From NCBI GenBank assembly GCA_036873755.1, contig JAVTVY010018947.1:1-64000 (forward strand): a stretch of DNA of 64,000 nucleotides. Direction: 5' to 3'. The DNA comes from Hanleya hanleyi. Lineage: Eukaryota > Mollusca > Polyplacophora > Lepidopleurida > Hanleyidae. The position numbers were made by a program, and so were the translations under genes. A model generated the notes under the pieces. It did no database searches. It saw only the letters and a list, made by a program, of their open reading frames with translations, and was not told the origin of the DNA. Below, in pieces: positions 1 through 64,000 of the stretch (its first letter is position 1; each line of letters starts with the position of its first letter).

Positions 1-861
1 GTATGGTAGCACTCCATTTCCAGCTAACACCCTGCTACTACAGTCTGTCCTGCGTGGGGCGAACTCGCGACCCTTGTGCCGACAGCCGAACCTCTCTAAC
101 CCACTCGGCCACCGAATCACTCTACCAGATACTGTGTTTAAAATCTAGTCATTCTTCGCGTATGCTTCGCACATGCGCTTGTTTTACCTAGAAGAACTAT
201 GACGTCACCTGGTTTGTGATTGATAGTTCCTGCTCTTCTCCCCTGCATACCGCTCTTCAGTGCCAGAGGGAGAATTGGGTATGCGGTAAAACCAGGAAGC
301 GAAATATCCTCCGTTTTAGTACTGAATAAGTAACAGATTGTAGTAGCAGTTTCTTAACCCATTTCAGTATGCTTTCTTCCCTGATCAATCGAATGCGCCA
401 GGATCGCATTGCTCTCTCACAATTTTAGCAATTCTTAGCAAAGTACCAACCCATATTGACTGACTTCATCTATGTAACAATATGTAAATTGCCAGGAATA
501 ATCTCAGAGATTTCCATCAATCGCGAGTTAAAGGGCCCATTCGATAACCCAAAATAATACAACTTTGCTTGATATAAACCACTAAGGCTTTTACTTCACT
601 GAATAAGCTGAATGGTCACTATTCAAGCGATTACGATTATCGGTGGAGCTCGTAATACGGTAACATGCCTCATTATTCTAGAGTTTTAATAAAGTTTTTG
701 ACTCAACCGAAGCCAGCCGAACTCAGCCGAAACTAACGGGAATCAGCCGAATGAGAAGTCTGGATAACTGATATGAGTGAAAGAGCTTGGATCTAAATAG
801 TAGTTTTTCTTCAATGTATTAAGGAATGGTTACCTACTAGCTGCCACTTTTAAGAGTTTTT
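1..861. repeat. 861 bp direct duplication, copy 1 (window edge cuts it)
   Basis: Matches 3002-3862 base for base, with only a couple of substitutions seen (C/G near 147, G/A near 192). Identity ends abruptly after agagttttt. The left limit is unknown because the window starts inside it. Contains a tRNA-like minus-strand head (about 45-125). Confidence 0.95.
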
Positions 862-2205
862 GCCACCTGCCATCTGCCATATCTGCCACCCCCCCCCCCT
901 TCCCTCCCTTCCCTTCCCCGTCGTGATATAGCTGAAAAAACGTTGAAAGCGACGTTAAACTATATTCACTCACTCACTCACCTTTCTCACGTGACTCTAT
1001 TCCAAAATGGACCTATTCCAAATACGATTTGGATGGGGTGCATAGGTTAACGCACCATCTGCTCCATATTAAATGGCTATAAGTGAGAATTACTTGCGAC
1101 TTTTGATCTTCAATAGATTATTTACTCCATTATCTGTTGTTTTCAGTTAGTTTTGTGACTGGAAAGGCTAACAAATACGGATTATTTCGCATGATTCTTG
1201 TCATGTCGCTGAGTCTGTATATCCGAGGGCGTGGCAATCATAGTAAATTTATGAATGACGCACATGAAGAAATCGCGACATTGCATTGACGACAGCTGTC
1301 ACTCAAGATAGCTTTCAGTCGGACCGTAGTCCACAGGAGGCGCTGTACTTGTTTTAGCTAAGTTATGTCGATATTTGAGGTTGTAGATTGCTTGGCAACT
1401 CGACAGAAAATATCAGGGAGTGTATATCTTATCTTGTGTAATAGACAATCCTCCAGAATTTTCAGATTCCATCAAAATCAATTGGTAGTGCTCTTGTTTC
1501 GCCTCTAACGTCACGCGCTGCTTGAGGGCGAAGCCAGAAAAAACTGTGATGACAACTCTCTCGAGCTCGTACAGATCATCTGTGTGGGATAATTAATTGA
1601 ATCTGCATAAATGATTCTTCATCACAAATAACATCGCGTCCACACGAAGTCTGTAATTTTTAAAATAAGAGTAAAACATTGTCTCTGCACTGAAATACAG
1701 GAATATCGTTCCCTGAGATTTATCCCCCGCCACACACACACACATTCACCCCTCGCGTGAGAGAATAGATCGGCACCAGTGGAACACCAGATCTGATGAT
1801 CTTCACGGGTCCGGATGAGTTTGTTGTCAGGATATTAAATTTCAAATGAGTACGATGGCCACATTTATTCTTTACTTTAGTATTAATAACATTTGTAAAT
1901 GATGCTTTAGAATAGAAATAAATGTTAGTTTTCCGTCCACTAAGTGCTAAGATAATGGCTAGTGAAACGGAATTGCCTTTATGTTTTGGGACTCAGCCTG
2001 CGGCTTTGTCCTAAAACAATAGGCAATTCTATATTACCATCCATTATCTGAGCTATTAGAGGAAGGTAAACTAAAATTTATTTCTTAATTAATTTTCAAT
2101 GCTAGGCCATACATCACTCATTAGTCCAATGATGTTACCGCGAGTCACCATGTGAACATGAGTTTGCAGCAAAATTGATTTTGTTCGCCTTGACGGAACA
2201 CTTAC
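862..2205. other. Gene-free stretch, presumed intron; mollusc SINE fragment at 920-981
   Basis: Holds a C-rich run (887-920) and a minus-strand dispersed-repeat piece (cgttgaaagcgacgttaaac followed by actcactcactcac) typical of mollusc genomes. A (CA)n tract lies near 1732. I see no exon and no TM2-like sequence on the minus strand. Confidence 0.6.
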
Positions 2206-2297
2206 ATATCAGACTGAACTCGTCATATGCGATAAGCTGCATAGTGTGCTCGTAGCTGAGCTCACGGTAGAATATATCCAGCTTCAACATGTTTTCT
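2206..2297 (-). CDS. DEG/ENaC exon H: palm strand preceding TM2
   Basis: Codes for residues 798-828. Acceptor TTTTTGTGCAG|AGAAAAC completes Arg798; donor ATAT|GTAAGT, phase 1. ENMLKLDIFYRELSYEHT is close to the ASIC strand that immediately precedes TM2 and the DIGG linker. This exon proves that the frame returns to the channel family after the exon G insertion. The next exon should encode TM2; nothing like it is visible in the remaining 2.2 kb. Confidence 0.9.
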
Positions 2298-5200
2298 CTG
2301 CACAAAAAGAATAGAAGTTAAGGGATCAGATAACATGAACGACACAAATCGACACAAATGAAACCGAAAATATATACATAACTAGCGTTAGAGAGCAACT
2401 TTTTATGATTCACCTTTACTTCATATGAGCAAATATGAAATAAAATACCACGCCTTTTCTGATCGCAACACGATAGCGTGAACTTGTCGGGCGATATTTT
2501 TCCACTTGGATTCGCCCAGACGCATTTTCTCTACATGTATGCCAAATCGCTTTCAACGACCAAATGAGGTCAATTATCACCATAGCAACGGCTCCCAATT
2601 ATGTGTGCGATCGTAGCGAATGTCTTATTGGTGGGCTGTAATGGTGCATCTTTTTGACAGGACACAGACTCACACTCCATCCGATCATACCTTAGCCGAA
2701 TCAGATTGTTTGCTACGATATGCCCTCAATCAGTTGATCGGAATCGTGTCCTTGTGAAAGAATGCTTTGAGTCAGGGATTAACTAATTTTCGTCAAGTCT
2801 TCGTCTAAGGCGTTTCCCTGTTGATCGCTACCCTCACACCGCTGAACCGCCACGGGTGCCCACTGGTACATGCGTGCCATCCGAAATGGTTCACTGTTCG
2901 AATTCCAATGCAGTTAGACTGTCCACTAAAATCCAAGAAAGCTGGAAACCTTTCAATATTCCGGAACTGTGTATGTATAAAATACACACGAATCAATCGA
3001 GGTATGGTAGCACTCCATTTCCAGCTAACACCCTGCTACTACAGTCTGTCCTGCGTGGGGCGAACTCGCGACCCTTGTGCCGACAGCCGAACCTCTCTAA
3101 CCCACTCGGCCACCGAATCACTCTACCAGATACTGTGTTTAAAATGTAGTCATTCTTCGCGTATGCTTCGCACATGCGCTTGTTTTACCTAAAAGAACTA
3201 TGACGTCACCTGGTTTGTGATTGATAGTTCCTGCTCTTCTCCCCTGCATACCGCTCTTCAGTGCCAGAGGGAGAATTGGGTATGCGGTAAAACCAGGAAG
3301 CGAAATATCCTCCGTTTTAGTACTGAATAAGTAACAGATTGTAGTAGCAGTTTCTTAACCCATTTCAGTATGCTTTCTTCCCTGATCAATCGAATGCGCC
3401 AGGATCGCATTGCTCTCTCACAATTTTAGCAATTCTTAGCAAAGTACCAACCCATATTGACTGACTTCATCTATGTAACAATATGTAAATTGCCAGGAAT
3501 AATCTCAGAGATTTCCATCAATCGCGAGTTAAAGGGCCCATTCGATAACCCAAAATAATACAACTTTGCTTGATATAAACCACTAAGGCTTTTACTTCAC
3601 TGAATAAGCTGAATGGTCACTATTCAAGCGATTACGATTATCGGTGGAGCTCGTAATACGGTAACATGCCTCATTATTCTAGAGTTTTAATAAAGTTTTT
3701 GACTCAACCGAAGCCAGCCGAACTCAGCCGAAACTAACGGGAATCAGCCGAATGAGAAGTCTGGATAACTGATATGAGTGAAAGAGCTTGGATCTAAATA
3801 GTAGTTTTTCTTCAATGTATTAAGGAATGGTTACCTACTAGCTGCCACTTTTAAGAGTTTTTACATCCAAAAATATTATCATAGTCCCTTTCGCAAGGGA
3901 AATGGCTTCGACGTTTCCAGGAATAGGCTAGGACATTGATAGGCCATGTTAAGTGGAAAACTATGTGAATTCTAACGGAGGCAGATTGCTCATCAAAGCT
4001 CAATAAAACAGGAAATTATTCTGAGACGACCAAAAGAAATATTCAAGAATCTGATTAATAATAAGAACTACATCATTCGGTCAAAGTTTAGAATTCTTCT
4101 ACAATGAACCTAACGGTCTTAATGATTCTGGTAACATCAGCATGTTAGGCGTGGTAGCCTGATATTGATATTTATTTCTTATCAATTACAACAGAACTCT
4201 TCTCCAATTGATTCATTAATTCCGAAACGTTTAAGATCTGAAATCCAAGATTGCGAAAAGAAAGTCAAACTACGTCAAAACTTGACCAGATGAGTCATTG
4301 CTACCTACACCCCTATGGTGCTACGTTAAACTGCGGCAGTTAGCCTAAACTGAATTCATGGTGATTTATCTGGACAAAATTTGAAAAATATTTACAAAAG
4401 TGCATAATCATTGCACATCTGTTAGCTAATCCACTGGACCGTTGCAGGTCTCTAGTAACCTATTCTGGGAAGCGAAGAATTGTTCGAAAGGAAAAGATAT
4501 CTTTTTGTTCGATATAATAAAACGTTTGCATAGTTTGTTTGCTTATGTTTATTTACCAAATGAAGTAATTTAATCGATAATTAAAGGGAAACTAATAAAT
4601 ATTGTATGATACAACAAACTAATTGGCGGGAATAAACCCTAGAGGGCTTATTCTATCCAAAAATTTTATACATAGGTAGCAAATGATACATGACATTGGA
4701 AAGAATAAAAAATATACATTGAAATGTTAAAGATATCTGAAATAATTGCACTGTGAAAATAGGTCAGTCTTGAAGAAGATATGTTGTAATTTTTGTTTGG
4801 AAAAGAGAAACAGATTCAATGCATTTGAGTAAGGGCGGCAAATTGTTCCACTCTTGTGGTCCAGTAATTTTGACGGTATTAAATGATAAGTTGGACTGAT
4901 AAAATAGTCTATACAAGTTGGTTAATTGTCCGCTGGTATGATGGCGGTGTATATCAGACGGCTTGGTGAAATAGTCCTGGAAATTTAATAAGAAAAGTTC
5001 TTTCCTGTAGAAAAGTGTATTCACAAGGAGAAGGGAAGAATATTTGTTCAACTTGAATAAGGTTAGGCTGTTCAATTCTCTGAACAAGGATAGTGTATGA
5101 GCCAGTTTTGTCGAAAAGGTTATTGCCCTGATCGCGCGCTTCTGCAGTTTTATTAATGGGTTTAACTGAGTAGCATATGTAACGTTACAAAGTACGGAAA

Positions 5201-8200
5201 TATCATATAATAATATAATAATAAACTAGCAATTAATAGTGCAAACGTCTAGACTACCTTGGTACAGAAAATTCCTTTCTTAACCTTGTGTATAAAATCT
5301 CCATATAAGCATATCTCCCACATAAAATTGCTATAGATAACTGATACAATTGGAAGGAAATTTGTATATTATCTACACTATACTTATTTGATTTTCTGTG
5401 AGATCTGTAATGTGCATGTCCCTCGGGGTCACAGTGACCTTGACCTTTGACCTTGATCTACATTTTGGTACGCGAAACAGTGTCTCCCTCTACTGACACA
5501 ATTTTTTTATTTTTAATGATTTCATGATTTTGGGGTTACATCGAATTGCGTTATCTTGTATGGTACCACAGTGGTGACGGCGTCTTCACCACCATGATAC
5601 CATTGGTGGTAGCTTACCTGAAGAATAAAGGATCCAGTTCTGTCTCCTTCTCGAATTCAGATAGAGTTCTCATGAGGTCATCCAGCTTTTGGTAAAACAA
5701 TTGCTCGTGTTCTCCAACAGAAATGTCCTGTAGGGCTCTGTTATTGTCGTCGAATTCAGCTATGACATCTTCTTTTTCGGGATGATATTTCAAAAGTTCA
5801 AAATGCCGATTCCTGATTGCATCCAGTCGATCAACTAGTAGCCGTTGTTGTGTCTTGATGACGGAATTGGACACCTTCATATTGCTGATATTGTGATGAG
5901 TGTCCGCGCTATTGAACATCTTTGAAAGTTCAAGTTTCGATACATTTCCATGAAGGAGATAACGATGAGCTTCGTCCAATATATTCGCGAAGTGTAGAAT
6001 CGTAGATGGCGGTTCAAGTTGTTGACCGCTGTGCTCATGGTTTTTCACCATAGCACGGAAAAAATCATCGTATTCCACGATTTCTTCCAGAAATCGTTCA
6101 AGTCGTCTTTCAATGATTTTGAACCAGCCGTGTGTTTTGATAACATATAATTTGGACGTTACCGTTAGTCGTTCAGCCAGACTTTGGAGGGTTTGAGAAT
6201 GGAATGTCCTGTTAAAGTAGGCCTCTTCGACATACTTTAGGTATTCCTCCAGATCCGATATTAATTGATTCGTATAGTTTTCTGGATTCAGATATTCTGG
6301 TGTGGATGATATCAAAAAATTTGGCACTAAAACTTCAGAGTTACTTAGTTCATATGTAAAGTTCAAGTACTCAGAGCTGTTTTGAAATGCGTATGGCGAA
6401 TCTAAGATCACATTCAGCGTTTTCACCATCTTCAGTCTCTCTTGTAAGGCGTTTTTAGCTAACAGAAATGTCGCATCTCTGGTGGTAGTATTGTTGCTTT
6501 GAGCAACGATCGCAACTTTACGGTTCAGTTCAACATAGAATTCTAGAAAATCTCTTGCCCCGCCGCTCGTATTGCATTGTTCCACGTTATGACGAACGCG
6601 AAGAAAATTGTCAAAAAGAAGGAATATTTGATACTGGTATATGGATATCTGCTTGATTGTCGAATCACTTAAATCAACAAGCAAGATTTGAATGGCTATA
6701 CTAAAATAGATTTCCTCTGTCAAAGCCAACTCATCATATAACCGGAGTAATGTGGTCGAAGTTTCGTTTACGAGCTTTGTCATTTCCTCTACCAAGATAT
6801 GGTCATATCTGTGTGTGATTTCCTTTGCGCTTATCAGACTTCTGCCAATAGTATGCGCCCAATCACTCCTTCGGAACTTGTCAATAAGGAAGTTGGACAG
6901 GGAAGTCTGGGAAATTTGAGGATGAAATAGGTAATAGGAGCAGGAGATTTCACAACCACAGAAATGTACCACGGACGGGAAGTTGTCTGCAAACAAAATA
7001 TAGACGACAATTCAGAATGCCACTATGAAATGTATATAATGATTCGAGTCGCTATTTGGACGAACTTCTAAGTGTTGATAACACGCGCATTCCCCGAAAT
7101 TATCAGCATAATGATAAATTCTTGAAATGATAGGTAAGATTATGTATATTTATCAAACTTACACTGGTTATTACTAGTTACACTCCAAAGTTTTTCCATA
7201 TATTAGAAATCTAAAAATGCACGGATTAGAACTTTGTCAGTGGCCACACAGTGGGCATCTTCACAAGTCCAGATAAATCCTAATTCCTCACAGAGGGTTT
7301 ACCTGGGCATTTTTGTTGATTGGGATGAGTTATTATGTTGATTTTTGTTGATTGGGATGAGTTACTATGTGCTTTAGAATAGGTTAACCAGAAGACTGTT
7401 CTGTGAAGTCATGTGACGCAGTCAGTATGTCGGCACCTCTTCCCACTACCTTTATATGTGTTGTAATTTTTTCCTGTATATGGCGAGATTCTGCTGGTGG
7501 ACGTTTCGTCCCCAAGGCCCGCCCCCTGTACAGACCTTTTGGTCTTTGATATATGTTGGCACTGGTGGAAAGTTGATGCTGGGTCGACATCGGGCCTTAC
7601 AGACTAGTGTTTTGTGTTAAATGCCGTTATTTACATCTGACGACGATACAGCTCACCAGTCTCTAATGTACGAGTTGTCACAGCGAAACAGCTCACCAAT
7701 TACCAGTATACGAGTTGTCAGAGCATTTTCATCATAGCTTTAGATTTGTATCTAATACCGCTTATGCCGGTGCTAGGGGCCGTGTGGTCATATCATCCAA
7801 ATTGCCACATGAACAGGTACAATAAAAGCGTGCCTGAGATACAACACATATCACGAATCGTTAGATTCTTGGTATGTGCTTTAGAATAGGTTAACCAGAA
7901 GACTATTCTGTGAAGTCATGTGACGCAGTCAGTATGTCGGCACCTCTTCCCACTACCCTTATATGTGTTGTAATTTTTTTCCTGTATATGGCGAGATTCT
8001 GCTGGTGGACGTTTCGTCCCCGAGGCCCGCCCCCTGTACAGACCTTTTGTTCTTTGATATATGTTGGCACTGGTGGGAAGTTGATGCTGGGTCGACATCG
8101 GGCCTTACAGACTAGTCTTTTGTGCTAAATGCCGTTATTTACATCTGACGAGGATACAGCTCACCAACCTCCAATGTACGAGTTGTCACAGCGAAACAGT

Positions 8201-11200
8201 TCACCAATTACCAGTATACGAGTTGTCAGAGCATTTCCATCATAGCTCTCTAGATTTGTATCTAATACCGCTCATGCCGGTGCTAGGGGCCGTGTGGTCA
8301 TATCATCCAAGTTGCCACATGAACAGGTACAATAAAAGCATACCTGAGATACAACCGATATCACGAATCGCTAGATTCTTGGTATGTGCTTTAAAATAGG
8401 TTAACCAGAAGACTTTTCTGTGAAGTCATGTGACGCAGTCAGTATGTCGGCACCTCTTCCCACTTCCCTTATATGTGTTGTAATTTTTTCCTGTATATGG
8501 CGAGATTCTGCTGGTGGACGTTTCGTCCCCGAGGCCCGCCCCCTGTACATACCTTTTGGTCTTTGATATATGTTGGCACTTGTGGGAAGTTGCTGCTGGG
8601 TCGACATCGAGCATTACAGACTAGTCTTTTGTGTTAAATGCCGTCATTTACATCTGACGACGATACAGCTCACCAATCTCCAATGTACGAGTTGTCACAG
8701 TGAAACAGCTCACCAATTACCAGTATACGAGTTGTCAGAGCATTTCCATCATAGCTCTCTAGATTTGTATCTAATACCGCTCATGCCGGTGCTAGGGGCC
8801 GTGTGGTCATATCATCCAAGTTGCCACATGAACAGGTACAATAGAAGCGTACCTGAGATACAACAGATATCACGAATCGCTAGATTCTTGGTATGTGCTT
8901 TAAAATAGGTTAACCAGAAGACTTTTCTGTGAAGTCATGTGACGCAGTCAGTATGTCGGCACCTCTTCCCATTTCCCTTATATGTGTTGTAATTACAGAC
9001 TAGTCTTTTGTGTTAAATGCCGTTATTTACATCTGACGACGATACAGCTCACCAATCTCCAATGTACGAGTTGTCACAGCGAAACAGCTCACCAATTACC
9101 AGTATACGAGTTGTCAGAGCATTTTCATCATAGCTCTAGATTTGTATCTAATACCGCTTATGCCGGTGCTAGGGGCCGTGTGGTCATATCATCCAAGTTA
9201 CCACATGAACAGGTACAATAAAAGCGTGCCTGAGATACAACACATATCACGAATCGTTAGATTCTTGGTATGTGCTTTAGAATAGGTTAACCAGAAGACT
9301 ATTCTGTGAAGTCATGTGACGCAGTCAGTATGTCGGCACCTCTTCCCACTACCCTTATATGTGTTGTAATATTTTCCTGTATATGGCGAGATTCTGCTGG
9401 TGGACGTTTCGTCCCCGAGGCCCGCCCCCTGTACAGACCTTTTGGTCTTTGATATATGTTGGCACTGGTGGAAAGTTGATGCTGGGTCGACATCGGGCCT
9501 TACAGACTAGTCTATTGTGTTAAATGCCGTTATTTACATCTGACGAAGATACAGCTTACCAATCTCCAATTTACGAGTGTTCACAGCGAAACAGCTCACC
9601 AATTACCAGTATACGAGTTGTCAGAGCATTTTCATCATAGCACTAGATTTGTATCTAATACCGATAATGCCGGTGCTAGGGACCGTGTGGTCATACCATC
9701 CAAGTTGCCACATGAACAGGTACAGTAAAAGCGTTCCTGAGATAAACACATATCACGAATCGTTAGATTCTTGGTATGTGCTTTAGAATAGGTTAACCAG
9801 AAGACTGTTCTGTGAAGTCATGTGACGCAGTCAGTATGTCGGCACCTCTTCCCACTACCCTTATATGTGTTGTAATTTTTTCCTGTATATGGCGAGATTC
9901 TGCTGGTGGACGTTTCGTCCCCGAGGCCCGCCCCTGTACAGACGTTTTGGTCTTTGATATATGTTGGCACTGGTGGGAAGTTGATGCTGGGTCGACATCG
10001 GGCCTTACAGACTAGTCTTTTGTGTTAAATTCCGTTATTTACTTCTGACTACGACACAGCTCACCAATCTCCAATGTACGAGTTGTCACATCGAAACAGC
10101 TCACCAATTACCAATCTACGAGTTGTCAGAGCATTTTCATCATAGCTCTAGATTTGCATCTAATATCGCTTATGCCGGTGCTAGGGCCGTGTGGTCATAT
10201 CATCCAAGTTGCCACATGAACAGGTACAATAAAAGCGTGCCTGAGATACAACACATATCACGAATCGTTAGATTCTTCGTATGTGCTTTAGAATAGGTTA
10301 ACCAGAAGACTATTCTGTGAAGTCATGTGACGCAGTCAGTATGTTGGCACCTCTTCCCACTACCCTTATATGTGTTGTAATTTTTTCCTGTATATGGCGA
10401 TATTCTGCTGGTGGACGTTTCGTACTCGGGACCTGCCCCCTGTGCAGACCTTTTGGTCTTTGATATATGTTGGCACTGTGGGAAGTTGATGCTGGGTCGA
10501 CATCGGGCCTTACAGACTAGTCTATTGTGTGAAATGCCGTTATTTACATCTGACGACGAATCAGCTCATCAATCTCCAATGTACGAGTTTTCACAGCGAA
10601 ACAGCTCACCAATTACCAGTATACGAGTTGTCAGAGCATTTTCATCATAGCTCTAGATTTGTATGTAATACCGCTTATGCCGGTGCTAGGGGCCGTGTGG
10701 TCATATCATCCAAGTTGCCACATGAACAGGTACAATAAAAGCGTGCCTGAGATACAACACATATCACGAATCGTTAGATTCTTGGTATGTGCTTTAGAAC
10801 AGGTTAACCAGAAGACTATTCTGTGAAGTCATGTGACGCAGTCAGTATGTCGGCACCTCTTCCCACTACCCTTATATGTGTTGTAATTTTTTCCTGTATA
10901 TGGCGAGATTCTGCTGGTGGACGTTTCGTCCCCGAGGCCCGCCCCCTGTACAGACCTTTTGGTCTTTGATATATGTTGGCACTGGTGGGAAGTTGATGCT
11001 GGGTCGACATCGGGCCTTACAAACTAGTCTTTTGTGTTAAATGTCGTTATTTACATCTGACGACGATACAGCTCACCAATCTCCAATGTACGAGTTGTCA
11101 CAGCGAAACAGCTCACCAACTAGAGGTTCCGCTTTGACCCTTGAGTCGCCTCTCCGGCATGAAGCCTATGCTGGTTGTTTTTTTAAGCAAAAACATACGT

Positions 11201-14200
11201 CTCCACCAACCTCCCACCTTGCCTTGAGTGGGCACATAATTTAAGGGAATGTGCTATAAAATGAATGTAGCAATAAGTATCCTAAACAAAGCTGCGTATC
11301 TAAAAATATTAATTACAAAAAGGCGATTTTCATTGTTGTAGTAACCTTGTGAGGAGTCGGGATTTATATAGCAATGAGTGGATTGCCGCCATCTACAGCG
11401 TCCAGCCGATGTGGAATACATGTAATTGTGAAGCATCAACTATTTCGAAACTCATCACATTAAGAAAGATGCAAAACATACAAGAGCCACTTCTATAGTA
11501 TACATGCTGTACCGTATAGAAGTTTCATACATCTGCCTTCAGTAGTTTCCAAGATATGGAGTGAACAAAAATTGGACAGACAGATAAGCACATTTTTCAC
11601 GGATCCACGCAAGAACTAGCTCACACCAACACCTAATTAGATCATAAGGCCATTTCAATGAAGCTTCCATCCAAGTTTGGTGAAATTTCATCCAGTAGTT
11701 CTCCACATATCTACAAGAGTAGTCCTGTACATACATGTAACAAAGCTGGATATCAGAAACAGATGGATGCACGCAAACAAACCAAAACCTAATCAGATGA
11801 GGAGGCCATCACGATAAAGCTCTCATCGAACTTGGACACGAACGAACGCTCGTACACACACGCCAAAACCTAATCAAATGAGGGGCTATCCCACTGAAGC
11901 TTTCATCCAAGTTTGGTGAAATTCCATCCAGTAGTTCTCAAAATATCTTGCAGACAAGGCCTGTATACACATGGACGGACGGACGATGGACATGGATAAA
12001 TGCACACACACACCCAAACCTAATGAAATGAGGGGGCTATCCCAATGAACCTTCCATCCAAGTTTGGTGAAATTCTGCCCAGTAGTTCTTCAGATATCTT
12101 GCAGAAAGGGCCTGTATACATATATATACATATACATGTACAAGTACATGGGCAGAGGGATGGAAACCGGACACGGATGAATGCATGCACACACACCAAA
12201 ACCTAATCAAAAGAAGGAACTATCCCAATGAAGCTTCCATCCAAGTTTGGTAACATTCCGTCCAGTAGTTCTCAAGATATCTTGCAGACATGGCCCGTAT
12301 ACATGTTCAAGTAGATGGACGGACATCGGACACGGATGAATGCACGCACACACACCAAAACCTAATCAAATGAGGGGGCTATCCCACAGAAGCTTCCATC
12401 CAAGTTTGGTGAAATTCCATCCGGTAGTTCTCAAGATATCTTGTAAACAAGGCCTGTATATACATGTACAATTAGATGGACGGACGGTCGGACGGACACC
12501 GGACACGGATGAATGCACGCACACATACCAAAACCTAATCAAATGAGGGGGCTATCCCATTGAAGCTTCCATCCAAGTTTGGTGAAATTCCATTCAATAG
12601 TTCTCAAGATATCTTACAGACAAGGCAAGGGGACGGACAGACATCCATCCAGAGATCCAGACATCCAGACAGAGAGCACAAACAGTAGATGTCTCCCCCC
12701 AACATAGTTGGGGGAGACATAATTACCAGTATACGAGTTGTCAAAGCATTTTCATCATAGCTCTAGATTTGTATCTAATACCGTTTATGCCGGTGCTAGG
12801 GGCCGTGTGGTCATATCATCCAAGTTGCCATATGAACAGGTACAATAAAAGCGTGCCTGAGATACAACACATATCCCGAATCGTTAGATTCTTGGTATGT
12901 GCTTTAGAATAGGTTAACCAGAAGACTATTCTGTGAAGTCATGTGGCGCAGTCCTTATGTCGGCACCTCATCCCACTACCCTTATATGTGTTGTAATTTT
13001 TTCCTGTATATGGAGAGATTCTGCTGGTGGACGTTTCGTCCCCGAGGCCCGCCCCCTGTACAGACCTTTTGGTCTTTGATATATGATGGCACTGGTGGGA
13101 AGTTGATGCTGGGTCGACATTGGGCCTTACAGACTAGTCTTTTGTGTTAAATGCCGTTATTTACATCTGACGACGATACAGCTCACCAATCTCCAATGTA
13201 CGAGTTGTCACAGCGAAACAGCTCACCAATTACCAGTATACGAGTTGTCAGAGCATTTTCATCATAGCTCTAGATTTGTATCTAATACCGCTTATGCCGG
13301 TGCTAGGGGCCGTGTGGTCATATCATCCAAGTTGCCACATGAACAGGTACAACAAAAGCGTGCCTGAGATACAACACATATCACGAATCGTTAGATTCTT
13401 GGTATGTGCTTAGAATAGGTTAACCAGAAGACTATTCTATGAAGTCATGTGACGCAGTCAGTATGTCGGCACCTCTTCCCACTACCCTTATATGTGTTGT
13501 AATTTTTTTCTGTATATGGCGAGATTCTGTTGGTGGACGTTTCGTCCCCGAGGCCCGCCCCCTGTACAGACCTTTTGGTCTTTGATATATGCTGGCACTG
13601 GTCGGAAGTTGATGCTGGGTCGACATCGGGCCGTACAGACTAGTCTTTTGTGCTAAATGCCGTTATTTACATCTGACGACGATACAGCTCACCAATCTCC
13701 AATGTACGAGCTGTCACAGCGAAACAGCTCACCAATTACCAGAATACGAGTTGTCAGAGCATTTTCATCATAGCTCTAGATTTGTATCTAATACCGCTCA
13801 TGCCGGTGCTAGGGGCCGTGTGGTCATATCATCCAAGTTGCCACATGAACAGGTACAATAGAAGCGTGCCTGAGATACAACACATTTCACGAATCGTTAG
13901 ATTCTTGGTATGTGCTTTAGAATAGGTTAACCAGAAGACTATTCTGTGAAGTCATGTGACGCAGTCAGTATGTCGGCACCTCTTCCCACTACCCTTATAT
14001 GTGTTGTAATTGAGTCGTTGCCTCTAATATACAAAGTAATAAATTTCATCCCCTGCGCTTGTTTGAATTAGCATATTGGTATCCCAAGCTTGCGGCTTTT
14101 GCTTTCCGTTGTCGATTTCATCCCGACACCAAAGTAGTTTGGCCAGCCAGAAAATTCAAACCTGTCGCATCTCATACCTCGCAGCGGATTGGGCGTAATA

Positions 14201-17200
14201 AGTTAACTTAGCTCGTTCACTGTTTGGATTGATTTTGAGAAATGCCTGTGATCGATTTATATCCAGAATTGCTATGAATAAATAAACAAGCCAGCGCATC
14301 GATCCAAACAGATCGTTCGATACAGTGGTTCGCGAGGATGCACAGTGGGCTACGCATCAGCGTGCACAGTCAATACATTGGCAAACTTTACAACACTTGG
14401 TCTCTACACGTTTGCCACTTGATGGATAACGACCCTTGTTCTCCACACATGTTTGTCACTTGGTGTGTATCGACCCGTGTTCTCCACACATGGTTACCAC
14501 TTGGTCTATAACGACCTTTTGAATATTTAGATTAGTTTTCTTGTTCTATTTTCATATGTAAAGGATTCACTACACTGAGTTGTTCCACTCAGGTAGACAG
14601 AATGTCATTTCCAGTTCAATTCCACTGAATCCATAGCTATGTCACATATGCGAGTTTGATATCCTATACATTTTGATGTGAGACAGAGAAGTCAAATGGA
14701 ACACTCCCACGCTGGTAGACAGAATATCATTTCATTAGTCACTCTTGAATATTTAGTCATGTCAGATACATCGGTTTGGTTTCCCTCCCATTGGCGCTGT
14801 TTTAAATAGATAGAAACGTCAGTTTGGACTTCCTCGCCTAATCTATTCTGTGAAGTTTTAAGACGCCAGTTCCACTCATTTTCCCTCCACATTGAACTCT
14901 TCTCTTTAAGTTAGACGCGATGTCTTGCCAATTTTCTCTCCTCTGAAATTTCTCCATTTTTACTTTGAGACAGGCAAGCCATATTGACCAGTCTCCTTTC
15001 GGTAAATAAAAAGCCATTTCTCAAAATGCCCTCTTGAATTGTAGCCATATCAGATACGACAGTTTCGTTTTCTTCCAGTTTTTTCTCTGCAATACCGGTA
15101 TTTGAATATGTCACATAGGACGATTACTTCTCTCTCCTATTTCACTCTGTGAAAGGTAAGCCACACTGGGTGGTTCCCCTATTTCACTCTGTGAAGGGTA
15201 AGCCGCACTGGGTGGTTCCCTATTTCACGCTGTGAAGGGTAAGCCACACCGAGTCGTTCCACTATTTCAATCTGTGAAGGGTAAGCCACACTGAGTCGTT
15301 CCCCTACCTCACTCTGTAAAGGGTAAGCTACAGTGAGTCTTTGCCCAATTTCACTCCGTGAAGGGTAAGCCACACTGAGTCGTTCCTCTATTTCACTCTG
15401 TGAAGGGTAGGCCAGACGGAGTCGTTCCCCTTATTTCACTCTGTGAAGGTTAAGCCACGCTGAGTCGTTCCCCTATTTCACTCTGTGAATGGTAAGCCAC
15501 ACTGAGTCGTTCCCCTTAAGTAGATGGAATGTCATTTCTAATTTTTCTCGACATTTAGTTCACGGCAGATACAACAGTTTGCTATTTCTCTTCCATTTTA
15601 CTTCGAGACAGATCACACTGAGGCTGGTCACATCGGGTAGTCGCCCATTGGGCAGATAAAAAGATATTGCCCAAGATTGCTTCTTGAATTTTATTGATAC
15701 TTCAGTTTGCTTTTCCTTCAATTTTACCTCCACGTTGAGGTGTCCTCCTAGATTTAGACTATGATTCTAGTTTTTCTCTTCTTGAATTTTAAAGCACATG
15801 TCGAATATGTTAGTTTGAAATTTATCATCTATTTTGCTTCTAGACTTCTTGAGTAAATATAATATAATGTCACAAGATACACTCTTGGATTTTAGTCATA
15901 TCAAATACACCAGTTTGATATCTCTCTTCCATTTTGCTTCTAGACAGATACGCTATATTGATTAATCTTTGAGTAAATTAATGTGTCATTTGCCAAGATT
16001 TTCAAGTCAGATATGTCAGTTTGATATTTCTCTTCAGTTGTGCCACGACCTATTTTTCGTCGTTGAATTAAAGATGCATTCCATTCATTTATAGCATTTC
16101 TATGCCAAACAAGTACAAATGAGAAGTGTATAGATTGTTTACGCGTGTTTCACAGGTTAGTTTCTTTGGGTATTCTTGCGTTTACCAGGTTACCCCATGC
16201 TGAGGCGCTTACTCCATTATACATCCATGATGCTCACACTGTAACATGAAATGAGATATTTGAGCTGATCTGTCGTCACAGCTCCCGAGCTAGCGTATCT
16301 AATTCCTCTTAAGCCGGTGCCAGGGACCGTGTGGATACTTCATAGTCTCCTCGTGAACATCTGCAATAACAACGCGGCATAGATAATAAGGTTACGTCCG
16401 AAATTCCACCGTGTGCTCGGGTCTGAATGTTAGGTACCGAGGGGTGCTTCCCTGTAGAGATATATGGTTGCTTTTCAGTCGCCAGGCGTCGTCAGTTTTT
16501 CCCATCTCGTGCATATCTCTCCAACTGAATGACTTAACATGTTTGAGTCACAAAAATGTTGCAAACCAAAAATCAGAGGAAAATCTACCTGGCGTATCTG
16601 ACATGACTGAAATTTCAAAGGATTGCAAAATGAGGGGAAATCAAACTGCTAAAAATTTCAATTTCGCAGAGTAAAATAGGAAAGGAAGACCAAACTTATC
16701 TATCCACCATATCAAAATATTCGAAAGAGTGAAAATTGGGGTGGGGAAATCAAAATGGCGTATCTGACATGATCCAAGAATGGATGATGAGAAATGGAAT
16801 GCCATGTCCCCAAGAGAGACTATTCGATATGGCATCTCTTGTCTTCGACACTTTTACCACATGCTTCATAACGTCAATTGTTCTCCACACATGTTCGATA
16901 AGTGTATCATAATAAACCTTGTGCTCCACACATGTTTAATGAGTTTCCCCTAACTATACTTTCATCCGCCTAAAACGTGAACGATGTCCGTACCGAAGCA
17001 GGTATATTGGCATAGGCTCCAACAATACAAACATATAAACGTACAACTAACTGGCACGGTGTACAGATTTCAACTTAATCGTGTAGAGTAGAACTTCGTC
17101 TACTCCATATTAGTTCCAAGTCTTCGATTCAATGTAGAAGTAGAGTTACAATAAGTATGTGGTGTTAGAAGTATCATTGGATTTCCACCTACCATATGCA

Positions 17201-20200
17201 TCATTGGCACAGCGATAAACTTTCTGCATCGTACAGATCGGGGGGCTACCTAGGAATGTAAAATATATACGTTAGTATACCAGATATGTGAATTATACTC
17301 CTTCAGTCTTATTAAACGTGACACAAGGGTAGATCATATATGTACAAACATTTTCTGACATGTTGTACATTTTACCAAACCAGATCATCAGCTTGAGTGT
17401 CTGCATTGTATCAACAGATCAAAGAAGATCATAAAAAGGGATAATGGCTCTAACTCATCACCTTGGTAATGGCTCTAACTCATCACCTTGGTAATGGCTC
17501 TAACTCATCACCTTGGTAATGGCTCTAACTCATCACCTTGGTAATGGCTCTAACTCATCACCTTTTCGGGACAATAGTTATCACCTTTCTTTCTGGCTGC
17601 GTAGAAATATTGAACCAAATAAATTGCAAGAAATTGGTAATGCACACGAGAAATTTTAAATGGCAACTTCAAAATGGCAACTTTTCCAACGTTATTATTG
17701 TCTGTAAATTGTATGAGACAGGGTACTGGGTAAAAGTATTAGAAAAGACTGGTGTACCTAAATAAAGTTACGACTACTAGACGTATCATGTTGAATTGTT
17801 TTTCTTCTCATTTTAGATATGACCTGGTCTTTTCGAATGTCATAATCTTTAACATTGTACAACTGACAGTGAAGGAAATGGGGCAACCACTGGCACTTTA
17901 CCACTTTGGTCTGTACCAAGCGTTCGTTATCTAGTCAGTTTCAGTAAAGACTACAAAACATGTGGTGGAAATGTTGTGGATTGACTTTTGACCTTTGGCC
18001 TTGGGTTGTTGTTGCAACGTTGATATGGCACTTCGGGTCACGCGGTTGGCGAGTGGATGCAGAAATAGGATTTCCCTAAAAAATAAAATGCGGAAAAACG
18101 AAATTACACCCATCATATGGGTCAAATGGGTTATATGATGTCCCAAGCGGCCGTGGACTTCTGAGAGGTGCATTATTGTATATAATTATTATTATATACC
18201 ACATTATTGGCATGTTCTGACCCGACAATCTGCCTGATAATATATACAGTTCATCCCAAACGACTGTATTAAATACAGTGAAGTAGGCTACTTTTAGGAA
18301 ATATATTTTCATTATTCAGAAGATAATAGCTCTCGTCAATGGTCTAAGTCAGTGATAAACGCATTATCATTTATAGTAATCTTTGATTCGCAATGCAATA
18401 TTATGTTGTCTCATCCAGTATAACCGAAACGTCTTAATTTCGGTAAGAGCTCCTGAATTCGAGTTAAGTCTTTTCAGAGATTATATTTTATATGCCTTTT
18501 CCTTGCAGAGTGGCATTTCTTTAAATAGAGAAGGCGTCTGATCTTCATCTTATATTACGAGTGGAGTAGTCTTATTTTCAGTAAGAAACACTGGACTCGA
18601 TTTGAGAAAATTTCCGGAGACCGTTCAACATACATAACATGTCCTTTTCCTGCAGAAAGGCCGTTGTTTGTATAGAGCGTATGGTCTGCATCATAAATTA
18701 TGGCCGAGCAGCCTTACTTTCAGTAAGCGCTGTTGGACTGAACTGCAAGTATAGCTCCGTGAACTCCGCCTGAAAGTGTGTGTGAGAATGCTACAAAACA
18801 TAATCACATTATTGGCATGTCCGGTCCCTATGGATCCATACTGGCCCACTTCACTGCATGTACAGTCCATTTCTCCGCAATTTTCTCCAGAAAATCCTTG
18901 TTTTACATCCACCCTAGCCAGTCACGTGACTTCTATATTCTCCACGTTGCCCAACACCTTCACCAAATATTATCCTTTACAAAGATGTAACCTTTGACCG
19001 GACGTGACCTCATCACCAGACGTGACGCCATCCGTGACATCACCCTTATCCACCACTCTTCTCCAAACTCCCGCAACAATCGAACCACATTTGCCCTTTC
19101 TATACTACCCATCTGAATATTAACATATTCGTCTATATGGGTCTTTATCCAAACCTCAACATTCCCTGTTATGACATAATAATCAATGGTGCACTTACTT
19201 TCATCGAAAGGCAAATGTGGTAATCGACACTGGCATTGCTTGTGAATATATTCGGCCAGACATTCCTGTTGACATGCTTGTTTGGAGTATCGGTTGCCAT
19301 GGTTACCATATTTCAGTATCTTCTCTCCACATTCTCCATACGGTGGTTTCAGATTTTCCAGCTGCGAAGAGAAAAAGAATTTGATTAAAAACGATTGGAT
19401 TAGAGAAACGGTAGTTCCACTATTATAAAGGCTCCCTCCCACGCCCACATCCTAATGAACTTTCTCAGCTCGGAGTAAATAATATAGGCATGTAATCAAA
19501 AACAATAGATGGCATTTGTCATGCATGATTTTTGTCATCGTTCACAGCTACTCCACCTATATATCACACGATTGTCAATCACTGACTCCTCATTAAATAC
19601 CCATTCTAGAATCCAGGAATTAGAATCTGTCCATGACTCTGTGCATGTCACTTGAGAAATATATGTAGATTTATTGCTTTGGTGGAAAATTAAGCCGTAC
19701 GACGTTAACTACAAGTTAGTTTCTCTGGGTATTCTTGCATTCATCAGGTTATCCCATGTTGAGGCGTCCATGATTCTCATCCGTTGACACCAAATGTGTT
19801 GTATGAGCTGATCTGTCATCAGCTCCCGAGCTAGAATATCTAATTCCGCTTAAGCCGGTGTTATGGGCCTTGTGGATACTTCATATTCTTCACATGAAAA
19901 GCTGCAATAAAAGCGCATTTGAGATACTAAAGCTACGTTCGAGAATCCACCATATTCTCGGGTCTGAATGTTAGGTGCCCAGAGACGCTTTCCTGTGGAA
20001 TAATATGGTTGCTTATTCGTTGCCAGTCGTCGTCATTTTTTCCATCTCTTCCCTAACCGTTCACCATCCTGTGAAGTGGAGGGATATGGGGAGAGAGGGG
20101 TGGGGGTGAGGTAATCAGTCGTGGGCAAGAAAGACAAATGTCGAATCGAAAATGTTCTTGACCCGATCAGTAATTATCCAAGATAATATGAAGCTTAGTT

Positions 20201-23200
20201 GCTCAACAAATCAGAAGACAGATCAGCGTTGGGGATTAAATTCGACCAAATTATACTTTCAAAAGCCAACAAAGTTTTTATAAACGGGAATTGAAATCAA
20301 AATCTCCCGCTGCACGCAAAAACCTGTTTTAATATATAATCAAGGAGAACTCAGTTGTCGATCAATCAAGTGTATCAAGTTTGGGCAGTTACATGTACCG
20401 TCAAAGCTATCTCTTTGCGGATACATGTTTATGAGGAAGCACATGTTAAGCAATGGCTTGTAAACATTTCCAAAATGGAAGTTGCCAAAATTGCATTAAT
20501 GTAAACGTTTTTACCTTGTCTTTAATGGACAACGTATATAAAAAATATTTATGCAAATTCTGCCAGTTTTGTCAGATCAACACAATTTCTCCACATTTCA
20601 GCATAGACAAAGTCGTTGCGGGAACTTCTGCAAGGCGCATGAGTGACTACCATATACATAACTGAATCTTCAGATTGTATAGGGGGGAGCAAATACAACA
20701 CTGACATAAACACTTACGTGTGAGACAGTAACTCCCATAAGGGTGTGTGAGCCTGTTGATACACCGTAGCCTAAGTTTCGTACCAGGGGCGGACTGTACA
20801 TGTCATGTAGAAAGACTTTGATTCCGGCGCCATCGTGCGGTCCTGGCATGTATTCATACTGCTCCACGTTCAACGTCAGTCTAAGTCCACGAAGCGTCCC
20901 TGTCGTGGAAAAACAAAGGAGCAAAGTTTTGCGATATTTGGTGATCACTTGAAATAAAGCGAAAGATGACTTTTAGGACACCCGGTGGTGAAGCCCAGTT
21001 TTACTGCGCAAGAAATCTACATTCTGGGTCAATTACGTTCTGAATCTCTTAAGATCCAGGCACAGAAAATTCAAATTTTTTAATTCAATTCAAAATTTTC
21101 CATTCAAACCATAGTCCTAGTCTGTGTTTCCTAAATACTTCCTAAATGGCCACTCTTGGAACTTACCTTAATGAACTGTACAGCCACAGAGTTTCACTTG
21201 GGTCAAAGTGCTCCGTAATAACCACCACAGTAGTGGTAAAAGTGGACTTGTGTTCTCATTGACCTTTCAGTTTTGTAATAGTTCAGTTGTTTTGGTTATT
21301 TGAATACAAACAGAAATTAAATGTTTGACAATTTCACAAAGAAATCACACTTGGAACTTACTCTATTGAACTGTGCAGCTAGAAAATTATTTCACATGGA
21401 TCAAACTGCTCCGTAATAACCACCACTATAATCCTCAAATGAAAAGGTAGACGATCCTACAAAATATTTGTGACTCACACAACCTCCACCATCTCAAATC
21501 ACCAAGTACAGAATGATATAAAACTCGCCAACAATGCGGGGTTATTCTGAGTCATTAATATTCATAAACTTTTTTACCCAGTTCAGTGAATAATCCTGAA
21601 GAGATCAGGTTGCGCATGCACAACTCAACTTCAGAGATTTTACCTGAAATGCAGGGATAATTTCCTGATATTCAGGTATATCAACCATGAATTAATGCTA
21701 AATTATCTGAACTTTAGGGGATTCTACGTACCTGAATAAGATCGGGAAATTACTATCCAGGGTGATAAATCTGCCAGAATTTCAGTGAAAATCCTCACAT
21801 TCAGGGATCTTTTTCCTGAAATTCAGGTAATTAGCCCTGAATTTAAGCCAAAATCCCTGAAATCGAGTTGTGGATACACAACCTGATCAGTTCAGGACTC
21901 TTACCTGAATATTTCTAAGAGTGTAGTCCCTCGGTTACAAATGGAGGCAAACTTTGAAAATGTTATTTCAGACTCCAGACTGTTGGCTAGTACGGGTTGA
22001 ATTTAGTTGTTTGGGTCACAGATATTTATAGATCTTCTATCTTTTCATTTGGGAATTTCTATGGCGGTAAATGTGCAGTTTGATCCGAACGGATTCTGTG
22101 GCTAAACATTTATATAAACATTTATATGTAACAGAGCAGTATTTGAGAATTACACTTTGTGTCCTCAAAATCAGACCTGTCTGTCGTGCAATTTCCGTGT
22201 TTCTACTTTTCTCCTTACTCAGTCTGTTTTTCAATCGTCAACACGTTTCAACGGTCGTTGTTGCAATGCACCTTAACAGGCCCATTTGAATCCAGGCAAG
22301 CGCTGGTGAAATATTTACTTGGAATTACATCATCGTTTCCTCCTTCCTGCACAGGTGCAGATATATTGTAAAAAATAATCCACTACTTCTGCCGCTAACG
22401 GTAGGTATCAGAGGCGTCTCGACTATCGGTTCTGCCTAATTCACCCGACATTTTTAAACTGTAAAAAAGCGACCCCACAAACGAACAGAAATGACGTTTA
22501 AGGAAGTTGCGTCTACTGTTGATCTCAATGTCAAATGTAATCGCGCTCTATCCATTCGCGCCACGAAGAAGATCTGTTGGTTTGCGGGATAGCTTTTTCA
22601 GTTTAAAAATGACAGGCGAGAAAGACAGAACCGATAGATGAGTCGCCTCTGATACCTACGGTTAGTGTGAGAAGTTATGGAAATCCCTACAATCTATCGA
22701 CAGCTATGCAAAGACATGAAACTGAACAGCTGAGTGGAAAAAGTTGGGTTTAGAGCTTTCGTTGTCATATTTTCAGAATCTGTCTGATAGTGCGCATCCG
22801 TCCCAATCGTTATATATGGGTATAGTATATGGTAGCTTACGGAAACAACAACGTCGACTAATCAGCATTGTTTTATTGATAGCAATATCGACTAACCCGC
22901 ATTGTTTTAATGATTTGAGACACGGCGAACAAACGTAGCGAAAATTTCTAATGACGCTATAATCTTACTTAGCCAGAGTCAGATGCACACGTATTGAGCT
23001 CAGGCAAATGTGAAATGTGTACCATACCTGTATTAGATAGGTACAGACGATCGTCCGTTAAATTATTCCCTGGTCCATTAAAAGTGAAGCAGACGCCATA
23101 GTCGGTGAATTGAGTGGTGAAGTTCTCGGGCCCACACTTCTCTCCTGCCCAGTTACAGCTGGTGTTATACAAAGACAAGAATAGAGACAAATGGGAAGGA

Positions 23201-26200
23201 CGACCGATGAACAGATTCCGTACTTTTATCAATTTGTACAAGAATATGTCGATCAGCAGTCGCGCTCTATGATTCACTATCTCGGTCCGCACACAGGGAC
23301 ACGACCCATACACGACGGGCACTTCCATGAGCTAATCAGGGAGAATTCCAAATCTTCATTTAGATTGCCAGAACAAATATACAAGATTTTATCAAACATT
23401 CTGAAATGTTGTAAAATTCATCGATTCATGTATCGAGTCATTTAACGGCAGATTCTGGAAAAGAACGCATTGATAATATCCCTTACGAAATGGAAGTACA
23501 CTCGCAGTAGAATAGAAGTACATACAGTAACAGTAACAGCTGAAAGTATAATGGCAGTATGATAGAAGTATATACCTAAAGCATACTTCCATGAGATTGA
23601 TTTTTACCTCCATCGATCAGATGGAGGTCTAGGAACCCAACGTGAAGTCTTCCGCCATCTCCCGTGAAATCTCCCACGACTCGTATGATTTCCAATAGGG
23701 CACGCCATGGTTCCCGACAAGATTTTGAGTCCAAGTTTTGGACACTTTTGAAATAATGGGGAACACCTCATTGCAATGCATTTCAATGGGCCTTGCTTCT
23801 GTAGTCGGGTTCCATCTCCCATCATGATTCACGAGTTACACGTAATGGGAGTCAGTTTGGTCGCTTCCAGCGGGAGATTCAAAATCTGCCGTTTTTTCTG
23901 GTAAGTTTTCTGCCGCCATTTTATGCCATTACCACACAATGATTCCTAGTACACCACACGTCATTTCTATATATCGCAAAGCATTTGTCGACTGATGACT
24001 TATGTCGAAGCCAACCAAATAGTCCAAGTTGTTGTTGTTGCATATTAAAATGACTGGGAGGTCATGCACGCACTGACTGTGGAAGGCCAGCACAATCGAC
24101 GATGCCTTGATTTTACTTATACTTTTTGTCTTTTAGTTGATGATATCCACCAGCCTGGTTGTTTTAAAAAAAATTACTCAAAATGTTGTTGATCAATTCT
24201 ATTTCCTTGAGGGGGAGGTCGGTGTTGGACTATTATTTTGGCATGAATTTCTTGTGCATTTATAAAATATTTACCAGCATTATTGTAACGAAGCATCAAA
24301 TCATAGTTTATTGTTTGTCAAACCATGTGTCTCTGACCCAATTCCCATTTCAAAGGTTCATCCCCCCGCAGCATACATGTCAATTAACATTTCAATACGC
24401 TGAATTAAAAATTATTCTTGAATCTATCAAATTAGCTTGAGTAAGGATACCATTCTCAGTTTTACAGTCCATATAAAATGAACGAGCGAAAACAGTTCAA
24501 ATAATGTTTGATTTTGCAGAAGTACCAAATTGATCTACCTGCATCAGTCTGTAAACTTATTTAATATATCCCAACAGTTTTTTGACATTCACATTGTGTG
24601 CGGTGACACATGTATGCCACAAACCCCCTTTGAAGTATAATGCAGTTTCAAGTCCAGTTGGTATGTATCCTACTGTATGTACTATTACGGATGTATTATG
24701 ACAGGCCTGCACATACACCATCAGATATCTTTTGATGAAAAATAATTTGCTTGTTAACACGTGGGAATCTGAAAACTTATTCTGAATTGTAGTTAAAACA
24801 AAGGAGTATCTACATTCCACATGTAGGGCTACATTATTCAGATTTTTGACTGATAGCATGGATAGAACCTTTCCCAAAACATTGCTCCGTGGTGAAGTTA
24901 CTGATCTAGTCAATCCTGTTCTAGATTATAATATCCTGGATTCTTATCATGCTCATGCCGCTAAACTCCAATACAACCAATACTCCAATACAACCCGTGG
25001 TCAAGATCCATCATCGTTCTTCAGGATTTATATTATTGATCACTCATGTATAGATTGGATTAAGTTTAGTATTCATTTCATACTTTTGCAAATTTCTGTA
25101 ACATGGCCAGGCCCCCGTACTACATCTTGTTGTATATGACGAGAGAATGAAATATAATGAAGGCCATCAACATTTTCAATGAACTGAGTTTTGATATTAA
25201 ATGTATACAATTGATTCCAACCTGCAGGTCATGGATTCAGCACAGTAAGACGCAACAGGACTGTTACACAATGGATGAACTGGAAGTACCAATACAGACT
25301 ATCGATTAGCTTAGCTGTTTAAGAAAGGTGTCGTATGACAGAGGTGATGAAAATCAGAACCAGTGATTGGCAACAAAGTATTATGCAAACCACTCCCCCC
25401 ACATTGGATATCAGCTGATTCCTCGGGTAATAAACATTACGCATGTAATTACCACCTTCAAGGTGATACATGTGTCAATCGATCAGACATTTTCAAGGAT
25501 GCCGAGTTCTAACTAAAAACAACCATGCCAGACTTTATTCCTTCACTCAGAATAATTGGATCTAACTTTTACAAAACCTGCAGCTCCCAATAGCTCCTGG
25601 ATCTAGAATACATAAATCAAGGACCTAGTTTATCGGTGCTATGGCAACAGTATCATATAGAATGGGATTGTGTGGATAATATCAGATCCATGGGAGCATG
25701 CTCCACAAATATCATCAAAGTTCATAAAATATCTGCTGGTCAGTTTTGAGTGGTAGCAGCTCCAGCTTGGAATATTTGAATGGATAAGTTTATCCAAGTT
25801 TAGGCAAGAAGCTGTATGTTTCTGGCCTGCACCAGTATAGGTCTATACTTTTTTTTTGCAAAATTATCTCCCTTGACCAGTTGAAGACTTGAAGGTGCTA
25901 AAATGATTCAGCTACTAGAAACAAAGAGTTCATTTACTGATTATAGGTAAAAGACGAACATATTTTATTTATTTCATTCAAATTTTAATACCACTTCTGG
26001 TATATGTACATGTATAAAATGCAGACAGAATGAACTGCATACAGAATGACACAAAGAATAGGTACATGTATCTTATGCATTAATTACATTAATTCTTAAC
26101 CAAAGATCAATTCATACAAGAACATGTTTTTAAGTAAGTGTACCTTTCTATGTTAACAGATTACAATCAGTGATGGGTGATATTACAACAATATCATGGT

Positions 26201-29200
26201 GTTATGTATTGTTATGATTGGCTTAACTTTAATTGTTGGAGATATTTTCTAATTTGAGGGCAATGTGCAATCAGTTTTCCAACATAATATAATAAGAATC
26301 ATGGGTCTTCTTCAGTTTAGTGTAGACATATATACCCTTTACCATGATTCAGTCATAATATTGTCTGTAATACATTGATGTTGACAAGGAATAAACATAA
26401 CTATTTGATTGTATTATTAATTGTATGGTGTTTATAATTAACATGATGAACTTTTTATTTGCTGGAATCCAGTCAATTTTCCATATGAACAATATTCGCA
26501 TCAGCCATCACCATTCAATATGAATGTGAAACATGTGCAAGTCCATGGTCATTAATACATTATGGTGAAAGTGACCTGTAACACCAGTATACAAAATTAT
26601 ACCGAGCGCATTGAAACCTGGTCACATGATGATGAAACTGATCAGAACGTAGTGTCGGTACAAACAGGTGTGCTTTGTAGGTGATTCTGTCAATGATGAT
26701 GATATACATACACATACAAAATATGATGCGTTGATGTGTATGGCCTATAACACAAGATCACTAGCAAGTTAGTACAAGGCACACAGGGTCTCATTTCTGC
26801 CGCTAACTTGTTAATTTGGGTGGGGGCGGGGAGGTTCTCTCAGAGGGAGATGGGGTGGGAAGGGGGTCTAGTGTAGCAAGCAGTATTCCAGGTTGTCCAT
26901 CCATATACTTTATTCCATGCCCCAATATTTCAAGCACGTGAAATCAGACATCAGATTATTTGCGGGAAATGTGACTTCCGCATCCCTGGCTGCACATGCC
27001 AGTGGGGAACCCTCATTCCCAGGTTAATTAGATTAGTGAAGTTAACGTCCAACAAATGCAAAATTGAGCTTGGCATCCGGTCGTACGTTATTCAGTGATG
27101 TATTTCCCTACCCTATTGCCTCGACGGACTCTATTGCCTCGACGGACTCTATTGCCTCGACGGAGGTTTTTGCGCTCATCCAGCGCTTGTTTCAAAATGA
27201 TTGGTTGTATGTTAGACTGAATTTGTGAGTTATAGAAGTGTTACAGAAGTATGGTTGTATTAAGGTGGCAGTATGCTGACATTATGTTAATTAAGCTTCT
27301 GTATTAAACCCTTCATAGAAGTATGAAGGCAGTGTAATGGAAGAGGGCTAGCAGCATGAACAGAAGTATACAGGCAGTATGGTAGAAGTAGAGTGGAAGT
27401 ATGCCTGAAGCATAGTGACAGTAGAAAGACTGAAGCATAGCCGCAGTATAAGACTGCCCGATATACCAGATGTGGTCTAAATCAAAATGTTATACATGCA
27501 TTCGCCTTCAGGCAAAATTGACACAGTTTATACACATGTATCATACACACATGCATGGTGAATATTACTTCATTATAACATGAACATATGGTGTAGTTTA
27601 ACATGGTACATATGGCTATAATTAAACTGAGTGCCCCAAGCGCCAATTACCCTAAATTCTTACCATGTTAAATTTTAGTTCAAGCATGCCAATCATGTTG
27701 GCCTGTAATGTTGGAAAAATATGCAGTATTGGAAAACTATGGGAAATGGAATGAAAAGAGAATTCTTCCCATTGGCATCTAATATATTAATGATACTTAC
27801 ATGCATACGTTCATGAACAAAGCTGTACAGAGAAAAGCGGCATACTGCATAGAGCTGCATGTGCCATGTACAGCAACTGTGTAGTTACTGGAGGGAATTT
27901 TTGTTCAATATATTTCAAATAAATAAGCAATCCTATCTCAGCATTTCGCATTACCGTTATGTAGTTCTCTCACAGAAGTATAGCAGCAGTATAGTCCAGA
28001 AACCAAAGCCTTTATTGGTCCAAGTACTCCCTTATCGTAAGGGCAACCCTTACCAAAGACGAATACATTATATTTGTCTTCCGAATATAATATTGTTTTG
28101 TGGCAGTTTTATGGTAGTCTTGTTGACAGAATGTATTGTGAATACAATGCTTTTGATTTGTTCTCATGTTGGACTGTTGGGAATCATTGCATTCGGAATG
28201 TCTTCGAACACACGATTGTATTCCGACTGTGTGTATATGGGCCGAAATATTTAAATTAGATTTGTATTGGAAGGCTTATAGTCTGTTGAGCCACAACGCA
28301 GAACCACAATCCAGATCTATTAACCAATTCCATGATTGTATTCGAATACTAATGGAATGTATTTCGAATACAATGGCCGAATATCATGCATCTGGAATAT
28401 ATAGCCTAAAGGGCAAATCCTCATCAAGGCATGCATACAGCAACAATTTTTAAACATACAAATGAAAATTTATTTCAGATATGGACTGGATTATTTTCGC
28501 TTTCATGTACTCAGTCTGGCAAATTGTTTGAGAGAATTAAGTTTGAAGGCCGGTGTTTGAAATAAACTACAGTATCGGTAATATATCAATGATAATTGTG
28601 AGCAAGTTCTCGTGAGCAACCAGTACTGCACCTGATGTACCGTACAGGATTTGTGCACAAGAAACGTGTTCCCGGGTGTGAAAAGTGATAGGACCCAAAC
28701 GTGATGATAGGACTTAAAGATTGTTGAAATTAAGCAATCTTTAATCACACTCGCTCAATGGTCATATTTTTTTGAATAAGTTTATTAACTATTTCTTTGT
28801 ATACATTTTATGCGGTTTATGCTTAATTTTATCCCAAGATCGGACAACTGCAATTTTGGTGAGAATATCAATATAAATAGTCAAATGACATTTTTTTAAA
28901 TAGTTTTGAAGATAGCCTAAATCTAGAATCACAATGTACGTGTCGTCTATACCAGTATCAAATTCTGTAAAAAAACTGATCTCAATAACCTATCAACTTT
29001 AACTGGGTTTAGGTAATCCATACCATTTAGTGATTTTGAAGAAATGGTATCTTTGCTGGATATATAGTGTTTTCTCTCTCTCCCTCAGTAATAAATCGAT
29101 ATAGTGAAAGAAAGCCATTCCAACAACAACAACGACGATGTAGTCAGCTAACAACAAGATCAAGAAGTCTTTTGCATTCTATAAATACATCACTTTCTAT

Positions 29201-32200
29201 GAATTTCGTATAGCTTCAAAAGTATTTCATGTTTATAAAGATCATGACAGCCTCACACATTTCATATGATCTTGGATGATCAACAAAAATGCTGTTGTTT
29301 AAAACGGAAACTGGAACCGTGGTAATGTTATCCTTGCTACGCAAGCGGAAATTTTATTAGCCCATTTTTTCAAATGGGTACAGCACATACACTCAAGTTT
29401 GGATGCTTGGCACTAAAAAAAAATGAGTAAATATCCATATCTGTCAACAGATTTTAAGTTGCAAGGAAAACAATTCGTAGAGTCCTGCAATTAACATTTG
29501 CATGGAACTGTCCGCACACCAGTGAGTTTGGTTTTGAGCGTCTGCTGTTTGAATTTTGGCGCCGGGATTGTATGATGTCATCTTGAATACAAAGATTGTG
29601 GTTTGATTATGAAGGTTATTGAATGAATATTACCTTAATAAATGAAACCACAATCTTTGTATTACTGATTTTCTGAATACAAAACGAACCACAATGATTG
29701 TATTTCTCAGTTCCTCACCTTTAAGACAAAGTGCCTTGACCACAATCGACCATAATTCGAATACTTTCTTTGTATTCTGAATGCATTCCACATACAAAAG
29801 TACCACAAACTTTGTGGCACAAATTGTGGTAGCTTGTCTTCGGTAAGGAAAGTTGTAGAAGTATAACAGTGTACAGCAAACGGCTAATGCTGTAGCAGTA
29901 TAACAGCAGTATACAGCTGATGTTTTCAGATTTGGTAAAGTATTGGCAGCATACCAAAATTATAGAATTTACATTTTATGTGATCAAGCTGTAGAAGTAT
30001 AGCAGCAAGTATACACAGCAAGTAAGTACCAGAAGTATAGTGACAGTATAAAGGAAAAAGCCGAAATTGCACAGTTTCAGAAGTATGACCGCAGTGGAGG
30101 GGAGGTCTGTGGAAGTATAGTCGCAGTGTATGCTTCCACAGAAGTACATACTGCCCTTCCGTGAGGGATGACTTTGGATTAGCGCTACAGCGCACGTGAT
30201 TTTCGATCGTACGTGCGATGACCTCCATCTTGTCTGCGCTGAAAGTTTTTTCTTTTTTGCTTCATTAGGATGCACCGAATTTTGTGACATTTTCTTACTT
30301 ACTAATACCCAGTACCGGTATCGTATAGGTTTGCATAGATATAATAAAATAGGTTTTGGATATGGGAAACACCGTTTATGCCTTATTTCTCGGATTTCGT
30401 TTGCTGATATAGTGGACATTGATGAGCGATTCGCTAGTTTTATGAATTTGCGCAATGATATATACTGCCATGAGCAAAAGGTGATTCGGCAAACTATCGA
30501 CAGCAAAATATCAAACCTTTCAAGAGAAAGTTTTGAATATTTTGAAGGAAATGTTTCTTTTATACTATCCTTTGGCTGACACACATGATATATTCCCTCC
30601 CAACCGGCACAGAACCCGATAACATATATATATAAGTATAAACAGAGTGGTCTTCCGATGTAGAGAAGTGGTATAAGACAAATAGCCTTCTTGGCATCCT
30701 CCATTGTTGTATACATACCGCAGTTCGGACTTTATGTTCTTTTCAAGGAATATTGTAAAGGATTAATGGCAAGGAGTAGATAGCATGTAGTGCACACGTT
30801 GTAGCTGAAAAATAAACTCGTAGAACAATACTTGTTGTCATTTAGAAAGTTATCGTATAACAGTATTTTCGTTATTTTGGGATTACACTATCTTAGTATA
30901 GCACAGATTCTAGTGCAGAAAATTGGTCGAGTTCCAAGCGGGATTCGAACCAACGACCCCCAGATTAAGACACCTAATCGTCAGCCTTATATGTCGGCGA
31001 TATAAACCTATCGGCCAGCGGGCCTCCCACAAAACAGGAGGTAGCAGACCGGCGTGGAGGTTAAGAATATCCGTTGGCTACGAGTGTCCGGCCACTATCC
31101 TCCAACCCAGCTAGGACACTTTCTCGACATTGGGGACAACTATCTGTCCGTGGTTACAATAGAAAAGAATATGCAAAGAGACACTAATCACCAGGACATT
31201 CTTATCCATCACATCGGTAGTCTTGAATACGAACATACAGTACCCTCTGATGGTCGTAAGGACAAAGCTCTTATAGCTGAGAACATAGGAAGATATCTTT
31301 TGTCATTTATAAAGTGATCTTATTTTACAAAATACCGCATTTACCGCATAGATAGATCAGTTTCAAAAGTTAGAAACGCTCATAAACTTCTATATTTATT
31401 GAACACATGAGATCTCGCTCTCATATTTTTATCCATAGTAAACGATATGTGAGGATGCAAGAATTTAGTGCGCGTAAATTCCCGAAGGGTGTTTTGTTGT
31501 TGTTGCAAAGGGCCAGAAAATGACGCAATCCTCGGGATATATTTTTCACGCTTCTTCGCATTCAGTGCCAACGATTCTTTCATATGTTGATTTTACTTTT
31601 TCGTAAAGGGTAATTTCTAACCAGAGTTGAATATACGATGCCATTTTTGTACCCATGTTAGTTCCCAAGTCCGGCAAATACAGACAGTGTTACTAAAGCA
31701 AAATCTATCTGCACAATTATCTAAAAAAACTTTTTGCAATTATCTGAAATCCGTCCATCTAAAAATCTATATGCACAGTATCTGCAAAGTCAAAATTGAA
31801 GCCACACGACATCGGGCATTACAGGTTAGTTTGTCTGTGTATTCTTGCATTTACCATATTTACCCATGTTGAGGCGTCTACTCCATCAGTCGCTCTAGAT
31901 GGTCTGGGGAAATTTAAACCCCACGAGGTGGGGCGTTACAAGTCAGGTTTTTTGGGGGGTATTTTTGCAATTATCATGTTTGTCCCATGTTGAGTCTTTT
32001 ACTCCATCATGCACCCTCGATGGTCATCCAATAACATCACACAGGTTACTTGTTTGAGCTGATCTGTAATAGCGACTCCCAAACTAGCGCGTCTAATTCT
32101 GCTGAAGGAGGTTCTAGGGGCCGAGTGGTTACTTCATAATTTCCATATGAAAGCCAGCAATAAATGCGTAGCTGAGATACTAAGGTTACGTCCTAGAATC

Positions 32201-35200
32201 CTTCGTATTCTAATCCGAATGTGAGATGCTGAGGGGGTCGAAGGTCTTTACTGTTGTGTCGTGTCGGTTGTTTTTAGTCGCCAGTCATGGTCAATTCCCC
32301 GCCAACCCTCTCCCCCCTTCTTACTTATCTCTCCAACTTATTAATATGTGTAAGGATTCTGCTGGTGGACTTCTAGTCCCCGAAATCCATCCTCTGTACA
32401 TGTCATTTGACAAATATATGTAGGATTATTGTCTTCACTAGAAATTTAAGCTGTAAGACGTTGAGACCTTTTGGTTAGTTTTTCTGGGTATTCTTGCATT
32501 TACCAGGTTTGTCCGATGTTGAGGAGTTTACTCTCTTAAACGCCCTAGATGATCATCAATTAATACCAGATGAGTTAAATATAGGAGCTGACTTGTCATC
32601 ACAACTCCCGCGCTAGCGTGTATAATTTCGCTTAAGCCGAGGTCACTTCAACATTTTCTCCAGGACAGCCGCAATAAAAGCGCAGCTGAGATACTACGGC
32701 TACTTCCTCAATCCTTGGTATTCTAGTCTGAATGTGAGATGCTGAGGGAGGCTTCCTTGTGGAGTCATATGTTCGTTTTCAGTCATCAGACGACTTCAAC
32801 TTTTCCCACCCCTTGCATGTCTTTCCAATGCATTATCTGTATATGACAGGATTCTGATGGTGGAATATTATTCCCCGAGGCCCGACCAACATGTCGTTTG
32901 ACAAATATATGTAAGTTTATTGTTTTGGTGTGAAATTTAAGCCATATGACGTCGGGCAATATAGGTTAGCTCTACTGGGTAATTTTGCGTTTACCAACCT
33001 AGCCCTATGTTGCGGTGTTTACTTCATCAGACGCCATTGATGTTCAAACAGTAACGTCAGATGAGTTGATTGAGCTGATCTGTCATCAAAATTTCCACAT
33101 GAGCAGCTGCAATAAACACGTGGCTGAGATAATAAGGGTACGTCATAGAATCCTCTGTATTCTAATCTGAATGTGAATGCCGAAGGAAGGTTTCCTGTGG
33201 CCTTATATGGTTCTTTTGTACTCGTCAGACGTTGTTAACTTTTTTTCGCCTCTTGCATATCTCTCCAATCTATTTATTTGTATAGGGTACGAGGATAGTT
33301 GGTGGGGCTGGCGGTCGCCGGATTGTTAGTCGCCGAGGTCCGCCCTCTGTGCACTTTTCTGTTACTGTTTTCTGCTAATTAAATCGCTTCTGCCAATTAC
33401 CGCGTTATTCAAACAAAGCACAAATGATTGATGTATTTTACAGCTGCAACCATATCAGGAAGACAGAACACATTTGTCGTGAAAGCATCACCTACATTTA
33501 TGTCATAAACGTTACATAAACTTACGGCATGACTCAAACATTATGCTATCGGGCAAAATTAGTTATCGTCCACCTTTCTCATTCACCGCCACCCAATAAA
33601 TCTTCGCCCTTTCCACTTTAATCAATGGACAATGCTACATTGTCCCTATGGCTGCGATGGGTAGACAGACACGTGGATGACCGCATGAGCTCTAGTTTCT
33701 TCTCAAAATCTGTCCCCTATCTTTTTAACCTGTGGCGTGTGCTGTTTTTTTAACTGTTGATAACTGATGAAAATATGATAAAAAGAATAAAATATTTCTA
33801 CTTCCCAAGAAAGGGCTAATAAGCTTACATTTATGATAATTTTGGCAACATCAGGTCGAAATTGGTCCAGTTGTCATCGATTAGAATTTTGGTTGAACAG
33901 ATAACAAAGCGCCCTAAATAACGAACCAGAACTCATGCGGCCTGACAGGTCTAGGTGCACCTCCCGCTGTCATCGAGGCAAGACGGCATTGTCCAGGGAT
34001 TAACTTGAACTATAGTGGAATTGCCCCATATCAGAGATGACCTATCATTACTACCTACTTTACTATCATGTCTTCTTTCCCGTGTGCGCCATTCAGTAAC
34101 AACTCATCATAAGTCATATTCAGGGCACCATACTTCTCCACGGCCTCCATGATCGTACCGAGATCGTTCTGACCATACAAAGTCTCAATTAGTCGGTATT
34201 TACCCATTTTGTCTACTTCAGTCGCTCTGTAAATGAACAACGAAATAGTAAAGAAATAGCCTCAGAACAGTACTTCTCCCCCGGCCCCTGTATCAGCACA
34301 TAACATGCTATGAATGGTCCACTATAGCAACAATTAAGATAGATGAATTGTACTCATCTTTGTAAGTAGGCCTAACGCTAAGTGAAATTTCCCTCGAAAT
34401 GTTTAAAAGAGTAAGCGAGTGTAAGTCTCTCACAGACATTGTATATGGTCATTTCTCATCAAAAGTTATGACACAGACATATGATACTATTTACCGCAAA
34501 TTTATTTAATTGCTTGTATATTAAGGATAGTGTTGGTTACTGTAGATTGAATCCTGAATTCTGAAACTAATTAATGGGTACTGAGCCCTCCTGCATTTAC
34601 TTTCACACACTCCCTCGAACTATGCCACACAGCTATGGTATATATTTCTTGAAGGCACATTTCTTGAGAATTCCAAAGATATAAAATCGTTCACTGTAAA
34701 CCTCTAAGTTGTGAAGATATTTGGATCTAAAAAAAAATAATTTAAAATTTAATTTTAATTTTTTAAATGCTATTTTCAAAAGAGTGTTCAACTTATCGTA
34801 ACTTTCTTCATCATTCCCGGTAGAAGACAACTCCAGCAGGAAATCTGTGTCTCAGTTTGATCAATTTTTGTCTAGTTCTCATTCTATTGACATTTAATGA
34901 AATATTTCTTTACGAAATGGAGCAACTCACAGTTTTGAAATTTGACGTTGAATTAAATATCAACAGAATAAGAACTAGACCAAAATTGACAAAATTGAGA
35001 AACTTATTTCCTGTTGGAGTTGTCTTCTACAGGGAATGATGATGTAAGTTACGACAAAATTTTGTTTTCCTCCGTGGTCCGTTGTCCGTCCTCAGTTAGT
35101 TAGTCGTCCGTCAGTCGTCCGTCCGTAAACAATTCTTGTTATCGCGATTTCTCAGGAACTACTGCAAGGACCTTTCTTAAATTTGGTACACAAGCTTATC

Positions 35201-38200
35201 GTGATTTCTCAGGAAGTACTGCACGGATCTTTCTCAAATTTTGTACACAGGTTTCCCTTGGAGTCTGGTTGTGCAAGATACCTTTTGTGGTTCGATTCAA
35301 AAATCCAATATGGCCACCAGGCGGCCACCTTGGATTACCCCATGAAACTTTGTTATCGTGATTTCTCAGGAATTACTGCATGGATTCTTCTCAAATTTGG
35401 TACACAGGTTCTCCTTGGGGCTAATTGTGCAGGATACCTTTTTCGGTCCGGTTCGAAAATCCAATATGGCCACCAGGTGGCCCTCTTGGATTCCCCCTTG
35501 AAATTTTGTTATCGTGATTTTTCAGGAAGTACTGCATGGATCTTTCTCAAATTTGGCACACAGGTTACCCTTGGGGACTAGTTGTGCAAGATACCTTTTT
35601 CGGTCCAGTTCGAAAATCCAATATGGCAACGGGGTGGCCATATTGGATTTCCCCATAAAGCTTTGTTATCGTGAAATCTCAGGAGATTCACTGCATGGAT
35701 CTTTCTGAAATTTGGTACACAGGTCCCACATGGGGCCTAGTTGTGCCAAATACCTTTTTTGGTCCGATTCGAAATCCAAGTTATGCTTCAAATTAATACG
35801 GTATTCTCGAGTTGTGACGTTGCATCACAAGAGTGGGCAGAGCAAACGGTAGAGCATATTCTATATATTGAGCATAGAGAATATCCATACCTTCACCTTC
35901 TATATCAAGGAGTTCAAATGATTCCGAATTAAAATGTATTTCTTCAAATTATAAATCAGTTTACTTTAGTCCATGCTGTTGCAAGTGAACTGTCCCACCG
36001 GTTCATCTGCCGATGGATCGGCTACACAGGTGGACGTCACTCGACAACTGTATACTACTGCGTGGTTCGATCCAAGGGAGATAATCAGGATTTAGACACT
36101 TTCAAAGTTTCAACATTATTGCACGTACCGGATCCCTTCACTATTAAGTTGTGTATCATCTTAGTATTTGCGAGCATGGTTTCTTGAAGGATTTTTATCA
36201 ATATTGTTTTGCTCTGGAATATGTGTCAGAAGAGTTAGTACTTAACTAAGAATTTTTTAAAACATTTTTTCCTTGTCCCCTGTGGGCGTATTTAAGCCTT
36301 TTTAATTAAAGATCTGTAACTCAATTTCCTTCAGTTAACCCGTTAATGAGCTTAGGCGTCACGTGACCGCGTGACGTCAGACAAGCGATCGTCTCCTGCA
36401 GGCAGCTGTCTGAGCTATATATTAAGCTGTGGGTTTGCGATTACTCCATCGCGCATATCGCTGTATAATTAATGGAAAAACGATTAAAAACCATAGAAGA
36501 ATATGCCAGTGATGATGATCTATATACAGGGGACATAAAGGGACATCTTGACGTTCTGCCGTATCAATTTGAACCCGTACCAAACGACCGAAATGAGGTG
36601 GAACAGAGGGACAACGAATCTGAAGCAGACGAAGCGTCACACACGGAACAAGTTCGACTTGTAAACACATACTGGTATGTTATTTATTATCTACGCGGGA
36701 CGTCATATATACGCCCCCTATGCATAGAATGAATATATATTTAGACAATGATCGAAATAATTTGTTAGTCCAGGCCTATCTGGTGAAATTTCAACACTGA
36801 GACGTACCCAGATTTTGGAGTTTTCTCTTTCGTTCAGATCAGTTTGAAAGCACGACGTTAGATATCATGTACAGTAAAAGATTTAGTTCACTTTTTTTTA
36901 CTTCTGGCGAATCTGTGTTCAATAAATTATTTCCAGTAGGAATATGCCGTCCAGCCAGCGTAATTGATAGGAAAGAACAAATTGCGGCTTTCTAGCTGTC
37001 CTGCTCCCGACTTTTCGCAGATGTTTGAGTTTCGCTCTCGCATTCGATTAACCCAGCTCGGCCAACTTTTCTGGATCTCGATCCAATTTCTCATTGAGAA
37101 ATGTCCAGAGCACAATGTGCTATATTTTGATGGCTCAAATCCTACACGACTGCAATAGTGCACCCAATTTTTCCGACGGATGGTCTTCACGGGAAACGAG
37201 AAAAAATTCACCCACAACCTTTTTTCTGCTCGTTTGTACAACCGTAAGCTGTACAATACGGCATCGTGGAGTCAATTTGCACTGCTATTTATAAGACGGT
37301 AGTATTCTCGAGTCGAGCCCACAAAATCACAGTTAAAGTCGATAATTGGATTTGTCACAGTATGTACTGTCTCCCAGTATGTAATTCATACTAAATTGAT
37401 ACCTGTCATTACCGAGCTATCGCGTCTGTGCCGTCACAGATTGGCGGCCTCGCTTTCATTCCAAAAATATGCATATCTGACTGGGAGCTAAATAGAGCTG
37501 CCAAAAAGGCTTAAAGACGCCCACAGGTGAGTAGAAAGAAATTATTTTTAAAAATCTTAGTTAAGTACTAACTCTTCTGACACATATTCCATAGAAAAAA
37601 AATATTGATAAAAATCCTTTAAAAAGATATCTCAAACTAGTCTAGTAAACAGAACGGAATTAGCATTCGTTCCTAATTATAAAATCGTAGGTATGCTTCA
37701 TAGCTCATGCCAAAGTGTCAAAGACATTTGTCCTCGCTTCCAGTACCCAATGATGATACGTGCGAAAGAAAAAATAAATACTACAAAACCTCCAGACATT
37801 CGCTTTGAAACTAACTTTGCACATTTCACTTGTGCTATAACAACCGATATCAAGTACAGTTTCTAGAAGTCTTGAAACTCCTGAAACTTATAAACATAAT
37901 ATCTTGGTGTTTTCCAGTGTCCCTTTTTATCCTTTTCACTCAAATTCGAAATTCTGCAAACAAAATTACAAATCAATCATTTGTGTTTAGTAACAATGGA
38001 CAAAAGGATCCTCTTGTCATTAGCATACAATTATCGGACAATAGTGGGCTCCTTCGGATCTCTCGCTTAACTTGAATATCTTCACAACCTACAGATTTAC
38101 AGGGAACACATTTATATATTTGGAATCCCTTAGAAATGCACTTTTGTCTGTATGAAGACATATTCTAGAGGGTATGTAAAAGTGTCTACAGGAGGGCTCA

Positions 38201-41176
38201 GTATCCTTCAGTACTCCTTAAGCAGTGAAAGAACAAATGTAAGTGTTGTCTCTCAGTGAGGTCTGAAGTCCTTAACCTTTCGTTCATCCGCGGCACACTC
38301 ACTTGAATGAGTTCTGGTTACATATGGTTACAGTCGGAAAGATCAGGGAGTCGCTATACTTGATCCGAACGCTGGTTGCGATTGGCCAGATGAGGAAGTA
38401 GTTCAGCCTATCGTAACACTGCCAAGTGACAGCTGCGGTACCGCCCAACACAGCCAGTATCCATAGCAACCTGAAATGAGCAATTTGTGGAGTACCGTAA
38501 CTTGTTGAGATGATTCCACACCCATCCACCCCCTGCCCCTGAATAGCTTAGTTGCTATCCCTGATATTGGACACTGTCTAGAATTCTTTACCGAAAATAA
38601 TATTTGTTCACACTTCCTGCTTTCTCGCTACAACAAGTCCCGTATCTTACAAAATGCAAAACAGTCAGGTTTGATAGAATAGGAGCAGAGGTTCTTGTCC
38701 AAACCGGACCGGCTTGTATGTTGTAAGATAGGGAATTTGTTCAAGTTGTAGCAGGAAGTTTCACCAAACATTTTCTCTGGTATAGGGTATCTAGATTGTA
38801 TAAGATGCTGGCTTGACGGCTACGGTGTTGCATCTAGCAAATACAGTGCACATATCACAAGCTCTACTTCCAGCATCTTTGATTTTAGTTAACACTTAAT
38901 GTACCTATGCAATTTTCGTAAATACATCACGCGTAATTAATGGTGGATTTTTCCTTTGGGTTTCATTCTCACTCAAATATAAGACACTTCAAACCGGAAA
39001 GAAAACAATTCTAGTTCATCGAAATAATAATAACAATATAGTCATAATATATCTGCGCGCATAAAGAGCTTCTATCACTTACGTCCTTACTCTCCTTATT
39101 CCCCCAGCTGATTCACACCGCATATATGGCGCCTCTTGACCGTTAGGAGGCGCTTTATCATGGATATTCAATCATCGTGCCGTAATAGCTAGGAGCTAAA
39201 CAGATTCTTCATGCTAACCACGATTGGCTAACCACTGCACGTGATCGAAATTACATCACATCCACTGAGAGAACAGATAGTGGATGCCCGGATGTTGGTC
39301 GCTGTCATAAACATAGGGACCGAGACTCATCCGTAAAAGTGATTTTTCTTGGCCATCGACGGCTGGACTGTGCAGTGCGCCCGCTGAAGGTTAAGAGGCG
39401 CGAAATATGTGGTGTGAATCAGCGGGGGAGCAAGGAGAGTAGGGACGTGAGTGAAACAAGCTGTTTATGAGCGTATAAAATATTATGTGTATATATCCTC
39501 CGTTTAAATGCCACATATTTCTGCAATAACTTTTTCGTGAACGATGAATTCATTATAATTCTTCTAACATTCCAATTATTTAATCCTCGTTATCGACGAA
39601 AATATTGCGAGTATACCATCAAGCGCACCCACTTAGTGTTTCTTAAATGTGACACTACATATGGCTCACTGATAGCAAAATACTGGCGTAGCATGCAATT
39701 TCTATGCCAATACGTTTAATAACTTTTGTCCATTTCCGCATCACCGCGGGCAGGCGCCATATGAAACATATCTACATGAAGATCCTCCTGGTTTTCTTAT
39801 GAACATTCAATGTCAAAGCGTGACTGAGATACATTCTCTAGATAATGAACTTTACAATGTAATCCACAAGGATTAAGAATACTGATCAGCGATACGGTTT
39901 TCGTATTTATACACGTGATGTATTCAGTCTTGCTGACCGCTTATTTCTTGCAGGAAAGTCGCATATATTTATGTGCAGTATGATTGTTTCCTTTTATTTA
40001 GCGTCAATGCTGTTATGATCTGCGTGAGCCAGTGTATCGAGCGATATGTTAGGATAAATACACTGGCTTGGTTAATTACCCATACTAGTTCGGGATATAA
40101 ATAAAGCAAGGGGTTTTCTATAAATCAACCCAATCAGTGAACGCGATAAGCTAAGATTATTAGGCCAATCCGTCGCAAGGTATGATATGTGACAGGGTTA
40201 AATTTCATCGCGGGTCAATCTGCTTTGATATCAACCCGAGATCGACGTCGGAAGTGAAAGCTGAAACCGCAGGCTTGGGATATCGACATGCTAATTCAAA
40301 ACAAGCGCGGGGGATGAAATGTTCGAGATTGTATTATAGTAGCATTGACTCAGGAGCTCATTCGAATGACCAAAAATGATCAGGTAAACCCTCTGCGAGG
40401 ATTTAGGATTTATCAGGGGATAAAATATATATCCAAATGAAATGGATATTCCTTGATTCTACCCCCGAAGGATCTTTCCTACTTTGAGATGTTTCTCCTG
40501 ATTTTTCATCTTCAGCTGATCTCCATTGGGTAACATCAATGATAGTCACGTGGGTTAATGTTTGCGCGCCACAGCAATATTCGAACGTTGAAAAGGAATC
40601 GAGGGAGGAACAGAACAGGTGCGACAGAAAAGACTCCAGAAAAGAGTACCTGTTTAGATGACCGTTGTTGTAAGCATACAACACTCCTTCCCGAGTATTT
40701 AAGGTATGTGATGTCACTTGGTTGACCGATTCGTCAGCCGAGGAAGAATGTGTGCTATATATTTCTGGTCGAACTCGTCCTTCTAAATGATTTGGGGCTT
40801 GGTATCTCCTCTTTTATTCGGGAGAGAGCTACTAAGTCTATCAAATTATCTGTGATGCCACTACTTTGTCGAGAGAGAAAAAACATGACCACGCCCTGAA
40901 AAATAATATTGAAATTAAAAAAGAATCTCTGTATAAAAAAACGTTCTGTACTTCCTTAACTCACCTTCTAACCAGCGAACCTCCACTAAAGATGTACCGT
41001 ATGCCATGGAAGGTCGTATCTTGAGTGAACTGAATGAAGTCCTTATGTATCTGTTGTTTAGTAATCGGCTCACTCTCGGGATTGGTTGATGTACACGCTG
41101 CATTCCCGCTTGGTAGAGAACCAGATCTGTAGTTTTTCATCACCACTGACTCTTCCCTTGTCTCCACTGTGTCCAT
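2206..41176 (-). CDS. DEG/ENaC (ASIC-like) cation channel gene, eight exons, 3' end outside window
   Basis: Spliced coding region on the minus strand: 40965-41176, 38303-38470, 34059-34226, 23028-23158, 20718-20899, 19199-19361, 5618-6986, 2206-2297. All junctions are GT-AG and the phases join without a break (2, 2, 2, 1, 0, 1, 2), giving 828 codons plus one base. The product should be a plasma-membrane trimeric sodium/cation channel subunit. Visible family marks: the N-terminal gating His-Gly (57-58), TM1 (about 72-93), FPTVTICNQN (115-124), a GPENFT...TDYG block (193-204), a LTLN...YEYM segment (234-244), PPYGEC (293-298), the cysteine-rich core (C317, C321, C330, C332, C351, C353, C357) and the palm strand LKLDIFYREL (802-811). 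Oddity: about 410 extra residues at about 380-790. TM2 with the selectivity filter was not found in 1-2205 and is probably further left. It could equally be classed FaNaC-like; ligand unknown. Confidence 0.9.
3002..3862. repeat. 861 bp direct duplication, copy 2
   Basis: Second copy of 1-861, separated by about 2.14 kb that includes exon H. At least one pair of matched ends is outside the window, so it is open whether this is a tandem segmental duplication, a pair of recent copies of one element, or an assembly artefact. No TG...CA ends or polypurine tract mark it as LTRs. Confidence 0.95.
3046..3126 (-). repeat. tRNA-derived SINE head (also at 45-125)
   Basis: On the minus strand an A-box-like tggccgagtggg is followed about 40 bp later by a B-box-like gtcgcgagttcgcccc. 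The spacing suits a Ser/Leu-type tRNA-derived promoter. It does not fold as a complete tRNA, so a SINE head is preferred over a tRNA gene. Confidence 0.5.
3863..4763. other. AT-rich intron sequence, nothing recognised
   Basis: No open frame, repeat structure or splice-bounded exon that I can support. The same holds for 2298-3001. Confidence 0.5.
4764..5224 (-). pseudogene. Non-LTR retrotransposon (LINE) reverse transcriptase C-terminal remnant
   Basis: An open minus-strand frame of about 150 codons bounded by a stop at each end. It contains LNPLIKLQKRAIRAITFS and, near the end, ITGPQEWNNLPPLL followed by SLFQTKITTYLL. These are the thumb and terminal motifs of CR1/L2/jockey-like reverse transcriptases (a QKRA-R-I block, then GP-WN-LP, then F...K..L). 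The catalytic domain and endonuclease are missing, so this is a 5'-truncated dead copy in the intron between exons G and H. Clade assignment is tentative. Confidence 0.75.
5225..5617. other. Intron sequence with tgaccttgacctttgacctt motif
   Basis: Around 5441-5460 lies a run of three TGACCT-type half sites, resembling a nuclear-receptor DR1 element. It is also a common word in mollusc interspersed repeats, so regulatory use is unproven. Nothing else seen. Confidence 0.35.
5618..6986 (-). CDS. DEG/ENaC exon G: end of cysteine core plus about 410-residue extracellular insertion
   Basis: A single 1,369 nt exon, residues 342-798. Acceptor TTTTGTTTGCAG|ACAAC, donor CTTCAG|GTAAGC. The first 40 residues are canonical (FCGCEISC with C351, C353, C357, then SLSNFLIDKF). 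In ASIC-type channels about ten residues then lead to the ENILVLDIFF-type strand. Here about 410 residues intervene, ending in LDPLFFR. The insert is rich in Leu, Glu, Asn and Tyr, looks mainly helical, has one cysteine (479) and ten N-X-S/T sequons (415, 480, 506, 507, 544, 550, 578, 600, 689, 707). No stop codon or composition shift suggests a retained intron. I recognise no domain in it. By structure of relatives it would sit at the knuckle/upper palm. Confidence 0.88.
6987..7375. other. Intron start; dispersed repeat shared with 62640-62725
   Basis: The segment around 7257-7340 (tcacaagtccagat ... gagggtttacctgg ... gattgggatgag) matches 62640-62725 in the same orientation. Otherwise nothing recognised. 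Confidence 0.45.
7376..11119. repeat. 507 bp satellite array, left block
   Basis: The landmark gtcatgtgacgcagtc recurs at about 7408, 7915, 8425, 8934, 9311, 9817, 10322 and 10828, i.e. every 505-510 bp. The exception is one unit of 377 bp, which lacks about 130 bp after ttgtaatt. Units are highly similar, with scattered substitutions. Short open frames occur on both strands of each unit, but their conservation is explained by the repeat itself. The array lies in the 12.2 kb intron between channel exons F and G. Confidence 0.95.
11120..12722 (+). mobile_element. Helitron-like non-autonomous element with central tandem core
   Basis: Inserted into a 507 bp satellite unit: removing 1,603 bp restores both the sequence caccaattaccag and the 507 bp spacing (10828 to 12938). 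No target-site duplication is visible (one A is ambiguous). The centre has about six copies of a 150-180 bp core (tccaagtttggtgaaat at about 11670, 11908, 12055, 12240, 12398, 12570) separated by acggacgg-type runs. The right end is a 14 bp-stem hairpin (12689-12720, atgtctccccc / gggggagacat). A tandem core, a terminal hairpin and no duplication are traits of Helitron/Helentron-derived elements such as the Pearl-type repeats of bivalves. It carries no coding capacity. Confidence 0.75.
12723..14010. repeat. 507 bp satellite array, right block
   Basis: Continues the array exactly where the left block was interrupted (ttaccagtatacgag...). Landmarks are at about 12938, 13444 and 13951. The array stops after ttgtaatt, the same position at which the short unit near 8993 is deleted. 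Confidence 0.95.
14030..14310 (+). repeat. Dispersed repeat (inverse copy at 40025-40335)
   Basis: atttcatcccctgcgcttgt and tatcccaagcttgcggcttt here match the reverse complement of 40025-40335, with divergence through the middle. Likely an old interspersed element; no coding potential seen. Confidence 0.6.
14380..16100. repeat. Diverged tandem-repeat region
   Basis: Three units of about 55 bp at 14390-14515 (ttctccacacatgtttg...cttggt) are followed by many degenerate units of roughly 100-160 bp. The recurring words are ttagtcatatcagatac, gtttgatatctctcttcc and attttgcttctagacaga. Related words occur inverted at 16560-16790, and ttctccacacatg recurs near 16880, giving a loose inverted arrangement around the region. 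Confidence 0.6.
15137..15517. repeat. 42 bp minisatellite, about nine copies
   Basis: Unit ctatttcactctgtgaaggg followed by taagccacactgagtcgttcc. 381 bp contain about nine copies with point changes. Because 42 is a multiple of three, the minus strand stays open and reads as a repeated 14-residue unit, which is not evidence of a protein. Confidence 0.92.
16140..16500. repeat. Diverged relative of the satellite unit
   Basis: Contains gctgatctgtcgtcacagctc, taagccggtgccagggaccg tgtgg and gcaataacaacgcgg, matching the order of words in the 507 bp unit and in 19690-20060 and 31790-33380. Probably an old family of which the 507 bp array is a recent amplification. Confidence 0.65.
17443..17564. 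repeat. 25 bp minisatellite, about five copies
   Basis: Unit aatggctctaactcatcacc ttggt, starting at 17443, 17468, 17493, 17518 and 17543. The copies are identical until the last one breaks off, indicating recent expansion. Confidence 0.95.
18415..18760. repeat. About 140 bp tandem units, roughly 2.5 copies
   Basis: The pair ccttttcctgcagaaagg ... cttactttcagtaagc recurs about every 140-145 bp with divergence. Flanking 17565-18414 and 18761-19198 show nothing further I can name. Confidence 0.55.
19199..19361 (-). CDS. DEG/ENaC exon F: PPYGEC and first half of cysteine-rich core
   Basis: Codes for residues 288-342. Acceptor CTTCGCAG|CTGG (phase 0); donor GAAA|GTAAGT (phase 1). PPYGEC (293-298) and the spaced cysteines of YSKQACQQECLAEYIHKQC (C317, C321, C330) and C332 form the disulfide-rich thumb. 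The open frame runs on past the donor to 18960, but that part has no similarity to the family and is read as intron. Confidence 0.92.
19690..20060. repeat. Diverged satellite-family unit
   Basis: Same word order as 16140-16500 (acaagttagtttctctgggt, ctgatctgtcatcagctccc, cttaagccggtgttatgggc, gcaataaaagcgc). Lies in the intron between exons E and F. The remainder, 20061-20717, has a G-rich run near 20080-20110 and otherwise nothing recognised. Confidence 0.65.
20718..20899 (-). CDS. DEG/ENaC exon E: palm/beta-ball segment
   Basis: Codes for residues 227-287. Acceptor CCACGACAG|GGACG; donor CAC|GTAAGT, phase 0. It encodes GLRLTLNVEQYEYMPGPHDG followed by GIKVFLHD, then GVSTGSHT. This matches the family's beta-strand pair in which the protein turns from the palm into the thumb. 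Confidence 0.9.
21594..21897. mobile_element. Foldback (MITE-like) element, about 304 bp
   Basis: Imperfect inverted arms of about 80 bp: the left arm begins tcctgaagagatcaggttg and the right arm ends caacctgatcagttcagga. Similar short inverted words (cctgaattcagg types) fill the centre. No coding capacity. Exact ends and target duplication are unclear because the similarity fades outwards. Confidence 0.6.
22398..22662. mobile_element. MITE-like element with TA target duplication
   Basis: Terminal inverted repeats of about 63 bp: acggtaggtatcagaggcg at the left and cgcctctgatacctacggt at the right, continuing inward through ctatcggttctg and atttttaaactg. Both sides are flanked by TA (22396-22397, 22663-22664), as expected for Tc1/mariner-type insertion. 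265 bp, no open frame. Confidence 0.75.
23028..23158 (-). CDS. DEG/ENaC exon D: conserved GPENFT / TDYG block
   Basis: Codes for residues 183-227. Acceptor GTATAACACCAG|CTGTAAC; donor ACAG|GTATGG, phase 1. Contains cysteines 184, 191 and 206 and CGPENFTTQFTDYGVCFTFN, which is very typical of molluscan FaNaC/ASIC-like channels. Sequons NFT (195) and NLT (215) sit on the extracellular side. Confidence 0.9.
23480..23600. repeat. Degenerate gaagtat / gcagtat repeat
   Basis: Short irregular repeats of gaagtat and cagtat words (tagaagtacatacagtaac, aatggcagtatgatagaagt). The same motif clusters at 27225-27450, 27960-28000 and 29850-30150. Confidence 0.5.
23601..27110. other. Gene-free intron sequence
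   Basis: AT-rich; no recognisable exon, element or array. A G-rich plus-strand tract at 26819-26870 (gggtgggggcggggagg ... ggggtgggaaggggg) could form a G-quadruplex; this is a composition observation only. Confidence 0.45.
27113..27164. repeat. 18 bp tandem repeat, three copies
   Basis: Unit ctattgcctcgacggact at 27113, 27131 and 27149; the third is slightly truncated. Confidence 0.9.
28001..29860. other. Intron stretch with possible inverted-repeat element
   Basis: cccttaccaaagac near 28047 and gtcttcggtaagg near 29838 are inverted with one mismatch. Both ends are rich in cgaatac/ccacaat words, and a 19 bp perfect inverted pair (29586-29604, 29645-29663; aatacaaagattgtggttt) lies near the right end. 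It may be a non-autonomous DNA transposon of about 1.8 kb. No transposase frame is visible. Confidence 0.3.
29861..30930. other. gaagtat-type repeats, then nothing recognised
   Basis: 29861-30150 is full of agaagtatagcagcagtat-like words. 30151-30930 includes long chance open frames on both strands (for example 30196-30579), but neither resembles a known family or shows a splice-bounded exon of the channel. Confidence 0.4.
30935..31025 (-). repeat. tRNA-like SINE head
   Basis: On the minus strand tggccgatagg (A-box-like, 31007-31017) is followed by ggttcgaatccc (B box, about 30940-30951). The interval is too long and unpaired for a functional tRNA, so a tRNA-derived SINE is preferred. Confidence 0.45.
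31790..33380. repeat. Diverged satellite-family array, three to four units
   Basis: The word ggttagtttttctgggtattcttgc recurs at about 31819, 31944 (partial), 32471 and 32960. Each is followed by the gagctgatctgtcatc, cttaagccg, gcaataaaagcg and gattctg.tggtggac words of the 507 bp unit. Much more diverged than the 7.4-14 kb array. Lies in the intron between exons C and D. Confidence 0.75.
34059..34226 (-). CDS. DEG/ENaC exon C: finger domain
   Basis: Codes for residues 127-183 (168 nt, phase 2 on both sides). Acceptor TTCATTTACAG|AGCG. I chose the donor AA|GTAGGT at 34058 rather than GTAAAG at 34063, because only the former keeps the frame open into exon D and yields the family-like join MIVNCNW. 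The region carries one sequon (NMT at 163). The donor is the weakest splice call in this gene. Confidence 0.75.
34793..35057. mobile_element. Foldback (MITE-like) element, about 265 bp
   Basis: Inverted arms of about 110 bp with 80-90% match: ttatcgtaac ... cattcccggtagaagacaac on the left, gttgtcttctacagggaatg ... gttacgacaa on the right, meeting near 34925. It abuts the 3' end of the Helitron-like copy starting at 35058 and may have removed that copy's terminal hairpin. Confidence 0.7.
36472..36674 (+). pseudogene. Fragment resembling P2X7-like transposon-associated proteins
   Basis: 67 codons from ATG to a donor TACTG|GTATGT. An acidic stretch with DVLPYQFEP, then EVEQRDNESEADEA and RLVNTYW. 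The YxFEP plus RL-NT-W pattern resembles the N-terminus of P2X7 ballast-like proteins that are multicopy in many aquatic animals. A possible acceptor at about 36937 gives only a short tail with MPSSQ. Cysteine-rich C-terminal parts are missing. Family assignment is tentative. Confidence 0.35.
36927..37264 (-). pseudogene. THAP zinc-finger domain fragment, frameshifted
   Basis: Starts MPYCTAYGCTN (C4, C9) at 37264. After an A-rich run the frame shifts by one base and continues VNFFSFP ... WVHYCSR ... FEPSKYSTLCSGHF. The C-x4-C ... C-x2-H zinc ligands, the Trp and the FP of THAP (a C2CH DNA-binding domain found in P-element-type transposases) are all recognisable. No RNase-H-like catalytic part follows, so it is a non-functional remnant. 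Confidence 0.7.
38303..38470 (-). CDS. DEG/ENaC exon B: TM1 and start of extracellular domain
   Basis: Codes for residues 71-127 (168 nt). Acceptor CTCATTTCAG|GTTGC; the split AG|G codon gives Arg71. Residues 72-93 (LLWILAVLGG...) form the first membrane span. It is followed by the first palm strand and FPTVTICNQN, a near-invariant DEG/ENaC signature. Donor CAA|GTGAGT, phase 2. Confidence 0.92.
39076..39453. mobile_element. MITE-like element, 378 bp
   Basis: Terminal inverted repeats of about 65 bp: cacttacgtccttactctcc, then agctgattcacaccgcatat and gcgcctcttgacc on the left. The right side ends ggagagtagggacgtgagtg. No coding capacity. Target duplication unclear. Sits in the intron between exons A and B. 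Confidence 0.75.
40025..40335 (-). repeat. Dispersed repeat (inverse copy of 14030-14310)
   Basis: aagcgcgggggatgaaat and gcaggcttgggatat match the reverse complement of 14030-14310. The rest of the intron (38471-39075, 39454-40024, 40336-40964) shows nothing else. Confidence 0.6.
40965..41176 (-). CDS. DEG/ENaC exon A: cytosolic N-terminus and start codon
   Basis: Codes for residues 1-71. The start is the ATG at 41176, with A at -3 and G at +4. An in-frame TGA lies further upstream and there is no other ATG between. The last part reads FTQDTTFHGIRYIFSGG, the family's pre-TM1 stretch with the His-Gly pair needed for gating. The first 40 residues are Ser/Thr/Glu-rich and not conserved. The donor is AGAAG|GTGAGT and leaves phase 2. 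No core promoter was identified upstream. Confidence 0.85.
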
Positions 41177-42340
41177 CTTCCTGCCGCTCCAAGTGCAGTT
41201 GTTCACCAATGCATGAGAACGATAGAACGCTCATCGAAATTCACTGCATTCGGAGGCCAGGGATCTCTCACAGTTCCTCGCGTTCTGGACAGGGTCAGTT
41301 GATTTTATTTGTTTCACAAGGCGACAAAATGTAAATACTACACATACCTGCTTTGGAAATTTAATCCATGCAGTACACGAACAGATAAGAATAATAGTGA
41401 AAGCACGGGAAAAGACGCGAATGCGAGATTGCTGAAAACTGGGGTCTTCTTAACCCCGAACCGTAACCTGTCCAACGAGAGTGAAACGAGATTTGTAAAG
41501 TATATTCGGCGAATTGTCGTTGTTTTTCTCTCGATGAGCTGGTAGTCTGTCCGAATCAGTCGTGCACGATACACTATTTAGCTTAGTTAATCAGAAATGT
41601 AGTTTTCCATCACAAATTAAATTTCACTTCCCCACACTTTATCCATCTTCAATAATTCCGTTGTGTTATTTCTGCTATATTCACTCGATGAGATAATACT
41701 ATGATAATTTGACAGGATTGATTAGTGTTAGGTTCGTTAGTGTTTATACATTCAACCATTCACTAATGCACGGGGATATCTCCGCACACTTAAATTCTTT
41801 CCGTTGTGCTATATACTGCTATATTCACCGGATGAGCTTATAAAATGTTGAGACACTTTCGTGCGTTGTAAATCACTAAACCTAGTTAGCAACTAACATA
41901 ATACATGATAATGCTCCAGTCTCCAAATAATCGACAGTGTGACGAGGATGTATGAATTATGAATCAGTGTGCCCCCAGGGTCCCGCCTATCTGCTATTTT
42001 CAAAGAAGCGATCATATTAATATATTGACATGCAGATATATACCGGTACTTCTGATCTAATTGAAAAAAATACTGCAAAAATATTCGGAAAGTGTAAGGG
42101 AGATACTCCGTATTGAAAAACCTGGCCGGTTGCATCAGTGGGACATCCGGGTTCGATAGTGGACCTTTCATGACCGCAGTTCCCAGCATGCTGTTTGCAA
42201 TGATGATATAAAATGGAAATGTCAAACTCGTAAATACAATCAGGATCCATTCCTGAACAATGTGACTTTGTGTGAACCAAACAGGAGCCAAGGGACCTCT
42301 TGGTCAGCTTGATATTCAGAGCAAACTGCTATATATTGTC
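41177..42340. other. Upstream flank of the channel gene
   Basis: 5' UTR/promoter of the channel should start here, but I see no clear core promoter element. A direct repeat (attccgttgtg ... tatattcac.cgatgag) occurs at about 41655 and 41805. A cysteine-rich minus-strand frame at 42017-42280 is unresolved. Confidence 0.35.
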
Positions 42341-42344
42341 TTAA

Positions 42345-42660
42345 TTTCTTTGTGTGACATTCGTAGTCGATTCTGCATTAGGGATTCGACTGCCTGCAGT
42401 CCTGGCCCCTAATGCGTATTCTGGCCCATGATGTACATGATGACAGTAGGGATTGATTCTTCCTACAGTGTTGGTACCTAATGACCAATCTGACCCTTGA
42501 TGTACATGACGACAGTAGGGATTGATTCTGCCTGCAGTCATTACGCAGAGATGCAACATTATGGATAGACTCTCCCCTAAACAGTACTGGTCCCAGCTGT
42601 CACATTACAACATTAGGGATTAACTCTGCCTGCATTCCTGAACCTGATGTCGCATTTTAA
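42345..42660. repeat. About 70 bp degenerate tandem repeat, four copies
   Basis: Recurring agtagggattgattctgcct gcagt and tgatgtacatgacgac words across the interval. 42661-44050 after it is AT-rich with no recognised gene. Confidence 0.6.
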
Positions 42661-44117
42661 CATTATACAGATTATGCACGCTGTGGGATGTGACATCAGG
42701 ATTTGTCAGATCGAGACAGGTGCTCTCCGCACTCGTTAAATATCACCTATATTATACCGACGGCTATCCGTCACAGCTTTCTCGTTACCAAGATATCTTT
42801 GGAACGATTTACCCTAGGCACACCAAACTTGCAGTGCACATCCACATGCTCGTGACCCAGAACCCCATTGAATCTGGAACCCATTTATGCGAAATCATTA
42901 AGCTTGTTTATCTCGGATACCATTTCGCGGTTCAGTGCGAAACTTGATGTAGACCTCGATACATCAAGAAACTTTAAAATAATGACCGAACCAGTTTCCC
43001 GGATTGGGTGGAAACCTTGGTGGCCATCTTTAATTGATGCATAATCTTGACTGATATATATCTTTGGGAGTAGCGTACTGAAATATCTTGGGAATCTGCT
43101 GTAAAAAGGCCTACATTTGGGTCTCGCTCAGAGGAGGTCCTAGACACAGAGCCTATTCATATTTCATATATCAAAATAATTTTATGTATCTCAGCAATAT
43201 TTTCAGGCCAAATCATCTTAGTGTTGAAAACAAAATATACGGACTGGCCTGTGTTCATCATCAACAACGACGCTGACATCTAGGCTCATTTCCACAAAAT
43301 ACATCAACTTCCGCTGACGGCTCATGTATCCACTACGCAACTGAGATGTTTATATTCACTACAACTCTGTCAAGTAACTCCAGTAGCTGTCAAAAAGTAT
43401 TATACTCTCATCGCCAGTTCGATTTGAATGTAATATGTCATCTGTCAGAGTTACAAAAATGGAGCCCAAATGATAGCCTCGTTCCGAAGTGCATGATGTC
43501 ATCACTACATTTCAAAAAAAAATTCTGAATTCATCCATTCTGATTTTCTATCAACCTTTTAGGCTGAATTTATATCAATATAATCTAACAAAATGGCATT
43601 TTCAATTTTAAAATCGAGTTTTGAGGGGAATTCCAGTCTGTGACCTCTACAACATTGGGGTTCTCCCTCGATTTTTGTACGAAACAGTGCATGCCATCCT
43701 TATAGAACAAAAAAAAAAATTGATTTTTTTTTAAAAAGTGGGAAATTCTGAACAGTTAGGTGTATTTGTCATCAAAATCAGTTAAAATCTCACCGAAATA
43801 TTAAGTATTCCCTACAGACACTATATCATGGATTTTCACCAATCAGCAGTACTCATTTAGTAATAGCATTATCTTAACATGTAATCATGTATACATGTAA
43901 TTCAAATACATTTTGTTGAGAAAATGAACCAGCATCTAATCATAGAGAATAATCCACGAACAAAAGTAAAATAGCAGCCTGAATTATGTGTACATGTAAC
44001 CGACATAAGTTTATAATGTATTGTGATGTCACAACACAAGCCATTTCCTTATGACGTTACATAAGTCCACATCAACACCTACAACAAGTATTACAGTGTC
44101 CAGTACGACCACCCCCA

Positions 44118-44785
44118 GTGAACATGGTGAACGCCCGTCGACAACGTCGACCAAGGTTAACGCATCGACGACTCCGGTTCACTCGCACCAATTTCTTTAC
44201 TTGTGTCATCGCAGGACCGGCGGGTTCCGGCATAACACACTTCGTCCAGAAACTTCCCCACTACGCCCACAACATGATCACACCTCTCATTGTCCGAGTC
44301 GTGTGGTGTTACGGAGAATGGCGGGCGCCGTATGCAGCAATTTCCATCATCACCTTCGTGGAAGGGCTACCAACCTGGCCGTTTTGAAACCGGACACCTT
44401 GATGGTTCCGGATGATCTCATAGCTGAGACGGATGCACGGGTCACCCAACTCTTCACCACAGGCAGCCACCATCGACGTCTCAGCATCATCTACATTGTG
44501 CAGAATCTGATCAGCAAAAACAAAGAACATCGGAACATCAGCTTAAATGCCCACTACCTGATGGTCTTCAAAGACCTAAGAGATACCACTCAACTGCTGC
44601 ACCTGGCGAGACAGATGTATCCCGGCCGCACGCGGTTTGCATCGGAAGCCTTTAAAGATGCGACAATTCCTCAGTATGGGTATATCCTCTTCGACCTGAA
44701 GCAATCCACCCCCGACCACCCTCGACTACGGACCGGTATCTTTGCCGGGAAGATCCACCACGTGTACATGCAAAAAATAATATAA
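44118..44785 (+). pseudogene. Polinton/adintovirus-like FtsK/HerA packaging ATPase, decayed
   Basis: First part (to about 44387): Walker A region reading GPAGSGIT, where the invariant P-loop lysine is replaced by Ile, then RVVWCYGEW. A frameshift near 44370-44390 moves the frame; the second part has LMVPDDLIAETD (Walker B-like), GSHHRRLSIIYIVQN and LARQMYPG, and ends at 44785. These are standard motifs of the DNA-packaging ATPase of Polinton/Maverick elements and adintoviruses, which loads the genome into capsids. The lost lysine and the frameshift make it inactive. It is the first of four same-strand fragments in the usual structural-gene order. Confidence 0.75.
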
Positions 44786-44933
44786 ACACACTCACAGTGG
44801 CTTCCCTCAGCTGGAGTTTGTGTTTTATGCTGGAGACAATAAAACATATATAGAACACACCCTTCGTGTTTATGTTGTCTCTGTAGACCCATAATAAAAA
44901 GGGTAGGGCTGAGGGGTTCGGCGTTAGTTGCAC

Positions 44934-45300
44934 ATGATGTCTGCACGTGTACGGAAGCAAGCCCCGACGCTCCGTGTATTTAAGACAGCCCCACCCGAGT
45001 TGGTCCGAAACATTGTACGCGGCGCGTACCCTGACCTTGTACGCTGTCTGAGCGAGATCGGGTATAATCTTTTAAAAGGCAACGTACCACTGACTCCAGT
45101 TCAGAATAAGAATAAAAAGGAAAGGAGGCTTTCTTGGGGCAATCTTAGCACCGTTGGCCGCTTCCGTGTTGGGTCCCATATTGGGCGGACTGTTAGACCG
45201 ACAATGAACCACACGGAAAAAATGGTCCTCGTCGAACCACGTCTCCTTCAAACCTCCAATCACCGTGCCCCGTACCCTCTACCGTCAGTACGTTAAACAC
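44934..45300 (+). pseudogene. Polinton/adintovirus core-like (adenovirus pX-type) protein, frameshifted
   Basis: Starts MMSARVRKQ and has the conserved block GAYPDLVRCLSEIGYNLLKG followed by VPLTPVQ. At about 45110-45125 the frame changes; the next hydrophobic Gly/Leu/Pro-rich segment is in a different frame (ggaggctttcttggggcaat...). Basic N-half plus hydrophobic tail is the layout of the small virion-core proteins of this group. It lies 148 bp after the ATPase fragment. Confidence 0.6.
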
Positions 45301-45973
45301 ACACGATGAAGAGATGCGCCAGATCTTACAACAACAGGGGTGAACCGACAGTGAGAAAGTACAATGGTACAATGAAACGCTTCAGCGATACATGACGTTC
45401 ACGGATCAATACAAAACCCTCTCTACCCCAGTACCACCACCACCACCACGCGAAATACCGCCGACCTCAGCACCGCTCCAACAGCCACCATTACCAGGTG
45501 CACCACCCACAGTCCCACATTGGGTCGAGGACGAAGTCTTAAATAGTGTACAAGCTGGTCTTGTATTACAACGGGTGAAAGACAATCCTAAAATGACTTG
45601 AAAAGATAAATGTGAACTACTAGTACAGAACCAGGTGGTCCTCGGTACCCACATGACGGATTTAGTGAATGACTTAATGCGGCAACGCAGGTCACACACG
45701 GATCCTCAAGGATGGGTGATCGTTGCTCGAGACTTGGAAGACATGCATGTGCCACAGGAATTGGTGGGAAATCCCCAGCGCTGGGCCTGGGTGCCGTGTG
45801 GGAACTGCAGACACCACCCAAAATACCACAACGGCGGACACCTTCTTTTCGCTCCTTCAAAAAAAAACACCATGATCAAGACACCCCACATCTCCAGAGC
45901 CATGACACGTAGCAAGTCGCCGCGACGATCACGACACCGCGCGCGACCGCAAAAGGCCTGGGACAACTATTAA
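45301..45973 (+). pseudogene. Conserved Polinton-type protein of unknown function, interrupted
   Basis: Pieces in order: EEMRQILQQQG then a TGA; a Pro-rich linker (PVPPPPP) with WVEDEVLNSVQAGLVLQR; TGA at 45599-45601; then in the same frame GTHMTDLVNDLMRQRR and VPQELVGNPQRWAW, ending in a basic tail (KSPRRSRHRARPQK). I know this layout from structural gene clusters of invertebrate Polintons but cannot give a function. The TGA after KMT is likely a former Trp codon. Confidence 0.5.
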
Positions 45974-46006
45974 AACCGGGAACGGTGACAGGAAAGCTCA
46001 TTCGCC

Positions 46007-46650
46007 ATGTTTTACCTCACCCTACCCAGTAACAGCTCGGCTGAGGTGTTCCCGAGCAATACCTTAACTTACTACGAAACACAGTTACCCCAAACCTTGC
46101 GCCTGCCTGGTCGTTGGGAATGTGGTCTGGTATATATCCAGTACCCGTATACGTGATACAACGTGAAAGGTGACAAGGTATCGTATGTGATCACGCACAC
46201 TAGTAAGACGCATCTCTTTGTATTCCCTCTAGGCCAGTACCACACCCCTAAGAGTTCATCAAGGCGTTGTGTGACCGCATGGAGGTTAAGATCGGTCGCC
46301 GGGCTGCTAACAAGACAGAACCTCTCCCGTTCAAAGATTCCGTTTTCCTGTCGTTTAACGAATACAATCAGAAGTTCCAGTTGAGACTGACTGCCAAGGT
46401 GGGTATAGAATTCAGCAAAGGTCTAAAAACAACAATGGACATGCGTAGGGTTTTGTGTGGTCTGTACGTCTATTCAGACGTGGTCGATGTGGGAGACAGC
46501 AACGTACCGCTGCTACGCGTCTGCCCGGTGAAAGGCAAGTACGGTGATCAAGTTACCCACAGTTTCAAGTACATCGTTCATCTACCGGTCAGTCGGGCCG
46601 ATATTAGATCCGTTGTGGAAGCAACCGTGGTCCGCCAGATATGAGGGTCC
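46007..46650 (+). pseudogene. Polinton penton-like (minor capsid) protein, interrupted
   Basis: Begins MFYLTLPSNSS at 46007, followed by LPGRWECGLVYIQYPYT, then TGA (46154-46156) at a place where Trp is usual. The same frame continues to about 46255, where it shifts. The remainder (46267-46644) has LYVYSDVV, VPLLRV and VKGKYGD and ends early at VVRQI. These blocks are characteristic of the penton-like jelly-roll protein of Polintons/adintoviruses. Major capsid, protease, integrase and DNA polymerase genes are not found, so only a middle piece of the element remains. Confidence 0.65.
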
Positions 46651-46934
46651 GGGGACCGAAGGGCACCCAGATTCAGATACGAAAGTCCTCCCTCGGAAAC
46701 AGTTGTCCCTCTATCAGCAGAAACCAGGGTCCTGATATCGTTGGTGTCCGGGTCACTGAAATGTAGACAGGAATGTCCCTTTTCATATATATAGGGCCCG
46801 GACCATAGCATCTGGCGGACTATGGGCGCTTCCACAGCTATGGAAGTCCTCAGAGTCCGGCATTCCTCAGAGTCCGGTTGACCTATATATGAAACTAAAG
46901 GAATAGTAAAGACTAGAAATTCTGAACAGAGGTT
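46651..46934. other. Remnant flank of the Polinton block, unrecognised
   Basis: No homologous frame seen. A 15 bp direct repeat (cctcagagtccgg) occurs twice near 46850-46877. Confidence 0.35.
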
Positions 46935-47030
46935 CGGCCAGCAAATCGATGGTGCAGTGGGTAAAGGCATAGCCGGTGGACAGTACAGCAGAAGGTAAGA
47001 TTGTGGGTTCGATCCTAGTCGGGGTCAGTT
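46935..47030 (+). repeat. tRNA-derived SINE head
   Basis: tggtgcagtggg (A-box-like, 46950-46961) and gggttcgatcc (B box, 47005-47015) about 45 bp apart on the plus strand. The stems do not form a complete tRNA cloverleaf. Confidence 0.5.
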
Positions 47031-47108
47031 GAAAATGTTTTATTTTCTGCATTTCTCATGTACAGCTTTAGAACGTCTTGCAAAGTTATACCGTCGCATC
47101 TCTGTTAA

Positions 47109-47130
47109 ATATATATATATATATATATAT
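47109..47130. repeat. (AT)n microsatellite
   Basis: Uninterrupted at-dinucleotide run followed by a T run. Confidence 0.95.
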
Positions 47131-47264
47131 TTTTTAGAAAAAAAACAACAATTTTATACATATTTACGGTGGCCCATATAGGCCTACGACATGCTATTAA
47201 TTTTGGTTTTGTACATATATATATTTTTTCAGTTTGGAGGGTTGGATTCTTTCACTCCTTTCTC

Positions 47265-47390
47265 TCCACCCAGGTGTAAACGTTTTCACCGGGGTGAAAA
47301 GGTTTTCACCTGGTCGCAAACGTTATCACCCTGGTGGAAACCTGTTTTAACACAGGTGAAAGCCTGTTTTCACTCAGAACGAAGTCCAAA
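47265..47390. repeat. ggtgaaaac / gttttcacc alternating repeat
   Basis: Six or so direct and inverted copies of ttttcacc / ggtgaaa in 125 bp, including a perfect palindrome ttttcaccggggtgaaaa at 47283-47300. Confidence 0.75.
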
Positions 47391-47612
47391 ATAATAGTGG
47401 ACTGTCTCGACTTTCCCTCAAAAGAGAGGATAGAGAAACAAAGAAATAATCAAAAGTGTTGTATAAAATGTTTATTTCGTGGAAATATAAGTGTTCACAT
47501 CTAATTACCCATGTCAAATGCTAACTTGGGAAACCCGCCTATTGAAGGAATGTTCTGAGAATGAAAATTCTTGTCTGGAATGCTCGTAAGCTGACTAGAG
47601 CTACGAGCATTC

Positions 47613-48794
47613 TGAGGAAATTTCCTCAAAATCGTAATCTATCGTTCAGAACTAAGGTCCATGTTCACTGGCCAAGTAAGACCGATAGCCCAATTGTAAA
47701 AGTTAACAGTCCATGTGTATTGAATAACAATATATGGCACTCAGATTTTTGAAGAAATTTCCTCAAACTGAAAATATATCATTCAGAATGTTTGTCCATG
47801 AGCATATGTTAACTATATGGCACACAGAATTTGTGAGGAAATTTCCTCAAACTGAAAATCTACCTTTTTATGGTAGACCATTTCTATAGACTAGCTATAT
47901 AGGCAAACAAGTTTTCGAGGAAATGTCCTCAAAATCGACCGTTGTACATGCTGGCAAGGCAGCAGTGTTTTGAAAAAAAAATGGAAATATACCGTAACGG
48001 TTTTAGATTAGCTGACCGACACACCAGTTTTTGAGGAAATTTCCTCAAATAATTGTTCACCAACAGATTGTCACTGGCAGGAATTCCATCGAATTTAAAA
48101 TCTACGTTTCGGAATGGTAATCCATTGTTAATGAAAAAGATTTTGAGAAAATGTCCTCCATCAAAATCCATTTGTAAGGTGGCAGCGTTTTGAAGAAACT
48201 TCCTCAAATCAGAAACGTACATCTGGGATGTACCGCACTCCCGTTTTTGAGGAAATTTCCTCAAAACACTTTCTTCAAAACATTGCGGCCTTGCCAATAT
48301 GGACAAACGGTAGAGTTTGAGTACCTTTTCCTGAAAATCTTGTTTGCCTATATAGCTAGTCTATGGAAATGGTCTACCATAAAAAGGGCAGATTTTCAGT
48401 TTGAGGAAATTTCCTCAAAAAAACAAGTTTTTGAAGAAATTTCCTCAAAAGATTGTTCACCAACATATTGTCACTCTGGCAGAAATTCCCTCTATTTTGA
48501 CATCTACGTTTCGGAATGGTAGTCCATTTTCATACACTATCTGTGTAGAGCGGCGAAGATTTTGAGAAAATGTTCTCTCGTCAAAATCCATTTTTCGCAA
48601 AAATTGTTTATGTTCATAGACTAAGGTGGCAGAGTTTTGAAGAAACTTCCTCAAACTAGAAATGTACCATCTGGGATTAGTTCTTTTTGAGGAAATTTCC
48701 TCAAATGTTCGTTCACCAACATATTGTCAATCTATCAGAAATAATTGTCTATGTTGACAGGCTAAGGCAGCTCTTTTGAGGAAATTTCCTCAAA
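47613..48794. repeat. Array of tttgaggaaatttcctcaaa palindromes
   Basis: Perfect or near-perfect 16-20 bp palindromes centred on ggaaatttcc at about 47613, 47749, 47832, 47915, 48030, 48190, 48246, 48400, 48430, 48636, 48686 and 48775. Spacing is irregular (30-206 bp). Between them are a 190-220 bp direct repeat (48050-48240 and 48450-48675) and a roughly 72 bp inverted repeat (47844-47915 and 48337-48406). No coding potential. Confidence 0.92.
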
Positions 48795-48799
48795 ATCTA

Positions 48800-51700
48800 A
48801 CTATGCAAATTGAAATGGTTTCACATGATCATGGGGCACAGCATATCAGTGATTGAAAGTTTTTCGTTCGGAATGATTTTCCACAACCAGATTCTCACAG
48901 TGGCCCTGAGTACTTTGTCGAAACAGCTTGAATGTATTGTCTTCGGTAATACGATAAACGACTGTAATACATGTAGCTTTATTTAGTCTGGATTTAAAAA
49001 CCTATATCATTCGGAATGACAGTTGAGATAATTACATTTGGGTACATTAAAAGGTTTAGGTCCACGGCACACAGCTTCATGAGAAGTTTTTTTTTCAGAT
49101 GAAACGCTATCATTTAAAATAGTTGCCCATGATCAAATGTGTAGACTAAGAAACAATGACACGACATTTGAGAATGATTGATCATTTTCAAGTATGTGAA
49201 TCAAGAAAAGAATTGATTGCCGCGTAGGTTGGGTTGATTCTGTATAGCATGAGCTAACTTAGGCAAACATGGAGTATATATACCATTCTGATTGACTTAG
49301 ATAAGGAAAATTGTTGTTTTCAGATAATCTTATCGAACTGATCCCATACCTTTCAGAATAATTGACCAGAACCGCTTTGAATTATCCCCATGCACGGACG
49401 TTATGGGGGATATTTCTTCAAAATGGAAAGGTACCATTTTAAGAATGGCTGTATATAAAATCAGAGTGTTTTGCAGAATACGAGAACTGTATTTATAATA
49501 TTCGAATTTGAACATATACGGCAATATTATCGAGAACACAATTTTAAGTATAGAACTGGATCAAATACATTAGGGTTGTATTTTGCACCAGCATTATTCA
49601 ACCGCTTTCGGCCTGAACAGCAATAACCTAAATGACCTGAGGTCATTCTTAGGAAGATGTGTTTAACTGCTCTTAACGGCCACGGTGATATTGACGTATG
49701 GTGATCAACATATTCAAGGATTTCATGGAAATGAGATTCAGTGATGTTCAAAGGTGACCTCTAGATAATTAGCCAATACAATGTTAAGTTCTATTATTTT
49801 TAGGGCTATAGTTCTATAGGGCTTATTTGAGAAATTGCGCTTGTTATGGAATCTTAATTACTGAATATGCAGTAACGAGGGTATTTGCGATTCATATTCC
49901 TACGAAGTAGGCTACAGATCGCAAATTGTCCGGTAATGAGTGAGTGAGTCAGTCCATCCGAATCCTTTCGTCGGCAAAATAAGGAGAACCGTTGACATTA
50001 GAACCTTGATTTTTGGCATGAACGTGCATTAGGGCATTGTTACCAGCAAGTTCTGATCTGAAATAATTCTGATTTAAATTAGATTGATAATTAACACTTC
50101 AGTATATTGTTATACATGTAGCTATATGTGGACTATAGCCTTTAACGTGTATCAGCTTCAAATTCAGGTCAAATTACCCAGAGCTAAAAATACCCTGTCC
50201 CACTGTATGTCTTTGTACCGGTTATGCTCAGGAGAATGACATAGAATAATTATTATCTTGTGCAGAGAAGGTGTTGGTCTGGAGTTGAATTACCGTAAAC
50301 TACATAAATGCTACCTTTCTACTATAGTACTATATATAAAAATTTGTTGTATTGTTGGGAAAATAATGCGATTCAAAAAGTTGTTTTGATCCTGGACAAG
50401 GGCACTGAAAACCATTAAAGATATGTAAATGTATTTTCACACGTAAAGCTTGAAATCTACTGAACCTATATTATTCAATCTGTTTCCTTTAATTAAAAAT
50501 TGTAAAATTAAATCGGCGATCGTTATTTATTTTGGAATGAAGGCGCATTAGGAGACTGTTACCAACAAGTTCTGAGCTGACCTACTTTTGATGAACATTT
50601 CTGCTGATTTTTGATGAAAATCACTGGCGATTCTGACTTGGGCGATGCCCATCTTAATATAGGCAGGATTTCAACTGGGGGTGGGGATTTCCAAGAGTTC
50701 AGTTCACGTTCGAGTCCTAATGCCTACTGTACTTCGTAGGTCCTGTGACGTTAGTCACACTGCTCATGTTCATCAAAGAAACGCTTAAATATTTTAACTT
50801 ATTCAAATAAAACGCTTGGTTACAATATTCGGAAACTAACGACCACCATATCGCTAAAATCGGAAGACTATACATTAAGAAAAGAAAATGTCATTATTTT
50901 TCTATCGAATTATCTACATATCATTCCATTACATCATCAAAGCTCAATTGCACACCACATTTGTACCAGATAAGAAGCTCGTTGAAATTCAATATTTCAG
51001 CAACCGATATGAATATCATCATGAACTGAATGTAAATAAAAACTAACAAATCAGTAATAATGGCAATCTCATGATCTGAGGTTTTAAAATTCCATTTGGA
51101 TTCCTCGTTAATGATATTCGAAATTCGATCAGTCATACACAAGCGAGAAGGTGTTTCTTAAGTAGCCTCCAGTGAATGCTTACATTCAAGTTTTCATCGT
51201 ACAATCGAGAAGCGTGGGGATAATATTTATGTTTCTGCAACTGAAAATATGTATTTTCCATATGATACCGATTATCAGCATGATTGAACAAGGATTGTTC
51301 AAATAATATAAAAAAGATCCGTAATATAGTTGAACAAAACTAGGATCATGCAGCCACTGGGCATATATCGGTTCAAATAACAGAAAGAGCTGATTTCTAA
51401 ATCAGTTGAATATAGCAAATGACCGTCGCAAATCCTAAATAAAATGTTTGAATTGTATATACAAACAAAGAAGGTCATATCAGGTTCATGTACATTTTCA
51501 AATGATTAAACATATATAGATTTGCGAAGGCATACTGTTTGAATATGTTCGCACAACAGCGCAACCCATGTGCGTGCCAGTGTTGAGATAAGCATGTCAG
51601 AAGAACATGTATAAATGTTTAAATACTTGTAGATAAATCGATGTGCACACGAGTTCGAGGAGACACTGTAGCAAATACCGCAGAAAGGCTGCACATGTTA

Positions 51701-52160
51701 GCAAAAATATAATGTGCCAGACATCCTTGGACTTGTCGAAGGGATCACATTCAGTTAGAATTGGACGAGCTGTTTGATTCGATTTCCGTTTGTCTGCAGA
51801 GAAAAAGACAGCTTAGATCAGCAAAAATCGTCAAGGGACATGTGCCCATAGCGCTTCTATCAATCATATGAGGTTTTGTGAAATCTGAAAAACACCCTCA
51901 TTTTTCAAATATCCACGAGTATTATGCTCATGATTAGAAAGCTTGTTTTTATCAATGGGTCATTCCACATCATATAAACCGGATATTGAATATCATCGCT
52001 ACCGATTTATTTGAAATACAGCATGAGTTTATGATATATAATAAGCACTTGAATCCCATATTAGACATATCTAGTTCAACAACTGGCTCAATTATCAGTC
52101 TGTGAAATCTGCCTAAATGTCCATCCGCTGCCATATTAGTAGTATATTAACCCCTTCTAG
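48800..52160. other. Gene-free AT-rich stretch
   Basis: No recognised exon, element or array on either strand. Confidence 0.45.
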
Positions 52161-52790
52161 TGTCCTATTTTAGGGGTAGATAACTCTGTTGCCACAATTC
52201 CTGGTTATCTCCCCCATATTCGCACATTTCTGCCCCTAAATAGGACGCCCGATGCCCTTTTACTACTTATCAAATTGACGACACTATGACGTCACATCTG
52301 GTCACGTAACATCCGGGTCACATCTGGGTCAAAGGCCACTTCCAGTCACGTGACGGCCCAGCAAGTGTTATCTTCGCCTTCATTAGAAGAACCCATGGAG
52401 AATGGTGCGCAAGGGTCAAATAGCGCTGGGGTGCACGTTTTGGGGTCTAGGTGGGCCACTAGTGGTCCGACGGGATCGAGTGACGGGCCAAAGCGAAGCA
52501 CTCCTCCAGGGCGATCAGGTCATGGATGGGAGCATGCAAAATTAAGATTGCGGTTGAACCTATAAAAAGCGGAACACGGAATTTACCCCGCAAATAGGGA
52601 AAACCTTTATCAACCCGGTCTAGATGTGTTAATATCGATCCACAGAGTATCGGGGCTTGCCGAGAGGGTTAGGGTGGGTGAGTGGGTGTATGCAAAATTA
52701 GGATTGCGGTCGAACCTATAAAAAGTGGAACACGGACTTTACCCCTAAATAGGGTAATCAACCCGGTCTAGAGGGGCTAATATTGAGCTG
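52160..52790. repeat. Dispersed repeat with an internal duplication
   Basis: atgcaaaatta.gattgcggt and gaacctataaaaag.ggaaca recur at 52535-52640 and 52688-52790. An inverted pair (gtcctattttaggggtaga / tctgcccctaaataggac) is at about 52163 and 52230. A cluster of tgacgtcac / gtcacgtgac words lies at 52285-52350. Confidence 0.5.
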
Positions 52791-53029
52791 GCATGCCAGA
52801 CTATAATTATCGAAATACCTCCACTTCTCTCTAAACACATTGTAAGTGTATTCCATATACTGATGTTATTTAGATTATATACATGTTGACATTTGCTACA
52901 TGCTACGAATATCCTCTACCCTTTTAGTCCCATTTTCACCATTTATCTACCTTGTTTTCTTCCAGACACGTCATCATGGATAGGTGCGTCGATACATCTA
53001 TTTAGGTCATTTCCCCTACCTCGACCTCT

Positions 53030-53215
53030 GCGCGATCACTGTCCCAAGCTCTGTCACTGTTATAACCACTACCACTGCCCCATCCTCCGCCACTGCCCCG
53101 TCCTCTGCCACTACCTCGACCTCTGCCACTACCTCGACATTTGCCACTAGCCCGACCTCTTGTACTGTCCACATTTCTGCCACATTCCGGAGCTCCGCCA
53201 CGACCCCGACCTCTA
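53030..53215. repeat. ctctgccactacctcgac low-complexity tandem repeat
   Basis: Imperfect 12-18 bp units (cctctgccactacctcgac). Open frames on both strands here are low-complexity artefacts. Confidence 0.75.
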
Positions 53216-53484
53216 CGAAGATTTGCCGTGAATTATGCTGTGAAATACACGATAAAATATATAGAACAATTTTAGCATGCTTTACTGAAGTCCGATTTTT
53301 TGTGGGATTGTTGGTCAAACCTTGCAGCGAAGTTAGCACAATGGCTTTTTACTAATTTCAAATAAACATACTATCTACATATATAAAATGAAGGGTACGC
53401 ACCTAGTATCTTTTGGCATTTTGATAAAGCACCTTTTCACTTTTTTTTACTTAATCGAAATCTAGATGTTTTCTCTAAAAAACG

Positions 53485-56400
53485 AGAGATCCTGAAGGAT
53501 CTTGGCGCCTACCAGTGCCCGATTATTGTAAGCTAATGACAAGTGGATCTGTTTGTCCATTGTTACTAAGAACAAACAATTGATTTATAATTTTGTTTGC
53601 AGAATTTTAAACTTGAGCGAAAAAAAGACACTGGAAAACACCAATATATTATCTTTATAAGTTTCAAGATTCCAAGAAATTGTACTTTATGTCAGTTCTT
53701 ATGGCACAACTGAAATGAACAAAGTTAGTCTGAAAGTGAATGTCTGGAGGATCCTTCGTCTTCGTTTTGTAGTATTTTTGTTTTTGCGCGTGTCATCATT
53801 AGGTACTGGAAGCGAAGACAAATCTCACTGACACTTTGGCATGAGCTGAGAAACGAATGCTAATTCCGTTCTGTTTACTGGGCTAGTTTGAGATATGTCT
53901 TTGAAGATACCATGCTCGAAAATAGTAAGATGGTACACAACTTAATACTGCAGTCCGTGCAGTATTGTTGAAACTTTGAAAGTGTCTGAATCTTAATTAT
54001 ATCCCTCGGGTCGAAACATGCAGTAGTCTACAGTTTACGAGTTGTGACGTTGCGTCACCATAGTCATGTTCCTTCGTGTTTCCGACCCTTCGGCAGACGA
54101 AACGGTGGGGCAGTTCACTTGCAACGGCATGGAATAAAGTAAACTGATCTAAACTTTGAAGAAATACATTTTAATTCGGAATCATTTGAACTCCTTGATA
54201 TAGAAAGTGAAGGTATGGTTATTCTCTATACTTCATATATAGCGTAACTTGGATTTTCGAATCACACCAAAAAAGGTATCTTGCAAAATATTTGTACCAA
54301 ATTTAAGAAAGATCAATGAAGTAGTTCCTGAGAATTCAAGATAACAATGGTTTGAGGGGGAATTCAATATGGCCACCTGGTGGACATATTGGATTTTCGA
54401 ATCAGACCAAAAAAGGTATCTTGCACAACTGGGCCACAAGGGAAACCTCTCAACCAAATTTGAGAAAGATCCATGCAGTAATTTCCTGAGAATTCACAAT
54501 AACAAAATTTCATGGGGAAATTCAAGATGGCTGCCTGGTGGCCATATTGGATTTTCAAATCAGACCAGAAAAGTTATCTTGTACAATTAGACCCCAACGG
54601 GAACCTGTGCACCAAATTTGAGAAATATCCACGTAGTAGTTCCTGAGAAATCGCGATGACAACATTTCATGGGGAAATCCAAGATGGCTGCCTGGTGGCC
54701 ATATTGGATTTGCGAATCAGACCAGAAAAGGTATCTTGCACAACTAGACCCCAACGGGAACCTGTGTACCAAATTTGAGAAAGACCCATGCAGTGGTTCC
54801 TGAGAAAACGCGATAAAAAACTGTCATGGAAAAATCCAAGATGGCTGCCTGGCAGCCATATTGGATTTTCGAATCGGCCCAGAAAAGGTATCTTGAACAG
54901 CTAGACACCAACGGAAAGCTGTGTACCAAATTTGAGAAAGATCCATGAAGTAGTTCCTGAGAAATCGTGATAACAAAGTTTCATGGGGAAATCCATGATG
55001 GCTGCTGGCGGCCATATTGGATTTGCGAATCGGACCAGGAAAGATATGTTGCACAACTAGACCCGAAGGGGAACCTGTGTACCAAATTTGAGAAAGATCC
55101 ATGAAGTAGTTCCTGAGAAATCGCGATAAGAATGTTTCATGGGAAAATCCAAGATGGCTGCCTGGTGGCCATATTGGATTTGCCAATCGAACTACAATAT
55201 GTATCTTGCACAACTAGGCCCCAAGGGGAACCTGTGTATCAAATTTCAGAAAAATCCATGAAATAGTTCCTGAGAAATCGCGATAAAGTTTCATGGGGAA
55301 ATCCAAGACGGCTGCCTGGCGGCCATATTGGATTTGCGAATCGGACCAAAAAAGGTATCTTGGACAATTAGACCCCAAGGGAATCCTGTGTATCAAATTT
55401 GAGAAAGATCCATGAAGTAGTTCCTGAGAAATCGCGATAACAAAGTTTCATGGGGGAATCCAAGATGGCTGCCTGGTGGCAATATTGGATTTGCGAATCG
55501 GATCAGAAAATGTATCTTGCACAGCTAGACCCCAACGGGAACCTGTCTACCAAATATGAGAAAGATCCACGAAGTAGTTTCTGAGAAATCGCGATAACAA
55601 CGTTTCAGGGGGAAATCCAAGATGGCTGCCTGGCGGCCATATTGGTTTTGCGAATCGGACCAAGAAAGGTATCTTGCACAAATAGACACCAACTGGAACC
55701 TGTGTACCAAATTTGAGAAAGATCCATGAAGTAGTTCCTGAGAAATCGCGATAAGAAAGTTTCATGGAAAAATCCAAGATGGCTGACTGGTGGCCATATT
55801 GGATTTGCAAATCGAACCAGAAAATGTATCTTGCACAACTAGGCCCCAAGGGGAAGCTGTGTACCAAATTTCAGAAAGATCCATGTAGTGGTTCCTGAGA
55901 AATAGCGATAAAGTTCCATGGGGAAATCAAAGATGGCTGCCTGGCGGCCATATTGGATTTGCGAATCGGAACAGAAAAGGTATCTTGAACAATTAGACCC
56001 CAAGGGAAACCTGTGTACCAAATTTTAAAAAGATCCATGAAGTAGTTCCTGAGAAATCGCGATAACAAAGTTTCATGGGAAAATCCTAGATGGCTGCCTG
56101 GCGGCCATATTGGATTTGCAAATCGAACCAGAAAATGTATCTTGCACAACTAGGCCTCAAGGGGAACCTGTGTACCAAATTTCAGAAAGATCCATCAAGT
56201 AATTCTTGAGAAATCGCAATAACAAATTTTCAGGGGGAAATCCAAGATGGCTGCCTGCCGGCCATATTGGATTGGCGAATCGGACCAGAAAAGGTATCTT
56301 GCACAGCTAGACCCCAAGGGGAACCTGTGTACCAAATTTCAGAAAGATCCATGTAGTATTTCCTGAGAAATCGCGATAACAAGAATTGTTTACGGACGGA

Positions 56401-56490
56401 CGACTGACTGACGACGGACGCCGGACGACGGACGACGGACCACGGACGAAAAGCGATTTGAACAGCCCACCATCTGGTGATGGTGGGCTA
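53485..56490 (+). mobile_element. Helitron-like element copy II with fourteen 157 bp core repeats
   Basis: Left unique half 53485-54230, then fourteen units of about 157 bp. The landmark cctgagaaatcgcgata lies at about 54329, 54486, 54641, 54799, 54958, 55112, 55271, 55425, 55581, 55739, 55896, 56048, 56207 and 56362. Each unit also has aagatggctgcctggcggcc atattgg. A cggacgacggacgacgg run and a perfect 11 bp-stem hairpin (56464-56489, agcccaccatc / gatggtgggct) close the right end. No protein-coding capacity; the long frames in the core are by-products of the repeat. Confidence 0.75.
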
Positions 56491-56499
56491 AAAATCCCA

Positions 56500-57767
56500 C
56501 TATATTTCTGAGTCAAGCTTTACGGACGCTCTGATTTTTCGGACAGAATTTTTCAATTTATTTATTCGTGCAATTTTCTCCACATAAACTGTGCAACAAA
56601 TTGGACGTTGGGCATGAAATAAAATACGTATGGGCATTTTTACGTTAAAAGGAATAAAATCAGAAGAAAACATGACCAGTATACCATTTTTGTCCTGACC
56701 ACATGGTCGCCATCTTCAATTTAGACATGATGCTCCGCAAAATGATCACAACGTCGTGATAAACTATAACGTTTAGAACATATAAGCTTTCAATACTTTT
56801 TAATTCCAGAGCATCAAGATTCAATTTTTCAAATGAGCAGATTTCACAGGCCTATCCCAGGCCAGATATTCCGGAATATCAACTTCGTATGGTTATTGTC
56901 CGGTTCACGTTTGAAAGAACCATGCCGTTAAACCCCTCGAGAGGTTTGGTTGAACGGCTTGTTGCCAAGCCGATCATAGTATTGAAATTCACTGTTCTGT
57001 TTCTCAGAGGAAATATCAAAATTTACACATTATTACCTGTCTGTTTTGTATAGCATAAAAATGTATTTATTTGGACGGGCAAGTGAAATAAACTTAACAA
57101 ATCTGACTGCATATGTTTCAAGGAAATATCTTAGCAATGGAGATTTGACCATGTCCCTGTGACTGTCGAGGTAATTGGATATATATGGACCCAAATTCGA
57201 TACCAGAAAGAAATGAGTCACAATTTGCTGTTCAGAGCAAAATAGTACCTTTACAAATACCAATTAGAGTATTTTATTTCTTATCACTTAATTATTTTGT
57301 AAAATATTCCGAAGTTAATGCGCAGAAAACTGTGTAAAATGAAAAGCAATTTCCTGGAAAATGATGTCACAGTGATCGTCTTGAATATTTTAAGGAATTT
57401 TATCTCCCTATGTTCAATTATAATCAAATAATTCAGATATTGATCACATGCTTTCCATTCCATTTATTTTGAACTCTGGTTGCCATGGAAAAAAATGTGT
57501 TTTTTGAAAATACCCAAGGGTGCCAGTTGGGCACACTTCGGTTTCATTAGTTGAACAAGAAGTAAAAACGGCTTGGCATAAATAGATATTGTACAAATTA
57601 CACTCAACAACAAACAAAAAAAACAGTCAGACTGCGATTTGAAATTCAACCCCAACAATTATTATCAGAATAGGCACCATTGAGCTCTGTCGCCTATTCT
57701 GTTGAGGTATAGGGAACTAATATATCAGTGCACATTTATAAAGAAACTTCTAGCCCAGACAAAAGTA
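56500..57767. other. Nothing recognised
   Basis: AT-rich, no supportable gene or repeat. Confidence 0.45.
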
Positions 57768-57777
57768 GTGATGGAGG

Positions 57778-57883
57778 CAATCTGATTAAAACTCAGACTT
57801 AATAAACCGCTCCTCTGTCGGACATAATCAGCGACATGTCCGACAGAGGAGCGGTTTATTAAGTCTGAGTTTTAATCAGATTG
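57778..57883. mobile_element. Perfect foldback element, 48 bp arms, 9 bp target duplication
   Basis: Left arm 57778-57825 (caatctgattaaaactcaga...) and right arm 57836-57883 are exact reverse complements with a 10 bp loop (aatcagcgac). Both sides carry tgatggagg (57769-57777 and 57884-57892). Total 106 bp; 9 bp duplications are typical of Mutator-like and a few other DNA transposons. Confidence 0.9.
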
Positions 57884-58426
57884 TGATGGAGGTTGTCTTC
57901 ACAAATGGCAACTGAATGGTTATTGGACTTCAAATGTGATATACGCATTGTCTGACACTCCCAAGCAGTTTTAACGGCTGGTCCGACTTCAGATATAGTG
58001 TTTAGTAATTTGTCTATAGATTTACATTGAATTTCAAGGTATTTACCGTAAATATTATTCGTACTTCTATTTGACCGTGACAGTGATATGTGTCATTCTT
58101 CGAACTACACATGTTTGTGCCCTGCTTTGCAAGCAACACTGGAGTTGAGAAAACTGTGTTCGTGTGAGACATATAGAACTTGAATTTTCATGTGGTATTG
58201 AAAATGGCCCTTATAAATATATCATTCAATAAAAGGTGATGCGCTATAACTATATTAGATATAGTAGCAAGACTACCAGACTGTTCGTCTGACCAGAGAC
58301 TCAAACTAATTCTGAGCAGATCAGTCAAGCCTGTCCTCTAACGAGCCGGCCTATTAAGTACTATTCGATAAATCGCCATGTGACGTATTAGGGTTACTGT
58401 ATCGGGTCCTAGTTGCGTACGTGTAC

Positions 58427-58511
58427 GAGAGAGAGAGAGAGAGAGAGTGAGAGAGAGAGAGAGAGAGAATTAAGGTTTAACGTCGCATTCAGCAATATTT
58501 CAGCTATATAG
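58427..58511. repeat. (GA)n microsatellite plus mollusc dispersed-repeat tail
   Basis: About 42 bp of near-pure ga followed by ggtttaacgtcgcattcagc aatatttcagctatata, the same word family as 920-981 in the opposite orientation. 57893-58426 and 58512-60164 show nothing further. Confidence 0.75.
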
Positions 58512-60164
58512 AACGCGTACGTGTACGTATCACAATTCTGCTTAATTACGGGGCAGTGCTGTTTTGTATCCATACAAATTATACGTTTTCTGCCCTTGAT
58601 TCAAGGAATTTAGATAAATGAATAACTTTCTCAAATTTATTACAAGAATGGATTGATTTAAACATAAATGATGTCATTTAGAAAAGTATGGTCCGCAAAA
58701 TCACGCGCTAATAAATCTCGACTTTCATCAAACAAACTTGCTTTTTTGGAATAATGAACTTTATTATTTGAATAAAAATGTATTGCCTCAGTTTTTTTAG
58801 TTAGGGCCTAGAACTTGTAGAAGTTATTTTATCGTCGTGCAAAGTTGAAAGATTGAAAAAATGTACAAAAACTCGACCCCTCTTCACTAAATCATAAGTA
58901 ATTCATGAACAGGACCGAACTTTGAGGCAACCGTTTAAACATCTCAATATTGGAATATTGTGTCCAAAGTTCATGATTGTACATCACATCAAAAGATAGA
59001 AATTAGAATGGGAAAAATCACTTTTTGGCGAAAAACTAAACAACGAAAACGGCCAAAAAACAATCAGCACTAATGCACCACGAATGGCTTGAGTTTCAAA
59101 AAGTCATGTTTTTTTACTACAATGCACTAATTTTCATAATTTCTTATTCCACCAACTTGTAGGTTTGACTGCGTACTCTGGCGTAAGACAAACAAAAATT
59201 TTGATTTTGAAGCTTCGACCCGATACAGTAACCTTAAAACGAACAAATGGAACAAGCAAAACACAATATATTCGACATTTCTCTTTGAATACCAAGACAT
59301 TTAATTAATATGCCTAGGAGCAACAATGGTTCATGCCACGCTGGAAAACACCTACATGCATACCAAGTCTTTGAAGAATCGGCACATTACTTAGGTATTG
59401 TTGAATAAGTAGTATTTTAAAACGTAATTAATATGCGTGAAATGCGATGATTCTGTAATATTCTCTCGGGCTATGGTGGAAATTAATGGGAATTTGACAA
59501 TATTACATTATGCTGACAGCCCTTAAAAATGTTTTCATGTGGACAAATATTTCAGATTCATTTTCACGTGATTTGAGAAAAATAATATTGTTTTATTATA
59601 TTGATTTATCACAGACGTCCAAATGTTGTCATATTGTAACGTCATTATGGCTTAATGATCTCTCAAAAATGCTTAAATATGGTGTAGTCATTTAGTGTCT
59701 TTTTTAATCTTTCCAAAAGACCAAATGTGTCATAGTATGGCGGGCATATCATTATGTTCACCCTAAGATCACATCGCTAATCATATAAATAATGATATTT
59801 CGTACGTACTATTTCTTCAGTTGAAGTACCCCTGCTTATGTTCAAGAGCGATACACCGAGCTGGTTCGATTCATTATCACCGGTACGACCAGGGGATTTC
59901 TGAAAGCAGGAAATAAAGTTTTGTGCCATCCGTTGAATTTACCACCACACGTTATATACAAGCCACTGGACTTGTCTACTACAGCGGTGTAATGTGGTGT
60001 CACTTTTCAGTTAATTTAACCATGGAGACTAGTAGTCTCCATGATTTAACGTATTGTATTTACACTCTGGTAACATGAACAAGTTCTTATTTGGTATGAT
60101 TATACAATATCTGTAATCATTCGATATGATAGCTTGGTAGAATTGATAATAAAGGGTTACTTAC

Positions 60165-60289
60165 TTGTGGATGTCCGTCATACATTTTTGCCCAAAGTGC
60201 AATACATAAGAACACAAATCCTCGGTCTACTCCTATATGCGCCATCATGTTAGAAACATCCGCGTTCACTAAATGGATAGGATTGAACC
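60165..60289 (-). CDS. Candidate internal exon of an unrecognised gene
   Basis: 125 nt between acceptor CAAATTACAG|GGTTC and a strong donor CCACAA|GTAAGT; phases 1 in, 0 out. It encodes FNPIHLVNADVSNMMAHIGV, then GFVFLCIALWAKMYDG, which could be part of a multi-span membrane protein. I do not recognise the family and found no partner exon nearby, so it may be a chance frame. Orientation matches the channel gene, but it lies 19 kb upstream of its start. Confidence 0.3.
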
Positions 60290-63200
60290 CTGTAATTTGG
60301 AATGAAATCATCTACCCGTGACCTGTCCCGGGCATGGCCTTTAAAACTGACCGCCACACATCATGGAGCCTCTCTTGTAGGCTCCATGTTCACATCTACA
60401 TTTGCAGCAGCAAATTGTCAACCAGACTTTTTATTGCCCTGTGAAGAAATAAGATCCCAAGGAAATCTCCGGGTGATTGAAATCACATGTTTGACAGCTG
60501 TATTCTGAATTTCACTGGACGTTTCAAAAGAGTTTCTAAGTAGGCTCCATGGTCGGAGTTATTTCCAAATACTTTTACATAGACAGTGTACAGTATCTTT
60601 AGAATTTGTTTTCGAGATATACAATATAAAAGTCACGAACAGATATTTACAATACACACACACAACATTCAAATAAGGGACAAATATAATACCTGTTGAG
60701 AGCTGAAATAGAAATCATATAATTTTCTCGGAGTGTGTCTTTGTTTTGAAGAGGCCTGTTTAAAACTATCTTAGCAGTCAGAATAATATATTCAACATAT
60801 TTGACATGATCATGAGTATGTTGGCAGATTTATTGAGAAATTATGAACAACTGAATGGAAATAAGTATGTATGAGGTATCTAATCTGACTTGTATCATTT
60901 CACACTGTACATGTTGTGCAAATTGTATCAGGAAAATAAGTTCATTTCTGCTCTTAAATAAGTTTGGTTTGCTTTGATTTTGACAAACAGATAGAGGGAA
61001 TTCTAGCATATACTTCAAGATTATTCAAGACAAATTATCTCGTACGTTAAGATGGACAAAACGCCCCAGATGATGTACGGTTGACGTTGAAAAATTGAAC
61101 ATTATATACGATACTAATATCACGAGTAGCATATAACTATGCTATTTTTAGTGCTCTCTTTACCGTATGTGTAAGATGAATTTTAACAACAACTCTTCAA
61201 AGTGGTAGCTAGGTTTAATAAACACATGAAGATGGAGTATGACCGTACAAATATTTGCAAGTGTTAAAGCTGTTTTGAAACGGTAGATGTTCAGCATACT
61301 ACGTTTTGATTACCGTTGATCTTCATATAAAACACAAAACTTTGAGATATTTTTTTATGTCGTATGGTGCTCAGTTTCAAACAGAATACTTGAATCAATT
61401 TTAGTGGTATGGAAAAGAGAAATCTCTTATGATTTGCGGAGGCGTCGTAGAGGCGTAAATGCGGTGGCAGTTTGTAACCTTTGACTCTGGACATTTGGCA
61501 TTGAGCCTTGGATGAACTTTGAACTTTGGACCCTGGGAGGTTCGCATGACTCGCTGATAGATCCAAAAGACGACTTGAAAAACGTTGGGATCACGCAAAC
61601 TAATGGGCGAAAAGGGACTTTGCACCCAGTAAATTTGGTCTATGCGGGTTATACCTGGTCCAAATACCTTATGTGTGATCTAGTCCTGAAACTTTCGTGA
61701 TGTAGACTACAACTGTGATGTTTTTTTTTAATTAGGTCATGGTGTGCATGCCCATTCGAAAAGTAGTAAAGAAACGACTAATTTTGGGGTACACGGTGGT
61801 CTATTTGGGGGGGGGGAGCAGATGGGCCATACCTGATCGGTGTTGTAGGATATCACATCGAAGCACTCATCATGTAGACTGAATTGATTGTGACTGTAAG
61901 TCAGGGGCGGGGTTTCGGACCGTGTTGATGTATGTGTACGCTGCAGTAGCGTAGGTCCGGCGATATGCGCATGCGAACGCCGAATTGAATATAGAAACGT
62001 CAGATTTGCGCATGCGGGCAGTAGTACAGATAAAGGACAGAAAGGCACAAGCGCATGGCGCGGATCTTATAGACTTGCACGGGTTTGAAACGCACCCCCT
62101 CTAGCCCTTTAAACCCCTTCCATTTGGTGAAAATGATGCCATGCTACTCATGCGCAGTCAAGCAGTGCCTATGAAAGATGGCATTCTGGGGGAGTGAAGT
62201 ATTTGATAATTTTCACCCCATATTAAGATATATACAATTCCTATTTACTTTGCTCCAGACACAGATGAAAGGTGGGAGGAAATAAATGTTTTATCGGTGT
62301 GATGACCGAGAGAAATCGCCTCCGGGCAGAAGTGTTGGGACTACTGGTGGAAAAGGTGAATGATATAATTTATCAGTGGTGAGAAATGTAGACATATATC
62401 GTTCATTATGCAAATTTCGACGTACCCAGTAGTATAGGAGTAGTAAATATCTTAGTATTTTGGAAGGGGAATGGGATGCGTCTAGGAGGTATCATGACGT
62501 CACGGATCACGTCACGTCCGATCAGGTGCCTTCCGTTCTCGTCGGGTGCAAGTTCAGTTTCGGTCACGTGACCTAAAAACACAAATGACGAAAGTCGGAT
62601 TTTACTCAGTCAAATGGGTCTATGTGAACCCTACATGGTCCTAAGCATCTTCACAGGTCCAGATGACCCTTAAATCCCGGAAGAGGGTTTACCTGGATCT
62701 TTTTGGTGATTCGGATGAGTCCTCGAGTCGTTGCGTCTATTACACAATTTCTTACATTTCATACCCAGTGGTTGTTTCGAATCAACGCGTCGGTATCTCC
62801 TTATGGATGCAAAACGTGCAAGTTCCTGAAAAATCTGGAAAACGAAATTTGTACCCAAATATGCGGAAACCCCAATCAAGTTGATGAATGTGCAGGATAC
62901 CTGAGCCAAATGGGTCAAGAAAGATCCCATCGTGAAGCGCTCAACATGTGGACTAAGCCTGGGGTGGCTTTGATCGTCATAGTGCGCATACGCAGTTTTA
63001 AAATATAGGGTCATCGTCTTGGCTTGAATCGCTCGGCATGCAAACTATGATAAACGTGGTTTTGACAGAAGGTGAGGTCATGGTTCACATGCGCAGTTGA
63101 GAAATAGCAGAGAAATGGCATGTTCGGGAACGCACGGGCTTTTCAGCGATTTAGGGACAATTCTGGGTCAGCCTGTGGCGTATAGGGTTTGTATTGAAGC

Positions 63201-64000
63201 TCTCGGAAAGGAGATTAGGATTGGGATGATTTCAGTCGTAAGAGATGTTTTGGTGTGGAAGCTCCGTCCGGGAATGGTAGAGAAAGTTGGCATTTTAGAG
63301 ATGAGCATGGGCGGTTTGGACGATAGATGGGTCATCCCGACTCTAAATAAGCCGGTCAGGTGGTTGTGGGGAATACGGTCGGCGATATGCTGTAGTGGGC
63401 AGAGCGAGAGGGGTCTGTCTAGCCTGACAGCTTTAACTCCCTCTGGATACCGGGAGATTAAGAGAGTGAATGAGGGATCGAGGGAGTTAGAATTGAATAA
63501 CTGAGTAAGTTAAGAGTTGGTGAGACGTGCCCAGCGGTAGGACGAGACTGCGTAAAGACGAGATGCTTGAGGGCGTTATGACGGTTGGCAAATAATTCAG
63601 TCTCAAGCGAATTCGAACTCTTTCAAAACGGTCTAAACAGGTTCCATAGGGTATGGTATAGCTGCTCTACTCACTGTACAATACACGAAAGTTGTCTCTC
63701 TTGACGTTCTATTACGAGCTTCGATATGACAAATGTAACTCATACGTATATATCCCTGCTTCGACATACCAACTGGGGTAGTGCATTGTGAAAGTAGCCG
63801 CGTAGTCGACTAACATCACTATCAACAGGAACTGACTCCAATCCAGCAAAACCAGTATGCCTCAGTTCAGGTATTCTGGATACACTTCAGCTTCCACGAG
63901 TCACCTCTAGGGGTTGTTAGTGCATAGGGGTGTAGATATATCTCAAGGGCACACCCTGTATTTTTTCACTACTGATGACGTCACCAATGACGTTACAGTC
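60290..64000. other. No supportable gene
   Basis: 62640-62725 is the dispersed repeat shared with 7257-7340. 62490-62575 has clustered tgacgtcac/gtcacgtgac words. A G10-12 run is at about 61809. The longest frame (63097-63504, plus) has no recognised motif, intron boundary or start context and is not called. Confidence 0.45.

Follow-up and report, generated by a model that had tools for sequence, protein, structure and literature searches.

The gating of DEG/ENaC channels is understood from compact ectodomains. In FaNaC1, alpha6 of the knuckle, contributed by the neighboring subunit, takes part in the FMRFamide pocket along with the finger helices (PMC11026163). N-glycan sites of the knuckle and palm are important for the shear response of alpha-ENaC (PMC7958617), and the residues H73 and K211 are described as important in ASICs in a further study (PMC10507113). 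As for molluscs, a 2023 eLife survey reports no ASICs in Acanthopleura and Crassostrea, from which loss was inferred (PMC9949801). The channel family described here resembles the FaNaCs of molluscs and annelids in consisting of spiralian DEG/ENaC proteins, with alpha6 of the knuckle at the ligand corner, and differs from them in that the pocket residues of alpha6, a short stretch in FaNaC (PMC11026163), have a large insert as their counterpart.

Gene model and extent of the insert

The window, a stretch of 64,000 nucleotides at the start of contig JAVTVY010018947.1 of Hanleya hanleyi, carries on its minus strand, from 41176 to 2206, a DEG/ENaC gene of nine exons (A to F, F2, G and H). These form one continuous frame of 847 residues without a stop, with AG before every exon after A and GT after every exon:

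40965..41176, minus strand: exon A, start codon ATG and N-terminus with the HG motif (TTFHGIRYIF); donor gtgagt, in frame with exon B
38303..38470, minus strand: exon B, TM1 and the first part of the ectodomain (FPTVTICNQN); GT-AG, Pfam ASC match at 38299-38481
34059..34226, minus strand: exon C, assigned to the finger from its alignment with ASIC1; GT-AG, continuous frame
23028..23158, minus strand: exon D, CGPENFTTQFTDYGVCFTFN; GT-AG, ASIC1 alignment
20718..20899, minus strand: exon E, palm (LNVEQYEYMPGPHDGAGIKVFLHD); GT-AG, ASIC1 alignment
19199..19361, minus strand: exon F, first part of the cysteine core; GT-AG
17193..17249, minus strand: exon F2, cysteine core (PPICTMQKVYRCAND); GT-AG, 96.5% identity in the paralogs C18950 and C8537
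5618..6986, minus strand: exon G, end of the cysteine core and the entire insert; GT-AG, 1,369 nt open, protein identity 83% with paralog C8537 and 82% with C18950
5626..6894, minus strand: the insert (residues 392-814), modeled as mostly helical, with ten sequons and a single cysteine
2206..2297, minus strand: exon H, palm strands following the insert (ENMLKLDIFYRELSYE); GT-AG, ASIC1 alignment

The gene product is a DEG/ENaC channel by domain and modeled fold. The Pfam ASC profile matches residues 50-399 (E 2.5e-75, 254.7 bits, cut-off 23.6), and the protein displays HG before TM1 and FPxVTxCN after it (FPTVTICN, exon B), two motifs of DEG/ENaC channels. Its best solved relatives by sequence are the ASIC1 structures (E 3.9e-49), which align up to residue 392 and weakly again at 813-844, and hence mark the two flanks of the insert. 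An exon for TM2 with a G/A/S-type selectivity filter was not found within the 64-kb window, because the contig begins at base 1 of the window; such a TM2-like exon with GAS is present in the paralogs C18950 and C8537, and GAS also occurs in the homologs.

Exon G, with acceptor ttttgtttgcag and donor gtaagctacc, begins in phase 1, ends in phase 2 and continues the frame from F2 into H. It is thus, as the original prediction held, one exon open over 1,369 nt and in phase with both neighbors; exon H does resume the palm strand, as the ASIC1 alignment after the insert bears out, and the count of ten sequons and one cysteine in the insert was exact. The large insert is likewise real, but the ends given for it were off: in place of about 410 residues at 380-790, we find about 422 (421-423 by choice of ends) at 392-814. 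The cysteine core had been assigned to this exon as a whole, yet only its last part (CGCEISC) lies there and the remainder in earlier exons. By alignment, the insert stands between two palm strands and replaces a short knuckle segment of the ASICs, presumably alpha6 in the ASIC topology; where ASIC1a and ASIC2 have this short helix, the insert family has about 470 residues. The insert segment has no Pfam match, and comparison of its halves gave no signal of internal duplication.

Exon G contains 53 GT dinucleotides, whose scores can be set against those of the real donors of the gene (3.01 to 8.24). Among the best 12 of the 53, just one has a phase compatible with exon H, at residue 610 with a score of 2.74 (the weakest real donor has 3.01), and none of these 12 is a right-phase donor near the start of the insert. 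With its score only a little below that of the weakest real donor, the GT at residue 610 may allow a splice form lacking the second half of the insert.

The remainder of the window has several features of its own. On the plus strand, ORFs at 44027-46644 include one with the P-loop AGPAGSG and a long frame following it, which we take to resemble genes of Polinton- or adintovirus-like endogenous elements. A 153-aa ORF within the G-H intron (4767-5225, minus strand) resembles the C-terminus of a non-LTR reverse transcriptase in our reading, and the F2-G intron contains, at about 7300-13900, degenerate repeat copies with short spurious ORFs in several frames. By eye, 1-860 and 3001-3860 form a near-identical direct repeat of about 860 bases. 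A satellite array of 13.4 copies of a 157-base unit occupies 54293-56382, and an apparently related one of 3.7 copies, also with a 157-base unit, is found at 35196-35779.

The insert family in molluscs and nemerteans

Protein searches with common short words recovered the insert in at least 47 database proteins (P0001-P0047), with four lacking it (P0048-P0051) among the matches listed, and it is these listed matches that define the phylum range of the family. Its sources are bivalves, gastropods (Haliotis, Patella, Lottia, Babylonia, Batillaria, Littorina, Aplysia, Elysia and Candidula), the chiton Liolophura, the cephalopod Argonauta, the nemerteans Lineus and Tubulanus, and five lgn rows. 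As the family spans molluscs and nemerteans, we rejected the idea that the insert is private to one genome or a gastropod oddity. The insert measures 470-479 aa in 39 of the 47 proteins, 508 in Tubulanus and 302-445 in the other seven, which may be partial or mis-modeled; it is therefore an insert of about 470 residues in the subfamily and of about 422 in the window's own paralog group.

The window gene belongs to this family, its insert being homologous and lying at the corresponding point between the palm strands. An insert-only profile built without the window scores 103 bits against the window insert and 7.2 against the best of 200 shuffles of it; run against the 823 six-frame ORFs of at least 40 aa in the window, the same profile gives 102 bits for the exon G ORF and 2.5 for the next. 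Across 40 rows, 52 positions of the insert reach a conservation of at least 80%, and the window gene keeps the family residue at 18 of them; a sequon column kept in 37 of the 40 full family inserts is missing from it. In 13 proteins, identity to the window is 16-22% over the insert and 38-44% over the core. Proteins of the family are already in public databases under the names "uncharacterized" or "acid-sensing ion channel 4-B-like." Hence, the description of these residues as novel is to be qualified, given the 47 homologs on deposit. No passage describing the insert was found in the literature searched, largely journals open without subscription.

Some of these proteins also bear on the exon structure. 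In the lgn proteins P0022, P0025 and P0028, the likeness to the family stops at the residue that ends exon G (F-L-R or F-L-K), and to judge from their sequences they look like single genomic exons. P0021 and P0030 have full-length open frames, insert included, on contigs of 3,474 and 3,656 bases, which we infer to be spliced RNA, given that the window gene spreads its nine exons over 39 kb.

The sequence scores of the window protein are 171 bits with ASIC1, 164 with ASIC5 and 88 with FaNaC; FaNaC as the closest relative was accordingly rejected, both ASIC1 and ASIC5 scoring above it. ASIC5/BASIC and the Trichoplax protein P0048 (named Acid-sensing ion channel 6) lack the insert, with core identities to the window of 32% and 29%, respectively; P0048 is among the only four insert-free rows of the 34 listed in the profile search. 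The D78/E79 pair of ASIC1a and ASIC2 is not kept as a pair in the family (an acid occupies the first place in three of eight rows), and their acidic loop WGETDETSFE is missing from it. Neither the window protein nor any of the seven other family rows shown has the residues aligned to H73 and K211 (absent from eight of eight). With residues needed for proton gating in ASICs thus missing, classical ASIC proton gating of these channels is unlikely.

Paralogs, trees and selection

The 2.48-Gb assembly has at least 87 DEG/ENaC matches. Insert exons were found at no fewer than 13 places, a lower bound since the genome searches scored the best candidates, and they fall into the following sets:

Group A, complete insert exons: the window, C8537 and C18950; insert of 422-423 residues
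Group B, complete insert exons: C5995 (two) and C36205; 468-473 residues in the B and C copies measured
Group C, complete insert exons: C18152, C25145 and C7653; insert of C7653 of 471 residues
Fragments at contig starts: C36984 and C10187
Interrupted group B copies: C8145 (L027; the frame stops, with TAA in the second piece) and C17650 (two pieces, L019 and L029)

The absence of stops and frameshifts from relatives, to which the original prediction had attached weight, therefore holds in part: of the 13 places, nine have a complete and open insert exon, two an interrupted one and two a fragment. The interrupted copies are either pseudogenes or assembly faults. The exon end, AG/GT, lies at the identical place in six copies of groups A and C, and in group B by protein reading. 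C18950 has all nine exons with their splice sites and no stop.

Two further matches in the assembly, L001 and L002 (on C4042 and C35729), span the full length of the DEG/ENaC profile (3-455), each within one open frame (606 and 598 aa, respectively), and are apparently intronless. Many of the 87 or more matches cover profile positions of about 21-232 in single open frames, which hints that DEG/ENaC genes of a different type have also expanded in the Hanleya hanleyi genome.

In the core trees, the window stands outside the mollusc and nemertean rows, with support of 96/92 in a tree of 49 of the 56 rows (six with too little core and P0051 being dropped) and of 93/94 in a second tree of 28 of the 56 aligned rows; an AU test on the latter set did not reject a grouping of the window with the molluscs (p 0.325). 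In the larger core tree, the long-branch tunicate row P0049 falls among the insert family, which we take as a long-branch error. In a core tree with few references, the best topology unites the family with ASIC5 and P0048 at a support of 43/91, and a constraint uniting it with ASIC1/2 is not rejected (p 0.498). The insert tree without paralogs (25 rows) gave the window no placement. With paralogs (20 of the 47 database inserts and eight of the nine complete genome exons, C7653 entering at 412 residues), the window's group A and group B form a divergent branch of their own (100/99), and C18152 and C25145 cluster with Liolophura, a chiton, and with the chiton-like P0022 (100/97), C7653 being added to them (98/99). 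This grouping, with one named chiton among the rows, marks the genome as most likely that of a chiton.

Selection was estimated as dN/dS by a Nei-Gojobori count with bootstrap, leaving out the C10187 fragment. The insert gives 0.18 (0.13-0.24) in group C, for C18152 versus C25145, and 0.24 and 0.25 in two group B pairs (dS 0.11-0.12), with 0.15 (0-0.54) in a near-identical pair. In group A, the window versus its two near paralogs gives 0.68 and 0.75, both intervals spanning 1, and C8537 versus C18950 gives 2.05 (1.18-5.85), an excess that is borderline, with a Fisher p of 0.036 or 0.074 by rounding. The insert is thus constrained in groups B and C and fast evolving in group A. Between the window and C18950, the core has 0.30 (0.18-0.53) and the insert 0.75 (0.50-1.15) at a dS of 0.130 and 0.132; nonsynonymous differences are more frequent in the insert (93 of 1001 sites) than in the core (35 of 914; p 1.4e-6), with no such excess of synonymous ones (p 1.0). 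The flanking introns of C8537 and C18950 diverge by about 20% on the 5' side and 3% on the 3' side, and because of this inequality, conversion or recombination may have affected that pair. The fast evolution of the group A insert may reflect relaxation or diversifying selection, and decay in part of the family is possible, as the window keeps 18 of the 52 conserved positions and two of the 13 places are interrupted.

Models of the insert and its possible roles

AlphaFold models the insert as helices, in agreement with the helical module originally predicted. In the Solemya protein these are long, with a block-mean pLDDT of about 92; the window protein gives a weaker model (mean pLDDT 72.6), with the insert again mostly helical. 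The models are monomers built from 28-29 sequences (pTM 0.53 and 0.49), and for this reason do not establish the pose of the insert on the trimer. Fold matches of the insert alone are generic helical bundles, including vinculin, alpha-catenin and talin, with Z values common for helical bundles; by fold it is thus like alpha-catenin/vinculin, the sensor domain of TorS and the ligand domains of bacterial chemoreceptors, with no sequence relation found to any of these.

Beyond the gene structure and the position, conservation, in-frame selection and helical prediction of the insert established above, we consider it probable that exon G is a genuine part of an ASIC-like DEG/ENaC gene, in which the knuckle alpha6 has been replaced by a folded, sequon-rich, all-alpha ectodomain. 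Such a domain would stand on the knuckle, at the contact between the finger of one subunit and the knuckle of its neighbor, and this corner would be that of the FMRFamide pocket in FaNaC. The ectodomain would bind an extracellular ligand, a matrix component or a partner, and the binding or pull would pass to the finger-knuckle corner, opening or closing the pore. By analogy with alpha6 in the pocket of FaNaC1 and with the knuckle glycosylation of ENaC in the shear response, the insert would most likely serve as a glycosylated ectodomain linking this corner to an external ligand, matrix or partner. Faster evolution of the insert than of the core in group A is to be expected if the partner differs between copies or if the constraint is relaxed.

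Other readings have to be set against this. The insert might be a structural or trafficking spacer, acting as a glycan shield, assembly aid or protection with no part in gating; its divergence beyond that of the core (16-22% versus 38-44% identity in the 13 proteins), a length of 470-479 in 39 of 47 proteins, which suits a scaffold, and the ten sequons of the window insert are consistent with this, but the 52 positions conserved over 40 rows, the strong purifying selection in two paralog groups and an insertion point at what is described for FaNaC as the gating corner (PMC11026163) make it somewhat unlikely. A mechanically gated channel, in which the insert would be a force tether, anchored to the matrix through its glycans and helical bundle and tugging at the knuckle, appears doubtful to us, although the alpha-ENaC glycan sites of the shear response (PMC7958617) and the long modeled helices with bundle matches to vinculin, alpha-catenin and talin would be in keeping with it.

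That the window gene is a decaying paralog, with relaxed constraint accounting for the fast insert and loss for 422 residues versus about 470, is again on the unlikely side. The insert dN/dS of 0.68 and 0.75, the roughly 50 residues fewer than in relatives and the two interrupted copies in group B point that way; against it stand the core dN/dS of 0.30, the intact splice sites of the window gene and C18950, the near absence of gap codons from the three inserts of group A (one at most), and the value of 2.05 for the nearest pair (borderline, as given above), the opposite of simple decay. A retained intron or annotation artifact, as might be suspected of a segment within one exon and without a Pfam match, was rejected as highly improbable: the insert is conserved and under purifying selection, relatives have long open frames, and there is no usable right-phase internal donor near its start among the best 12 GTs. 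Indeed, the original view of a selected domain on the extracellular side, rather than a retained intron, is upheld by the 47 proteins, by the purifying selection in two groups, by the exon boundary common to the copies, by the full-length frames on contigs that look like spliced RNA and by the helical models.

Returning to the proposed ligand-binding ectodomain, one bolder possibility, which we regard as rather improbable, is that the family represents a new class of ionotropic receptor: a predicted sodium channel with a tall, glycosylated, helical ectodomain on its gating corner, present in several paralog groups and diversifying in one of them (dN/dS of 2.05) by recognizing an external partner that itself changes. 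The family might also comprise molluscan counterparts of the ASICs reported lost in molluscs. A natural family with a large folded domain on the knuckle would offer a direct test of the control of the pore by this corner, and of whether DEG/ENaC channels can use large external ligands or tethers. Further, an ASIC-like family of molluscs without the proton-sensing residues bears on what replaced the ASICs in these animals.
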